A DNA stretch of 64,000 nucleotides from positions 21,420,715-21,484,714 of the forward strand of contig NC_069136.1 of NCBI RefSeq assembly GCF_026914265.1. The letters run 5' to 3'. Below the pieces are notes generated by a model. The model saw only the letters and a program-made list of their open reading frames with translations. It searched no databases and was not told the origin of the DNA. The DNA comes from Mya arenaria (Eukaryota > Mollusca > Bivalvia > Myida > Myidae). The position numbers were made by a program, and so were the translations under genes. Of the stretch, positions 1 through 64,000 are shown one piece after another (within the stretch, counting starts at the first letter, position 1; each line of letters begins with the position of its first letter).

Positions 1-908
1 ACAGGGTCATCATTGACCTCGTGCCAAACAATAGGTTCTTCGTTATCATTGTGCCTTTACACAGGGTCATCGTTAACCTTGTACTTCACAACAGGGTCAT
101 CGTTAACCTTGAGCCTCTCAACAGGGTCTGCGTTAACCTTATTCCTCACAACAGGGTCATCTTTAACCTTGTGCCTCTCAACATGATCTGCGTTAAACTT
201 GTGCCTCTCAACAGGTTCATCGTTAACCTTGTGCCTCTCAACAGGGTCTTCGTTAACCTTGTACCTCAAAAACAGGGTCATCGTTAACCTTGTGCCTCTC
301 AACAGGGTATTCGTTAACCTTGTACCTCTCAACAGGGTCTTCGTTAACCTTGGACCTCAAAATCAGGGTCATCGTTAACCTTGTGCCTCTCAACAGGGTC
401 TTCGTTAACCTTATGCCTCTCAAAGGGTCTTCGTTAACCTTGTACCTCAACAACAGAGTCATCGTTAACCTTGTGCCTATCAACAGGGTATTCGTTAACC
501 TTGTACCTCACAACGGGGTCATCGTTAACCTTGTACATCACATCAGGGTCATCGTTAACCTTGTGCCTCTCAACAGGGTCTTAGTTAACATTGTGCCTCA
601 CAACAGGGTCTTTGTTAACCCTGTGCCTCTCAACAGGGTATTCGTTAACCTTGTGCCTCACAACACGGTCTTTGTTAACCTTGTCCCTCTCAACAGGGTC
701 TTTGTTAACCTTGTGCCTCTCAACAGGGTCATCTTTAACCTTGTGTCTCTCAACAGGGTCATCGTTCACCTTGTATCTCTCAACAGGGTATTCGTTAACA
801 TTTTGCCTCACAACAGGCTCTTTGTTAAACTTGTGCCTTCAAACGGGGCATGATTTAACCTTGTGCCTCACGACAGGGTCATTGTTTACCTTGTGCCTCT
901 CAAAAGCG
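1..908. repeat. 30-bp minisatellite array (left copy), in the last intron of CLCA copy A
   Basis: About 30 head-to-tail copies of a 30-bp unit close to CAACAGGGTCATCGTTAACC plus TTGTGCCTCT. The array runs off the left edge. Its right end abuts exon 16 of CLCA copy A. Because 30 is a multiple of 3, long open frames run through it on both strands (decapeptides such as VERHKVNDDP); they look like by-products of the unit length rather than genes. The array matches 32175-33045 almost base for base, so it belongs to the duplicated segment. In copy B the equivalent array lies between exon 16 and a matching-phase terminal exon, so this one is inferred to be intronic. Confidence 0.95.
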
Positions 909-3900
909 TGTTCGTAAGCAAAAATACTTGTAAAAATGTGTGCACAAACCTTCCTTTCGTGGATCTCGGGTGGAGTGTGGGTTATTTAGTTTATGCCTTC
1001 TTAGATTTATAACGACGCATGCTGCAATGAGGATGATAACCGGCACTGCTGTTCCGATCACAACACCAATAATTAAACCCACGATGGTTTTATCATCATC
1101 TATGATAGGCGGAGGAGCAATGTACGTATGATTTGTTCTTCCGTTGAAGGAAATGTTAAATCCTGTGAAAGGAAAAAAGGCGATTGTCTAAAACTATTGC
1201 GCTTTGGAAACATTTATGTCATCTGATGCCAGGTTTGGTCAGTTTCTATAACTTCCTTACGTACATAAATTACGACATAATTGTACTTTATCTTACCGTC
1301 ATACTTACCATTTGCTATTACTATTGACACAATATTAGACATAGGTCCCTCATTTCCAACCTCATCCAAAGCTCTAATGCCCAAAAAGGCTGTCTCGTTA
1401 AATTCTTTTTCAGCTGTTATAGAAATATCGACAGTCTCGTCTTCGCCTGAGTCTCTAGGGTAAAGGTTTTGTTGACCAATGTCCAGAGCTTGCGCATTTC
1501 CAAAATTATTTAACAAACTGTCTAAGTCGTTTGCATAGCGGAATTGATAAGTTGTTGCTGAAATAAAAAGGTAACTAATTATCCAACTTCATTGTGATTT
1601 TAATACTCGTTTTACACTTTCATTAATTAAAAGAAATTATGTTAAGTAGAAATGATTTAAATTAACCTCAAATAAAGTATTCAGTGGCAACACTTATTCA
1701 TGTGTTATGTCAATGAGAGCCTATAAATGCGTTCATGTTACCACTTGGAATACGAGGGGAAAAGGCCATGGTGCGTATTGTTACAGCATTATAGTATAAT
1801 TGAACATGTTAATATTACCTGCTGTTGTAACTAGGGTAAATAAGGTGAGCATGCCAAATATCATACCATTAACAAACATACCGTGTAGGTATTGGGTACA
1901 CTAGTTTTGTCATGATCTAATGCATGTATTGCAGTTTCTGTGTCTGATTTTCTATCCTAAATGCTATGCACGATTCACACAAAATAAAATTTTGTTTAAC
2001 TAAGTATTTTAACAACAAAATGATCAAGATTGGTCGTTCTTAACGTGGGCGTTTTGATTATCTTACAAAAATATACAAGCATGGTACCTTGGCCAGTGTA
2101 TCTGTCGTCACCTGTTGCTGTCCAGCGTATTGTAAAATGTCGGGTGTTTCCATTCGTTTCCACATCTTCTATTCTGAGATCAGTAATCTTTCCCGGGGAA
2201 GTAGTATCCCCTATTGTTGTTGGAGATAAATTGGCATCCTCAACAAGTGAAAACCTTTCAAACCTTTCCTCAATAACGATTTCTTCAAACGCGTCTGAAT
2301 AATAAGTTTCACTGGTTGAAACATAATCATAGTACGTTTAATTTACAATTGGATAACATGAATACAACACAATTTCGGATAGCGTCGGAACTGAAAAATC
2401 TATTAAAGGAGGCCTATTCATGTTGAGATTAAAGGGCATAACTGTCCGCATAGCAATACTTTTTGAACGTAAAAGACTCACACTACAATTCAACATATGA
2501 CATTTTACGATTGGAACACAAAGTACAACCAAGTCAATGTGCCGTTTGTATAACCTGTTTATAAGTGAGTTGAGTAATTACCTGGGTTTAACGTTGCGGC
2601 TCCGACAATGCCAGTCACAATAATGATTGAATTTGCCTTCACAGTGACGCGGGTTTCACTCCGGCCTTCTTTGGGACATGTAAACTGTCCTGTATAAGTT
2701 CCGTCGCCTGCTGTAATGTCTTTACCTAAATAAGTTAGAAGCTATATCATTTGTGGTTCAAATGAACCATTAGGACGAATAAAAGATTCTTCACAATAAT
2801 AAACCACTTAAGCATGTGCTACAGGCAGTGGTCATAAGTCATTAGTCTCTTACTATTGCTATCAGATGCATTTATTGTTTCAACGTTAAAGAATTTATTC
2901 ATAGGACCTGGCGCCATTTAAGGACATTGTTGAAGTCGTATTTTGTACATTTTAAACAGGTAAAATGCTTAGAATTGTAACCTTTTCCATTGTCCCGTAA
3001 AATTACAAAACATGATCCAGACGTGGCGACGACGTTTGCATTCAAAACAGGAGCATTCCCCTTCAATACGTCCGTATAAACCACGTCGTCGGAGAAACGG
3101 GTCGTTACGGTAACTTGATGGTTATCCTTTGATTTAGATTTCACATCGTACTCCCAATTTATAGCTGTATCAGGCTTGGTTTTAACAACAACAAAATATG
3201 TCCCTTTCTGAAAATATATGGTAAAGACACATAACGACGGCTCTTGGGATGAATTAACAATATTATTTCGTTGAAACTATGTGTAACTTTAATGCAGACT
3301 TTCGCCTCGTCCTGTTCCTTAACGTTTCGTCATGGAACTTAGTCTTAACCTTATTTCTTTTCAAAATATTGTAAACATGTACGTATCATTAGTAGCAAAA
3401 CCTCTGAAGTTAAGCGAAAGCCTAGAAATTAATGCCGTTACTTAAGCTATCAGAAATTCAAACAATAAAAACAGTTGACATGCATCACATTTGGTATTGT
3501 AAATACTTATGAAATAGTCCTCACCTGAAACAAGAACAACGATAATATTACTTTGTATGGAAAAAAAGTCAATAAACGCATTATAGAAAGTTGAACTTAC
3601 TGTTAATTTTCCAGTCAACCGTGCCATAATCGGTGTCTCACTTATATTTAAACTTTTCTCAAGTAAGCCCTCCTCTCCTCTTATTTCAAAGTCAAAGTGT
3701 AGGCCAGGGTTGCTTGGAAATATGACAACTGTTGTGTTTAAACCCATCCCACCATCGATAGTGAAATTAAAATTCAACACGCTGCTATTCCTTAACGTCC
3801 CTGATCTCATCTACAAGACACAATGATTTTAAACCTAAAACAAACCATTGCAGCACGAGTCCGTACCCCTTGCAATGTATGCGTCACATTGTAGAATTTG

Positions 3901-5928
3901 TCATAATTTATATGTATATAACATTGATGTTTAAATCTTAAATTGTAAATAAGTGTTAAGTGCTTCATTCCTTTCGTATAAACAGAAAACGAGCGTTTAG
4001 ATCATTTTTTCAACAATATAAGTGTTGCTCAAAATGGCTTTAGGTACGGGTGCGTGTACATGTGGACTAACTTTATTTTACTGCGATAACCATGTCTGCA
4101 TGCAATACACATTTTTAGAATGACTCATACAAAGACAAGAGGAAATTTGTTTATGGTAGTATCAAAAAAGCGTCAATAAACTGTATCACCTTCACCCTAC
4201 CACAAAGGATACCACTTTAACAATGGACAATTACTAAAAGAATACAGCACCCAGAGTGCTAGTTCTAATGCATTGCACTTCTCCTAATGAAATCTTTCTG
4301 ATATGTAAATGCAGTTTGAGGTAAACTCCTCAACGATTTCACGTTATGCTCCGGACAAAAATAAATAACTATGAACATAAACAAAGATCATTTTAAAAAC
4401 TGCATTCAGAATGATGGTTCCTGTGCACTGCACTTCTATCTGTATATAAAATTTGAATTAATACCTTAAGGGCATTTTAAGATCTGCCCCGAACAAAAAT
4501 AGGTATGAAAATTAATAAAGGTAATAACTAAAAACATGCTGCACCATAAAAACTTAAACTTTTCAAGTTACGCTCTAGACAAAAATTCTCGGAATCCACA
4601 GGCACTTTCCCACACACATACACACCCCTACATCACTATTCCCTTTCGAAGGTGGCAACTATACATAGGCGAAAGAGAAGTTAGGTATCCAAGAATGAGA
4701 GAGCGAGCAGAAGCAGGATTTCGTCATTCGCATATACTAGAATACTAGTATGTGGTTTTCGCAACTTCTCTATTTACCAATTTTTAACAGATATCATACC
4801 TCCTCCGATTTACATAAGCCCCCGATCATACTGTTCGACAATGCTTTGGATAAGACAGAAACAAACGTAATATTTCCTCCAATCTCCAGAAAAAGACTTT
4901 TCCCGCCAGTAATTTTCGCAACGTCGGCGAGTCGTACAGAAGACTGGTTTGAGATAGCAACTGTGTGTATGAGTATACCAAGATCTTTCGCTCTGTTTGC
5001 TTGCTCTGTTATTGTTAAATTGTTCGTCGTCTCTTCGCCATCAGACATAAGAATAATCTCAGAATGTTTTGAGGACGTGGGAAAGGTCTTTATGATTTCC
5101 TGAAGAAAAACTATGGGTAAGTGATGGTCTGTAATGTTGTGTTTATATTAGCACCTTAACTAACTTAAGGTTGTCACATTAGTTTTCTTTACACTTAACA
5201 TTACTTCCTTCTTTTCAGTATAGAACCTCCATCTTATAATTGTATAACCAATAATAGGAAAACCCTTTTTTACCTCAAGCACTTTTTCAATTCTTAAAAG
5301 AAACCATATATATATTGCTTATGTAATTCATCACGTCCTTGGTCTCTTTCTGACAAACTTATTTCATAATTATACATATAATAATAATGTTCTGATAAAA
5401 TATTTCTTTTAGAACCTCTATTTTCATATAAAAGCAAGAATGCTTTTAATAATTTAACAGACAAATCAACATTGAGAGAATGAACTCTTACATCTATAGC
5501 AAGCTTCAGTCCACATCCGATACATGTCCCGCCAGCGGGAATCGTTGGAAGAGCATCTACTAGAGCAGCCCTCGTGGCTTCACTGTCGACCTTAGTCATA
5601 GCTGTAGAATAATGGCGGTATTTGTTTTTAATATTTTCAGCAATCAATTCAATTTTAAATAGTATGTGTTTATTCCTAGTGGGAATAAGAGTAGGCAGTA
5701 GGCAATTCAAATTGTGCTTTTATGTGTTCAGCTCTTTGATATTGAACGTTTTGACAACTTATTTATTTTTTTGGTCTTGGAACGAGCAGTTTTTTTGCGT
5801 AATTATCTGCAAACCAGTGATAAAAGACTGATGACGAAAGATCAGATCGCAGATGTTTTCTCTCCAAAAATGATATTTTCTTCATTTTTCTTAAACTGTT
5901 AGTAACGGTTTAAGCCATAAAACATTAA

Positions 5929-5941
5929 AGGTACTATGCAG
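5929..5941 (+). repeat. Left terminal inverted repeat of the Kolobok element
   Basis: AGGTACTATGCAG directly follows the TTAA target duplication. It is identical to the inverted sequence at 15695-15707; similarity stops after 13 bp. Confidence 0.92.
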
Positions 5942-6144
5942 CCTTATTTTAAACTTTTCGGTATAGGTTCTATTCGGCATCATATTTTGATTGGTAATTT
6001 TCTTACGAAAATTTACGATCATTTTACCTGTTTCCGGACGGTATATTACGCTACATTTCATACCTGTACGGAAAATGACGGAAATATTTCCGGAAAAGTG
6101 CGAAGTCGATGATCAGACTGTGACGTCACAGTCGTGAATCCAAA
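5942..6144 (+). promoter_or_regulatory. Left subterminal region: probable promoter of the ballast-domain gene
   Basis: Just inside the left end are ACGAAAATTTACGA (6005-6018, a near-palindrome), several CGGAAAA/TTCCGG-like motifs, and a perfect CRE-type palindrome TGACGTCA (6121-6128) only 17 bases before the ATG. The near-palindrome and the CRE recur at the other end of the element next to the transposase start. Shared motifs at both ends could serve as promoter elements, transposase-binding sites, or both; this is inference. Confidence 0.5.
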
Positions 6145-7302
6145 ATGTCTGACAGCGAGAATTACACAACTGACGGAGATGAATCGATTGATTTTTCGGA
6201 TACTAGCTCGTATGACGCTGAAAATAACATTGTTCCATATCAGTTTGAACCATTAAATAGGGATGATTTAATTGAAGACGACATTAATCGTCTAGATCTT
6301 CACGACGGAGATGATGGAAATCGAATTGGCAACACGAACTGGTAACCTAAAGTTACTAAACTTAATTTGAACTTCTTTATCTATGCGGAATCGATACCCA
6401 AAAATGTTAAAATGCAAATTCAATTTGAATACAAGTTTGGTTTTAAGTCATTCAGTGTCACTGTTTTTATATTTTGTAATTCATGTGACAATTAAGAATG
6501 TCGTGTAATTCAACATTTGTCAAAACTGAAATGTCTGAAAATACATGAACGTGACTATCTGTACTATAATATTTTCATAACTATTGCTTGGTTTATAAAT
6601 TATTTTGTACATCAAATTTCTAATCTAGATTATCATTTATACTCCCATATCCAGCAAAAGAACTTGATTATAGTAATTTTGTAGTTTATTTGATGATTTA
6701 ATTGTTTTAGGTGCAGATGCAATAGCTGTATTGCTATGCATACAGAGCGGGAATCGGTATGCTGCCGTGATGTTGAACAAACAAACTTCAAACTGGATGT
6801 GTTCAATGAAGAAGGCCATGACATTGAATGTATAACAGACCACCCCGGGTTTGGCACTGTTTGCCTGGACCGCTATGTGCTAGAGACTGCATACTACCAG
6901 TACAGACAGCAGTATGGAGTGCCGCAACAGGAAGATAATGAGTAAGTCTTAGTTGTATAAAAGAAATAATCAATGCATGTGGTTCAAAGTTTATTTACAT
7001 TCTGTCAGTCACTAGAATGCTATCACATGATATTCTTAGAACTTCATTTTGTTTTAATATCATCAATATTATAACCGCATATAAAAATTAACCCCCTATA
7101 ATTGGGAGTTACTTGTATAATTTCACATTGGTTTGACATCTTATTTTGCAGGCAACAGAGATATGTGGCATATCGCCAGTTTGTCAGATGGTGTTGGGGA
7201 TATTTGGGAAGAGAGGTGCGTGTTGTACTTCCATCATGTGCAGTTCAAAGGATTAGGGCGCAGTTTCCATCACAGCAGTATGAGGGATTTCAGGACTCAT
7301 AG
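6145..7302 (+). CDS. P2X7 receptor cytoplasmic 'ballast' domain-like protein (transposon cargo)
   Basis: Three exons, 6145-6341, 6711-6941 and 7152-7302, with GT-AG junctions in matching phases (2, then 2) and one 579-nt frame: 192 residues. Residues 1-60 are acidic and low in complexity. Residues 66-192 match the pattern of the P2X7 C-terminal domain: WCxCxxC (66-72), CC (83-84), a central C117, then YRQFVRWCWGYLG (150-162) and VVLPSCAVQRIRAQFP (167-182), followed by QQYEGF. In human P2X7 these cysteines bind zinc and the domain binds guanine nucleotide. There is no P2X channel part: no membrane segment or extracellular domain. The exon 1/2 junction itself creates the conserved W66. A poly(A) signal AATAAA lies at 7418-7423. 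It is convergent with the transposase and inside the same terminal repeats, so it is probably mobilised with it. Function unknown. The domain call is from remembered motif order, not a search. Confidence 0.85.
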
Positions 7303-7679
7303 GCAGTCATGACAGATGTTTGCGACATATTGTTTGCTACTTATGTGTCAGATTTCAATTTTACTATTCCAATATTTTACCACAAGTGTTTTGTGTTTTT
7401 TGTGATGAATCAATTGAAATAAAATGTTTGACAGGTTGGATTACTTTTGCATTTGTTTGAACTACGAAAATGATTCCTTAGTGCAAGGCCATGCCAATAT
7501 TCAATATCCATCATATATGCATGAAGCATTTGTTCCATGTTGTCATGTTTTGGTCACTCCTTAGTTAAATGAGTAAAGCTTGTAATGACAACAATTAAAG
7601 GGTCTGTCTGACAAATTATTTACTAGTGGAAGTAATTTGAAGAAGAGCACTTTAACATATATCCTTCAAATAATTCAAA

Positions 7680-8390
7680 GTTGTTTGAGTCGCCCCAGCC
7701 CATGTGATAGGGACATAATGGCAACTACATTAAACTTTATCCATCGCAATGCAACAGTTTTAGCTGTAAAATCGACTGATCACTTTGTCTAATTTGACAT
7801 ATTGCCCACTATCCATAAACTGAGTTTCATGAACTAGCTTTGATACTTCTTGAATTATCACAGGAACATATTGGCTATATCTTTAATGTCAAGGGCAATA
7901 ACTCGCTCTGATGAAAAAATAAACTAACGTGCATAATCTTCATATTACTATCTATCCACATACCAAGTTTCATCAACTTAGCTAGAGAACTCTTTTAGTA
8001 TTCCAAGGACCGATAATTTTTCCATCAACAGCTATATTTTTATATTTCAAGTCAAGGGCCATAACTCGGCATACATTTACCTGAAGAAAAAAATAAACAA
8101 ATGTGTATTATCTACACACTGCCCTCTTTCCACATATGTTTCATTTAACTTGGCTTTGATTCTTTTTTTCCCTATCACAGGTTCAAATTGGCTATAGTTT
8201 TAAAATCAAGGGCCATAACTTTGTCTGACAAAAAAATTAAACTAACATGCATATTGCCTCTCCACTTACTAAGATCATTGACCTTTAATACTTTTTGAGT
8301 TATTGCCTGACTGAGATTTTTGTGGGCGGACTGAGGGTAAACCTTGAGCCCCGTCCGATGAAACAGGTAGGGGACTAAAAGAAAAATAAG
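7680..8390. repeat. Roughly 155-bp degenerate tandem repeat between the two transposon genes
   Basis: Three to four diverged units, each with CAAGGGCCATAACTC (7893, 8052, 8206), an A-rich stretch and AAGTTTCAT or similar. It ends near GTGGGCGGACTGAGGG. This style of repeat is common in bivalve DNA as far as I recall. No coding sequence seen. Confidence 0.7.
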
Positions 8391-8872
8391 ATGTGGTATG
8401 GGTTTAGGTTTGTAATTTATATTAAGGATGATTGTTATTTCAAACATTAAAAGCACCAAATGATATGTACAACAATTCTCTGGCATTGAATTAACAGAAA
8501 ACAAGGACTAGAATGGCAAACATGCACTTAACAAAGGAAAACAATCAATCTAAACTTTTGAAACCTGATCAAGAGGCTGGATAAGAAAAAAAAAGGTATT
8601 GCTAATATTACACAGATACTATAAAGTTATTTTTAAGTAACAATATTCAAAACTTTAGTGAAAGTATAATACAAAAAAAACATTCCACTGTCACAAAGAT
8701 TCATTAGATTATACATGCATATATACAGAAACAACCACCATTACAGGAAATGATATTCAATTAAGATACAGGTTATACATGTAGTGTTAAAAAAGGAAAA
8801 TGCCAAATTGTTGACAAATCTTGGGATATATTCAAACAGTCACAATCTATGTTTTTTCTTATTTCCCCTACA

Positions 8873-11800
8873 CTAATATTTCAACCTTTTGTTTTTTCCT
8901 AAACACCTTGTTACCTCAACCTTGGTTGGCTTTCTTTTCCCTGATGTGAGGGGAGGTGGGGCTGGGGTTGACAGTTTGTTTTTTTCACCACATATTTCTA
9001 TACACATGTCAAGAAGTTCCTTTACATAACCAAAGGTCATTTCATCATTCACAAACTTGACTGAAAAGTCATCCTTATATTTTGGAAATACTATCTTCAG
9101 GTTGAACTTTCCATTTTTTGATATTTTTTTACCTCTTTGCACATTTTCATTGAAATGTAGGGCCGCCAAGTATTGGCGACACATTTGTCCGTGGAAGGAA
9201 TATGCTGTCATTTTTGGTGCAAAGTGATTGATTACACTGTGAAATGATTCCAGTGTTGACGTTTGAAATCCTGTGGACAGCTTTTTGATGTCCTTGCACA
9301 GTCTCTTGTTTAGCAGAATGTCTTCCATTTTGGCAGCTGCCTTTGAGCCCTTTTTTAACCATTCTCGGGGTTCAAGGGGACCATGGGTGCACTGCTGGTA
9401 GAGGTCACCATGTCCAGTGTGAATGTCTTGAACATGGTTGACCACTGATGTCCACTTTGCTGCAATCATGGAGCCCTCCTCTCCCTGGGATGATGCGGCT
9501 GACCAATAAAGGTGATTGGTGATACTCTTCATCCACTTGCAGACTATGTTGCAGTCTTTTTCCTTGGACAGTGCAAGGAGCTTCTTTTTCACAGCTGAAA
9601 CATAGTAAGAGTATGTGAAATATGTACTAAATGAAACTTTTGGAAAGTATCATAAGCCAAATGTTGGGTTTAAGTTTTTTATCACATGTTGGTTTTGAAA
9701 TGATCACTAAAGAATAAAGTCTTCTTTATGAAATGAACAATGTTTTGAAATGAGATCCTTTGGTTCCCCATTGTGACTGTTTAAGCAAAATTTGGTTGAA
9801 ATTAACCACACTTTGTCTGATAATGAACAATAACAATTGCTCATCTTTAGCACTTGTCAGAAGTAGGTGGGCTTTCCAACATGCTATTATAGCATTCATG
9901 AGACTTATAGACTGACAATCTAGGTCAATCATTATGATTTAACCCTAGATACGGTAATACATGTATGTTTCCACAGCTGAACAAAATATGTGTTACCTTT
10001 TCCAATATGCCACACATCAAAGGAATGGACAGTCCCAGGTAAATTCTCTCTAATCCACTTTTGTATTTGCAGATGCCTGTCTGTAATGATTTCTGCAAGG
10101 GACAGGCCACATCTGCGTAAACTGTCAGTTGCTCTCTTAAGGCCCTCCAACTCCATATGGTAGCTTGACTTCACTTCATTGGACTGAAAAAGATAGCAGA
10201 AATAATTAATTATCATGTTGCTAAATCACCGTGGTATCAATATTCATACAATGTAACTGTTAAACCAGTGAAGACATTTTTTACATAAACACCCTGGACT
10301 TTAATTCAATATATTCTCATGTAAACTAGGCAAAAAGGTAATAAGTTGTATGTTTATTTACCATCATCTTATTTGAGAAACTAGGACTAGTGCACCAGCC
10401 TTCACTATTATGTTATCAAGTTACAGAATGTTTTTGTTCTTGCCAAATCATATGCAATATTTTGTCAATCTTACTCAAGAATAATGAATACATCTCTTGA
10501 AAAGTCAACAAAATTACTAGTTATTCTAAAATATCCCCAATTCTGTTTGACATCAACCTTTGGCATTCATGCATTGGTCTTACACACAACAGAAGGCATC
10601 GTATGATCAACTATTATGTCATGTTATATCTTGCTTCAGACCCAAAATACATGGCAATGTCCCCAAGCAGATAACTTCAAACATTTGGAGAGACACATGA
10701 TGCAATAATAACCACTCATTTGATAGCCAATGTTGCTTGACTTAAAATGGCTGAATATCTTGAAAAGTTTATTAATATTAACAAACCTGCACAAGTTCAA
10801 TGGCTACTACTCTCCCGGTGTGCATATCAATCATGGAGTATACACCAAACTTTGCAGAGTGTCCCGGGCTGTCAGAACGTCCATCTCCAGCAACCACAAG
10901 CTCTTCTTCGCGGTCTAGAAGGACACTTATCAGTTGGTCATTACACTTTGTCCACACTCTCTCAATTGCTGGCCACAATACAGTTCTTTGATGACTAAAG
11001 AAAGTTGAAAGACTAATACTTAATACATTAATAAAATCAAAAATTCGCAGCACTTTCGAAGGTGAACATCCTGAGAACAAAATGCCAGCACTAAGAAGAA
11101 TGTTCCCAGCAGGAACACCTCTAACTTTGGGCTGTGACTCCCATCGCCTGGTGTGTCCACATTCACAAACTTGTTTGATGGCCATAGCTGATCCCTGGAC
11201 ATTGCAGACTTTGCCTTTGGTAGGGAGATGGCACATTTCACATCTGTTGAACAGTTCTAAAAGATTGTCTTCAAAAACAAGAAACTTCCTCTGCTTATGT
11301 ACATCTGCCCTGAAAAAGATGAATGTTCTTATGTCAATTAATCTTCAGTTCTGACAGCATACATTATGCTTTTATAAATTGTCAATTGCAGACAAATGAG
11401 GAATCAAGAAATGCTAAAAAATTGAATGCACCAGTGATTAAGGAAGTAATTTGAATCAATTCAAGTAGCACTATGTGGATAATTTACAACATATTTGACT
11501 ACTCACATTGGCTTAATATTTTGGTGGGAATGATATAGCATAATGATAAAGATGCGCTTTAATACTGAAGTTATATATGACAAAGACTTAACAGGTTTAT
11601 TTATGAAGGCATAACTTACTGCCTTGGGTTATCATCTTCTGAGTCACTGTACACTGAGGCTTCTGTTTCATAGTCCGGATCTATGGCTTCATCATCAGTA
11701 TATCCCCAGGATGATGTGGACATGAAGGATTTGTTGAGTGTTGATTCAACAACAACCCTGCCCTTCTTCCGTGCAGGAGTTGAGGCGAGGACTGGGGCTG

Positions 11801-14800
11801 GTAATGGAAAAGCCAGAAGGTGTGGAGCAGGAGGGACCTCAGAACAGGCAGGTGTCAGGCTCTTTTCATCAGCAATGTCACTGTCACAGTACTGGGTACT
11901 TGAGGTGGAGTATGTGATGTGGTGTTCCATCACAGTCTCTGTCCCTGAATTGAAGAATAGATAAATGTGTAAATATATATATGTTGAGTCCAATTGCTTT
12001 ATTCATAATTGCATAATATGCCATCACTAAAGTGAAATTTGATCTGGAAAACCTAACAAATTCTTACAAAATAATGTCAGGTAAGAAGAAATTATACTTG
12101 TGGAACACAACCAGCTTTTGATCCCAAATTAGAAATAAAAGCTTGATCAATGTAACAAACCTTTCTGCACTTTGAAATGAAACTTTTAAGCAGTCAGATT
12201 TTCAACCTCCAGCAATTTGACAGCTGCATAATATGGATTTTATTACACAAGTAGAATTACCTTTAGTTTTTCGCTTAATTGGCGGTGGCCTGCGATTCAC
12301 TTGGGTACCCCGGACAGCAGTTGTTACACAACACTTTGGACATGCACATGAGGCCTGAAAAATACAAGACATGTTAAAAATTGTAGACTGTCTTAGTCAG
12401 ATAGTTTTTGTAGCTTATCTGGAATAATATGCATTATTTGGACTTTATCTTCTATAATTGTAACATAGCATGGCTTCATGTCAGCTGTGCTTCTGGTAAT
12501 TTCAAGTTTTAAAAGGGCAGGGTGCTGCGGAAAAGGCACATGGCACTAAAATCTTGGTTAGAATGGCACCTTCTAACTACTATGAAAACCTTAATTATAT
12601 TTTTTTAGAAATATGGCTAAATTGCTTAAAATACAAGATCAAGACATTTGTTTGTATTTGAAATCATATAACAAGTTTTAAATGCAAGCGAAACATATGT
12701 ATAGGAAATATTTTATTATCTGTTAGCTTTCAACAATTACAAAAAGACATCGTAGTTCACAAGCTGGTCTTCATGAAAGTGTAGGGGTGCTACTAAAACA
12801 TATATATTGTGTAACACCCTCCATATAAACTCATAAGCTAAAACCGAAAGAAAATGATAACAATAATCAAATTATTCATTACCTTCTTATTGCTGGTATT
12901 CATTGATCTCATCTCTGTATGTTTGAGTTTACCCATGTTCCTTTTCAGGGAATCATCACAAGATTTCTGAAATAATACATAGTAATGCCAACAGTCACAA
13001 TAAATGTTCACATGAACATATATGAATACCTTTAATATGTACAACTTACAAATAAAGGTGTTTACTTCTTTAAAAAGTAATTGCCAAAGCTGCTTTACTA
13101 TACACTGGAACATAACATAACAATGAGGACATTCTCTTTAATGGAGATATACACAGTATGATGAAATAGCAAAAAAAAGAAGAAAACTTGTTGAACACTG
13201 ACTTAGACATGGTATCAATGTGTACAATGCATCACATAGTTCATTCTTATGCATGATTGATTAGCCAATGTTATCACGTGATATTACCAAATTCAGTATA
13301 TAGCTCAGATATTCAATTGTTCATGGTAAGCCTTGGTAGCACAGTGGATATGACACTGGACTGCAATTTTGGCCACACCAGTCCGAAACCAGTCTCTACC
13401 TCGATTTTTTATTTGCATTATGGTCCATTTTTTTTTACAGTTGTGTTATCTAAGGGTAAAACATTGTACCAAATTATTGACTTTGTGCTAAGATTCTTTA
13501 CCAATCTGGTGTATAGTCCCTTTACAATCAGCATCTCGAATTGATAATAATTAGGTTTGTTTTTATTGGTGTCTTTGTTTCAAATCAACGATTTTCTATA
13601 TGTACCTTTGACTGGATCTTAGCATCAGTACTGTGAGTTTCTAGGTCTTGTTGAAGGTTAAGGGCTGAGGCTACTGTTGAAGACTGGTCAACGGGAGGTG
13701 GTATTTCAGCGCTCTACATAAAAAACATTGATAGTTGAAAATGATATCAAAATATTTATTGCACACTAAATACAGTCATCGAAATAAGGCTTTTGGATGC
13801 ACAAGCCCGAATTCACATATCACTGCTTGGCATTACATCTTTGAACAAGCTCTGCTGTATAAAACTCAGACTTTGAGCAAGCCCAGAAAGCATTTTAACA
13901 GTGCAGGCCTTGCTGGCTTGTGCTAATTTCGACCACTGTAAATATCAGTAATTGACCCTATAATCCTTCCTTTTTAAAGACAAGTGCCTTTAAATGATCA
14001 TCACATAAGTGTTTGAATAAATATTACCTGCATGACAGTTCTTTTACTGTTGTCCAACTCCATGTCCATGTCTAATTCAACTGCGTCAACTGGAAACTCA
14101 GTGGATGGAGGGTTGGCGGTCATGTCACCCTAATGAAAGGAACAAAGTGCCCATTAGTATTGATAATATATACTCAATACAAATAGTTTTTAAGGAAACA
14201 ATTACACACATGTACACTTCATTTCCATAAATGAAACTGCAATTTGATTTCATGGTGGGTGTATATGATTTAAGAGGGAAAAATCCCAAACAACTCTAGA
14301 AAATCCATTGAAATTTTAAACATCCTACAAATGAATACTAATATAAATACATACTAGATTAACAGGAGATAAATCTGGAACAGCATCTGTATACGTTACA
14401 GCAGTTGATTTATCAACTTGGCCTTTCTGGTTGTAGTCACTCAGTATCTGAAGGGGAAGCGATTTTTTATAGGTATATATATACAATAACCCTTTACTCA
14501 AACTTGAGATGTTAAAAGTCAAAACATTTATAAAGCATCTTCAAGGTTCTTTCACTAATACTTCTATACCATAAGTTTTTTTTATATATCCGCAATATAA
14601 TCCAGTAAATGAAAGACAAATTATGAACCATACTTGCAACTTTACAACTATTTTAATCTTATAATATGCCTAAAAACATGAGCAAAATAAACACAATGCG
14701 TTCATCATCCTTTATTTACAGAGCCTCTGGAAGATACAGATTAAATCAAACGGTAGCAGTATAACCCGTTTTCATATCGTACAGTCAGATCTTGCTTTTT

Positions 14801-15411
14801 CATGAATGTATGTCTATTCATGATTCATTTATATAAAAAAAAATATTACAAATAAGTCCTGACATACATGTTTTGCACATACATTCAGTATGCACTAATT
14901 TGTATACATTTTAAAAAGAGTGTTCTGCTCAGGTCTATTTACAAATACTAACCATCCAAGTTGAAGGGCTAAATTGAAATGTTGACTGATTAAGTCAAAT
15001 AAACCTGTTAACATATTAAAATGTGCAACATACCCTCCTCACTTCTCGTTTGCGCACTACCGGTCTTGCTTGGACTTGGTCAAGGTTGCTTTTCCTAACT
15101 TTGTCGCCAAATAATGTGGGGATAGCTTCGTCTATTAAAGCAGTTCTATAGGCTAGACCGAGACTCCATTTAGTTCTGGTAGTCATCGTGAACATTGTCA
15201 ACTCAAAATGCTCAGAACACACAAGCTGTGCATTTGCGGAACCGTTTTTCGAGGGACCTTGCCATCCGGCCCTTGAACACTCAGACCCAGTCATCTGAAT
15301 TGAACGAATCCATTGTTTCCGGAGTTTCTCTTCTTTGGGAAATGTGTGCAGACTAATTCCATTTCCTGGCACATTGCTACATCCCCCAACACAACACCGA
15401 GACCGTCCCAT
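8873..15411 (-). CDS. Kolobok transposase with N-terminal THAP domain
   Basis: Ten exons: 15411-15034, 14447-14355, 14129-14028, 13713-13606, 12966-12883, 12354-12261, 11944-11620, 11309-10787, 10183-9997, 9594-8873. All junctions are GT-AG and all phases agree, giving 871 residues without a break. The THAP zinc finger (residues 1-101) has C7, C11, C65 and H68, W34 and the closing AIPTLF box. Residues 126-395 are a low-complexity linker with CACPKCC (258-264). The catalytic part has a zinc-ribbon-like CEMC (418-421) and CEC (443-445), IPAGN-like VPAGNILLSAGILFSG, GDGRSDSPGHSAK (536-548), TDRH (603-606), FDVWHIGK (624-631), NHLYW and TLESFHS (E747). By analogy D537, D604 and E747 may be the acidic triad; this is inference. 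The protein should bind the element ends and move it by cut-and-paste. The start is about 300 bases from the right end. Confidence 0.9.
13245..13535 (+). mobile_element. tRNA-derived SINE in a transposase intron
   Basis: Contains a tRNA-like stretch (TTGGTAGCACAGTGGATATG as A-box region, then ACCAGTCCGAAACC as a decayed B box) followed by T-rich sequence. The same family, with the same upstream segment (TTATCACGTGATATTACC), occurs at 52411-52735. It lies between transposase exons 4 and 5 and does not touch the splice sites. Confidence 0.7.
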
Positions 15412-15694
15412 TGTTTACACTAATTAATATTCCACACTTAAACTAACATCCGTGTCGTTCTTTTCAATGTAAATAAACAATATGGCGGAGACGAGTAACG
15501 ACTCTGACGTCACGACGAAAATTTACGAATGAGAAACCGGACTTTCCCGATGATGGACAATATCGGAAAAGTACAATATGCGAATATGATTAGTCGGCTA
15601 CTACATCGTAAATATTCGCAAAAGTTCGGAATTTTCAGTTCAGACGTTATAAATAGACATATCTTAAGCCAAATCAACGGTGTTGACATAGTCA
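15412..15694 (-). promoter_or_regulatory. Right subterminal region: probable transposase promoter
   Basis: Upstream of the THAP start codon lie TGACGTCA (15505-15512) and ACGAAAATTTACGA (15515-15528), the same two motifs found beside the cargo gene at the left end, in the same plus-strand orientation. Further toward the end are CGTAAATATTCGC and similar AT-rich palindromic motifs. No TATA box is certain. Confidence 0.5.
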
Positions 15695-15707
15695 CTGCAT
15701 AGTACCT
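15695..15707 (-). repeat. Right terminal inverted repeat of the Kolobok element
   Basis: CTGCATAGTACCT, the exact inverse of the left end, followed by TTAA at 15708-15711. Confidence 0.92.
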
Positions 15708-16555
15708 TTAAATTTTGAATGGAAATATGAAAATCTGCGATATGATCTTTTGTCAACAGTCTTTCATCACCGGTCAAAAGAATTGTAGTGCAAAACAGTT
15801 CAAAGGTTGGGAAACTTGATATAATGATCCAATCTGCGGAATATCTCGTTACAAAAAGTGTTCACGTTGATCATCATATAAAAAATAAGGGTGATTCATT
15901 ATGATCAGATTGCGTGAAATCGTACATGTTCAAAACCATAACAACGAAACAGAAAACATGCACTTCACCTTTCTTGACTAATGCGCTTTCATTAAACCAC
16001 ACGATTCCGAGGTAGCTATCGGCACAAATCTCCTCTTCATTCTCGAGTATGTATTTTCCAGTTTCATGCAAGCGTACTATCCTCATTGGTGTGTCCTGTA
16101 TCAAAAGATATACCCATTTTTGGCAGTGGCCACATACAGCGCGAGTCTCAAATCGACTGCCATTTAGTGATTTATTCTTATTAGTTAGTCAGTTGTTAGA
16201 AAATGTAGTGCTACTAAAAAGTGGCATACACCTTTTAAACTGTTCTATCCCGTCAGGCGGGACAGAGGACACACCCTGGGGATATTGATAAAAATATATT
16301 ATGTTATCTTTAACCTGCTCCTGGTGTAGAGCGATTTGCCAAAATCACTGGTATGGGAAATGTTTGGTGTATATAAATCTTAACAGGTTAAACCAGCTAG
16401 ATATGTTGCTCTGACTGCGGTCTGACCTGGTCCGTCAAAAATTCAAAACCCCAATGTTATAATCTACCCCTCTTTCTAACGTCCCCTCTGTACCCATATA
16501 CTCGTGCAAAAAAATAAATATGTTTTACAACAGGAATTTAATAAAGACCTCATAC

Positions 16556-16668
16556 CTATTCCATGCTGCCTGATTTATCCAGGACAAACACCTTTCTGCT
16601 CTTTGCCTCTTATAAAATGGTGTATACTGGTGTTGTGTCGGTGTCTTCGGGGAGACGTTCACTGTGGA
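16556..16668 (-). pseudogene. CLCA copy A exon 7 (MIDAS exon) with two in-frame stops
   Basis: This exon carries the start of the VWA domain, ending in VFVLDKSGSME. The frame is fixed by the phase-1 junction with exon 6 and by identity to copy B (38934-38822). Copy A reads ATT TTA TAA GAG where B reads ATT TTA CAA GAG, and GAA TAG where B reads GAA TGG at the donor. Any transcript containing this exon stops before the metal-binding motif. A sequencing error at both places is possible but unlikely, since flanking bases agree. Confidence 0.8.
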
Positions 16669-17619
16669 CTACAATTAAAACGAAGAACAATTTAAACACT
16701 ACTCTTGTATTTTCTGCAAAGAAAATGTGGAGTTTATAATGCAAAATTCACATTGCTTTGAAACGACATTGTTAATTCCATTGATGCAAGTTGATATTGC
16801 AAGCTCGACACCATTTGCCCTATTGTACACGACGTTGTATGTATCGTTTGTTTTATTTCTCAACCTTACTTTCCTTACTTTTACCTTACATTGTTTACAA
16901 TTAAAACACAAAATAAGTATAATCGACAGAGAACTCCATAACGGGCTTATGAAAATTACCATTTGGACTAGGATATTCAAGATCGCATGAATTACCCTCG
17001 AAGTGACTTTCAATCAGTAAATTGTGATATACCTCCAGTAAAATCAAAATGTTCCCTCATGACAGCCCACACGCTCTTATGGTCTCAGTACAGGTTCTGC
17101 TTGTTTGTTGCAAGTCTGTTGTGTCTTTTCGCTGCAGGTGTACCTTCGCTGTCGTCACAAAACAGGTCAGAAACAGGTTAGAAAGTAAATGGCATCGAGC
17201 CCAAATTACAATATTACAAAACAACACTTTACTATTACAAAACCATAAAAATATAAATAAAATGTTGGACCCATTGTTCACATTCCGCTTATAGTACATA
17301 TTTATAAGTGACTATAACAATGAGCTAGACTGCTTTAGTATCCAACAAAAGCATAATGAAGCCAGGTAGCAATATTTAACAAAAATATTTGTATGCAACA
17401 ATACACTCCTGAACAGCTCTATAACATACTAGGTCCACGAATTGGTTGTCCATAATGGACGCCACTGCTACCGATTGTGTAAGATCAGGACAGAATCGAC
17501 AACCGGGGTGGATACGTCGTGTTGAATCATTTGTATCACACCACGAACTAGCCTTACAATTAGTACCGAACCCCACACGACCTTGAACGTTCTCACTGCA
17601 GCTGAAGTGGAAATAAATT

Positions 17620-19265
17620 GGTGTCAATGCGCCCTAGGATACTGGAATGTCATTTGTATTCCACCATAATCTTGATTGCAGTCAGGAACAACCAACGGCC
17701 TTGAAAGTTTTCGATAAAGGTGAAGCGTAAATGGGTTTAATATCACACCACGGGCAAGCCTTACAGTCAGTGTAGATGCAAACACAAACTGGAACGTTGT
17801 TAGTATCACACCATGGACAAGACTTACAGCCAGTACAGAACTCCACTCGGCCTTGGACGTTCGCACTGCAGCTGAAATGGAAACTAGTTAGTATCACACC
17901 ATGGACAAGACTTACAGGCAGTATAGAACCCCACTCGGCCTTGGACGTTCGCACTGCAGCTGAAATGGAAACTAGTCAGTATCACACCATGGACAAGTCT
18001 TACAGCCAGTATTGAACCCCACTCGGCCTTGGACGTTCGCACTGCAGCTGAAATGGAAACGAGGTAGTATCACACCATGGGCTAGCCTTACAGTTAGTAC
18101 AGAACCCCGCGTGGCCTTCGACGTTCTCACTGCAGCTGAAATGGAAACTAGTTAGTATCACACCATGGGCTAGCCTTACTCTCAGTACAGAGCCCCACTC
18201 GGCCTTGGATGTTCTCACTGCAGCTGAAATGAACACTAGTTAGTATCACACCATGCGCTAGCCTTATGGTTAGTACAGAACACGACTCGGCCTTGGATAT
18301 TCTCACTGCAGCTGAAATGAACACTAAGTAAAAAAAAATTGTCACTGTCAACAAACATGGTGGCTGAAAATGCCGGACGATTTTGACATTTTTTCTATGC
18401 GTCTTTTAACCAAAAACATAGATTAAAAGTTTTTTTCTCGGATTTTTCACATATTTTTTCCCTGCGTCTAATACCCCCTATCGTCTTATACCCAGTCATT
18501 TACGGTAGTATCACACCATGGACTAGCCTTATTGTTAGTACAGAACACGACTCAGCCTTGGATGTTCTCACTGCAGCTGAAATAAACACTAGTAAGTATC
18601 ACACCACGGGCTAGCCTTATTGTTAGTACAGAACCCCACTCGGCCTTGGATGTTCTCACTGCAGCTGAAATGAACACAAGGTATTATCACACCACGGGCT
18701 ACCTTTAAAGTCAGTACAGAACCCCACGTGGCCTTGGACGTTCTCACTGCAGCAGAAATGGAAACTAGTTAGTATCACACCATGGGCTAGCCTTACTGTT
18801 AGTACAGAACCCCACTCGGCCTTGGACGTTCGCACTGCAGCTGAAATGGAAACGAGGTAGTATCACACCATGGACAAGACTTACAACCAGTACAGAACCC
18901 CACCGGCCTTGTACGTTCTCACTGCAGCTGAAATAGAAACTAGTTAGTATCACACAATGGGCTAGCCTTATTGTTAGTAAAGAACCCCACGTGGCCTTGG
19001 ACGTTCTCATTGCAGCTGAAATGGAAACTAGTTAGTATCACACCATGGGCTAGCCTTACTGTTAGTACAGAATCCCACTCGGCCTTGGACGTTCTCACTG
19101 CAGCTGAAATGGAAACTAGTTAGTATCACACTATGGGCTAGCCTTACTGTTAGTACAGAACCCCACTCGGCCTTGGACGTTCTCACTGCAGCTGAAATGG
19201 AAATTACTTAGTATCACAACATGAGCAAGACTTACATTCAGTACAGAATTCGACACGGCCTGCAG
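17620..19265 (-). repeat. 88-bp tandem repeat derived from the 5' part of CLCA exon 5, copy A
   Basis: About 15 units of roughly 88 bp lie immediately upstream (in transcript sense) of the real exon 5 at 17601-17430. On the minus strand each unit holds a polypyrimidine-AG acceptor (CCATTTCAG), then codes CSENVQGRVGFCTN and KASPWCDTN like the true exon, then TAG and the next acceptor. Most units also contain a donor-like GTAAG inside. The true exon continues instead into a CLCA-conserved stretch (HPGCRFCPDLTQ). Copy B has only about four units. The array is broken at 18327-18508 by unrelated sequence. Confidence 0.9.
18327..18508. other. Unrelated insertion inside the exon-derived repeat array
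   Basis: About 180 bp without similarity to the 88-bp unit split the array. It contains related segments facing each other (TCTATGCGTCTTTTA and CCCTGCGTCTAATACC) and ends TCATTTACGGTA. It may be a small mobile element, but no clear terminal repeats or target duplication could be fixed. It is absent from copy B. Confidence 0.5.
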
Positions 19266-19392
19266 CTGAAGTGGAAATAAATATTGATAATCATAATACA
19301 TACATCTAAAGTTGAATCCCACAATGACTTCATTCACATTTCATCGACTTACGATTAGAATCAGTTAAGATTCATATACTACTCCTTTTACC

Positions 19393-19509
19393 GTGTGGGT
19401 TTCCACTTCCCTCCAGCTTGGTAGAAATGCCCTTTGGCTTCCGCATCGGTACCATATTCCGGAAACACGCCCCACCGTAGCTGTGCCCATTCATGAACGA
19501 GAACGTTCT
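19393..19509 (-). CDS. CLCA copy A exon 4: altered HExxH exon
   Basis: Exon 19509-19392 encodes ENVLVHEWAQLRWGVFPEYG, the CLCA metalloprotease signature. In vertebrate CLCA proteins the motif is HEWAH; here the second histidine codon is CAG (Gln). Copy B has the same change, so it predates the duplication. Zinc binding, and hence self-cleavage, would be expected to be weakened or lost. Phase 1 in, phase 2 out; the outgoing split codon forms an Arg with exon 5. Confidence 0.8.
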
Positions 19510-20469
19510 CTGTGAAAAGTAGTTTCAACATGATTAAGCCAAAGATTCAATTAGACCTTTCGGGATAAAAACCGACGCTCTTTCAAAAATCATGAAAAAC
19601 AACTTTCCCGATGTAAAGAATAATGCATATCATTTCACCCAAGGTAAGACACAAACATTAAAAAAACATGTACGTACAATTTTCCTTTCATTAGTAATAT
19701 AATAATGACAATGTTTTCTTTAATGTTTTTATATGCACTCGTCTCGTTTTTCCACTAGCAATTATATAATGAAATACCTTTCTTATCGCTTTTGTTATTT
19801 ATTTACTACTTTGAGAAAATCTTATAAAGTCTGTTTTGGCACACAATAGTGTCAAATAATAATTTTATTATTTTATCGCCTTTCCTTGTTTCATATTTTC
19901 TATGCCATCCGTCCTTTTAAAAGGTGTTTCATGCACAATGCAGCTTTAAATGATATCAGTAGTGATGGTACAATTCCAAAAATTGAACTCCTTTGAAAAT
20001 GCGACAACGCGAAGGGCGAAAATAAAAGAAAAAAATCGTGTTGACATTTTTCACGTCCTGGTTGACAGAGAAGGAGTATTTGCGCTAAAATGATTGTGTA
20101 CGAATTTTTCATTGCAATTAAAATTCACATGGAATATTTCAGTTTCATTCCAATCCAGCCCCCTCGTAGTGTCTTACCGTGTTTTTCAAAATCAGTCCTG
20201 GATGTGTTCTTGACGAATGACAAGGGGAGATAAGTGTACGTTCCTCCTTGTCCACAAATATCATTGCCAAATGTCCTCGGGGTTATCATTTGTCCGTCTT
20301 CTACCTGCAATGAAACTAATTTGAAACCGATGCGGATGAATTGTAAAACAAGTCTTGCCGAAAGTCATCGAGGTAGTCATCTGCATGTCTCATCATATGG
20401 ACTACCATTATTAAATGCATTGTACCAGGAATATGATCTTAAAAACAACGTGAAAAAAAACCTGTGAAT

Positions 20470-20510
20470 GTCTCATCATCATCATCATCATCATCATCAT
20501 CGTCGCCGTG

Positions 20511-20549
<39 letters not shown>
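20470..20549. repeat. (ATC)n microsatellite, copy A intron 2
   Basis: Runs of ATC/TCATCA with one interruption (GTCGCCGTG). The equivalent intron of copy B holds only a few units near 41625-41644, so the tract expanded in A or shrank in B. Confidence 0.95.
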
Positions 20550-20550
<1 letters not shown>

Positions 20551-20994
20551 CGTTGTTGTTCTTTTAACTTGACTTTATATTCCATGGACTTTCCGTTGTT
20601 TTTGTCATAAAAAACAGTTTGTCACAAAAACTAGATACCGTAACCATTTATTTTTTCAGTTCTGATTTAGAAATTACCAGATATGGAATATTTACACTAG
20701 TAATATGGACTTTGGTGTTGCACTTTTTTAAACAGCTGATGATAACACAAACCTACAAAACTGCATCCTTCATGCGTTTTACTTTTTATGACAAGGAACT
20801 GATCTGAAAGACATTGTTACTAAACGTGCTTATCCGTGTGTTGTTACCTTGAAGTATCCGCGCTCGGACTGTTGGACTGGCTGGGCGTCTCTCTGTGGTG
20901 TCCAGGATCTTGGAACGACGATGTTGATTTCACCAAAATACACGCGCTGTTCCGTAGCCCTAAACAGCAATCGTGATGCGGCAGTAAAGATATC

Positions 20995-23142
20995 CTAGAA
21001 AATTGAAAATGTTAGACCACTTACGACTCTACGAGCAATATTGCAAAAAGTATGCGACGGTTGATTGAGGACATATCTTTATAATGGTTTTGCTCAATGT
21101 TCGGTTTTGATCTGTATAGAGGTTTGTTAGTGATCAAAAGCCAGACCTTAATAGGTGATGTCATGTTTTATTCATCTGTAAGGTTTACAAATGCATGCTT
21201 GGACCCAGTACTCATTGTATAGATACGGATGAGGTCAAGTGTTGATTCTTTTTTATCAGTGCAGGATGAGATCTATTAACATTTCATTGAAATGTGTCAT
21301 TTGTGACGAACATGTATCCGACAGCTTATTTAAAGTAAGTTGGGTTGTTTACAAAAAAAGTAAATGATTCGTTTAAATTTAAACCAAAACAGCTTAACAA
21401 AGTCCAATACTTAAAGATTTAAAGGTTTCAAAATTTTATTTTTATGTAGTTTTGATGTCGAAACTTTATTTTAACAAATATCCAATGCAATATTTATTCC
21501 TGTAATCAGTTTCCAAGTTAATAAGTTTTGTATTCAAAGAACTCCGCTCATGAGAAAATGAAAGCATCAGTATATGGGACAAGAACATTCATATTTAGAG
21601 CTATGCTATTTTGGTAACATAGCGAGCTTAGCACATTTTACAAAGGAAGTATATGTCGGATATTTCTTGAAATTCCTTTTGCATTTTTCGGAATGTCTTC
21701 AGAGAATAAGATTATGTGTTTTTGTAAATATGTTCCAGACAATCCGATCAACATTGTCGTGTGGTTTTTAGAATAACAGTATTAGTTAGAATAGTGAAAA
21801 AAGTGACTTAAATTAATTTCCAATATTACAATAAAGAATACAGGGACAAGCCCAGTAGTGAAAAATTCAATAACAAATTATGTTAAAAGGCACAAGGCCC
21901 AGACGACAATGAACACGAGACACAAACGTATACAATCATACGAGTTACAATAAATGCAAATAAAACAACTTCCGATTAAAGTTTACAAACATCGAATATA
22001 AAAACGCATTTACGAACTGGTATACAGGCATTGATTAACAAAGAAAATCCATGCCATTTTTTATAATAAATAGATCAGTATTGCACCACATCAATTATTT
22101 TTATTAAAAGATGTTACCTTCTGTGACCCAATGTGTTATAATATATTAAGACTTCATTCAAAAGTTTGACTAACGTCCAAATAGTACTAGTAGAATAGTC
22201 TTTAATCTGTATAGATATATTTAATTCAATGTAAGAAGTACCCAATGTATTATGCATTCTTAACATTCCATAGTCTTGTCGTATTGATTTTTGCCACCAA
22301 TAAAATCAGGAAAACAAAATGTAGAATTAAACAAGCCTAACTTCCTAACAAGTTACGTTCATAGTTTACTTAAAGATGCACTATTACTCCTAAAAAGATT
22401 TAGCCCAATAGATACAATTGTTTAAATATACATGTACTAGAAAACATTTATGCATGTCGAAAGCAATGGTTCTTATAAAGAATTCCGAGTTGAATTCGAA
22501 GTTATTGTGCAGAAAACACGGTATTTCTACCTCATGAGACTATAGTAGATAACTTTAAATATTTAAGCGTTCACCAATCATTTAATTTATTTATTTTGGT
22601 TTCAGCTATTTAATACACTGTTACAATCTTGATATCAGTATTAATATTTTCCATAAATGCATTATTTAGTAAGTTGTTCAAGATTTGTCATTCAAAATTT
22701 ATGTTTGTTATACATGTGTATGTATTGATTTTGAATAAAAGTGTCACTTTAAGTAATTAATACTGTGAGGCTGGCTAGTGTATTGGATTCCAAAACATTC
22801 AAACAACCACACTGTTTGTTCGATTATCAACCGGATCTAGTTTGAAAATACGATTAAAGCATTATGCACACTTGCACATGCAACACCACTGCATAATAAG
22901 GAGTGAGTGTGTGTCAAAATGATTATTTAATTTGAAGGGGACGAACGACCGAACTTAAAGAAATTAAAGAAACACGAAATATACTAGACAACATAACTAT
23001 CTAGCATCTATGTCCCATGGTACGTTGATACAACGAACTAAGAAAAACATCAATTTATAATCTTATACAAAGTACGTCTTCCACCTTTTGAAAACAATAT
23101 TTTGATATGTTAGTAAATTAGTGATAATAAACTCAAGATTAC
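20995..23142. other. Copy A intron 1: nothing recognised
   Basis: AT-rich sequence between exon 1b and exon 2. No gene, RNA or clear element seen; short ORFs have no coding character. Confidence 0.6.
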
Positions 23143-23280
23143 CTTTATTCTGTCGATTAAGCTTTGATCTTCGGTCACAAGATCATGAACAGCGACGTAT
23201 ATCCCTTCATATCTATTGTCTTTTAATGTAACACCATAACAAACCCCTATGAAGAAAGCCAAAGCAAACAAAACGCGCAT
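23143..23280 (-). CDS. CLCA copy A proximal first coding exon (exon 1b): signal peptide
   Basis: 46 codons from ATG to a phase-0 donor (AAG/GTAATC). The product starts MRVLFALAFFIGVCYG, a clear signal peptide, followed by a CLCA-type start (VTLKDNRYEGIYVAVHDLV, then TEDQSLIDRIK). It joins in frame to exon 2 (DIFTAASRLLF...), which fits the CLCA consensus. A TATA-like stretch (TTATACCCATATTTT on the minus strand) lies about 70 bases upstream. It is too short to stand out as a long ORF but is supported by four near-identical copies in the window. Confidence 0.85.
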
Positions 23281-23529
23281 GATGAAGCGATATTCTTTCT
23301 AAAATGATTGTAAAGGGCAGTCACATTTACCTTGAGCGGAAAAAATATGGGTATAATATCACAAAATACTCTTCGCTTCTTATTAATGCCGGAAGATCAG
23401 TATTTAATGCAAATACGAACAATACATGATTATTTGTCAAACAGACATCTGACTCAGATGTTCTTGATGGTGAAATGTGGGTGCGCTCTAATCTGACTTT
23501 AACTTGAGTGTTATATTACTCCTTATTTA

Positions 23530-23610
23530 AGGATGAAGTCTAGTGGCATATGTGTCCGCCATGCATTTAATGTCGTCCGATCCCAGCCAGGGAAATGTTC
23601 TCCATTGGGC
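23530..23610 (-). mobile_element. Eroded tRNA-like SINE head, copy A
   Basis: The plus strand reads GTCTAGTGGCATATGTGTCC then GCCATGCATTTAATGTCGTC, matching the better preserved copy at 43194-43260. The B box is damaged (CCGATCCC). The roughly 330 bp that follow in copy B are missing here. Strand is uncertain; the tRNA-like sense is plus. Confidence 0.5.
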
Positions 23611-24039
23611 CCAGTAAACGTATATTTCATATTTTCAAAGCCAAAATAATACGAAAAATACTTTTTTGAATGAAATTCTCTCTGAGTGAAATTGCTATGT
23701 CCATGCTCCAAAAAAACAACAGTAAGTTTGGAATATCAATCAGAAACCAAATGAAAATGATTTCTCAGTACCCAAGCATAGTGAATTAGAAAATCCTGCA
23801 GTGGGGTTTTAGAATTCAGAAAAAAAAATGATTCAAAACGTTTCCGAGTAGCAACATATTCCGTTATAGCCTATATTGAAATCGGTAAGAGTAATATAAC
23901 GTCTATAGGTCCTATCTTTCTTTGCGAGGTCTTTGAGCCGCCTTGAAGAGCAGCCACCGCGGCGGATTTCCCGGTAACGAAAGTTGATATAACCTCTTGC
24001 ACTTAAATGATGCATGTGTATGGTAAGTTTAATATACAT

Positions 24040-24060
24040 GATGCGCCTTTAAAATGGCAA
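24040..24060. other. Empty TTAA site for the 360-bp foldback element of copy B
   Basis: A single TTAA (24049-24052) with flanks matching those of the element at 44061-44420. This shows that the copy B element is an insertion with TTAA duplication. Confidence 0.85.
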
Positions 24061-24914
24061 TTTAATTTAATTTGAATAGTTTATGATCGATAAACCAGTT
24101 TTACATAAAATGTCACGTTTATGAAAAAGAAATCATACATACGAATTTCAGATGATTAAATTAATTAATAAGAGGCGTGTTTAAGTATGACTATTCCATT
24201 AAACATAAAATATGAATTCCCATCTACCTTCCCTATTATTCAGGGGAAATTACTAATCGTAATTATATTCTATAGTCATGCAAGTTGTTTGGTTATTATT
24301 CATTTAATAAATGAACATGTTAAAGATAGTTTCGGGGTTTTTTTCGTGACAAAAAACAATCAACCTTATAAAATGTGTTCGGTCATATGTTATACCATTC
24401 TTAAAAAGACCCCACCCCAACACTCATAATTTTGATTGACTTAAGATGGAGGTAAGATTATGCATTTTATGGAAATATATAGAAGTCATACTCTGCATTC
24501 GCTCAAAAATAGCTGACTTTTTCTTCGAAGTTATCGTTCTCCATACGACAATATAGACAATTGGGAAGGTAGTGTGTAATATAAATGGGGAAATCAACAA
24601 CAACAATCTGTTTGGCTACTGTAAAATGTATTCACTCCAGAGTGTAATCATGTTGTTTATTCCTGAACCGGTATTCATTACATATATTTAGCCATTTACC
24701 TGATTTAAGTTTATTAGGAAATTACTTATTTTATCAATTTATTGTGTAAATACCAGTCGTGTTTTTTTTTTAAATCATATTAGTATTATTATATGTTAAA
24801 AACAGAAAGTGTTACTTCAATGAATGTGTCAACAGAAACTGAATAATCAATGTTGTGTTGAATGTTAATGGCTCGAAGAAAACATGATAAAATGCAAGAT
24901 TATATTTTCCCCAG

Positions 24915-24935
24915 CAAATCCTTAAAAATCAAGAA
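24915..24935. other. Empty TTAA site for the 2.5-kb element of copy B
   Basis: A single TTAA (24922-24925) between AGCAAATCC and AAATCAAG, the flanks found at either side of 45293-47841. Confidence 0.85.
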
Positions 24936-24954
24936 TAAATTCAATACAACTGAC

Positions 24955-25085
24955 TGGATATTTAGGGGTCGTGCTTTAATTATTACCCCTAAGCCGCAAC
25001 ACGCACCCATGACAAATGGGTTTCCTCCTGGAACTTCGGTTTCCCCCACATCACAAGACCACACTCTCGCATAACAAAGAGCCAA
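24955..25085 (-). mobile_element. SINE fragment with a conserved central motif, copy A
   Basis: On the minus strand it reads TATGCGAGAGTGTGGTCTTG, then a GGGGGAAACCGAAGTTCC-like segment and GGAGGAAACCCATTTG. This 'GAAACCGGAGT...GGAGAAAACCCA' core is widespread in invertebrate SINEs. Related copies lie at 47891-48000 (minus) and 61500-61660 (plus). Confidence 0.6.
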
Positions 25086-25732
25086 TTTAAGTAAATTAAT
25101 GTGTTATAGCATAAATGGAAAAAATTTAACTATTATAAAACAAAATGTAAAGTGGTAGCAAATCTTGTTTTTCCGATAATAATCTGTCAAACTTTTTCCC
25201 GTGTGCTAGAGGTGTAGCCAAAGGCGAAACTCTTTCGTCAACTAGGCAACTTTTTAGCTATCAAAATTAATTGTTTTAAAAAACCACCCGGCATTTCAAA
25301 CCCACAAAACTGTTAGATAATCATAGACGCATGTATTTTCCTTTTGATAAATGTGTAACAACTTTTCCACATTATTTCTTCTCTCTGATAGTTACAACCA
25401 TAGTTATTTAGTTATTAGTATACTATTGTATAACCATATATCACATTTATCTATTGTGCTAAGTGTACCAATAAACTAGAGAATTTGCCAACGAAAGAGA
25501 TTAATACAATGTTGTAATAAATTTCAAAATCGTTGTAAAATATAGAATTTAGACTAATACACAGCGTGACAAGGTGTTGCATCAGCTTCGTGCTAAGTAA
25601 GTGCAATAACAGCATATCGTTTGTCAGTGCAAGAATCAAGATTTAACCCGATGGTCTCAGAAGTTGTGTATGCATGGTTAAAAGTACTGATTTTATATTC
25701 GTTTCGTACTTAACATTCCATAATATACAGTG

Positions 25733-26207
25733 TGTGTATACCACGTGATAAATAACGTCATATATGCTACATCGGAATACAATATTCTGCTTAAAATGAA
25801 GACTTAAAACAAAGATTACTTTTGTTTTACTACACAATTTTAAAAAAAACAAAGGGGCAGTCTATGCCGTTTAAAGAGCCCCGCCTTCGTTTTATTACCG
25901 GAGTTTGATAAGGTGATTAGTTTCATCAACCACTTCGACAAACCTGTTTCCGAAAAAACGTTTTGACAGTGGTCCGTCAGACGGCCGTATTGTGAAAAGG
26001 TTTGTCGAAGTGTTTTAAGATACTAAACTGTCAATCAAACACTGGTAAATGACCGAAGGCGGAGCTCCGTAAGCGGCGTAGACTGCGCTATGTTTTATTT
26101 AAAACGATGAAGAAATGGAAACGTTATCTTTGTTTAAAGTCTTCATTCAAAGCAAAATGTTGCCTTCCGACGTAGCATTTAACGCAATTTATCACGTGGT
26201 ATACACA
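25733..26207. mobile_element. 475-bp foldback (long inverted repeat) element, copy A
   Basis: The two ends are inverted copies (TGTGTATACCACGTGATAAA ... ATTTATCACGTGGTATACAC). Similarity continues inward through matching arms (ACTTCGACAAACCTG facing its inverse; CCGCCTTCG facing CGAAGGCGG). No coding sequence. It is present in copy B at about 48533-48992, with a truncated left arm, so it predates the duplication. Confidence 0.8.
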
Positions 26208-27157
26208 AACTGGTATAGTCCTCTTGATTTTCACCGTCACTAAAATCAGATATAACGAAAGGTGGAATAAAACTCATAACCTAGCATAACTTACTATCAT
26301 GGCGTACCACGTTTACTTAAGTAATTTATACTGTTTGACTGTTGTGAACTTCCAAAACTTTTAAACAAACATACACTTTATTTGAATATCTACAGAAACT
26401 AGTTTCTCTATTCTGTTAAATTGTTTAATCGTAAGGTATTCGTAATGTATTTATGTGATTCTAAATGTTTACAATATCCGTAAGCTTCGAACTGTTCGCC
26501 TTTAAAATAACCACAATGCAGTCTGAAACGCCGTGGTTGTGTGACCACATATTTATATTTCATATATTCGTGTTGACTTGCAAACATTATCATGTGTTCG
26601 ACGGATCATGAAAATACAGGTAGCTTAAGACTCCTCATACGATACCTAGCACAACTGGCAATTCTAATAAGATGCTAGAATTACAAAATATACGAAACAA
26701 CATGACTCTCAGTCAGTAATGCAACAGAATGTTGATTTTAACGAACTTGATGTGACACTCTTATTCTAAATCAATATATACACATGTATAACAATCATAA
26801 ATTTTGAGTGATAAACCTTTAACTACTTACTAAATAATGCATTAATGAAATATTTATTACTGATAACAATATTGTAATCATGTATGTAATAGCTGGAAAC
26901 GGAAAAATATTAGATAATTTGGGAGTGCTAAAAGATTTACTGTGATCTACTATTGTCTCATACGGTAGAAACACTGCTTTTTTGCACCTTTCTTTCAAAT
27001 TAAACTCGGTATCCTTCATAAGACCCATTGTATTCGACATTAATTCAACATTTTTGATATGTTAAAACAATTGTGTAAATTGTGGAAAACCTTATTCTGT
27101 AGTAAGAGTGTCTCTTTAAGTACACTGATAGATTAGCGCTTAAAAACGCACGGTTAC

Positions 27158-27295
27158 CTTTATTCTGTCGATTAAACTTAGATCTTCGGTCACAAGATCA
27201 TGAACAGCGACGTATATCCCTTCATATTTATTGTCTTTTAATGTAACACCATAACAAACCCCTAAGAAGGGAACAAGAACAAGCAACATGCGCAT
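27158..27295 (-). CDS. CLCA copy A distal first coding exon (exon 1a): signal peptide
   Basis: A second 46-codon first exon, starting MRMLLVLVPFLGVCYG and ending at the same phase-0 donor position (AAG/GTAACC). It differs from exon 1b mainly in the signal peptide. It could splice to the same exon 2, giving an alternative promoter, or be left over from an older duplication. Upstream, the TATA-like block with ATATGGGTATAA on the plus strand occurs twice in tandem (27340-27470). The same exon is present in the same place in copy B (50062-49925). Confidence 0.75.
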
Positions 27296-28969
27296 GATGA
27301 AGCGATATTCTGTCCAAAACGATTGTACGACACGATCACTTCTACGTTTAGCGTTTAAATATGAGTATACTATTACTCAAATACTCTTCGCGTCTTATCT
27401 ATCGTCGGATCAGTTCTACATTGAGCGTTAAAATATGGGTATAAATTACACAAATACTTCTGGCGCCTGATCAAGAGTTCAGTTTCAGTGCGTTTATTCA
27501 CAGACCAAAATATGAATGATTATGTATTACAGACTTCGAGTGTTTCAAAATATTTTAAACAGAATCCCGACTGTGATGTCCATAATGCTTGATGTTACTT
27601 GATGCAGCTAGTAAAACGGAGCACGGATACTACTTTAACTAGTCTAAGAGTGATATATTTCAACACGTATAATATGGCACCATTTTTTATTGTAAGTACT
27701 GAATAACAGTACACCGACACGGTTTTGTACCTCTTTGCATCTGTTCAGCTAAGTGTAATCAATTTGCATTCATTTGTAAATAGTTGGTATTCCAAAAAGA
27801 GGCATTGGGCATGTTCAAGTTTCTTATACTGATAACTTATGCTGCATTAAATTTTCCTCATGAGAAATTTTCCAATATTGCCGCTGGGGTAGTTCTCATA
27901 TGGAAATGGAGAATTTTATTTTAATAAAACACAAATGGTTAGTGTTGAAAATATCTGATATTGATGAAGCTATCATTACTGACATATAATTCTAAAGAAC
28001 TGTGTTTAATACTGATATTATTCTCTAATTGATACCATATTGTAAAACTTTCGGGAAACGAACTAACATTTCGTGTGTCCTCCAAGTATTAGTGTAAATC
28101 GGAATCAAGTAGGTGTCTTAAACTCTTATCTTCAAAGAAACAGCTCTTTGAAGTACTAGTCATTTGATTTGTAAATAAAATCTGTCACAAGTCGTCATGT
28201 CGTTATTCAAGGTTTTCAGCTAATAATTTCCTTGAGATGTTATGTTTCATGTCTTTTCAGCACATGCAAGTCCCCACCAGAGAGAACGAAAGAGCCCTAA
28301 CTGTTTAACCTGCGGTATGATTATCAGAATTTCTTTCCGTGTTACATACATTACAAACATTATTTACCCGGAAGATTTTAAAACACTTAACTTGATCTTC
28401 ACTCTTATATGATTATTCAGTGTTTAATCATTCGTTTTCCTTAAATTTGGGCGCTACAAGCAGACGACATATTCATTTCCGGAATTCTTGTATTTTGTTG
28501 TGTTGCTCTGAATAAGATAGACAGGCATATAGACAAAACAGACATTTATTTCTGACTAGTACAAGGAATGTGCGATTCTCTTTCTGCAACCCGCAGCCAC
28601 TTCCGCTGTGTTTTCACAATATATTATCCTATTATTGACAGTGTGTTTCTAGAAACTTGGACATACGAACATAACCAACTAATTGTTTTTAATGCAGAAG
28701 AATATTGAGGAAGATCTAAGGAAGGTCGAACATGTTGGTTTAACTTTAATCCAAAAGAAAAAACAGCTCATTGTGGTTGTGAAAACCATCTTTCTTCCCA
28801 TTCCGTATATGCTTTTGCATTTTTTTGTCATTGTATCCTTTAATATTGGTCCACTCCAACGTTAGATAAGGTTCATTTGTTTCAAATTCGATTTCGTGTG
28901 TCCTCGCGCTTGTATTTTGAGCGTGTACAATATCCGAAACTCAATTTTCTTGTAAGCACACAACATGCT
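27296..28969. other. Intergenic region between copy A first exon and copy B poly(A) site
   Basis: The first 500 bases match the region upstream of 50062 and contain the tandem promoter-like block. The match to copy B fades near 28.0 kb. Beyond that I see only AT-rich sequence with no supported gene. Confidence 0.6.
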
Positions 28970-28975
28970 TTTATT
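28970..28975 (-). terminator. Candidate poly(A) signal of CLCA copy B
   Basis: AATAAA on the minus strand, about 230 bases after the stop codon of exon 17. It is the nearest canonical signal in the right orientation. Confidence 0.5.
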
Positions 28976-29206
28976 TCAATCAAATATTATGGTTAAAACA
29001 TGTTAACTTTTCAATATGTATGTAATGTAAACATGCGAATATCAGAAACATGTCAATAAAACATAAACATATATTAATCTGTATTATGAGAAAGAATAAA
29101 GAAATCCGTAGTATCGAAACGTAATCAGATTCTACAGATTGTTCATAACGCTTCATATCTTACAACCAAAATGATAATACTAAAGTTTATGACAATTCAA
29201 AAGACG

Positions 29207-29319
29207 TTAATAAACGACCATTTGACCATGACTTCCGTATCCCTTGTAGACGTATGCTGTTTGTGTTTGATGGTTATATGCTCGATTGCCTTCAGAGAAT
29301 GACGGATTGTCGCCGGTTT
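29207..29319 (-). CDS. CLCA copy B terminal exon (exon 17): cytoplasmic tail
   Basis: It has acceptor TTTTCAG, then 113 nt to a TAA. With the single base carried from the exon 16 donor (AAGGAAG/GTTTGT) it completes 38 codons exactly, reading ETGDNPSFSEGNRAYNHQTQ and TAYVYKGYGSHGQMVVY. If instead exon 16 read on, the frame would run into the minisatellite and stop at 33031-33029. The DNPSF-type tail after a membrane helix and the fitting phase favour splicing over the array. The matching exon of copy A would lie left of the window. RNA evidence is needed to settle it. Confidence 0.7.
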
Positions 29320-32300
29320 CTGAAAACAGTACATGTAACATAACAAAACGAACTTTCAATTAAGCATAGCGCCACGATTCTAATCAATATATCGATGTAT
29401 AACTATTCAATTTAGCATTTTTGCAGAACAAAATATTCCAATTCACACAATATTACTTAGTACAATTTAATTGCAAGAAAGTTGATATACACGACATTCA
29501 ATTAAACGTCGGTATTCATTAGCAACAAAGTGCTTTAATATAAATATTAATCTCAAGAGGGTCTGGATTAACCTTGTGCATATCAACAGGGTCATCGTTT
29601 ACCTTGTGCCTCTCAACAGGGCCTTTGGTTACCTTGTGCCTGTCAACAGTACTTTGTTATCCTTGTGTCCCTCAACCGGGTTTTCGTTAATCTTGTGATT
29701 TATAACAGTGTCTTGGTTAACCTTGTATCTCTCAACAGGGTCTTTGTTAACCTTGTGTCTCTCAACCGGGATTATATTAACCTTGTGCCTCACAATAGGG
29801 TCTTTGTTAACCTTGTGCATCTCGACAGGGCCTTTTAAGATCGTGCATCGCAAAAAGGGTCTTTGTTAGCATTGTGCCTCTCAACCGGGATTTTATTAAC
29901 CTTTTGCCTCACAACAGGGTCTTTGTTAACAGTATACATCTCAACAGGTCTTTGTTAACAGTGTACATCTCAACTGGGTCTTGGTTAACATTTTGCCTCA
30001 CAGAGTCTTTGTAAAACTTGTGCCTCACAACAAGGTCATCGTTAAAGTGCATCACGACAGGGTCTTTGTTAACATCTTAATTCATCTCAACACGGTCTTT
30101 TTAACATTGTGCCTCTCTCAACAGGATTAACATTGCGTCAACAAGAGTCTTGTTAACATTGTGCCTCCTTTGTTAACATTGTGCATCTCAACAAGGTCTT
30201 TGTTAACCTTGTGCCTCACAACAGGACTTTGTTAACCTTGTGCTTCACAACAGGTTCTTTGTTAACAAAGTGCATCACAACAGGGTCTTGTTAACGTCTT
30301 AATTAACATCTCACACGGTCTTTGTAACATTGTGCCTCACAACAGGGTCATCGTTTACCTTGCACCTCGTAACAGGATCTTTGTAACCTTGTGCGTCTCA
30401 AAGGTTTTAGTCACCTTGTGCCTCACAATAGGTCTTTGTTAACTTTGGGTCTCTCAAGTGTACTTTGTTTACCTTGTGCCTCACAACAAGGACTTTGTAA
30501 CCTTATCCTCACAACAGGTTCTTTGTAACCAAGTGCATCACAACACGGGTCTTTGTTAACGTCTTAATTAACATCTCAACACGGTCTTTTGTTAACATCG
30601 TGCCTCACAACATGGTCATCGTTTACCTTGTACCTCAAAACAGGGTCTGTATTACCATGTGCGTCTCAAAAGTGTTTAGTTAACCTTGTGCCTCACAATA
30701 AGGGTCTGTTTTACCTTGGACTCTCAACAGTACTTTGTGACCTTTTTCTCAACAATACTTTGTTAGATTTATGCATCACCAGGTTATCGTTTACCTTGTT
30801 CATCTTAACAGGTTATCGTTACCTTGTTCATCTTAACAGGTCATGGTTAACCTTATGCCGCTCAAAACGGTCTTCGTTAACGTTGTGCATCACACCGGGT
30901 CATCGTTTACCTTGTGCCTCACAGCAGGGTCATGGCTAACCTTGTTCATCTCAACAGGGTTTATAGTTTACCTTGTTCATCTTAACAAGGTCATGGTAAC
31001 CAAATGCTGTTAACAGGGTCTTCGTTAACCTTGTGCCTCACAACAGGGTCATCGTTTACCTTGTGCATCATAACAGGGTCATCGTTACCTTGTGCCTCAC
31101 AACAGGTTCATCGTTTACCTTGTGCCTCACAACAGGGTCATGGTTAACCTGTTCATCTCAACAGGGTTATCGATTACCTTGTTCATCTTTACAGGGTCTG
31201 TTTTAACCTTGTGTCTCTCAACTGGGTCTGTGTTAACCTTGAGCTTCTCATTAGTACTTGTTAACCTTGTTCATCTCAACAGGGTTATCGTTTACCTTGT
31301 TCATCTTAACAATGTCTGTTTTAACCTTGTGCTCTTAACTGGGTCTGTGTTAATCTTGGGCCTGTCAACAGGTCATCGTTAACCGTGTGCATCTCAACAG
31401 GGTCATCGTTAACCGTATGCATCTCAACAGGGTCTCGTTAACCTTGTGCCTCTTAACGGGTCATCGTTACCGTGTGCCTCTAACAAGGGTCATCGTTAAC
31501 AGTGTGCCTCTCAACAGGGTCATCGTTAACCGTGTGTCTCTCAATAGAACTTTGTTAACCTTGTGCATCTCAACAGAGTCATCGTTATCTAGTACCTCTC
31601 AACAGGGTCTGTTTTTAACCTTGTGCCTCTCAAAGCGCTTGTTAACCTTGTGTCCTCTCTACAGTACTTTGTTAACCTTGTGGATCTCACCGGGTTATCG
31701 TTTACCTTGTATGTTTTAAAACCTTGTGCTTTTCGACAAGAGTCTTTTTTAATCTGTGCATCTCACAGGGTCTTCGTTAACCTTGTGCCTACAACAGGTG
31801 TCTTTGTTAACCTTGGGTTCTCAGTTTAATTTGTTACTTGTGCCTCTCAAGAGGGTCATATTTTACCTTGTGCCATTTTACAGGGTCTGTTTAACCTTGG
31901 AATTCTCAACAGGGTCTTATTTAACCTTGACACATTCAACAGGGTCTGCGTTAACCTTGTGCCCCTCAACAGGGTCTTCGTTAACCTTGAGCCCCTCAAA
32001 GGGTCTTCGTTAAACTTGTGCCTTACAACAGGGTCATGATTTACCTTGTACCTCACAACAGGGTCAACGTTAACCTTGTGTTTATCAACAGGTCTTCGTT
32101 AACCTTCTGCCGCTCAACAGGGTCTTCGTTATTGGTGACTCTCAACAGGGTCATCGTTAACATTGTTACTCTCAACAGGGTCATCATTGACCTCGTGCCC
32201 AACAGTAGGTCTTCGTTATCATTGTGCTTTACACAGGGTCATCGTTAACCTTGTACTTCAAACAGGGTCATCGTTAACCTTGAGCTCTCAACAGGGTCTA

Positions 32301-35300
32301 CGTTAACCTTATTCCTCACAACAGGGTCATCCTTTACCTTGTGCCTCTCAACATGAATCTGCGTTAAACTTGTGCCTCTCAACAGGTTCATCGTTGACCT
32401 GTGCCTCTCGAAGGGTCTTCGTTAACCTTGTGCCTCTCAACAGGGTCTTCGTTAACCTTGTGCCTCTCAACAGGGTATTCGTTAACCTTGTACCTCTCAA
32501 CAGGGTCTTCGTTAACCTTGGACCTCAAAATCAGGGTCATCGTTAACCTTGTGCCTCTCAACAGGGTCTTCGTTTAACCTTATGCCTCTCAAAGGGTCTT
32601 CGTTAACCTTGTACCTCAACAACAGAGTCATCGTTAACCTTGTGCCTATCAACAGGGTATTCCGTATCACATCAGGGTCATCGTTAACCTTGTGCCTCAC
32701 AACAGGGTCTTTGTTAATCTTGTGCCTCACAACAGGGTCTTTGTTAACCCTGTGCCTCTCAACAGGGTATTCGTTAACCTTGTGCCTCACAACACGGTCT
32801 TTGTTAACCTTGTCCCTCTCAACAGGGTCTTTGTTAACCTTGTGCCTCTCAACAGGGTCATCTTTAACCTTGTGTCTCTCAACAGGGTCATCGTTCACCT
32901 TGTATCTCTCAACAGGGTATTCGTTAACATTTTGCCTCACAACAGGCTCTTTGTTAAACTTGTGCCTTCAAACGGGGCATGATTTAACCTTGTGCCTCAC
33001 GACAGGGTCATTGTTTACCTTGTGCCTCTCAAAAGCGTGTTCGTAAGCAAAAATACTTGTAAAAATGTGTGCACAAACCTTCCTTTCGTGGATCTCGGGT
33101 GGAGTGTGGGTTATTTAGTTTATGCCTTCTTAGATTTATAACGACGCATGCTGCAATGAGGATGATAACCGGCACTGCTGTTCCGATCACAACACCAATA
33201 ATTAAACCCACGATGGTTTTATCATCATCTATGATAGGCGGAGGAGCAATGTACGTATGATTTGTTCTTCCGTTGAAGGAAATGTTAAATCCTGTGAAAG
33301 GAAAAAAGGCGATTGTCTAAAACTATTGCGCTTTGGAAACATTTATGTCATCTGATGCCAGGTTTGGTCAGTTTCTATAACTTCCTTACGTACATAAATT
33401 ACGACATAATTGTACTTTATCTTACCGTCATACTTACCATTTGCTATTACTATTGACACAATATTAGACATAGCTCCCTCATTTCCAACCTCATCCAAAG
33501 CTCTAATGCCCAAAAAGGCTGTCTCGTTAAATTCTTTTTCAGCTGTTACAGAAATATCGACAGCCTCGTCTTCGCCTGAGTCTCTAGGGTAAAGGTTATG
33601 TTGACCAATGTCCAGAGCTTGCGCATTTCCAAAATTATTTAACAAACTGTCTAAGTCGTTTGCATAGCGGAATTGATAAGTTGTTGCTGAAATAAAAAGG
33701 TAACTAATTATCCAACTTCATTGTGATTTTAATACTCGTTTTACACTTTCTTTAATTAAAAGAAATTATGTTAAGTAGAAATGATTTAAATTAACCTCAA
33801 ATAAAGTATTCAGTGGCAACACTTATTCATGTGTTATGTCAATGAGAGCCTATAAATGCGTTCATGTTACCACTTGGAATACGAGGGGAAAAGGCCATGG
33901 TGCGTATTGTTACAGCATTATAGTATAATTGAACATGTTAATATTACCTGCTGTTGTAACTAGGGTAAATAAGGTGAGCATGCCAAATATCATACCATTA
34001 ACAAACATACCGTGTAGGTATTGGGTACACTAGTTTTGTCATGATCTAATGCATGTATTGCAGTTTCTGTGTCTGATTTTCTATCCTAAATGCTATGCAC
34101 GATTCACACAAAATAAAATTTTTGTTTAACTAAGTATTTTAACAACAAAATGATCAAGATTGGTCGTTCTTAACGTGGGCGTTTTGATTATCTTACAAAA
34201 ATATACAAGCATGGTACCTTGGCCAGTGTATCTGTCGTCACCTGTTGCTGTCCAGCGTATTGTAAAATGTCGGGTGTTTCCATTCGTTTCCACATCTTCT
34301 ATTCTGAGATCAGTAATCTTTCCCGGGGAAGTAGTATCCCCTATTGTTGTTGGAGATAAATTGGCATCCTCAACAAGTGAAAACCTTTCAAACCTTTCCT
34401 CAATAACGATTTCTTCAAACGCGTCTGAATAATAAGTTTCACTGGTTGAAACATAATCATAGTACGTTTAATTTACAATTGGATAACATGAATACAACAC
34501 AATTACGGATAGCGTCGGAACTGAAAAATCTATTAAAGGAGGCCTATTCATGTTGAGATTAAAGGGCATAACTGTCCGCATAGCAATACTTTTGAACGTA
34601 AAAGACTCACACTACAATTCAACATATTACATTTTACGATTGGAACACAAAGTACAACCAAGTCAATGTGCCGTTTGTATAACCTGTTTATAAGTGAGTT
34701 GAGTAATTACCTGGGTTTAACGTTGCGGCTCCGACAATGCCAGTCACAATAATGATTGAATTTGCCTTCACAGTGACGCGGGTTTCACTCCGGCCTTCTT
34801 TGGGACATGTAAACTGTCCTGTATAAGTTCCGTCGCCTGCTGTAATGTCTTTACCTAAATAAGTTAGAAGCTATATCATTTGTGGTTCAAATGAACCATT
34901 AGGACGAATAAAAGATTCTTCACAATAATAAACCACTTAAGCATGTGCTACAGGCAGTGGTCATAAGTCATTAGTCTCTTACTATTGCTATCAGATGCAT
35001 TTGTGTTTCAACGTTAAAGAATTTATTCATAGGACCTGGCGCCATTTAAGGACATTGTTGAAGTCGCATTTTGTACATTTTAAACAGGTAAAATGCTTAG
35101 AATTGTAACCTTTTCCATTGTCCCGTAAAATTACAAAACATGATCCAGACGTGGCGACGACGTTTGCATTCAAAACAGGAGCATTCCCCTTCAATACGTC
35201 CGTATAAACCACGTCGTCGGAGAAACGGGTCGTTACGGTAACTTGATGGTTATCCTTTGATTTAGATTTCACATCGTACTCCCAATTTATAGCTGTATCA

Positions 35301-38300
35301 GGCTTGGTTTTAACAACAACAAAATATGTCCCTTTCTGAAAATATATGGTAAAGACACATAACGACGGCTCTTGGGATGAATTAACAATATTATTTCGTT
35401 GAAACTATGTGTAACTTTAATGCAGACTTTCGCCTCGTCCTGTTCCTTAACGTTTCGTCATGGAACTTAGTCTTAACCTTATTTCTTTTCAAAATATTGT
35501 AAACATGTACGTATCATTAGTAGCAAAACCTCTGAAGTTAAGCGAAAGCCTAGAAATTAATGCCGTTACTTAAGCTATCAGAAATTCAAACAATAAAAAC
35601 AGTTGACATGCATCACATTTGGTATTGTAAATACTTATGAAATAGTCCTCACCTGAAACAAGAACAACGATAATATTACTTTGTATGGAAAAAAGTCAAT
35701 AAACGCATTATAGAAAGTTGAACTTACTGTTAATTTTCCAGTCAACCGTGCCATAATCGGTGTCTCACTTATATTTAAACTTTTCTCAAGTAAGCCCTCC
35801 TCTCCTCTTATTTCAAAGTCAAAGTGTAGGCCAGGGTTGCTTGGAAATATGACAACTGTTGTGTTTAAACCCATCCCACCATCGATAGTGAAATTAAAAT
35901 TCAACACGCTGCTATTCCTTAACGTCCCTGATCTCATCTACAAGACACAATGATTTTAAACCTAAAACAAACCATTGCAGCACGAGTCCGTACCCCTTGC
36001 AATGTATGCGTCACATTGTAGAATTTGTCATAATTTATATGTATATAACATTGATGTTTAAATCTTAAATTGTAAATAAGTGTTAAGTGCTTCATTCCTT
36101 TCGTATAAACAGAAAACGAGCGTTTAGATCATTTTTTCAACAATATAAGTGTTGCTCCAAATGGCTTTAGGTACGGGTGCGTGTACATGTGGACTAACTT
36201 TATTTTACTGCGATAACCATGTCTGCATGCAATACACATTTTTAGAATGACTCATACAAAGACAAGAGGAAATTTGTTTATGGTAGTATCAAAAAAGCGT
36301 CAATAAACTGTATCACCTTCACCCTACCACAAAGGATACCACTTTAACAATGGACAATTACTAAAAGAATACAGCACCCAGAGTGCTAGTTCTAATGCAT
36401 TGCACTTCTCCTAATGAAATCTTTCTGATATGTATATGCAGTTTGAGGTAAACTCCTCAACGATTTCACGTTATGCTCCGGACAAAAATAAATAACTATG
36501 AACATAAACAAAGATCATTTTAAAAACTGCATTCAGAATGATGGTTCCTGTGCACTGCACTTCTATCTGTATATAAAATTTGAATTAATACCTTAAGGGC
36601 ATTTTAAGATCTGCCCCGAACAAAAATAGGTATGAAAATTAATAAAGGTAATAACTAAAAACATGCTGCACTTTTCAAGTTACGCTCTAGACAAAAATTC
36701 TCGGAATCCACAGGCACTTTCCCACACACATACACCCCTACATCACTATTCCCTTTCGAAGGTGGCAACTATACATAGGCGAAAGAGAAGTTAGGTATCC
36801 AAGTATGAAAGAGCGAGCAGAAGCAGGATTACGTCATTCGCATATACTAGAATACTAGTATGTGGTTTTCGCAACTTCTCTATTTACCAATTTTTAACAG
36901 ATATCATACCTCCTCCGATTTACATCCGCCCCCGGTCATACTGTTCGACAATGCTTTGGATAAGACAGAAACAAACGTAATATTTCCTCCAATCTCCAGA
37001 AAAAGACTTTTCCCGCCAGTAATTTTCGCGACGTCGGCGAGTCGTACAGAAGACTGGTTTGAGATAGCGACTGTGTGTATGAGTATACCAAGATCTTTCG
37101 CTCTTGTTGCTTGCTCTGTTATTGTTAAATTGTTCGTCGTCTCTTCGCCATCAGACATAAGAATAATCTCAGAATGTTTTGAGGACGTGGGAAAGGTCTT
37201 TATGATTTCCTGAAGAAAAACTATGGGTAATGATGGTCTGTAATGTTGTGTTTATATTAGCACCTTTACTAACTTAAGGTTGTCACATTAGTTTTTTTTA
37301 CACTTAACATTACTTCCTTCTTTTCAGTTTAGAACCTCCATCTTATAATTGTATAACCAATAATAGGAAAACCCTTTTTTACCTCAAGCACTTTTTCAAT
37401 TCTTAAAAGAAACCATATATAATATATGCTTATGTAATTCATTACGTCCTTGGTCTCTTTCTGACAAACTTATTTCATAATTATACATATAATAATAATG
37501 TCCTGATAAAATATTTCTTATAGAACCTCCATTTTCATATAAAAGCAAGAATGCTTTTAATAATTTAACAGACAAATCAACATTGAGAGAATTAACTCTT
37601 ACATCTATAGCAAGCTCCAGTCCACATCCGATACATGTCCCGCCAGCGGGAATCGTTGGAAGAGCATCTACTAGAGCAGCCCTCGTGGCTTCACTGTCGA
37701 CCTTAGTAATAGCTGTAGAATTATGGCGGTATTTGTTTTCATTTTTTTTAACAATCAATTCGATTTTATATAGTATGTGTTTATGCCTAGTGGAAATAAA
37801 AGTAGGCAGTAGGCAATGCAAATTGTGCTTTTATGTGTTCAGCTCTTTAATATTGAACGTTTTGACAACTTATTCATTTTTTGTCTGTTGTTCATATTTT
37901 CTCTCCAAAAATGATATTTCCTGCATTTTTCTTAAACTGTTAGTAACGGTTTAAGCCATAAAACATTAAATTTGGATGGAAATATGAAAATCTGCGATAT
38001 GATCTTTTGTCAACAGTCTTTCATCACTGGTCAAAAGAATTGTAGTGCAAAACAGTTCAAAGGTTGGGAAACTTGATATAATGATCCAATCTGCGGAATA
38101 TTCGTTACAAAAAGTATTCACGTTGATCATCATATGAAAAAATAAGGGTGATCCATTATGATCAGATTGCGTGAAATCGTACAATATGTTCAACACCATA
38201 ACAACGAAACAGAAAAGATGCACTTCACCTTTCTGGACAGATGCGGATGAACTAAACCACACGATTCCGAGGTAGCTATCGGCACAAATCTCGTCTTCAT

Positions 38301-41300
38301 TCTCGATTATGTATTTTCCAGTTTCATGCAAGCGTACTATCCTCATTGGTGTGTCCTGTATCAAAAGATATACCCATATTTGGCAGTGGCCACATACAGC
38401 GCGAGTCTCAAATCGACTGCCATTTAGTGATTTATTCTTATTAGTTAGTCAGTTGTTAGAAAATGTAGTGCTACTAAAAAGTGGCATACACCTTTTAAAC
38501 TGTTTTATCCCGTCAGGCGGGACAGAGGACACACCCTGGGGGTATTGATAAAAATATATTATGTTATCTTTAACCTGCTCCTGGTGTAGAGAGATTTGCC
38601 AAAATCACTGGTATGGGAAATGTTTGGTGTATATAAATCTTAACAAGTTAAACCAGCTAGATATGTTGCTCTGAGTGCGGTCTGACCTGGTCCGTCGAAA
38701 ATTCAAAACCACAATGTTATAATCTACCCCTCTTTCTAACGTCCCCTTTGTACCCATATACTCGTGCAAAAACATTAAATAAATTATGTTTTACAACAGG
38801 AATTTAATAAAGACCTCATACCCATTCCATGCTGCCTGATTTATCCAGGACAAACACCTTTCTGCTCTTTGCCTCTTGTAAAATGGTGTATACTGGTTTT
38901 GTGTCGGTGTCTTCGGGGAGACGTTCACTGTGGACTACAATTAAAACGAATAACAATTTAAGCACTACTCTTGTATTTTCTGCAAAGAAAATGTGGAGTT
39001 TATAATGCAAAATTCACATTGCTTTGAAACGACATTGTTAATTCCATTGATGCAAGTTGGTATTGCAAGCTCGATTTGCCCTATTGTACACGACGTTGTA
39101 TGTATCGTTTGTTTTATTTCTCAACTTTACTTTTCTTACGTTCACATTACATTGTTTACAATTAAAACTCGAAATAAGTATAATCGACAGAGAACTCCAT
39201 AACGTGCTTATGAAAATTACCATTTGGACTAGGATATTCAAGATCGCATGAATGACCCTCGAAGTGACTTTCAATCAGTAAATTGTGATATACCTCCAGT
39301 AAAATCAGAATGTTCCCTCATGACAGCCCACACGCTCTTGTGGTCACAGTACAGGTTCTGCTTGTTTGTTGCAAGTCTGTTGTGTCTTTTCGCTACAGGT
39401 GTACCTTCGCTGTCGTCACAAAACAGCTCCAGCTGAAATAGAAAGTAAATGCCATCGAGCCCAAATTACAACATTACAAAAACAATACTTTACTATTACA
39501 AAACCATAAAAATATAAATAAAATGTTGGACCCATTGTTCACATTCCGCTTATAGTACATATAGACTGTTCTAGTATCCAACAAAAGCATAATAAAGCCA
39601 GGTAGCCATATTTAACAAACATATTTGTATGCAACCATACACTCCTGAACAGCTCTATAACATACTAGGTCAACGAATTGGTTGTCCATAATAGACGCCC
39701 CTGCTACCGATTGTGTAAGATCAGGACAGAATCGACAGCCGGGGTGGATACGTCGTGTTGAATCATTTGTATCACACCACGAACTAGCCTTACAATCAGT
39801 ACCGAACCCCACACGACCTTGAACGTTCTCACTGCAGCTGAAGTGGAAATAAATTAGTGTCAATGCGCCCTAGCATACTGATTTGTCATATGTATTCCAC
39901 CATAAGCTTCATTGCAGTCAGGACCGAACAACGGCCTTGAAAGTTTTCAATGAAGGTGAAGCGTAAATAATTTTATATTCCACCACGAACTGGAACGCTG
40001 TTGGTAACAAACCATGAACAAGACTTAAAGTCAGTACAGAACCCCACTCGGCCTTGGACGTTCCCAATGCATCTGAAATGGAAACTAGTTAGTATCATAC
40101 CGCGGACAAGCCTTAAAGTCAGTACAGAACCCCACTCGGCCTTGGACGTTCCCACCGCAGCTGAAAAGGAAACTAGATAGTATCACACCACGGGCTACCT
40201 TTAAAATCAGTAAAGAACCCCACTCATCCTTGGACGTTCTCACTGCAGCTGAAATGGAAACTAGTTAGTATCACAACATGAGCAAGACTTAAAGTACATA
40301 ATTCCTTACGGCCTGTAGCTGAAGTGGAAATCATAACCTAAGTAAATAAGCATTGATAATTATAATACATACGCACACCTAAAGTTAAATCAAATGCCAT
40401 CCCACGATGACTTCATTCAGTTTTCATCGACTTACGATTAAATTCAGTTTAGTGTCATATAATACTCCTGTTACCTTGTGGGTTTCCACTTCCCTCCAGC
40501 TTGGTAGAAATGACCTTTGGCTTCCTCATCGGTACCGTATTCAGGAAACACGCCCCACCGAAGCTGTGCCCATTCGTGAACGAGAACGTTCTCTGTGAAA
40601 AGTAGTTTCAACATGATTAAGCCAAAGATTTAATTGGACCTTTTGGGATAAAAACAGAAGCTCTTTTAAAAATGAAAAACAACATTCCCGATGTTAAGAA
40701 TAACACATATCATAACACCCAAGGTAATACACAAACATCCAATATACATGTACGTACAATTTTCCTTCCATTAGTAATATAATGATGATCATGTTTTCTT
40801 TATTGTTTTATGTGCACTCGTTTCGTTTTTCCACTGGCAATTGTAAAATGAAATACCTTCCTTATCGCTTTTGTTATTTATTTACAGGTTTGAGAAGTCT
40901 GTTTTGGCAGACAATAGTGTCAAATAATAATTTTGTTATTTTATCGCCTTTGCATTATCTTTCATTGTTTCATATTTTCTATGCCATCCGTCCATTGCAC
41001 CAACATTTTAAAATGCAAAATACAGCTTTAAATGATATCAGTATTGATGGTACAATTCACAAAATTGAATTCCTTTGAAAATGCGACAACGCGAAGGGCG
41101 AAAATGCAAGAAAAAATCGTGTTGACGCTTTTTCACGTCCTGGTTGACAGAGAAGGAGTTATTTCGCTAAAATGATTGTGTACGAATTTTTCATTGAAAT
41201 TAAAATTCACTTGGAACATTTCAGTTCCATCTCCATACCCAATCCCCGTCAATGTGTCTTACCGTGTTTTCCAAAGTCAGTCCTGGATGTGTTCTTGACG

Positions 41301-42934
41301 AATGACAAGGGGAGATAAGTGTACGTTCCTCCTTGCCCACATAGATCATTGCCAAATGTCCTCGGGGTGATCAGTTGTCCGTCTTCTATCTACAAGGAAA
41401 GTAATTAAAAACCGATGCGGATGTAATGAAAACCAAGATGATAATCATTGATTCACCTTAGTCTTTTCATCATGATACAAATGAGTAATTGATATCACCG
41501 AAAGTCATCGAGGTAGTCATCTGCATGTCTCATCATATGGATGATATATCATCATGAAATTCAAAGGCATGATTTGTACCAGGAATGTGATCTTAATAAC
41601 AACGACACCCATGAATGTCAGCAACAGCATCATCATCATCATCATGTTGTTGTTCTTTTAGCAACTTGCTTTTACAGTCCATGTCTTTTCCGTTGTATAT
41701 GTGTCATAAGAACACAGTTTGTCACAAATACCAGAAACCGTAACGATTTTGTCAATACTGATTTAGACATTGTTAGATATGTAACATTTACATTACAATG
41801 ATGACTTTGGTATTGCACCTTTTATAAACATCTGATAATAACACAAACCTATATAACTGCATTTGTCACGTGTTTTGCATTTTCATGACAAGGAACTGAT
41901 TCGAAAGACATGGATATAAAACGGGCTTTTCCGTGTGTTGTTACCTTGAAGTATCCGCGCTCGGACTGTTGGACTGGCTGGGCGTCTCCCTGTGGTGTCC
42001 AGGATCTTGGAACGATGATTTTGATTTCACCAAAATACACGCGGTGTTCCGTAGCCCTGAACAGCAATCTTGATGCGGCAGTGAAGATTTCCTAAAAAAT
42101 TAAAAATGTTAGACATCTACCTTATGAAACTTCGAGCAATAAGCAACAATGAGTGTTGTACAAAGTATGCGACGGAAGTTGATAAGGTACATAGCTCTAC
42201 TACTATATATAGAGATATATATGGGTAGAAACAATCATAAACGATCGTGTATGGTGCAGTTGTAGTTACTGCGTACTGCGACGAGTTTTTATTTGCATAA
42301 AGTGTCCGTTTTTGATCTGTAAAGAGGTGTGTTGAAGATCAAAAGCCAGATCTTAACAGTTAATGTCATGTTTAATTCATCAAATTTACGTGCCGTTAAC
42401 ATCTGTAAGGTTTACAAATGTATACTTGGTCCCAGTATTCATTGGATACGTACGGATGAGTACAACTGTTGATTCTTTTTTATCATTGCAAGATGAGAAC
42501 TATACATCAATAAATAACATTTCAATGAAAGGTGTTTTTTGTGACGAAAATGTATCCAACAGCTCATTAAAAGAAAGTGTTTTTGTTACAAAATAGAGAA
42601 AATGATTCGTTTAAATTTAGACCAAAACAGTTTAGTCGAATACAACATTACTATCTAGCATCAATATCTCATGGTTTGTTGATATTATTAACTAAGACAA
42701 ACATCAATTTATGAGTAAATACAAAATACGTCTTCCACCTTTTGAAAGCTATATATTGATATGCTAGTATATTAGTGATCATTAACTCAAGATTACCTTT
42801 ATTCTGTCGATTAAACTTAGATCTTCGGTCACAAGTTCATTAACAGCCACGTATAATCCTTCATATCTATTGTCTTTTAATGTAACACCATAACACACTC
42901 CTATGAAGAAAGCCAAAGCAAACAAAACGCGCAT
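29207..42934 (-). CDS. CLCA copy B: calcium-activated chloride channel regulator-like, intact
   Basis: Seventeen exons: 42934-42797, 42091-41945, 41389-41263, 40592-40475, 39837-39666, 39432-39294, 38934-38822, 38355-38229, 37712-37603, 37209-36910, 35937-35728, 35335-35110, 34854-34711, 34424-34218, 33686-33438, 33291-33079, 29319-29207. All introns are GT-AG, phases agree, and the sum is 2853 nt (950 residues), near the family size. Order: signal peptide (1-16); CLCA N-terminal domain with altered zinc motif HEWAQ (143-147) and a Cys-rich region; VWA domain (about 305-480) with complete MIDAS (D311, S313, S315, T386, D417); beta-rich region with DNGKGKDITAGDGTYTG; FnIII-like region (PGKITDLRIEDV, then TIRWTATGDD); N-glycosylation sites near 845 and 853; one membrane helix (about 868-895); tail of about 55 residues. 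The product should be a type I surface or shed protein. The last intron carries 3.5 kb of minisatellite. Confidence 0.87.
29553..33046. repeat. 30-bp minisatellite array, about 115 units, in the last intron of CLCA copy B
   Basis: The same 30-bp unit as at 1-908. The right 870 bases match the left-edge array; the middle (about 30-32.2 kb) has many one-base losses (AACAGGTCTTTG and the like) that break its periodicity. This is either true decay or consensus error in a repeat. No transcription unit of its own is supported. Confidence 0.95.
37840..38040. mobile_element. Undisrupted relic of the TTAA-type foldback element, copy B
   Basis: The same relic that is split by the Kolobok element in copy A. 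The TTAA used as the Kolobok target is at 37966-37969, within CATAAAACATTAAATTTGG. Confidence 0.7.
39985..40330 (-). repeat. 88-bp exon-5-derived repeat, copy B (about four units)
   Basis: Four diverged units upstream of exon 5 (39837-39666), equivalent to the roughly 15-unit array of copy A. Units keep CTCGGCCTTGGACGTT and CTGAAATGGAAACTAG on the plus strand. Confidence 0.85.
40475..40592 (-). CDS. CLCA copy B exon 4: altered HExxH exon
   Basis: It encodes ENVLVHEWAQLRWGVFPEYG. The motif has Gln (CAG) where active CLCA zinc proteases have the second His. Phases 1 and 2 match exons 3 and 5. Confidence 0.8.
42797..42934 (-). CDS. CLCA copy B proximal first exon (exon 1b)
   Basis: 46 codons, MRVLFALAFFIGVCYG then VTLKDNRYEGLYVAVNELVT and EDLSLIDRIK, ending AAG/GTAATC in phase 0. 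It is nearest to exon 2 and is the default start for copy B. Confidence 0.85.
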
Positions 42935-43193
42935 GATGAAGCGATATTCTTTCTAAAATGATTGTAAAGAACGATCGCATTTACCTCGAGCGGAAAAATA
43001 TGGGTATAATATTACAAAATACTCCCCGCTTGTTATCAATGCCGGAAGATCAGTTTTTAACGCAAATACGAACAACACATGATTATATTTCAAACAGACA
43101 CCTGACTCAGATGTTCTTGATGCTGATATTAAATATGGGTGCGTACTAATGTGACTTTAACTTGAGTGTTATATTTCTCCTTATATAAGGAAG

Positions 43194-43260
43194 AGGTCTA
43201 GTGGCATATGTGTCCGCCATGCACTTAATGTCGTAGGTTCGATCCCCACCAGGGAAACGT
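43194..43260 (+). mobile_element. tRNA-derived SINE head, copy B
   Basis: GGTCTAGTGGCATATGTGTC, CGCCATGCAC and a clean B box GGTTCGATCCC line up with a tRNA gene but lack a proper acceptor stem and anticodon arm. It is followed by about 330 bp absent from copy A. Confidence 0.6.
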
Positions 43261-44060
43261 TCTTCACATGGCACAGTTAACGGACTCATATCAGATATCA
43301 GCTTATGGAGGACATTCCTAGCCAATAAGAAACATTAAACTTCTTAACTGAACTTAGTATTTCTAACATGTGAATATATATAATTCTTTGCCTCAGTTTC
43401 GCCGTTTATATTTTACCCTTGTATGTGTAAATGAAGTTTGCAAACTGTTGTCTGAGCACTCGGTGATTAAAACGGTATAATAAGAAAGCTTGCAGTCGTC
43501 ATTTAGACGTTCACAATTGTTAAGTTGACCCTTGCAGGGTTGCAAAAGAACCAGTCTACAATTACCACTCAAGGCTGTTGACGTCAATAAATGAAATTGT
43601 CAGTGTGAAGCACAATGCAGCGGTTTGAAACATTTTACTCCATATTTTCAAAGCCAAAATAATACGAAATATTTTTTTCAATGAAAATCTCTGAGTGAAA
43701 TTTTTCTGTCCATGCTCAAAAAACTCAACAACAGTTAGTTTGGAATATCAATTAGAAACCAAATAAAAAAGATTTTTCTGTATCCAAGCATAGTGAAATA
43801 GAAACAAAATGCAGTGGGTCCTAGACTTATTTCAGAAAAAAATTATATTCAAAACGTTTCCAAGTAGCAAAATATTCCTTATATTGAATTTGTATATTGA
43901 AAATATAACGTCTATAGGCCCTATCTTTCTTTGCGAGGTCTTTGAGCGCCATGAAGAGCAGCCACCTGGGCGGATTTCCTGGCAACGAAAGTTGAGATAA
44001 CCTCTTGCACTTAAATGATGAATGTTAATGGTATGTCGATCATCCACGATGCGGCTTTAA

Positions 44061-44420
44061 GGCTGCACTCTCACAGATTTACCGTTTTTACAACTTTTTT
44101 TTTATTTTTTGTCTTGGAAAGAGCAAATTTTTGCGTAGATATCTGTAAACCAATGATATAAGATCGCTGACAAAAAATCAGATCGTAGATTTTCATATTT
44201 CCTTTCGAAAATTAATATTTTATGGCTTAAACCGTTACTAACGGTTTAAGAAAAATGCATTAACTATCAATTTTTTAACTTAAATATAAAAATCTGCGAT
44301 CTAATTTTTTATCGCAGTCTTATGTAACTGGTTTCCATGGAAGTTCGCAAAATTTGGCTCGTTCCAAGACAAAAAAATAAAAAAAAGTTGTCAAAACGTT
44401 CAATCTGTGAGAGTGCAGCT
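44061..44420. mobile_element. 360-bp foldback element with TTAA target duplication, copy B only
   Basis: The ends are inverted copies (GGCTGCACTCTCACAGATT and its inverse, one mismatch at the tip), flanked by TTAA (44057-44060, 44421-44424). The arms continue as imperfect inverted repeats (TTTTGTCTTGGAA facing TTCCAAGACAAAA) around a central CTTAAACCGTTACTAACGGT palindrome. Non-coding. Copy A has the empty site (24049-24052). It belongs to the same family as the relic into which the Kolobok element inserted. Confidence 0.88.
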
Positions 44421-45292
44421 TTAATAAGGCAATTTAGTTTAATTTAAATAGTTTATGCATGATAAACCAGTTGTACATTAGAGTCACGTTTATGAAAAGG
44501 AAATCATACATTTATACGTTTTTTCAAATGATTAAATTAATTAATTAGAGGCGTGATAAAGCATGACTATTCCATCAAACATTAAAATATGAATTTCGAC
44601 CTCCCTTCCCTATTACTCAGGGGAAATTACTAATCGTAATTATACTCTATTGCCATGCAAGTTGTTTGGTTATTATCTATTTAATAAATGAACATGTTAA
44701 AGATAGTTTCGTTTCTTTCGGGACAAACACATTCAACCTTATGAAATGTGTTTGATCACATGTTATACCATTCTTAACAAGACTCCCTCCACCCACACAC
44801 TCATAACTTTGACTGACTTAAGATGGAGGTAAGATTATGCATTTTATGAAAATATATAGTAGTCATACTCTGCATTCGCGCAAAAATAGCTGACTTTTTC
44901 TTCGAAGATGTCGATTTCCAAACGACAATATAGACACATTGGGAAGGTAGTGTGTAATCAAAATGGTGAAATCAACAACACTCTGTTTGGCTACTGTAAA
45001 AATGTATTCACTCCAGAGTGTAATCATGTTGTTTATTCCTGAACTGGTATTCATAACATATATTTAGCCATTTACCTGATTTAAGTTTATTAGGAAATTA
45101 CTTATTTTTCAATTTAGCGTGTCATGTTGTTTTTTTTTCAATCATATTAGTATTATTATATGTTAAAAAAGAAAGTGTTACTTTTATGAAGTGTTTCAAC
45201 AGAAACTGAATAATCAATGTTATGTTGAATGTTAATGGCTCGAAGAAGACATTATAAAATGCAAGATTATATTCCCCCCAACAAATCCTTAA

Positions 45293-46477
45293 GGTATTAG
45301 CCGCGTAATACACACTTTTATAAAAGCTTTAACCGACAACATGGTTATAATCATGGTACACTATGGGACTTTTATCCAAATTTTGAAGATTTTTTACCGT
45401 GAATTAAAAAAGTTATTATGTTTCATTACACCCACCCCCAAACTCCAAGGGCTACAAAGAGCGACAAGTAAATATTTTGTCTATATTTGATTTTTTTTCC
45501 GCATTATCAGAGATAATGAAATTAACAAAACAGTTTCTGGTAAAATAATACTTCAGTTAACAGAAAACTAAAGTTCAAACGAACAAATTATTGATACGCA
45601 TGGAAAAAAATCATTTTGATTGATCTTGTGAGTCTTCGGAACAGAGCAGTATTTCGATGTTTGAAAATATATAGCAGATTTACAAAATTCATAAAAAATA
45701 ATTAAATATAAAGCAAGTTGCTGAAAACATTTTAAATATTATCTATGATGTCTATTGAACAATTTAGAAGACAATTTATGATAGTTTACCGTCCAGTTTT
45801 GAAGAAAATATACACAATGTCATGTAACCATACATTTTTTAGCTAATAAAATGCTTAAAATCAATCTTTTTCTAGTAAAAATTTATAAAGCTTAAATGGA
45901 CTTATTCATAAAAAGTACTTTTCAAATAAATGAATTTAATTATGATACTAACTCAGAATACAGAGTTTAAAACAATGAGTGTACTTTTAAACTAAAATAT
46001 GTAAAAGAAACAAGAACACTAAGTGGGCGGTAATGCCCCTCCAAAAATGTCAGAGTGAAAGTTCTCAACTAATGTCTTTTTAATATTATAACATGTAAAC
46101 ACTCTCTGTGGGTAATTTGATGTCTATCTGTCTTATTTTGTCATTGGTATTCTAACATTTAGATTTTTTCACAATAATTCTTCACTCTTCAACATTTGAA
46201 GTTTGGTCTGTTCCCATGCCTTTGTACTTGTAGTGAGAGCACAGATGATAACTACTCAATCCAATCCAGAATGTTTAGTGCTGTAAAGGAAAAAAGGTAT
46301 ACTTTAAAGCCTTTAAAACTAATTAGTATAGATAACTATACTGCCATACATATACACAATAAAATATAAACAGTTTAATATTTCTCGACATTATTTTAAA
46401 AAAAACACAAAACCAAGCTGATACATACATGTATATATAAAGAAAATTTAAATTTATCAATAAAATTCATCATCATT

Positions 46478-46523
<46 letters not shown>

Positions 46524-47841
46524 CCACCACCGTCATCATCATCACCACCACCACCACCACCACCACCACCACCACCACCACCACAACCACCACCACCACC
46601 ACCACTTGATTATTGAATACAGTGAGTTTATAAAAACAAAAACCAAGTCATATATGTTTTATATGAAATACTCACATCATCTCTATCAGATGCGACTGCC
46701 TTGTGGATAGACATGGCTGTCAAATCTGTCTCAAGGATCCAACATAGTATTTAATGCAGGCTGGAATTCTTCATAACCCAGTGTTGGTGACTTAGTAATA
46801 TTCAGTCATTTTCCTGCCTGAAAGAAATTAGACTTCTGATTATCAACCAACAGAAACTACCACCATAAAATACAAATGCACAAGTATTATACATTCTGCA
46901 CTAATATCCGTTTTTGCCAAGAGTAAGGGTTGGTAGGAACAAATATGTAGTTGTTGTGTGTATGGTTGATAATGATTCACAACAGTCTTGGGTTTTAACG
47001 AGACCTACACCAAGCAAATGAATGCTGCTAGTGTTCAAGCAGTTGTGGCTTTAAGCCCCAAACCACGTACAACTTTTTCTCACAAGTTAATTTTGAAAAT
47101 ATGCATTTTGTAAACAAATAACGGTTATGTACATGTATTATAGCATGTTAGAAATATGTCACATACCAAAACACATCATTTTTAAACACAATTTTAAGTC
47201 TAATATTTTTCTAAGATATAACAATCAAATTAAAGATTACAAACATATGTAACATATACATGTACATAAGTACATAAAAAATATGTAACATGTACATGAG
47301 TACATGTAAACATATGAACACGCTGTCTAAACATTTAGCTAACAAAAATGATTTAAGAATTCCAAAGATAAATTAAAAACAAACATCTTTGAACATATTA
47401 ACGTACAGAACTGCTCAATGATACTTACATTCATAGCCCTTTGATACGAAAATCTGAATATCCCAGTTCCATGCTGATTGTTGACAGTTCGTTTTTTCGA
47501 CAGAAAATCTTCTCTTACTCGTATAAATCACTTATAATCCATGTTTTACTGTAATGACTCAAGTTTTTAGATGTATCGTAATCAACTGCCAGCGTGCACT
47601 TTAGGTGTTTATTTATTTTAAACGTGTATTCATGAGAAATACATCACAGAGTTTCAAAATACTACAATGTAGAAATTCCATTATTGACCTATGAATAGCG
47701 GGGAATACCTTCTGTTTCTAAAAATAGCAACATCCGGTACAAGCCGAATACGCCCGATGTTCGTCGCAATCTGTTACGGCGAGTGGCGATATATGTCGAT
47801 GTTACCCGATGTTTCCCGAGTTTTATTACATGGCTAATACC
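45293..47841. mobile_element. 2.5-kb non-autonomous TTAA element, copy B only
   Basis: The ends are GGTATTAGCC and GGCTAATACC, with similarity extending to about 18 bp (GGTATTAGCCGCGTAATA against GGTATTAGCCATGTAATA). TTAA flanks it at 45289-45292 and 47842-47845; copy A has the single TTAA. No transposase-like frame inside, so it must have been moved in trans. TTAA suits Kolobok or piggyBac; the family cannot be fixed from the ends alone. Confidence 0.85.
46466..46606. repeat. Compound (ATC)n (ACC)n microsatellite
   Basis: ATC/TCA repeats followed by CCA/CAC repeats inside the 2.5-kb element. The poly-Val/poly-Met frame across it is an artefact. Confidence 0.97.
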
Positions 47842-47890
47842 TTAAAAATCAAAAATAACTACAATACCAATAAAACTGACTGGATATTTA

Positions 47891-48000
47891 GTGGTCGTGC
47901 TTTATTACCCCAAAGCCGCAATATGCAGCGATGACAAATGGGTTTCCTCTGGGAACTTCGGTTTTCCCCACATCACAAACCCACACTCTCGCATAAAAAG
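47891..48000 (-). mobile_element. SINE fragment with a conserved central motif, copy B
   Basis: The copy B equivalent of 24955-25085. It lies just right of the 2.5-kb insertion and keeps GGTTTCC...GGAACTTCGGTTTTCCCC on the plus strand. Confidence 0.6.
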
Positions 48001-48532
48001 GGCTAAATTAAGTAAATTAATGTGTTATAGAATAAATCGAAAAATGCTTATTATTATAAAAATGGTAGCAAATCTTTACCATGTATAATAAGCTGTCAAA
48101 CTTTTTCCCCTGTGCTAGGGGTGTACGCAAAGGCGAAAATTAACTTTTTAGCTATCATAATGAATTGTTTTAAACACTCACCCAGCATTTTAAATCCTTA
48201 AAACTGTTAGATAATCATAGACGCATGTATTTTCTTTTTGATAAATGTGTAACCACTTTTCCACATTATTTCTTCGCTCTGATAGTAACAACCCACAGCC
48301 TAGTTATTTAGTTATTAGTATACTATTTATTGTATAACTTTATATCACATGTATCTAGTGTACCAATAAACTTGAGAACTTTCCAACTAGAGATATTAAT
48401 ACAATGTTGTAATAACTTGTTTCCAAATCGTTTTAAAATATAAAACTTTAATACACAGCGTGACAGGGTGTCGCATCAGAAAATGCTAAATAAGTGCAAT
48501 AACAGCATATCGTTTGTCAGTGCAAGAATCAA

Positions 48533-48992
48533 TAAATAACGCCATATATGAAACGTCGGAAGGCAAGATTTTGCTTAAAATGAAGACTTAAAACAAAGCT
48601 AACTTTTGCTTTACTACACCATTTTAAATGAAACAAAAGGGCAATCTATGCCGCTTAAAGAGCCCTGCCTTCGTTTTATTACAAGAGTTATATAAGGTGA
48701 TTAGTTTCATCAAACATTTCGACAAACCTGTTTCCAAATTACCGTTTTGACAGTGCTCCGTCAGACGGCCGTATTGTGAAAAGGTTTGTCGAAGTGTTTT
48801 AAGATACTAAACTATCAATCAGACTCCGGTAAAAGACCGAAGGCGGTGCTCCGTAAGCGGCGTAGACTGCGCTCTGTTTCATTTTAAAAGGTGAAGAAAT
48901 AGTGACGTTATCTTTGTTTAAAGTTTTCATTCAAAGCAAAATATTGCCTTCCGACGTAGCATTTATGACGCAATTTATCACGTGGTATACAC
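48533..48992. mobile_element. Foldback element, copy B (left arm truncated)
   Basis: The counterpart of 25733-26207. The right arm ends ATTTATCACGTGGTATACAC. The left arm lacks its outer bases, so the element predates the duplication and has since been trimmed. Confidence 0.75.
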
Positions 48993-49924
48993 ACACTGTT
49001 ATTGTCCTATTGATTTTCACCATCACTAAAATCAGATACACAAAAGGTAGATTAAAACTCATAATCTAGCATAACGTACTATCATGGCGTACCACGTTTA
49101 CTTAAGTAATTTATACTGTTTGACTGTTGTGAGCTTCCAAAACTTTTAAACAAACATACACTTTATTTGAATATCTACAGAAACTAGTTTCCCTCTTATT
49201 TTCAATTGTTTATTCGTAATGTTTTCGTAATGTATTCATGTGATTCTAAATATTTACAATATCCATAAGCTGCGAACTGTTCGCCTTTAAAATAAACACA
49301 ATGCAGTCTATAACGCCACATATTTTTTTCCGTGGATGTAACCACATATTTATATTTCATATAATCGTGTTGATTTGCAAACATTGTCATGTTTTCGACG
49401 GATCATGAAAATACAGGTAGCTTAAGACTTCACATACGATACGTTGCACAATAAGATGGTAGAATTACAAAACATACAAGACAACATTACTCTCTGGCAG
49501 TAATGCAACAGAATGTTAATAAAAATAACTTGAAGTGACACTCTTATTCAAAATTAAAACATACACATGTATAACAATCATAAATTTTGAGTGATAAACC
49601 TTACTTAATAATGCATTTATGGAAATATTAAATATTAATTACTGATAACAAGATTGTAATCATGTATGTAATAGCTGAAACTGCAAAATTATTAAATGAT
49701 TGGTGCTAAAAGATTTACTGTGATCTACTATTGTCTCATTAGGTAGAAAGGCCGTGTTTTTTGCTCATTTCTTTCAATTAAACTCGTTATCCTTCATTTT
49801 TTCGACATTTAATAATCCTTTTTGATATATTAAAACAATTGTGTAAATTGTGCCAAATCTTATTCTGGAGTAAGAGTATATTTGAAGTACACTGATAGAT
49901 TAGCACTCCGAAACGCACGGTTAC

Positions 49925-50062
49925 CTTTATTCTGTCGATTAAACTTAGATCTTCGGTCACAAGATCATGAACAGCGACGTATATCCCTTCATATTTATTG
50001 TCTTTTAATGTAACACCATAACAAAACCCTAAGAAGGGAACAAGAACAAGCAACATGCGCAT
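49925..50062 (-). CDS. CLCA copy B distal first exon (exon 1a)
   Basis: 46 codons, MRMLLVLVPFLGFCYG then the common CLCA start, donor AAG/GTAACC in phase 0. It differs from copy A exon 1a by a Val to Phe change in the signal peptide. It lies 7 kb upstream of exon 1b and is either an alternative start or a relic. Confidence 0.75.
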
Positions 50063-51744
50063 GATGAAGCGATATTCTGTCCAAAACGATTGTACGACAC
50101 GACCACTTCTACGTTTAGCGTTTAATTATGGGTATAAAAATTACACAAATACTCTTCGCGTCTTATCTATCGTCGGATCACTTCTATATTAAGCGTTAAA
50201 ATATGGGTATATTATTACAAAAATTCAACTCGCTTCTTACCATTGAAAACCATTACCATTCAAAACCATTGTTCAATTTAAAGACCGTAATATGAATGAT
50301 TACATGTTACATACTGAGAGATCTTTTCAAAATATATTAAATATTCATCCGACTGTGATGTCTATAGTACCGGATGTTACTTGATATCGCAAGTTAATCT
50401 GGGTGAGCAGTACTGAAGCACGAAGACGAATTTTACTGTAGTGATATACTTTATCACTTAAAATACGACACCAATGTTAATGTACGTACTTAATAACAAT
50501 GCAAAGACGTGGTTTTGTATTTCTTCTCCCGGGTGGGTGTAATAAATAATTTATTTCTAAATATTTGCATTCACACTTCTTTCTTTAACGATGGTTGTTG
50601 TTTATCAATTGCACTTTATTTCTGTATAAAGTACAATGGCATTTAACATCGATATCACGTGCGTTTGTTCGATACTTCTGTCCTGTCATTGGGCGCAATA
50701 ATACCAAGGGGCGGGGCATATTTACTACGGAACTATTTTTTTAATGAAATCGTAGTACAATTATTGGCTACATGCAAAACTGTAATCTGCAGTAAAGCAG
50801 TTAAAACAAAATAAGCAACGATAATTTGATTGATTTTAATGTAGATAATTTCATGATGGATGGAACAGTTGAAGAAACGTAAATGTGTTTAAAAATGTTG
50901 TTAAATGTCACGAAAATGCGAAAACACTTAGTTCAAAATAACCTCTATAACGAGTGCTTGTATGACGTCATGAGTGATGTCATTGAAAAGGTTTTACATT
51001 AAGCTCGATTCGGGCCGCAACATAACTCCGCAGCTGCATTTTGTTTCGACGCCATTTTTTGCAGTGTACATTCGTTTTGAAAGTGTTGTTTTTTCGAAAA
51101 GTGACTGGATTACTGGGATTATTTACACACCTATTTACCTATACCTATTTGGTAATCAATTAATTACCTATTCAGTCCTACTTTAACCATTATTTGTTTT
51201 GATAACTAATTTAAACCTGAAATTTTGTAAACATGTTCTTGATAAAATGTACAGCATCTTCAGCATCAGAGAAAAAATATTTGAAATGTCTTTGTTCATT
51301 GCATACGTCATAGTGGAATCATGTCCATATAAGTCGTATGTTCTAAATAAAATCGACAGAAATAACTAAAAGTTCGGAGGAGTTAGTCGTTTAAGACATA
51401 GTTTAGTGCTTTTAATAGCCAAAACAACAGCAAAAAAAAATTGGTAAACACATCAGCTTGCCAGAACAACTCAGCAGAAAATATGTAAGTTATATGACTT
51501 TTGTGCTTTATTTCCTGTTTTGGTATTTGTATGCAGCTACATTATATATCCTTCGGACTCCACCCATTTTGAACAGCCCCATTGCATACAATACCCCCAA
51601 TAAAATGCAACATGTCGAATTTTAATCCTTAAATAAATGTATTAAAAAAAAAAATACATTGGGCAGATTAAAACCTGGCTGTTCAGGTTTTAAATGTGGA
51701 TAACATACTTGTACTGAGTTGAAATACCCAGCCTTTGTCCATGG
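50063..51744. other. Upstream flank of the CLCA cluster; nothing coding recognised
   Basis: The first 450 bases match the region upstream of 27295 (promoter-like blocks). The rest is AT-rich and without supported genes. Confidence 0.55.
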
Positions 51745-51920
51745 CAGGGGCGTAGCCAGGCTTTACTAATTGTTATGCACGAAAGGGGTGTGTGGGAGGG
51801 GTGATATCAATATTTAGCTAAGCCCTCGACTTTGATGCCATTTTTGGCCATATTTATTTTTCCATTTTTAAAATTGATGATACGCACATGCGTTAGTGCG
51901 TAACGCTGGCTACGCCCTTG
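51745..51920. mobile_element. 176-bp inverted-repeat element (MITE)
   Basis: Ends CAGGGGCGTAGCCAG and CTGGCTACGCCCTTG are inverted copies with one mismatch, flanked by a CATGG direct repeat (51740-51744, 51921-51925). The CAGGGGCGTAGC-type end is widespread in animal non-autonomous elements, often grouped with hAT. A 5-bp duplication is unlike the hAT 8 bp, so the family is uncertain. Confidence 0.75.
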
Positions 51921-52410
51921 CATGGGGTAAACTTAGCACCGGGCGAGGTGTGGGTGTCAGTTATACACTGACTAGCCATTTGCCACCCGGGTAGTTTTCA
52001 CATATTAATGGGGAAAAAAACGATGTTTTAGTAAAATTCCAATAGTTTTTTGGGGTCACTCGAGAAGTTTTCATAATTTTGATTACGGAGAAAACCTAAT
52101 GCTATAGTAAAGTACCAATAGTTTGTGTCAAAAACCCTGATATTGATAAAGCTATCACTACTGACGTATAAGTAAAATATTCTAACTGATCAATCTGGTT
52201 TTGAAAGCAAGTACAGTACGGTTGATCCAGGGGAAATAAAGTAAGTAAAGTAAGTAAATTGTTTATTACCGTGACATGTATATAAAAATAAAACAAATTT
52301 TATTGAAACTAACTTACTGGAGAATCACATTGTTTACAATTAAATCATTTTTCGTAGATTATTCATATTTTTCCATTTAAAAAGACCGGGTATGTCTACC
52401 AGGTAGAATT

Positions 52411-52735
52411 CATGCCTTATGCGTGATTGGCTAGTCGGTGTTATCACGTGATATTACCGAGTTAGGTGTATAGCTTAATTATGTCACCCGATTAGAACAA
52501 GCCTCCGTAGCTTTGTAAGTACGGCGCTGGACTGCATTTTGGCGACACGGGTTCGAACCCGGTCTCCGACACAATTTTTATTTTTACATTTTGGGACTCT
52601 TTTTTTATAATTATGATATCAAAGCGTAACACATTCTATTACACAATTGTCCTGAGATTCGTTAAAGAAATTATTTATTCTTGGTGCCAATACGTGAGAC
52701 AGCCCGTTTAAAATACGAGCGATTAGTTTCCCGAT
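52411..52735 (+). mobile_element. tRNA-derived SINE
   Basis: Holds TAGCTTTGTAAGTACGGCGC and a perfect B box GGGTTCGAACCC (52548-52562), then a T-rich body. The upstream part (GTTATCACGTGATATTACCG) and the body match the SINE at 13245-13535. It is a retroposon rather than a functional tRNA gene, since no 3' acceptor stem pairs with the 5' end. Confidence 0.75.
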
Positions 52736-53585
52736 TAACAAAAGGACATTGAAATGTGTTATTGTACAGTCTGGTTAGCTTATATATAAATGTGGAATAT
52801 ATCTAACCGCTTTAAACTAATGTAAGGGTAGACCATGTAAAGCGCGGTCATTTTTAAAAATCAATCAAGTTTTATACGTGAGATACTATAGGGTCGCGCT
52901 TTCAGGTATAGACTTTATTTGATAAGGGATTCATTCAACTCGTTAGTTCTTGGTTTGAATCAATAATATGTTACGAATTTTTAAACAATTTCTCAGTTGA
53001 CTTTTTTAAATTATTTCGGTTCAATTCGATTCATACTGTGTTCGGTTATGCGTTTGCTAGCGTTGTTTTTTGGCAATCCATCCTAATTGTATATGCTGAA
53101 TAAAAAAACAAACAAAGGCAAACACCGTATTTTGTTCACTATTTATTCTTTTCTTTTAACCGTTTATATCAAATGCATTTGTCTATAAACGTCAGTTTGT
53201 TAGCATGAAAGCAATTCTGCACAGGTGAGACTTAGAAAATATAGCTTTATTCTCGATATTATAAGTCGAATGATACCGCGCAAGTATAAGTATTATAATA
53301 ATAGCTGCTAACATAACATGTTATATCATTGGCAGCAAAATGTACATGCTATTTCATGTGTATTTGTTATAATGCGATATATGCCAAATATATGCAACAT
53401 GTTAAAAACGTTTACGCAGCATCCACATTTTGTAATAGAACACATAGTCGTCTCAGATTAAAGTCACAACTTTAATCGAGTATAAATATATAATTATAGT
53501 CCTCTTGGCGCTTTTGCGAGAGAAAGTACTCGCAAATGTTCAAAGGGCAGCATAACATGAGCCGTATCAAAGTCACTCTGGACTT

Positions 53586-54188
53586 TTATTCTTGTTCCAT
53601 GTCTTCGTCGTTTTCTAACTGAGGAATATCGTAAGTATCCAAGACTTTGTCAAAGAGGAATCTCCGCTTCAGAATGGCGTACTTTAAAGCTTCCTCCGGT
53701 TCATAGTTTTCTTCCGCTATGAGCTTATTCGCTGTATTTTTCACAGCTTTATACACCGGATCTTTTTTCATAACGGTGAACCAGCCTAGTTTGCTACCAA
53801 AAACGTTCATCATAGCTTTTCGAAAAGTGTTTTTCATGTCTTCAAAGACATGTTCCTTAGCTTCACGCTCACTCATATTTGCATCCTCCTCCATTAGTCC
53901 ATTTACATCAGCCTCGTATTGTGACTGACACTTATCAAACGCTTCCTCAACAATGTCTTGCCAGGGATCAATATCGACAGAGTCCTCAGAGGCAACAGAT
54001 ACGTCATCGTCTTCGTCGTCGCTGCTATCGGAAACGGTTTCGGGGACAGGCCCAAAAATATCCTCTTGAACACTAGTATCCGACATCGCGTCTTCTTCAG
54101 AGTCCACGTCGGAATGAGCAGACTTTTTGTGTCGTAACATATTATCTTGCCTTCCAAAATACTTTAAACAAATATCGCACTGGTGCAT
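53586..54188 (-). CDS. C2H2 zinc-finger protein with acidic middle region, unidentified
   Basis: A 200-residue intronless ORF, starting from the first ATG in frame. One C2H2 finger lies at the N-terminus (C4, C7, H20, H25; C-x2-C-x12-H-x4-H). It is followed by an acidic Ser/Asp/Glu stretch (about 30-75) and an alpha-helical, charged C-terminal half with the WFTVMKKDPVYKAVK segment. The poly(A) signal AATAAA overlaps the stop codon. A second ORF lies 46 bases upstream on the same strand. GC is higher than in the surroundings. Compact, intronless spacing suggests a mobile or virus-derived cassette (a Polinton-like source is one guess) or a retrocopy. I do not recognise a named family. Confidence 0.6.
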   Translation of the reverse strand: MHQCDICLKYFGRQDNMLRHKKSAHSDVDSEEDAMSDTSVQEDIFGPVPETVSDSSDDEDDDVSVASEDSVDIDPWQDIVEEAFDKCQSQYEADVNGLMEEDANMSEREAKEHVFEDMKNTFRKAMMNVFGSKLGWFTVMKKDPVYKAVKNTANKLIAEENYEPEEALKYAILKRRFLFDKVLDTYDIPQLENDEDMEQE

Positions 54189-54234
54189 TGTCCTCAACGT
54201 TTCGAACGATACTGAGGAGGAGTCGGGACAGCAT

Positions 54235-54636
54235 TCAGCTTAATATTTCTCCAATGGTCGTGTTGGACTCGAGCTTGCTGGAGTTCTGCCTGGGCTTTCC
54301 TTCCTTAGAGGACGCCTCTTTTCTAGATCGTTTGTTGTTCTTCTTACGAAGGCTTTCCGACTTGGCCCCGGGACTTTTGCGATTTCGTCTTTTACTGGCT
54401 TCCGCCATTCGATGTAACTCCAGATCTATCAATGTCCGGGTAGGCTTTGACTGACGTTCTAGCATACTCTTGGCGATAGCCGTCGTCTGCTCAGCTGGTA
54501 AAACCATTCTTATTACCATTTTGGAATAAGGCACCTGATTTGTTTTGCGAACACCCTTTTTAAACTTCCTATTCGCCGTCTTGTTATTTTTATCGAACAA
54601 ATCCATTTTTAAATACACGTCTTTACCTCTCGACAT
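54235..54636 (-). CDS. Small basic protein, unidentified
   Basis: A 133-residue intronless ORF beginning MSRGKDVYLKMDLFDKNN. The C-terminal half is very rich in Lys, Arg and Ser (nucleolar or nucleic-acid-binding composition). It precedes the zinc-finger ORF on the same strand with under 50 bases between, like a compact two-gene cassette. No domain recognised. The start was taken at the internal ATG, since the longer open frame has no upstream ATG. Confidence 0.5.
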   Translation of the reverse strand: MSRGKDVYLKMDLFDKNNKTANRKFKKGVRKTNQVPYSKMVIRMVLPAEQTTAIAKSMLERQSKPTRTLIDLELHRMAEASKRRNRKSPGAKSESLRKKNNKRSRKEASSKEGKPRQNSSKLESNTTIGEILS

Positions 54637-54901
54637 CCGCCAGCATTGTGTCACGAGATTTTAGTTTCCAGTCTAAAGTTTCAAATGATCAAAAAATGTT
54701 CTCCTATCTTTAAGCGTTTTATCGCAGCATACGCATTTATTAGAATAATACGCGCTAGTATGCCATATTCTTAAATGATGCAAAAGATTTCTCCAAAAGA
54801 AGAACACGTAGGCGCATATTGAAATATGCTATTTTCTTGCGCATTTCGTTCTATTTTTGCGGACGTTTTCTATCCCTCAAAAGTCCGTCTTATTGTTATG
54901 A

Positions 54902-55140
54902 TGAAACAATGAGGAGGCAATGAGGAGGGATGAGAAGGCAATGAGGAGGTATGAGGAGGAAATGAGGAGGGATGAGGAGGCAATGAGGAGGTATGAGGAG
55001 GCAATGAGGAGGGATAAGGAGGAGGTATGAGGAGGCAATGAGGAGGTATGAGGAGGCAATGAGGAGGGATGAGGAGGCAATGAGGAGGGATGAGGAGGCA
55101 ATGAGGAGGTACAAGGAGGCAGGCAATAGAGAGCCATGAA
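54902..55140. repeat. GAGGAGGCAAT minisatellite (left, purine-rich arm)
   Basis: About 20 short units (ATGAGGAGGCA / ATGAGGAGGG). It ends in GGCAGGCAATAGAGAGCCATG, which is inverted at 55988-56010. Confidence 0.9.
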
Positions 55141-55987
55141 GTCATACAATAGCAAAGGGTTTAAGAATATGAGATAGTATTTTGAGTATTAGTCATACTT
55201 TGTAAAATGTGTATTGACCCAGTTGTCATGTTATCTATTCATACTACTTTCTACGGTTACGTTTACCTTGGTTTTAAACACTAAACAGTATTAAGTTTCT
55301 TTACTCATTGATAAAACAGATTCGGTTGAAAGGTATTGAACGAGTTATTATAAATTAATGTTTATGTTAAAATATAAGCGATTGTTTCCCGTTTAACGAA
55401 GGGAAAATGCAATGTATATTAGTGGAATCTAAACAGCCGTTTTAAACTAACCTAATGGTATTATTTCCGGGTTTATGTATAATAAAGGAACATAATTATA
55501 CGGCTGTTTAAAACGTATCTTAGGCTAAATTTAATACTTATAATACATTAACCAAATCAGACGTCTAATTTCGAATCGAGTATTTGGTATTTCAGAATGA
55601 TATTCGCGTGATAAGCTTTCATGACTCAACGATACTTATGATTTCGTTTTCGCGCGTATACTCATTTGTATTCAATTATACTTATTTAATAATTTCGTAA
55701 TGATATTCTCGGTTTCCTTTTTTTGAATGTTATAACACGATGGAATGACGCAACTTACGTTGATTTCGCGATATTAATCGTGTCACAAAGGGCATACAAA
55801 GATGAATTAGTTTTAAAACAGTAACGATATCTGATGTTATGTTTACAGCGACATTTTTAGCAATTGGGTGTATGTATGAGGAGGGTGCATTTTCAGTCCC
55901 GTTAACGAAGACGTTTCTCAGTTATGTTATATAAAACGTTTTTAGTCTTTATGAGGTTAGTTAAGGAGTTAGAGGTCAGGAAGCGAG

Positions 55988-56146
55988 GCATGGCTCTCTT
56001 TTGCCTGTCTCCTCATTGCCTCATCATTGCCTCCTCATTGCTTCCGCATTGTTTCATCACTACCTCATCATTGCCTCTTCATCCCTCCTCATTGCATTCT
56101 CATCCCTCCATATTGCCTCCTCATCCCTCCTCATTACCTCCTCTAG
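55988..56146. repeat. Inverted counterpart of the GAGGAGG minisatellite
   Basis: CATGGCTCTCTTTTGCCTG followed by CTCCTCATTGCCTCATC-type units: the reverse complement of the left array, about 850 bp away. The two could form a large hairpin. Confidence 0.85.
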
Positions 56147-56775
56147 AAAAGCGTTTTCATTTCAAATACTTTTTAAAGTTGTTCATTTATGTGGGTGTAA
56201 ACTAGAACGCGGTCATATATCACCTTATTTCGACTCATATATTCACTGCCACTGTATACATGGTAACAGTTTTAAAAATGACGCATCTTTGTATGCCCTT
56301 TGTGACACGATGACATTGTAAAATCAAGGAATGCCTTTGATATTGTTTTTTTTTCTAAATAAAATATAATTATAAACCTAAACTTTTGTTTATCTAAACG
56401 AATTGGAAAATAGTTGTCTGTGAGAACGTGTTTTATAAATAACAGTGAACATACACTCATGGGTTAGGTACACTTAGTTATAAACATATTTAAGTTTATA
56501 CTGCGTTAATACATTTAACCGAGTTCATAAGCTATATGATCTAAGATAAGCGACTCTATCGCGCGTAAAGCGAAATCGGAGTACGCAGTTACCTCTCCTG
56601 GTATTACGCTCGTCACGTATGACAATATACATCCTCACCTCTAGGGTTAAGGTCGAGGTTAAGGACTCGAGTAAGGGTTAGCTCGATTACGTCATACTTG
56701 TATCAAGATGGAAATTTGCTTTAAAAAAATCTTGGTTTATGGCACCTGGTTTACGGCTCCTGGCTTTTGGCTCCT

Positions 56776-56800
56776 GGCTTTTGCCCCCCCCCCCCCCCCC
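56776..56800. repeat. Poly-C tract
   Basis: A run of about 16 C preceded by GGCTCCTGGCTTTT repeats. Its length may be unreliable. Confidence 0.9.
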
Positions 56801-56819
56801 CATTATCTAGCTTCTTAAA

Positions 56820-57000
56820 TTAGCTTTAGTTTTTTATCGCGGTTTTGTATAACTTGATTGTAAATAATATATTGCAAAATAATTCATTTTGTTCTTTCAT
56901 GCATGCAATATTCATTATGTATATTTATTTTTGTGTTTATAACGATGAGCTATGTGCTTAAGTTTGATAAACTTTCTGTTCTGTTCTGTTCTGCTAATAT
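56820..57000 (+). mobile_element. Possible LINE 3' end
   Basis: AT-rich sequence ending in AAACTTTCTGTTCTGTTCTG, resembling the microsatellite-like tails of some invertebrate non-LTR elements. No reverse transcriptase frame adjoins it. Weak. Confidence 0.25.
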
Positions 57001-58780
57001 AAACTGTGAATGGACTACCTATATGACGGTATGACAAACAATTTTAAATGACCACTTCGTTGTTTGTACGCCGACTTTATTTCAGAGTATGATACCCTCA
57101 GCTACCGGATTTAAATCGGATTTATTATCATCTACCAACTAGTATTTCAGTGTCAATGATTACGACAATGAAATTAAATATCATTTATTTTTATGACTAC
57201 TCGACGGTGTTTGACACATTTATGAATACGATACCATTTTCAGTAATAGATATATGTTATACATCTTACACTTTCCCGCAGGCCGAGCAAATGCCTCCAG
57301 TTTCTAAAGATCACATTGCAGTCGAGCTGTTTTGTTGACAGTTCTAAATTAAACTCGATTGTAATTGAGTGTTTCCTCCCCGTAAAAACCAGAGTTTTTT
57401 TATTCATTAGTTGTATTTTTCCTGCAATTTCGGTAGTAAAGAATAAAATACATATAGTAGAAGTGGTTTCAGATTTTTACCGTGAAAAAAATGGTCCAAA
57501 GACATGAGCGAGTCCCTTCGATAGTATTCTTCGGCGGATGTTTGTACGGGTACTGCTTTTACGGCACATAAAAACACATAATAACTTATAAACGTTTATT
57601 TTCACAGACACAGCCGGAGTCAATATAGAATGTCTTCTTTAATTTCAATATAAAGATATTTCAAGTTGTCACGTTTTTTAGAAGGTTTTAAATAAAAGTT
57701 TATTTTTTTTAGAAAATCAACTTCGATTTTCCGGTAGTCAAGAATACCGTTTTAAGGGAGAAATGCGTATTGTTTGAAATTAAGATGTTTTGAAGTTCTC
57801 TTTTAATTCCCTTTAGCTTCCTGTAAACAATCTGGTTAATTGTATATGTGCTTTTCGATGGATAAACAAATGGGATTGGGCACCCCTCCCTCACCTTTAA
57901 AACAAGAAACGTAGTTATCAAGGTATAATGTAATAAAAAGAACATGTCTTAACACCCTTTGTCGTCATTTAGTAAAACAGGTTAGTTATTTTGAAATGGA
58001 TATAAAAAGCAGGACAATGTTGTCATAGAAGGGAAATCAAATGGTAGAGGTTGAGGATATCAAAGGAGGGAAGGAGGGTGAGATAGTGAGTGCGCAAGAG
58101 GCAATCGACGAAAGGAGAGGGGTTGGGGAGGTGAAAAAAGATACAGGCGTAGTGGCGATAGAGATGACGAAAGTGATGCGGCGAGAAAGGGCTAAGAGAT
58201 GAGAACAGGGGTGATTTTTAGCTGATGAAAAGGAGAAAAGAAAGATAAGATGAAATGGAGAAGAAGAACGAAGAAAGGAGTGGAACAGTTGAATGAGCCA
58301 GTTCCCGTAAAAATTCGTCCAAGATTTTAAACCCTGGGGTATTGTGTGCCATAGTTCAAAACTAGGAGGTTTAACTCACAGAACTCTATATTCTTTTCCC
58401 TGGAAATGTTAATTGTATAATTGCACTCATTGATACTCAGTAAATCTACATAACATAATATGAGTTTTAGAGTTTATATATTTATAAATAGCATAAGGCT
58501 TTATTTATTTGGTTTGGAAGAATAAGGTATCAAGAATTAGTGCTACTAGCAATTAAAGTATACATTTACAGAATTGAGAAGTAAGCTTAAATGCTTTTTC
58601 TAAGTCTCTCATCAGTATACCATTAGAAGAATTGGCATTTGGTGTAAAAATACCAGATTTGACACCGTGTCATATTTGATTCATAATTCACAATATTACA
58701 CTAAAGAAAAATAAACAAGCATGGATGACTGTTACCGTAATCATGACGCAAAGGAGAATTGAATTTACATGTACTTATAT
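57001..58780. other. No gene recognised; purine-rich patch near 58020-58290
   Basis: AT-rich sequence, then GGAGGGAAGGAGGG-type stretches that may be a decayed edge of the next minisatellite. Confidence 0.5.
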
Positions 58781-58789
58781 AAGTATAAA

Positions 58790-60675
58790 TAAAAGAAAGG
58801 TTTGGCACTGTGTATCGCGGAATGTAGAAAATGCGTGAAGGAATAAAGCGAAAAGAGAGATTGAAGGGAAGGAGAGGTTACCTAGGTTTGAAATTATGTA
58901 GAGCGGAACATAGGGCAGGCGTAAATGAATAAAGCGGAAAGAGACATTAAAGGGAAGGAGTGATTACTTAGGTTTGCTACTGTGTAAAGCGGAACATAGA
59001 ACAGTCGTGAAGGAATAGAGCAGGAAGAGAGATTAAAGGGAGGGAGAGGTTACTTAGGTTTGAAATTATGTAGAGCGGAACATAGCACAGGCGTGAAGGA
59101 ATAGAGCAGGAAGAAAGATTGAAGGAAATGAGAGGTTACTTAGGTTTGACATTGTCTAAAGCGGAACATAGAACAGGTGTGAAGGAGTAGAGGGGAAAAG
59201 GAGATTGAAAGGAATGAGAGGTATGTTAGGTTTGACATTGTGTAGAGCGAAACATTGAACAGGCGTGAAGGAATAGAGCGGGAAAAGAGATTGCAGTGAA
59301 GGAGTTGTTACTTCACATTGTGTAGAGTATAGCATAAAACAGGCATGAATGAATAGGGCGGGAACAGGGATTGAAGGAAAGGAGAGGTTACTTAGGTTTG
59401 ACATTGTTTAGAGCGGAAAATAAACAGGCGTGAAGGAACAGAGCGGGGAAAGAGATTTGAAGGGAATGAGAGGTTCCTAAAGTTTGACATTGTGAAGAGC
59501 GGATCATAGAACAGGCGTGAAGGAATAGAGCGGAAAGATAGATTGAAGAGAAGGAATGGTAAATTAGGTATGACATTGTGTAGTGCGGAACATAGAACAG
59601 GCGTGAAGGAAAAGAGCGGAAAGAGAGATTGAAGGGAAGGAATAGTTATTTAGATTTGACATTGTGTAGATCGGCTCATAGAACAGGCGTGAAGGAATAG
59701 AGCGGGAAGAGAGATTGAAGGGAAGGATCGGTTACTAAGGTTTGACATTGTGAAGGTTGGAACATAGAACAGGCGTGGAGGAATAGAGCGGAAAGATAGA
59801 CTAAAGGGAATGAATGGTAATTTAGGTATGACATTGTGAAGTGCGGAAGATAGAATAGGCGTGAAGGAAAAGAGCGGAAAGAGAGAGTGAAGGGAAGGAA
59901 TGGTTATTTAGATTTGACATTGTGTAGATCGGAACATATAACATGCGTGAATGAATAGAGCGGAAAGAGAGGTTAAAGGGTAGGAGAGGTTACCTAAGTT
60001 TGACATTGTGTAGAGCGGAACATAGAACAGGCGTGAAGGAATAGAGCTGAAAGAGAGGTTGAAGGGATAGAGAGGTTACTTAGGTTTGACATTGTGTATA
60101 GCGGAACATAGAACAGGCGTGAAGGAATATAGCGGAAAGAGTGATTGAAGGGAAGGATAGGTTACTTAGGTTTGACATTGTGGAAAGCTGAACATAGAAT
60201 AGGCGTGAATGAATAGAGCGGGAAGAGAGATTGAAGGGAAGGAGAGGTTACTAAGGTTTGACATTGTTTAGAGCTGAACATTGAACATGCGTGAAGGAAT
60301 TGAGCGGGAAGTGGGATTTAATGGAAGGAGAGGTTAGTTAGGTTTGACAATGTGTAAAGCGGAACATAGAACTGGTGTGAAGGAATAGAGCGGGAAGAGA
60401 GATTGAAGGGAAGGAGAGGTTACTTAGGTTTGGCATTATGTAGAGCGGAAAATAGAACAGGCGTGAAGGAATAGAACGGGAACAGAGATTGAAGGGAAGG
60501 AGTTGTTACTTGGGTTTAACATTGTGTAGTGCGGAACATAGAACAGGCGTGAAGGAATAGAGTGGAGAGAGTGAAGGTAACTACTTAGGTTTGACAGTGT
60601 GTAGAGCGAAACATAGAACAGGCGTGAAGCAAAATAGCGGAAATAGAGATTGAAGGGAAGTAGAGGTTACTAAGC
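58790..60675. repeat. 86-bp minisatellite, about 21 units
   Basis: The unit is close to GGTTTGACATTGTGTAGAGC, GGAACATAGAACAGGCGTG, AAGGAATAGAGCGGGAAG, AGAGATTGAAGGGAAGG, AGAGGTTACTTA. Units differ by scattered substitutions. No gene within. Similarity fades on both sides. Confidence 0.95.
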
Positions 60676-61369
60676 TATATATATGATATAGCTATGAAAG
60701 AGAACACCTCCTTTATGAGGCAACGCATACTATGCATACTATGCATTTAAGTTAAGCTATATTCTCACAAAGCAATCTAGAACACGGTTATCATAAGTGC
60801 TGTGCCCGACAAAGCTTTGGTTTCCAAACACTAGCAATGTACTTGAATCCCAAAACACGCACAATTTATTGTATAATGTAACCTTGACAAGGAATTTATC
60901 TTTTTTTAGAACTGATCGGGTTAAGTATATAACAGACAAAGGAATGTATCAATTTCATAAAGTAAACAATATCTGTAAACATCAGTTACACTCATGAGTG
61001 GTGTCTTCAGTGTAATAATGATGGTAGCATTATTGGCTGAAACCAAAAGAAAATTGTGACACAATTTGTTAGTTATATTTTCAGCATTCTATTTTTGCTT
61101 TTAATTGTGTGTTTTTTTCTCTCATACAAAATTGAAACAACATGATAACAATATAAAAATGAAATGCTTTTTTTATTTGAATGCGATATCTTTGTTTAAT
61201 GAGGTGTTATAACAAGGAATTGCTTGGATTTTTTAGGACAACTTTTTGGTAAAAAAAATATTTGAAGATTGTTAGTGCATTCGGTTCGAGGCTTGTAGAC
61301 TTTTTACAATTGTATCTTCTTGAACTGGTCGGGATTGGTGACCACTTATCAAACTCACATGCGCCCAAT

Positions 61370-61400
61370 GCCAGGAATTGAACCCGGGTCGCCTAAGTGA
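61370..61400 (-). mobile_element. tRNA-like B-box fragment
   Basis: GAATTGAACCCGGGTCGCC on the plus strand is an inverted B-box/T-arm, preceded by GGTGACCACTTATCAAACTC, which also precedes the copy at 61620-61650. A SINE remnant. Confidence 0.5.
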
Positions 61401-61499
61401 CCTGTACCTCTTATATAGTTAACTTCATGAAAGTTACATTGGCTCTATTATATTCAACTTATTTAATTTTACAACGATTGTGAAACAAGCTATTGCAAC

Positions 61500-61660
61500 T
61501 TATACTAAGTCACTCTCGTTGGCACGATGTTGCACGAGAGTGTGGTCTTGTGTTGTGGGGGAAACCGGAGTATCCGGAGAAAACCCACTTGTCCGGCTTG
61601 GTGACCACTTACTAAACTCACATGCGCCGAGACCGGGAATCGAACCCGGCTCTATTGTTT
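61500..61660 (+). mobile_element. SINE with conserved central motif
   Basis: CACGAGAGTGTGGTCTTG, GGGGGAAACCGGAGTATCCG and GAGAAAACCCACTTG, then GGGAATCGAACCCGG. The clearest of the three related copies in the window. Confidence 0.65.
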
Positions 61661-61886
61661 ATGATGTTATATTCAAATTATTATATTTTCAAGTTAATGG
61701 CCAGATTGGTTATATTCTCAAAGATTGATAATTTTGTTGTATACAAATCTAATCTTCAAATATCTGCCTTTCACCACATTAATTGTGTTCTGAATTTTCG
61801 TTATCTAACAATTCTGAACAATGCATGTTATGAAGCACTTATAACATCCATCAAAGCAGCCAGCCATTTCTGAAATTGTGACTACA

Positions 61887-62060
61887 GTACAATGACGGCA
61901 TGGGCGCACTCCTGTCCAGTCATGTTGACTGTTATAGCCGAGCGAATCCAGGACTTAGTTCCGCCAATGTTCCTGATGTCGGTTATGAAATCCTTAATTT
62001 TAGAAAGTGTACCGTCTTGGTTAACCTCAGCCAAGATCCTCCTTCATTCTGAATTCCAAG
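61887..62060 (-). CDS. Candidate terminal exon of an unidentified gene
   Basis: The minus frame reads ILAEVNQDGTLSKIKDFITD, IRNIGGTKSWIRSAITVNMT, then GQECAHAVIVL and a TAG stop. It looks coding and follows AG-type acceptors near 62040. The family is not recognised and the upstream joins are not settled. Confidence 0.35.
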
Positions 62061-62184
62061 CGGGGAAGGGGGGTAAGCTTATTTGCCCTCGCCATCGGGT
62101 AATACCCATTCGGCGAGCACAAATTCAAAGCAGTATATTTGGTCCGCTTTGAAGTCATGAATTTAGTCTAGACGACTGCCTAAG

Positions 62185-62330
62185 ATAAGTGGGTAAACGG
62201 TTGTTAATGCCGCCATTGGCGTCAGCCCCGCAAGGAGTACCAATGATGTTAGAGTATTGGACAAAGTGCACAGACGGTTTAGAGCTTATATCGTGCACAT
62301 GTGAATCTCCGATTGATGACCCAATTACCG
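62185..62330 (-). CDS. Candidate internal exon of an unidentified gene
   Basis: The minus frame reads SLNPVIGSSIGDSHVHDISS, KPSVHFVQYSNIIGTPCGAD and ANGGINNRLPTYL. The plus strand is also open here, so strand choice is uncertain, and no strong splice sites bound it. Confidence 0.25.
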
Positions 62331-62861
62331 GATTTAGAGACGTATACATTTCATTAGCGTTTCTTTTTGATACTCACGCTATATATACTCGTATCCATGC
62401 TGTACTAGTATATCAATTACAGTCATGAGTGTTGACTTTAATGTAAATATTATAATATCATGTATGACTGAAAAGAAAAAAAACTGAAGTGGGGGACATG
62501 CAGTTATTGACAAGTCTTTTCGATAGGCACACTTTATAATCTAAAAGTTGATTTAATTTTGGAGGGGCTAACACTAAGTCGGTTATAATTTCGATTCGGT
62601 CTTTTCGGAATTTTGGTCGATTCGTTGCGTTCCGCTTCATTAGATTACTAATTTATGAATAAATTATTTAAAAAAACTTTTTAAGATATACATGTTGCTG
62701 CCGAATGCTTACCAAATGTGGTACGTGCAACAAGGATAGACGTGGCATTCGACGTACTAGGGCATGTACACAAAAACATAAAACACATTAACTAAAGTGC
62801 TTGTTCTGTTTTTAAGTCAAATATCACATAATGTTTAATAAATCCTTTGGAGCCTCACCGG

Positions 62862-62965
62862 TCTTGGGTTTGGATGATGCGTCTGGCGATTTCGAGAACG
62901 CGTTGTATACATTGACGTTCTGAATCGGGTCACCAGCGTCAGACATCTGCTTCAATGGAATGGCG
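62862..62965 (-). CDS. Candidate internal exon of an unidentified gene
   Basis: It follows a long pyrimidine tract and acceptor GATATGTTCAG, reads YAIPLKQMSDAGDPIQNVNV and YNAFSKSPDASSKPKT, and ends at a good donor (ACCG/GTGAGG). Probably the same gene as the two weak exons to its left. Confidence 0.35.
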
Positions 62966-63069
62966 TAACTGAACATATCCGAATAAAACAGCAGAGGAGG
63001 GGGACGCAATTCAATCATCAAAAAGATACGGTGTTTCTTATCATTTTCATATAAAACAAGCACAAATGT

Positions 63070-64000
63070 TTATATGATCAAGACTAAGACAGTGTTGGTA
63101 AGGCCGGGTAGTGTGAAGCAAAGACAAGCTTGGCTGAACTCGCCAAAAAAGAAGTCTAAGCAGCATGTCGAAAAAAACAGCCACATTCTAATATCTTAGA
63201 GCATATTTTGATCTATCTTTAGCCTAATGAAAATATTTTCATTACCAATCCGGACATGACATGGTAAAAATCTTCTAGAAAAGCTTCACTTGAGCGAAAA
63301 GCTTGGTCAAAGAATCATAATTTGTCCATAAATGACTGGAGGAGATCACCAGATGTGATTATTTTCTTGTTAAGATAACCTACCAACAAGAACTTCAATA
63401 ATTTGGACACGTAAAATCACTTCGCGTGAGTCAATCTCGGGCAAAGGAACATTATTTGCCAGTTCAAGCTAGCTGCCTAGTTAAAATTGTAGCAGATATC
63501 ATATTCAAATTCCGAATCAGGTTGCGGGCAGATACCCACTTCAACACTCCCATATAAATCCCATGCGGTTACCTCCCCTAACTCATATAGAAAATAGTGT
63601 TTTTTAACCTCTTCACAGACAGGGTTGTTTAAAGATATCTTACTTTCTAAAATTGTGTTTCAAAACCAACTGTTGAAATTACTTCTGAAAATTATGTTCC
63701 ACGTCTTAAACTGCATGTGTCATTATCCCCGAGATAGTTGGCTTAACCCCTTCCACTAAACCTATTGACTAACTCTGTACCAGGGTGAGGAAGGAATCAC
63801 GTGACTTATCACATGGGTCACCACTGGTCACAACCGAAGTAAACAATCAAGAAAGTTGCGTCAATATCTAAATAACCCTTTTGACAGAAAGATACAAAAA
63901 TATTTCTTAGCCTATAATATCTTTGCCATATTCTGCTTCAACACATGTGAAATATTTTAGATTGTCTTGTATTTAAATAACGCAATCCTTGGCCAAAATT
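63070..64000. other. Right edge: nothing recognised
   Basis: AT-rich, no supported gene or element. It may be intron of the candidate minus-strand gene. Confidence 0.5.

Follow-up and report, generated by a model that had tools for sequence, protein, structure and literature searches.

The 64,000-nucleotide stretch of the Mya arenaria genome analysed here (hereafter the window; C15:21420715-21484714 in a 1.216-Gb assembly of 18 contigs) contains a DNA transposon that is probably an autonomous-looking Kolobok of the Kol0 lineage, with its P2X7-like gene being the KolX gene of that lineage. That the element is a Kolobok with a ballast-fold second gene is practically certain, and its membership in Kol0, as judged from KolX and from the motif pattern, is highly probable. 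Kojima and Bao (2022) reported that Kol0 Koloboks encode a transposase together with KolX, a protein similar to P2X7 residues 476-595 that adopts the cytoplasmic ballast fold, and they presented stand-alone ballast proteins as parts of Koloboks, which had previously not been pointed out (PMC9587614). The link between Kolobok and the P2X7 ballast, of which an earlier note on this DNA knew no report, is therefore already in print. The finding is a correct independent rediscovery, in which the family is apparently new and the principle is known; no description of the 9.8-kb family of M. arenaria was found in a narrow literature search, with Repbase outside its scope.

The element and its two genes

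The transposon spans 9,779 bp (5929..15707), as delimited by its terminal inverted repeats, the TTAA duplications and an empty site, and it was inserted into one of the two tandem copies of a host region (copy A). The left terminal inverted repeat, AGGTACTATGCAG (13 bp, starting 5'-RR, 5929..5941, plus strand), has a perfect inverted copy at the right end, CTGCATAGTACCT (ending YY-3', 15695..15707, minus strand), and the TTAA target-site duplications lie at 5925..5928 and 15708..15711. The termini of the element read AG...CT, i.e., the 5'-RR ... YY-3' arrangement of the Kolobok superfamily. In copy B of the host duplication, the empty insertion site CATTAAATTTGG (37956..37985) has one TTAA, at 37966-37969. 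This confirmed what the earlier note had claimed on both counts, namely that perfect terminal repeats bound the element and that the empty site in copy B proves its ends. Copy B has a single TTAA and no insert, and its left flank matches that of copy A at 97.7% identity over 5.8 kb; the insertion therefore came after the host duplication, unless precise excision removed an element from copy B.

Around the element, 30-bp minisatellite arrays (window 1-915 and 29551-33032) adjoin both copies of the host duplication. An 86-bp tandem array of 22 copies occupies 58798-60671, with a strong strand asymmetry in 58001-60000 (GC skew 0.52), and minus-strand open frames are found in 53586-54660, one of them with a weak C2H2 finger match under the curated cut-off. 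The Rfam scan of the element gave no match at gathering thresholds. The stretch 13321-13440, inside a transposase intron, looks to us like the beginning of a SINE of tRNA origin, without a match there in ARAGORN or Rfam.

The KolX gene (6145-7302, plus strand) consists of three exons, with introns all GT..AG and a single open frame that codes for 192 aa before the stop. When the start and the stop were held constant, this splice model was the sole open solution among splice-site pairs in small ranges around the expected borders, in agreement with the three-exon gene with consistent phases and the 192-residue product described earlier. Exon 1 (6145..6341) encodes an acidic N-terminus, modelled at low confidence and probably disordered, with a conserved PYQFEP motif at residues 31-36; exon 2 (6711..6941) encodes the cysteine clusters WCxCxxC, CC, and CIT; exon 3 (7152..7302) encodes RYVAYRQFVRWCWG ... 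LPSC ... RIRxxFP and ends with the stop TAG. The product is 99% identical to the annotated protein P0001, "P2RX7-like protein [Mya arenaria]".

Several analyses connect this product to the P2X7 ballast. The Pfam profile PF20478 (P2RX7_C) matched it with E=1.8e-19 and 70.8 bits (cut-off 23.5), which gives the element the second protein characteristic of Kol0; it was the sole domain in the Pfam scan, in which no P2X channel domain was found. All four distinct PDB sequences returned by phmmer belong to P2X7 (best E 9.4e-6). For P0001, AlphaFold2 gave a model with a mean pLDDT of 78 and blocks from 61 to 190 at 80-97, whose Foldseek search against the PDB gave 14 matches with E<=1e-3, every one P2X7. 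Furthermore, all seven zinc-ligand cysteines are present in the window protein (C67, C69, C72, C83, C84, C106, and C172), and each of these positions holds a cysteine in at least 27 of the 28 homologues picked by hand from 81 matches. Judged from sequence and structure models, we consider the relation to the P2X7 ballast real, and the P2X7 C-terminal pattern without a channel that had been noticed earlier is borne out by the profile and fold searches.

The likeness to the P2X7 C-terminal ballast (PF20478; the ZCD of Rump 2020, PMC7016195), the zinc-binding tail of that vertebrate immune channel, consists of the seven zinc cysteines, the C-terminal motif and the fold; the differences are that the window KolX lacks the channel domain, has an N-terminal PYxFEP tail and keeps two of five GDP contacts. 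The rat P2X7 ballast binds GDP, with R546, H547, R574, R578, and K583 listed as contacts (Rump 2020, PMC7016195). The window protein retains the equivalents of R546 and R578 and has Y, V, and S in place of H547, R574, and K583, with V at the R574 position in 23 of the 28 aligned sequences. According to Rump (2020), the same two contact residues are kept beyond deuterostomes, and the five are not all kept outside mammals, even within P2X7 (PMC7016195). Thus, the missing contacts do not exclude a ballast domain.

The transposase gene (8873..15411, minus strand) is convergent with KolX within the element. Its splice model, the longest of 16 open solutions, has 10 exons (15411-15034, 14447-14355, 14129-14028, 13713-13606, 12966-12883, 12354-12261, 11944-11620, 11309-10787, 10183-9997, and 9594-8873) and encodes 871 aa, with a THAP domain (PF05485, E=1.3e-14) in the first exon and the RNase-H/DDE core in the last exons. 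The annotated M. arenaria protein P0082 is of equal length and 100% identical over residues 390-871. In the structure model of the transposase, residues 135-394 are of low confidence and the core (~400-860) mostly has pLDDT >90; the Foldseek search with P0082 gave four PDB matches with E<=1e-3, i.e., ISCth4 (three chains) and Hermes, with the P element at 1.3e-3.

Among 32 aligned transposases, our own selection from 120 listed, D537, D604, D625, and H628 are invariant and E747 is present in at least 90%. In our reading of the triad, this pattern would correspond to a DDD/E core with C/DxxH between the second D and E. Between C/DxxH and E, residues H685, H690, C700, and H702 are also invariant in the 32 proteins, as read from this alignment by itself; a zinc finger in this interval, with an extremely conserved third C, is a Kol0 trait (PMC9587614). 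A CCHC finger after the first D is reported for KolobokP, KolobokE, KolobokD, and Kolobok5 (PMC9587614); the window transposase has one cysteine in the D537-D604 interval, hence no such finger there.

Overall, the family shares with the published Kol0 elements carrying KolX the TTAA duplications, the RR..YY ends, the DDD/E transposase and the ballast-fold second protein (PMC9587614), and its own traits are the bivalve host, the length of 9.8 kb and the tail-to-tail arrangement of a 10-exon transposase and a 3-exon KolX. KolobokP, KolobokE, KolobokD, and KolobokH belong to the same superfamily and also have lineage-specific accessory proteins, but these are nucleases or a helicase, unlike KolX, and a protein related to KolX occurs in a few piggyBac families (PMC9587614).

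Copies and gene pairs in the Mya arenaria genome

The genome contains 115 KolX matches, which collapse into 63 loci, and 20 genome stretches around such matches were taken for comparison. Seventeen of them are copies of the window family (L009-L025), one is a partial copy at ~92% (L028) and two are diverged, at 74-87% (L026 and L027). The whole 9.78-kb element is found at 98.7-99.6% identity in five more copies (L009, L012, L015, L017, and L021); L025 lacks ~264 bp at the left end, and the remaining copies of the window family are internally deleted or truncated. Among the matches listed, TTAA was present on both sides in all eight sequences having both terminal inverted repeats as a simple unit (the window, L009, L012, L015, L017, L018, L019, and L021; 17 other loci were scanned, with L023/L024 left out), and these represent seven sites because L018 and L019 have common flanks. 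These two (C12, 17.14 Mb and 19.11 Mb) show the same insertion, flanks and internal deletion 2 Mb apart, and are a segmental or assembly duplication.

Two further arrangements were observed. L013 and L014 (C3:86152293-86168447) lie head to tail with the same internal deletion and 3 bp between their ends, one A short of the spacing that TTAA insertion would give; they form a tandem dimer, perhaps derived from a circle or from local duplication. Directly beside the full copy L021, C5:33295480-33300098 holds a partial second set of transposase exons.

The KolX frame is intact in 14 of the 17 other window-family copies, counting L018 and L019 apart, and is damaged in L010 and L025, which are cut short, and in L023, which is shifted. 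The presence of the ballast gene inside other transposon copies thus speaks against the one-off event that the earlier note had named as a way in which its reading could fail. In three older copies, fewer differences were found in exons than in introns (6/579 versus 20/572, 9/579 versus 18/572, and 15/577 versus 29/570), and in younger copies the numbers are about equal (0-4 exon versus 1-3 intron differences). The synonymous/nonsynonymous codon changes amount to 3/3 in L022 and 2/7 in L024, at 115 versus 461 sites, and such counts within the window family appear too small to show selection. We read the mostly intact frames, the lower exon than intron divergence of the older copies and the seven cysteines conserved across animals as the mark of a KolX gene that is maintained.

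The pairing of the two genes was then considered over the whole genome, where 52 of 341 candidates from the transposase search were scored. A scored transposase match lies within 10 kb of at least 23 of the 63 KolX loci. In all 23 the two genes are arranged tail-to-tail, 1.5-3.7 kb apart, in two families (16 pairs in the window family and seven in a second one, family B). For comparison, 27 transposase places with 10 kb on either side make up ~0.05% of the genome. The check proposed in the earlier note, for a Kolobok transposase within about 10 kb of each P2RX7_C gene, was positive for these loci and found no scored match at the other 40, which include the truncated L010 and L011 and many weak short matches. 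Conversely, no KolX match was found within 10 kb of the transposase matches at C8 64.56 Mb (two rows) and C15 9.24 Mb. At C8:64553576-64565170, where no KolX match lies within 10 kb, the transposase pieces are inverted, with the look of an inverted dimer.

In family B, the transposase is ~28% and the KolX ~39% identical to those of the window family. Its transposase (L029:2964-4835, 623 aa) has no THAP domain in that frame; on C17, a THAP-like stretch was observed close to the copies of this family, beyond the sequence that they have in common with C11. The left end, TTAA-AGGAGTTGTAGAG, is common to two copies with different flanks, and on the right side one copy ends CAG|TTAA without an inverted repeat and two other sequences continue past that point.

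The gene pair can also be traced in annotated M. arenaria models. In P0086 and P0087, the transposase runs into the antisense of KolX exon 1, and in P0027 KolX runs into an antisense transposase exon; P0086 is apparently on C15, the window's own contig, and P0087 and P0027 are apparently on C6 and C13. KolX is an accessory gene of a lineage and not stray cargo. The word "cargo" in the earlier note does not fit a regular second protein of Kol0 (PMC9587614) that is convergent with the transposase in 23 of 23 pairs from two families.

KolX and Kolobok transposases in other animals

The profile search identified 364 proteins and, among the 120 listed, every one with a named organism came from an animal; short KolX-type proteins were listed from sponges, cnidarians, molluscs, nemerteans, arthropods, and amphioxus. 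Coherently, Rump (2020) described stand-alone ballast proteins from sponges to fish and a ballast domain confined to animals (PMC7016195). No relatives were found on viral contigs with one peptide pattern, for which 33 stretches matched, and in a viral fold library there was no match with E<=1e-3.

Comparing 55 of 81 KolX matches with 54 of 120 transposase matches, 17 species were found in both sets, and in four of them a KolX and a transposase lie on a contig of equal length, taken as a shared one: Mya, Ylistrum (3.3 Mb), Diadema (605 kb), and Branchiostoma lanceolatum (18.7 Mb). Further same-contig cases were found by eye with the profile search in Pecten (202 kb and 33.9 Mb), Argopecten (44.3 Mb), and Montipora capricornis (50.2 Mb). 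In a set of nine pairs, of which two come from Mya elements and seven are joined by a shared contig, the distances between KolX proteins correlate with those between transposases (Mantel r=0.63, p=0.0075). A shared contig is no proof of a shared element, and host relatedness may be part of this correlation. The unrelated cargo and transposase trees that the earlier note had set down as evidence against its reading were accordingly not what the distances gave.

The N-terminal PYxFEP motif is present in 40 of the 50 KolX models of >=160 aa. Of the ten others, two tick models read HFRFDP and eight are odd, truncated or skip that part. With caution, PYxFEP may be called near-invariant, in a tail that is acidic and modelled at low confidence, and it is an addition of the present work; the accessible parts of Kojima and Bao (2022) and Rump (2020) hold no discussion of it. 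The motif is also carried by zebrafish nanor b (P0266, PYQFEP), a short ballast protein like KolX but a host gene; Kojima and Bao (2022) regarded nanor as a domesticated KolX (PMC9587614).

THAP and P2RX7_C occur together in two protein models, one from an oyster (P0206) and one from a fish (P0231). The N-terminal part of P0206 shares 40% identity, over 179 columns, with a Kolobok transposase of the same oyster species (P0107), and the relation of the P0231 THAP to Kolobok THAPs is distant (best 32% identity, E 3e-9). A tick protein with THAP and ballast, printed "TAHP", appears in Rump (2020; PMC7016195). These fusion models may be annotation artefacts; if real, they suggest that KolX acts together with a THAP-bearing transposase.

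Two other types of composite models were observed. In P0051, P0052, and P0231 (Chanodichthys, Pimephales, and Leuciscus), a KolX-type domain stands behind repeated KEESE-type segments, one model also having THAP, and these proteins look like a host gene family built from KolX. In P0074 (Apostichopus japonicus), a ballast fragment is joined to a sialyltransferase domain in one gene model; this is probably a fragment of a transposon that was annotated as part of a host gene.

Role of KolX and origin of the P2X7 ballast

In THAP-bearing DDE transposases, the THAP domain binds the transposon ends and the DDE core cuts and joins, here at TTAA. KolX could be a co-factor of this transposition, made of a zinc-stabilised ballast fold and an acidic N-terminal tail, whose PYxFEP motif would dock onto the transposase or some other partner at the ends of the transposon. 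We propose this role, with the docking, tentatively; it is the simplest one for KolX, and a host-directed role is also possible. P2X7 and zebrafish nanor would be host genes reusing the KolX module, as Kojima and Bao propose, with P2X7 originating by fusion of a P2X4-like gene with KolX (PMC9587614). The same origin was anticipated by the earlier note, in which a Kolobok with a ballast domain offers a vehicle for the gain made by P2X7.

Two other histories of the gene were considered. A single insertion could have taken up a host ballast-domain gene as a passenger; the introns of the gene and its resemblance to annotated "P2X purinoceptor 7-like" genes speak for this. Nevertheless, it is carried by the five other full-length copies, the same layout recurs in family B at the divergence given above, and KolX and transposase share contigs in other species. 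Within the Mya genome, this one-off capture was rejected on the full-length copies, the second family and the gene-pair layout, and we give it virtually no credence. A transfer in the reverse direction, by which Koloboks took the domain from a vertebrate-type P2X7 gene, is very improbable: we found no point in its favour, short KolX-type proteins extend from sponges to amphioxus, and typical P2X7 is known from bony fish and tetrapods and, in the accessible text of Rump (2020), was not found in agnathans and cartilaginous fish (PMC7016195). An accessory gene that belongs to the Kolobok lineage is the history that we retain.

Regarding function, two readings compete with a co-factor at the transposon ends. 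The P element transposase uses GTP, and KolX might likewise supply a guanine-nucleotide cofactor to its transposase. The P element transposase is among the weaker structural matches of the Mya transposase, and the rat ballast binds GDP (PMC7016195), but the loss of three of five GDP contacts (to Y, V, and S) weakens this proposal, which we hold to be improbable. KolX could otherwise be a host-facing regulator or an antagonist of silencing (e.g., of chromatin or small-RNA defence), outside the transposition machinery. Its acidic, low-confidence tail is of the kind found in disordered regulators, a role in transcription was proposed for nanor (cited in PMC7016195), and the binding of the transposase by KolX has no direct evidence; on the other side, the regular pairing with the transposase and the THAP-KolX fusion models agree better, if not exclusively, with a role at the transposon ends. 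We regard the host-facing role as rather unlikely.

The co-factor reading can be carried further, to KolX as an obligate subunit of the Kol0 transposition complex. The ballast fold and the PYxFEP tail would join the THAP-bearing transposase, some lineages would have fused both (THAP-KolX), and the P2X7 ballast would have been repurposed from transposition. Rump (2020) described ballast genes linked with two markers from sponge to sea urchin and interpreted this as ancestral synteny (PMC7016195); our guess is that a transposon carrying both genes would yield such a linkage without conserved host gene order. This extended proposal, in which the "ancestral synteny" is a transposon gene pair, is in our view unlikely.

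With the window family, a single animal offers a multi-copy Kol0-type family of nearly uniform members that shows directly how the two genes are laid out, how far KolX is intact and what the empty site looks like. A transposition assay could therefore test what KolX does and, with it, what the P2X7 ballast originally did. Furthermore, the results suggest that many invertebrate and fish genes annotated as "P2X purinoceptor 7-like" are transposon genes or their descendants.
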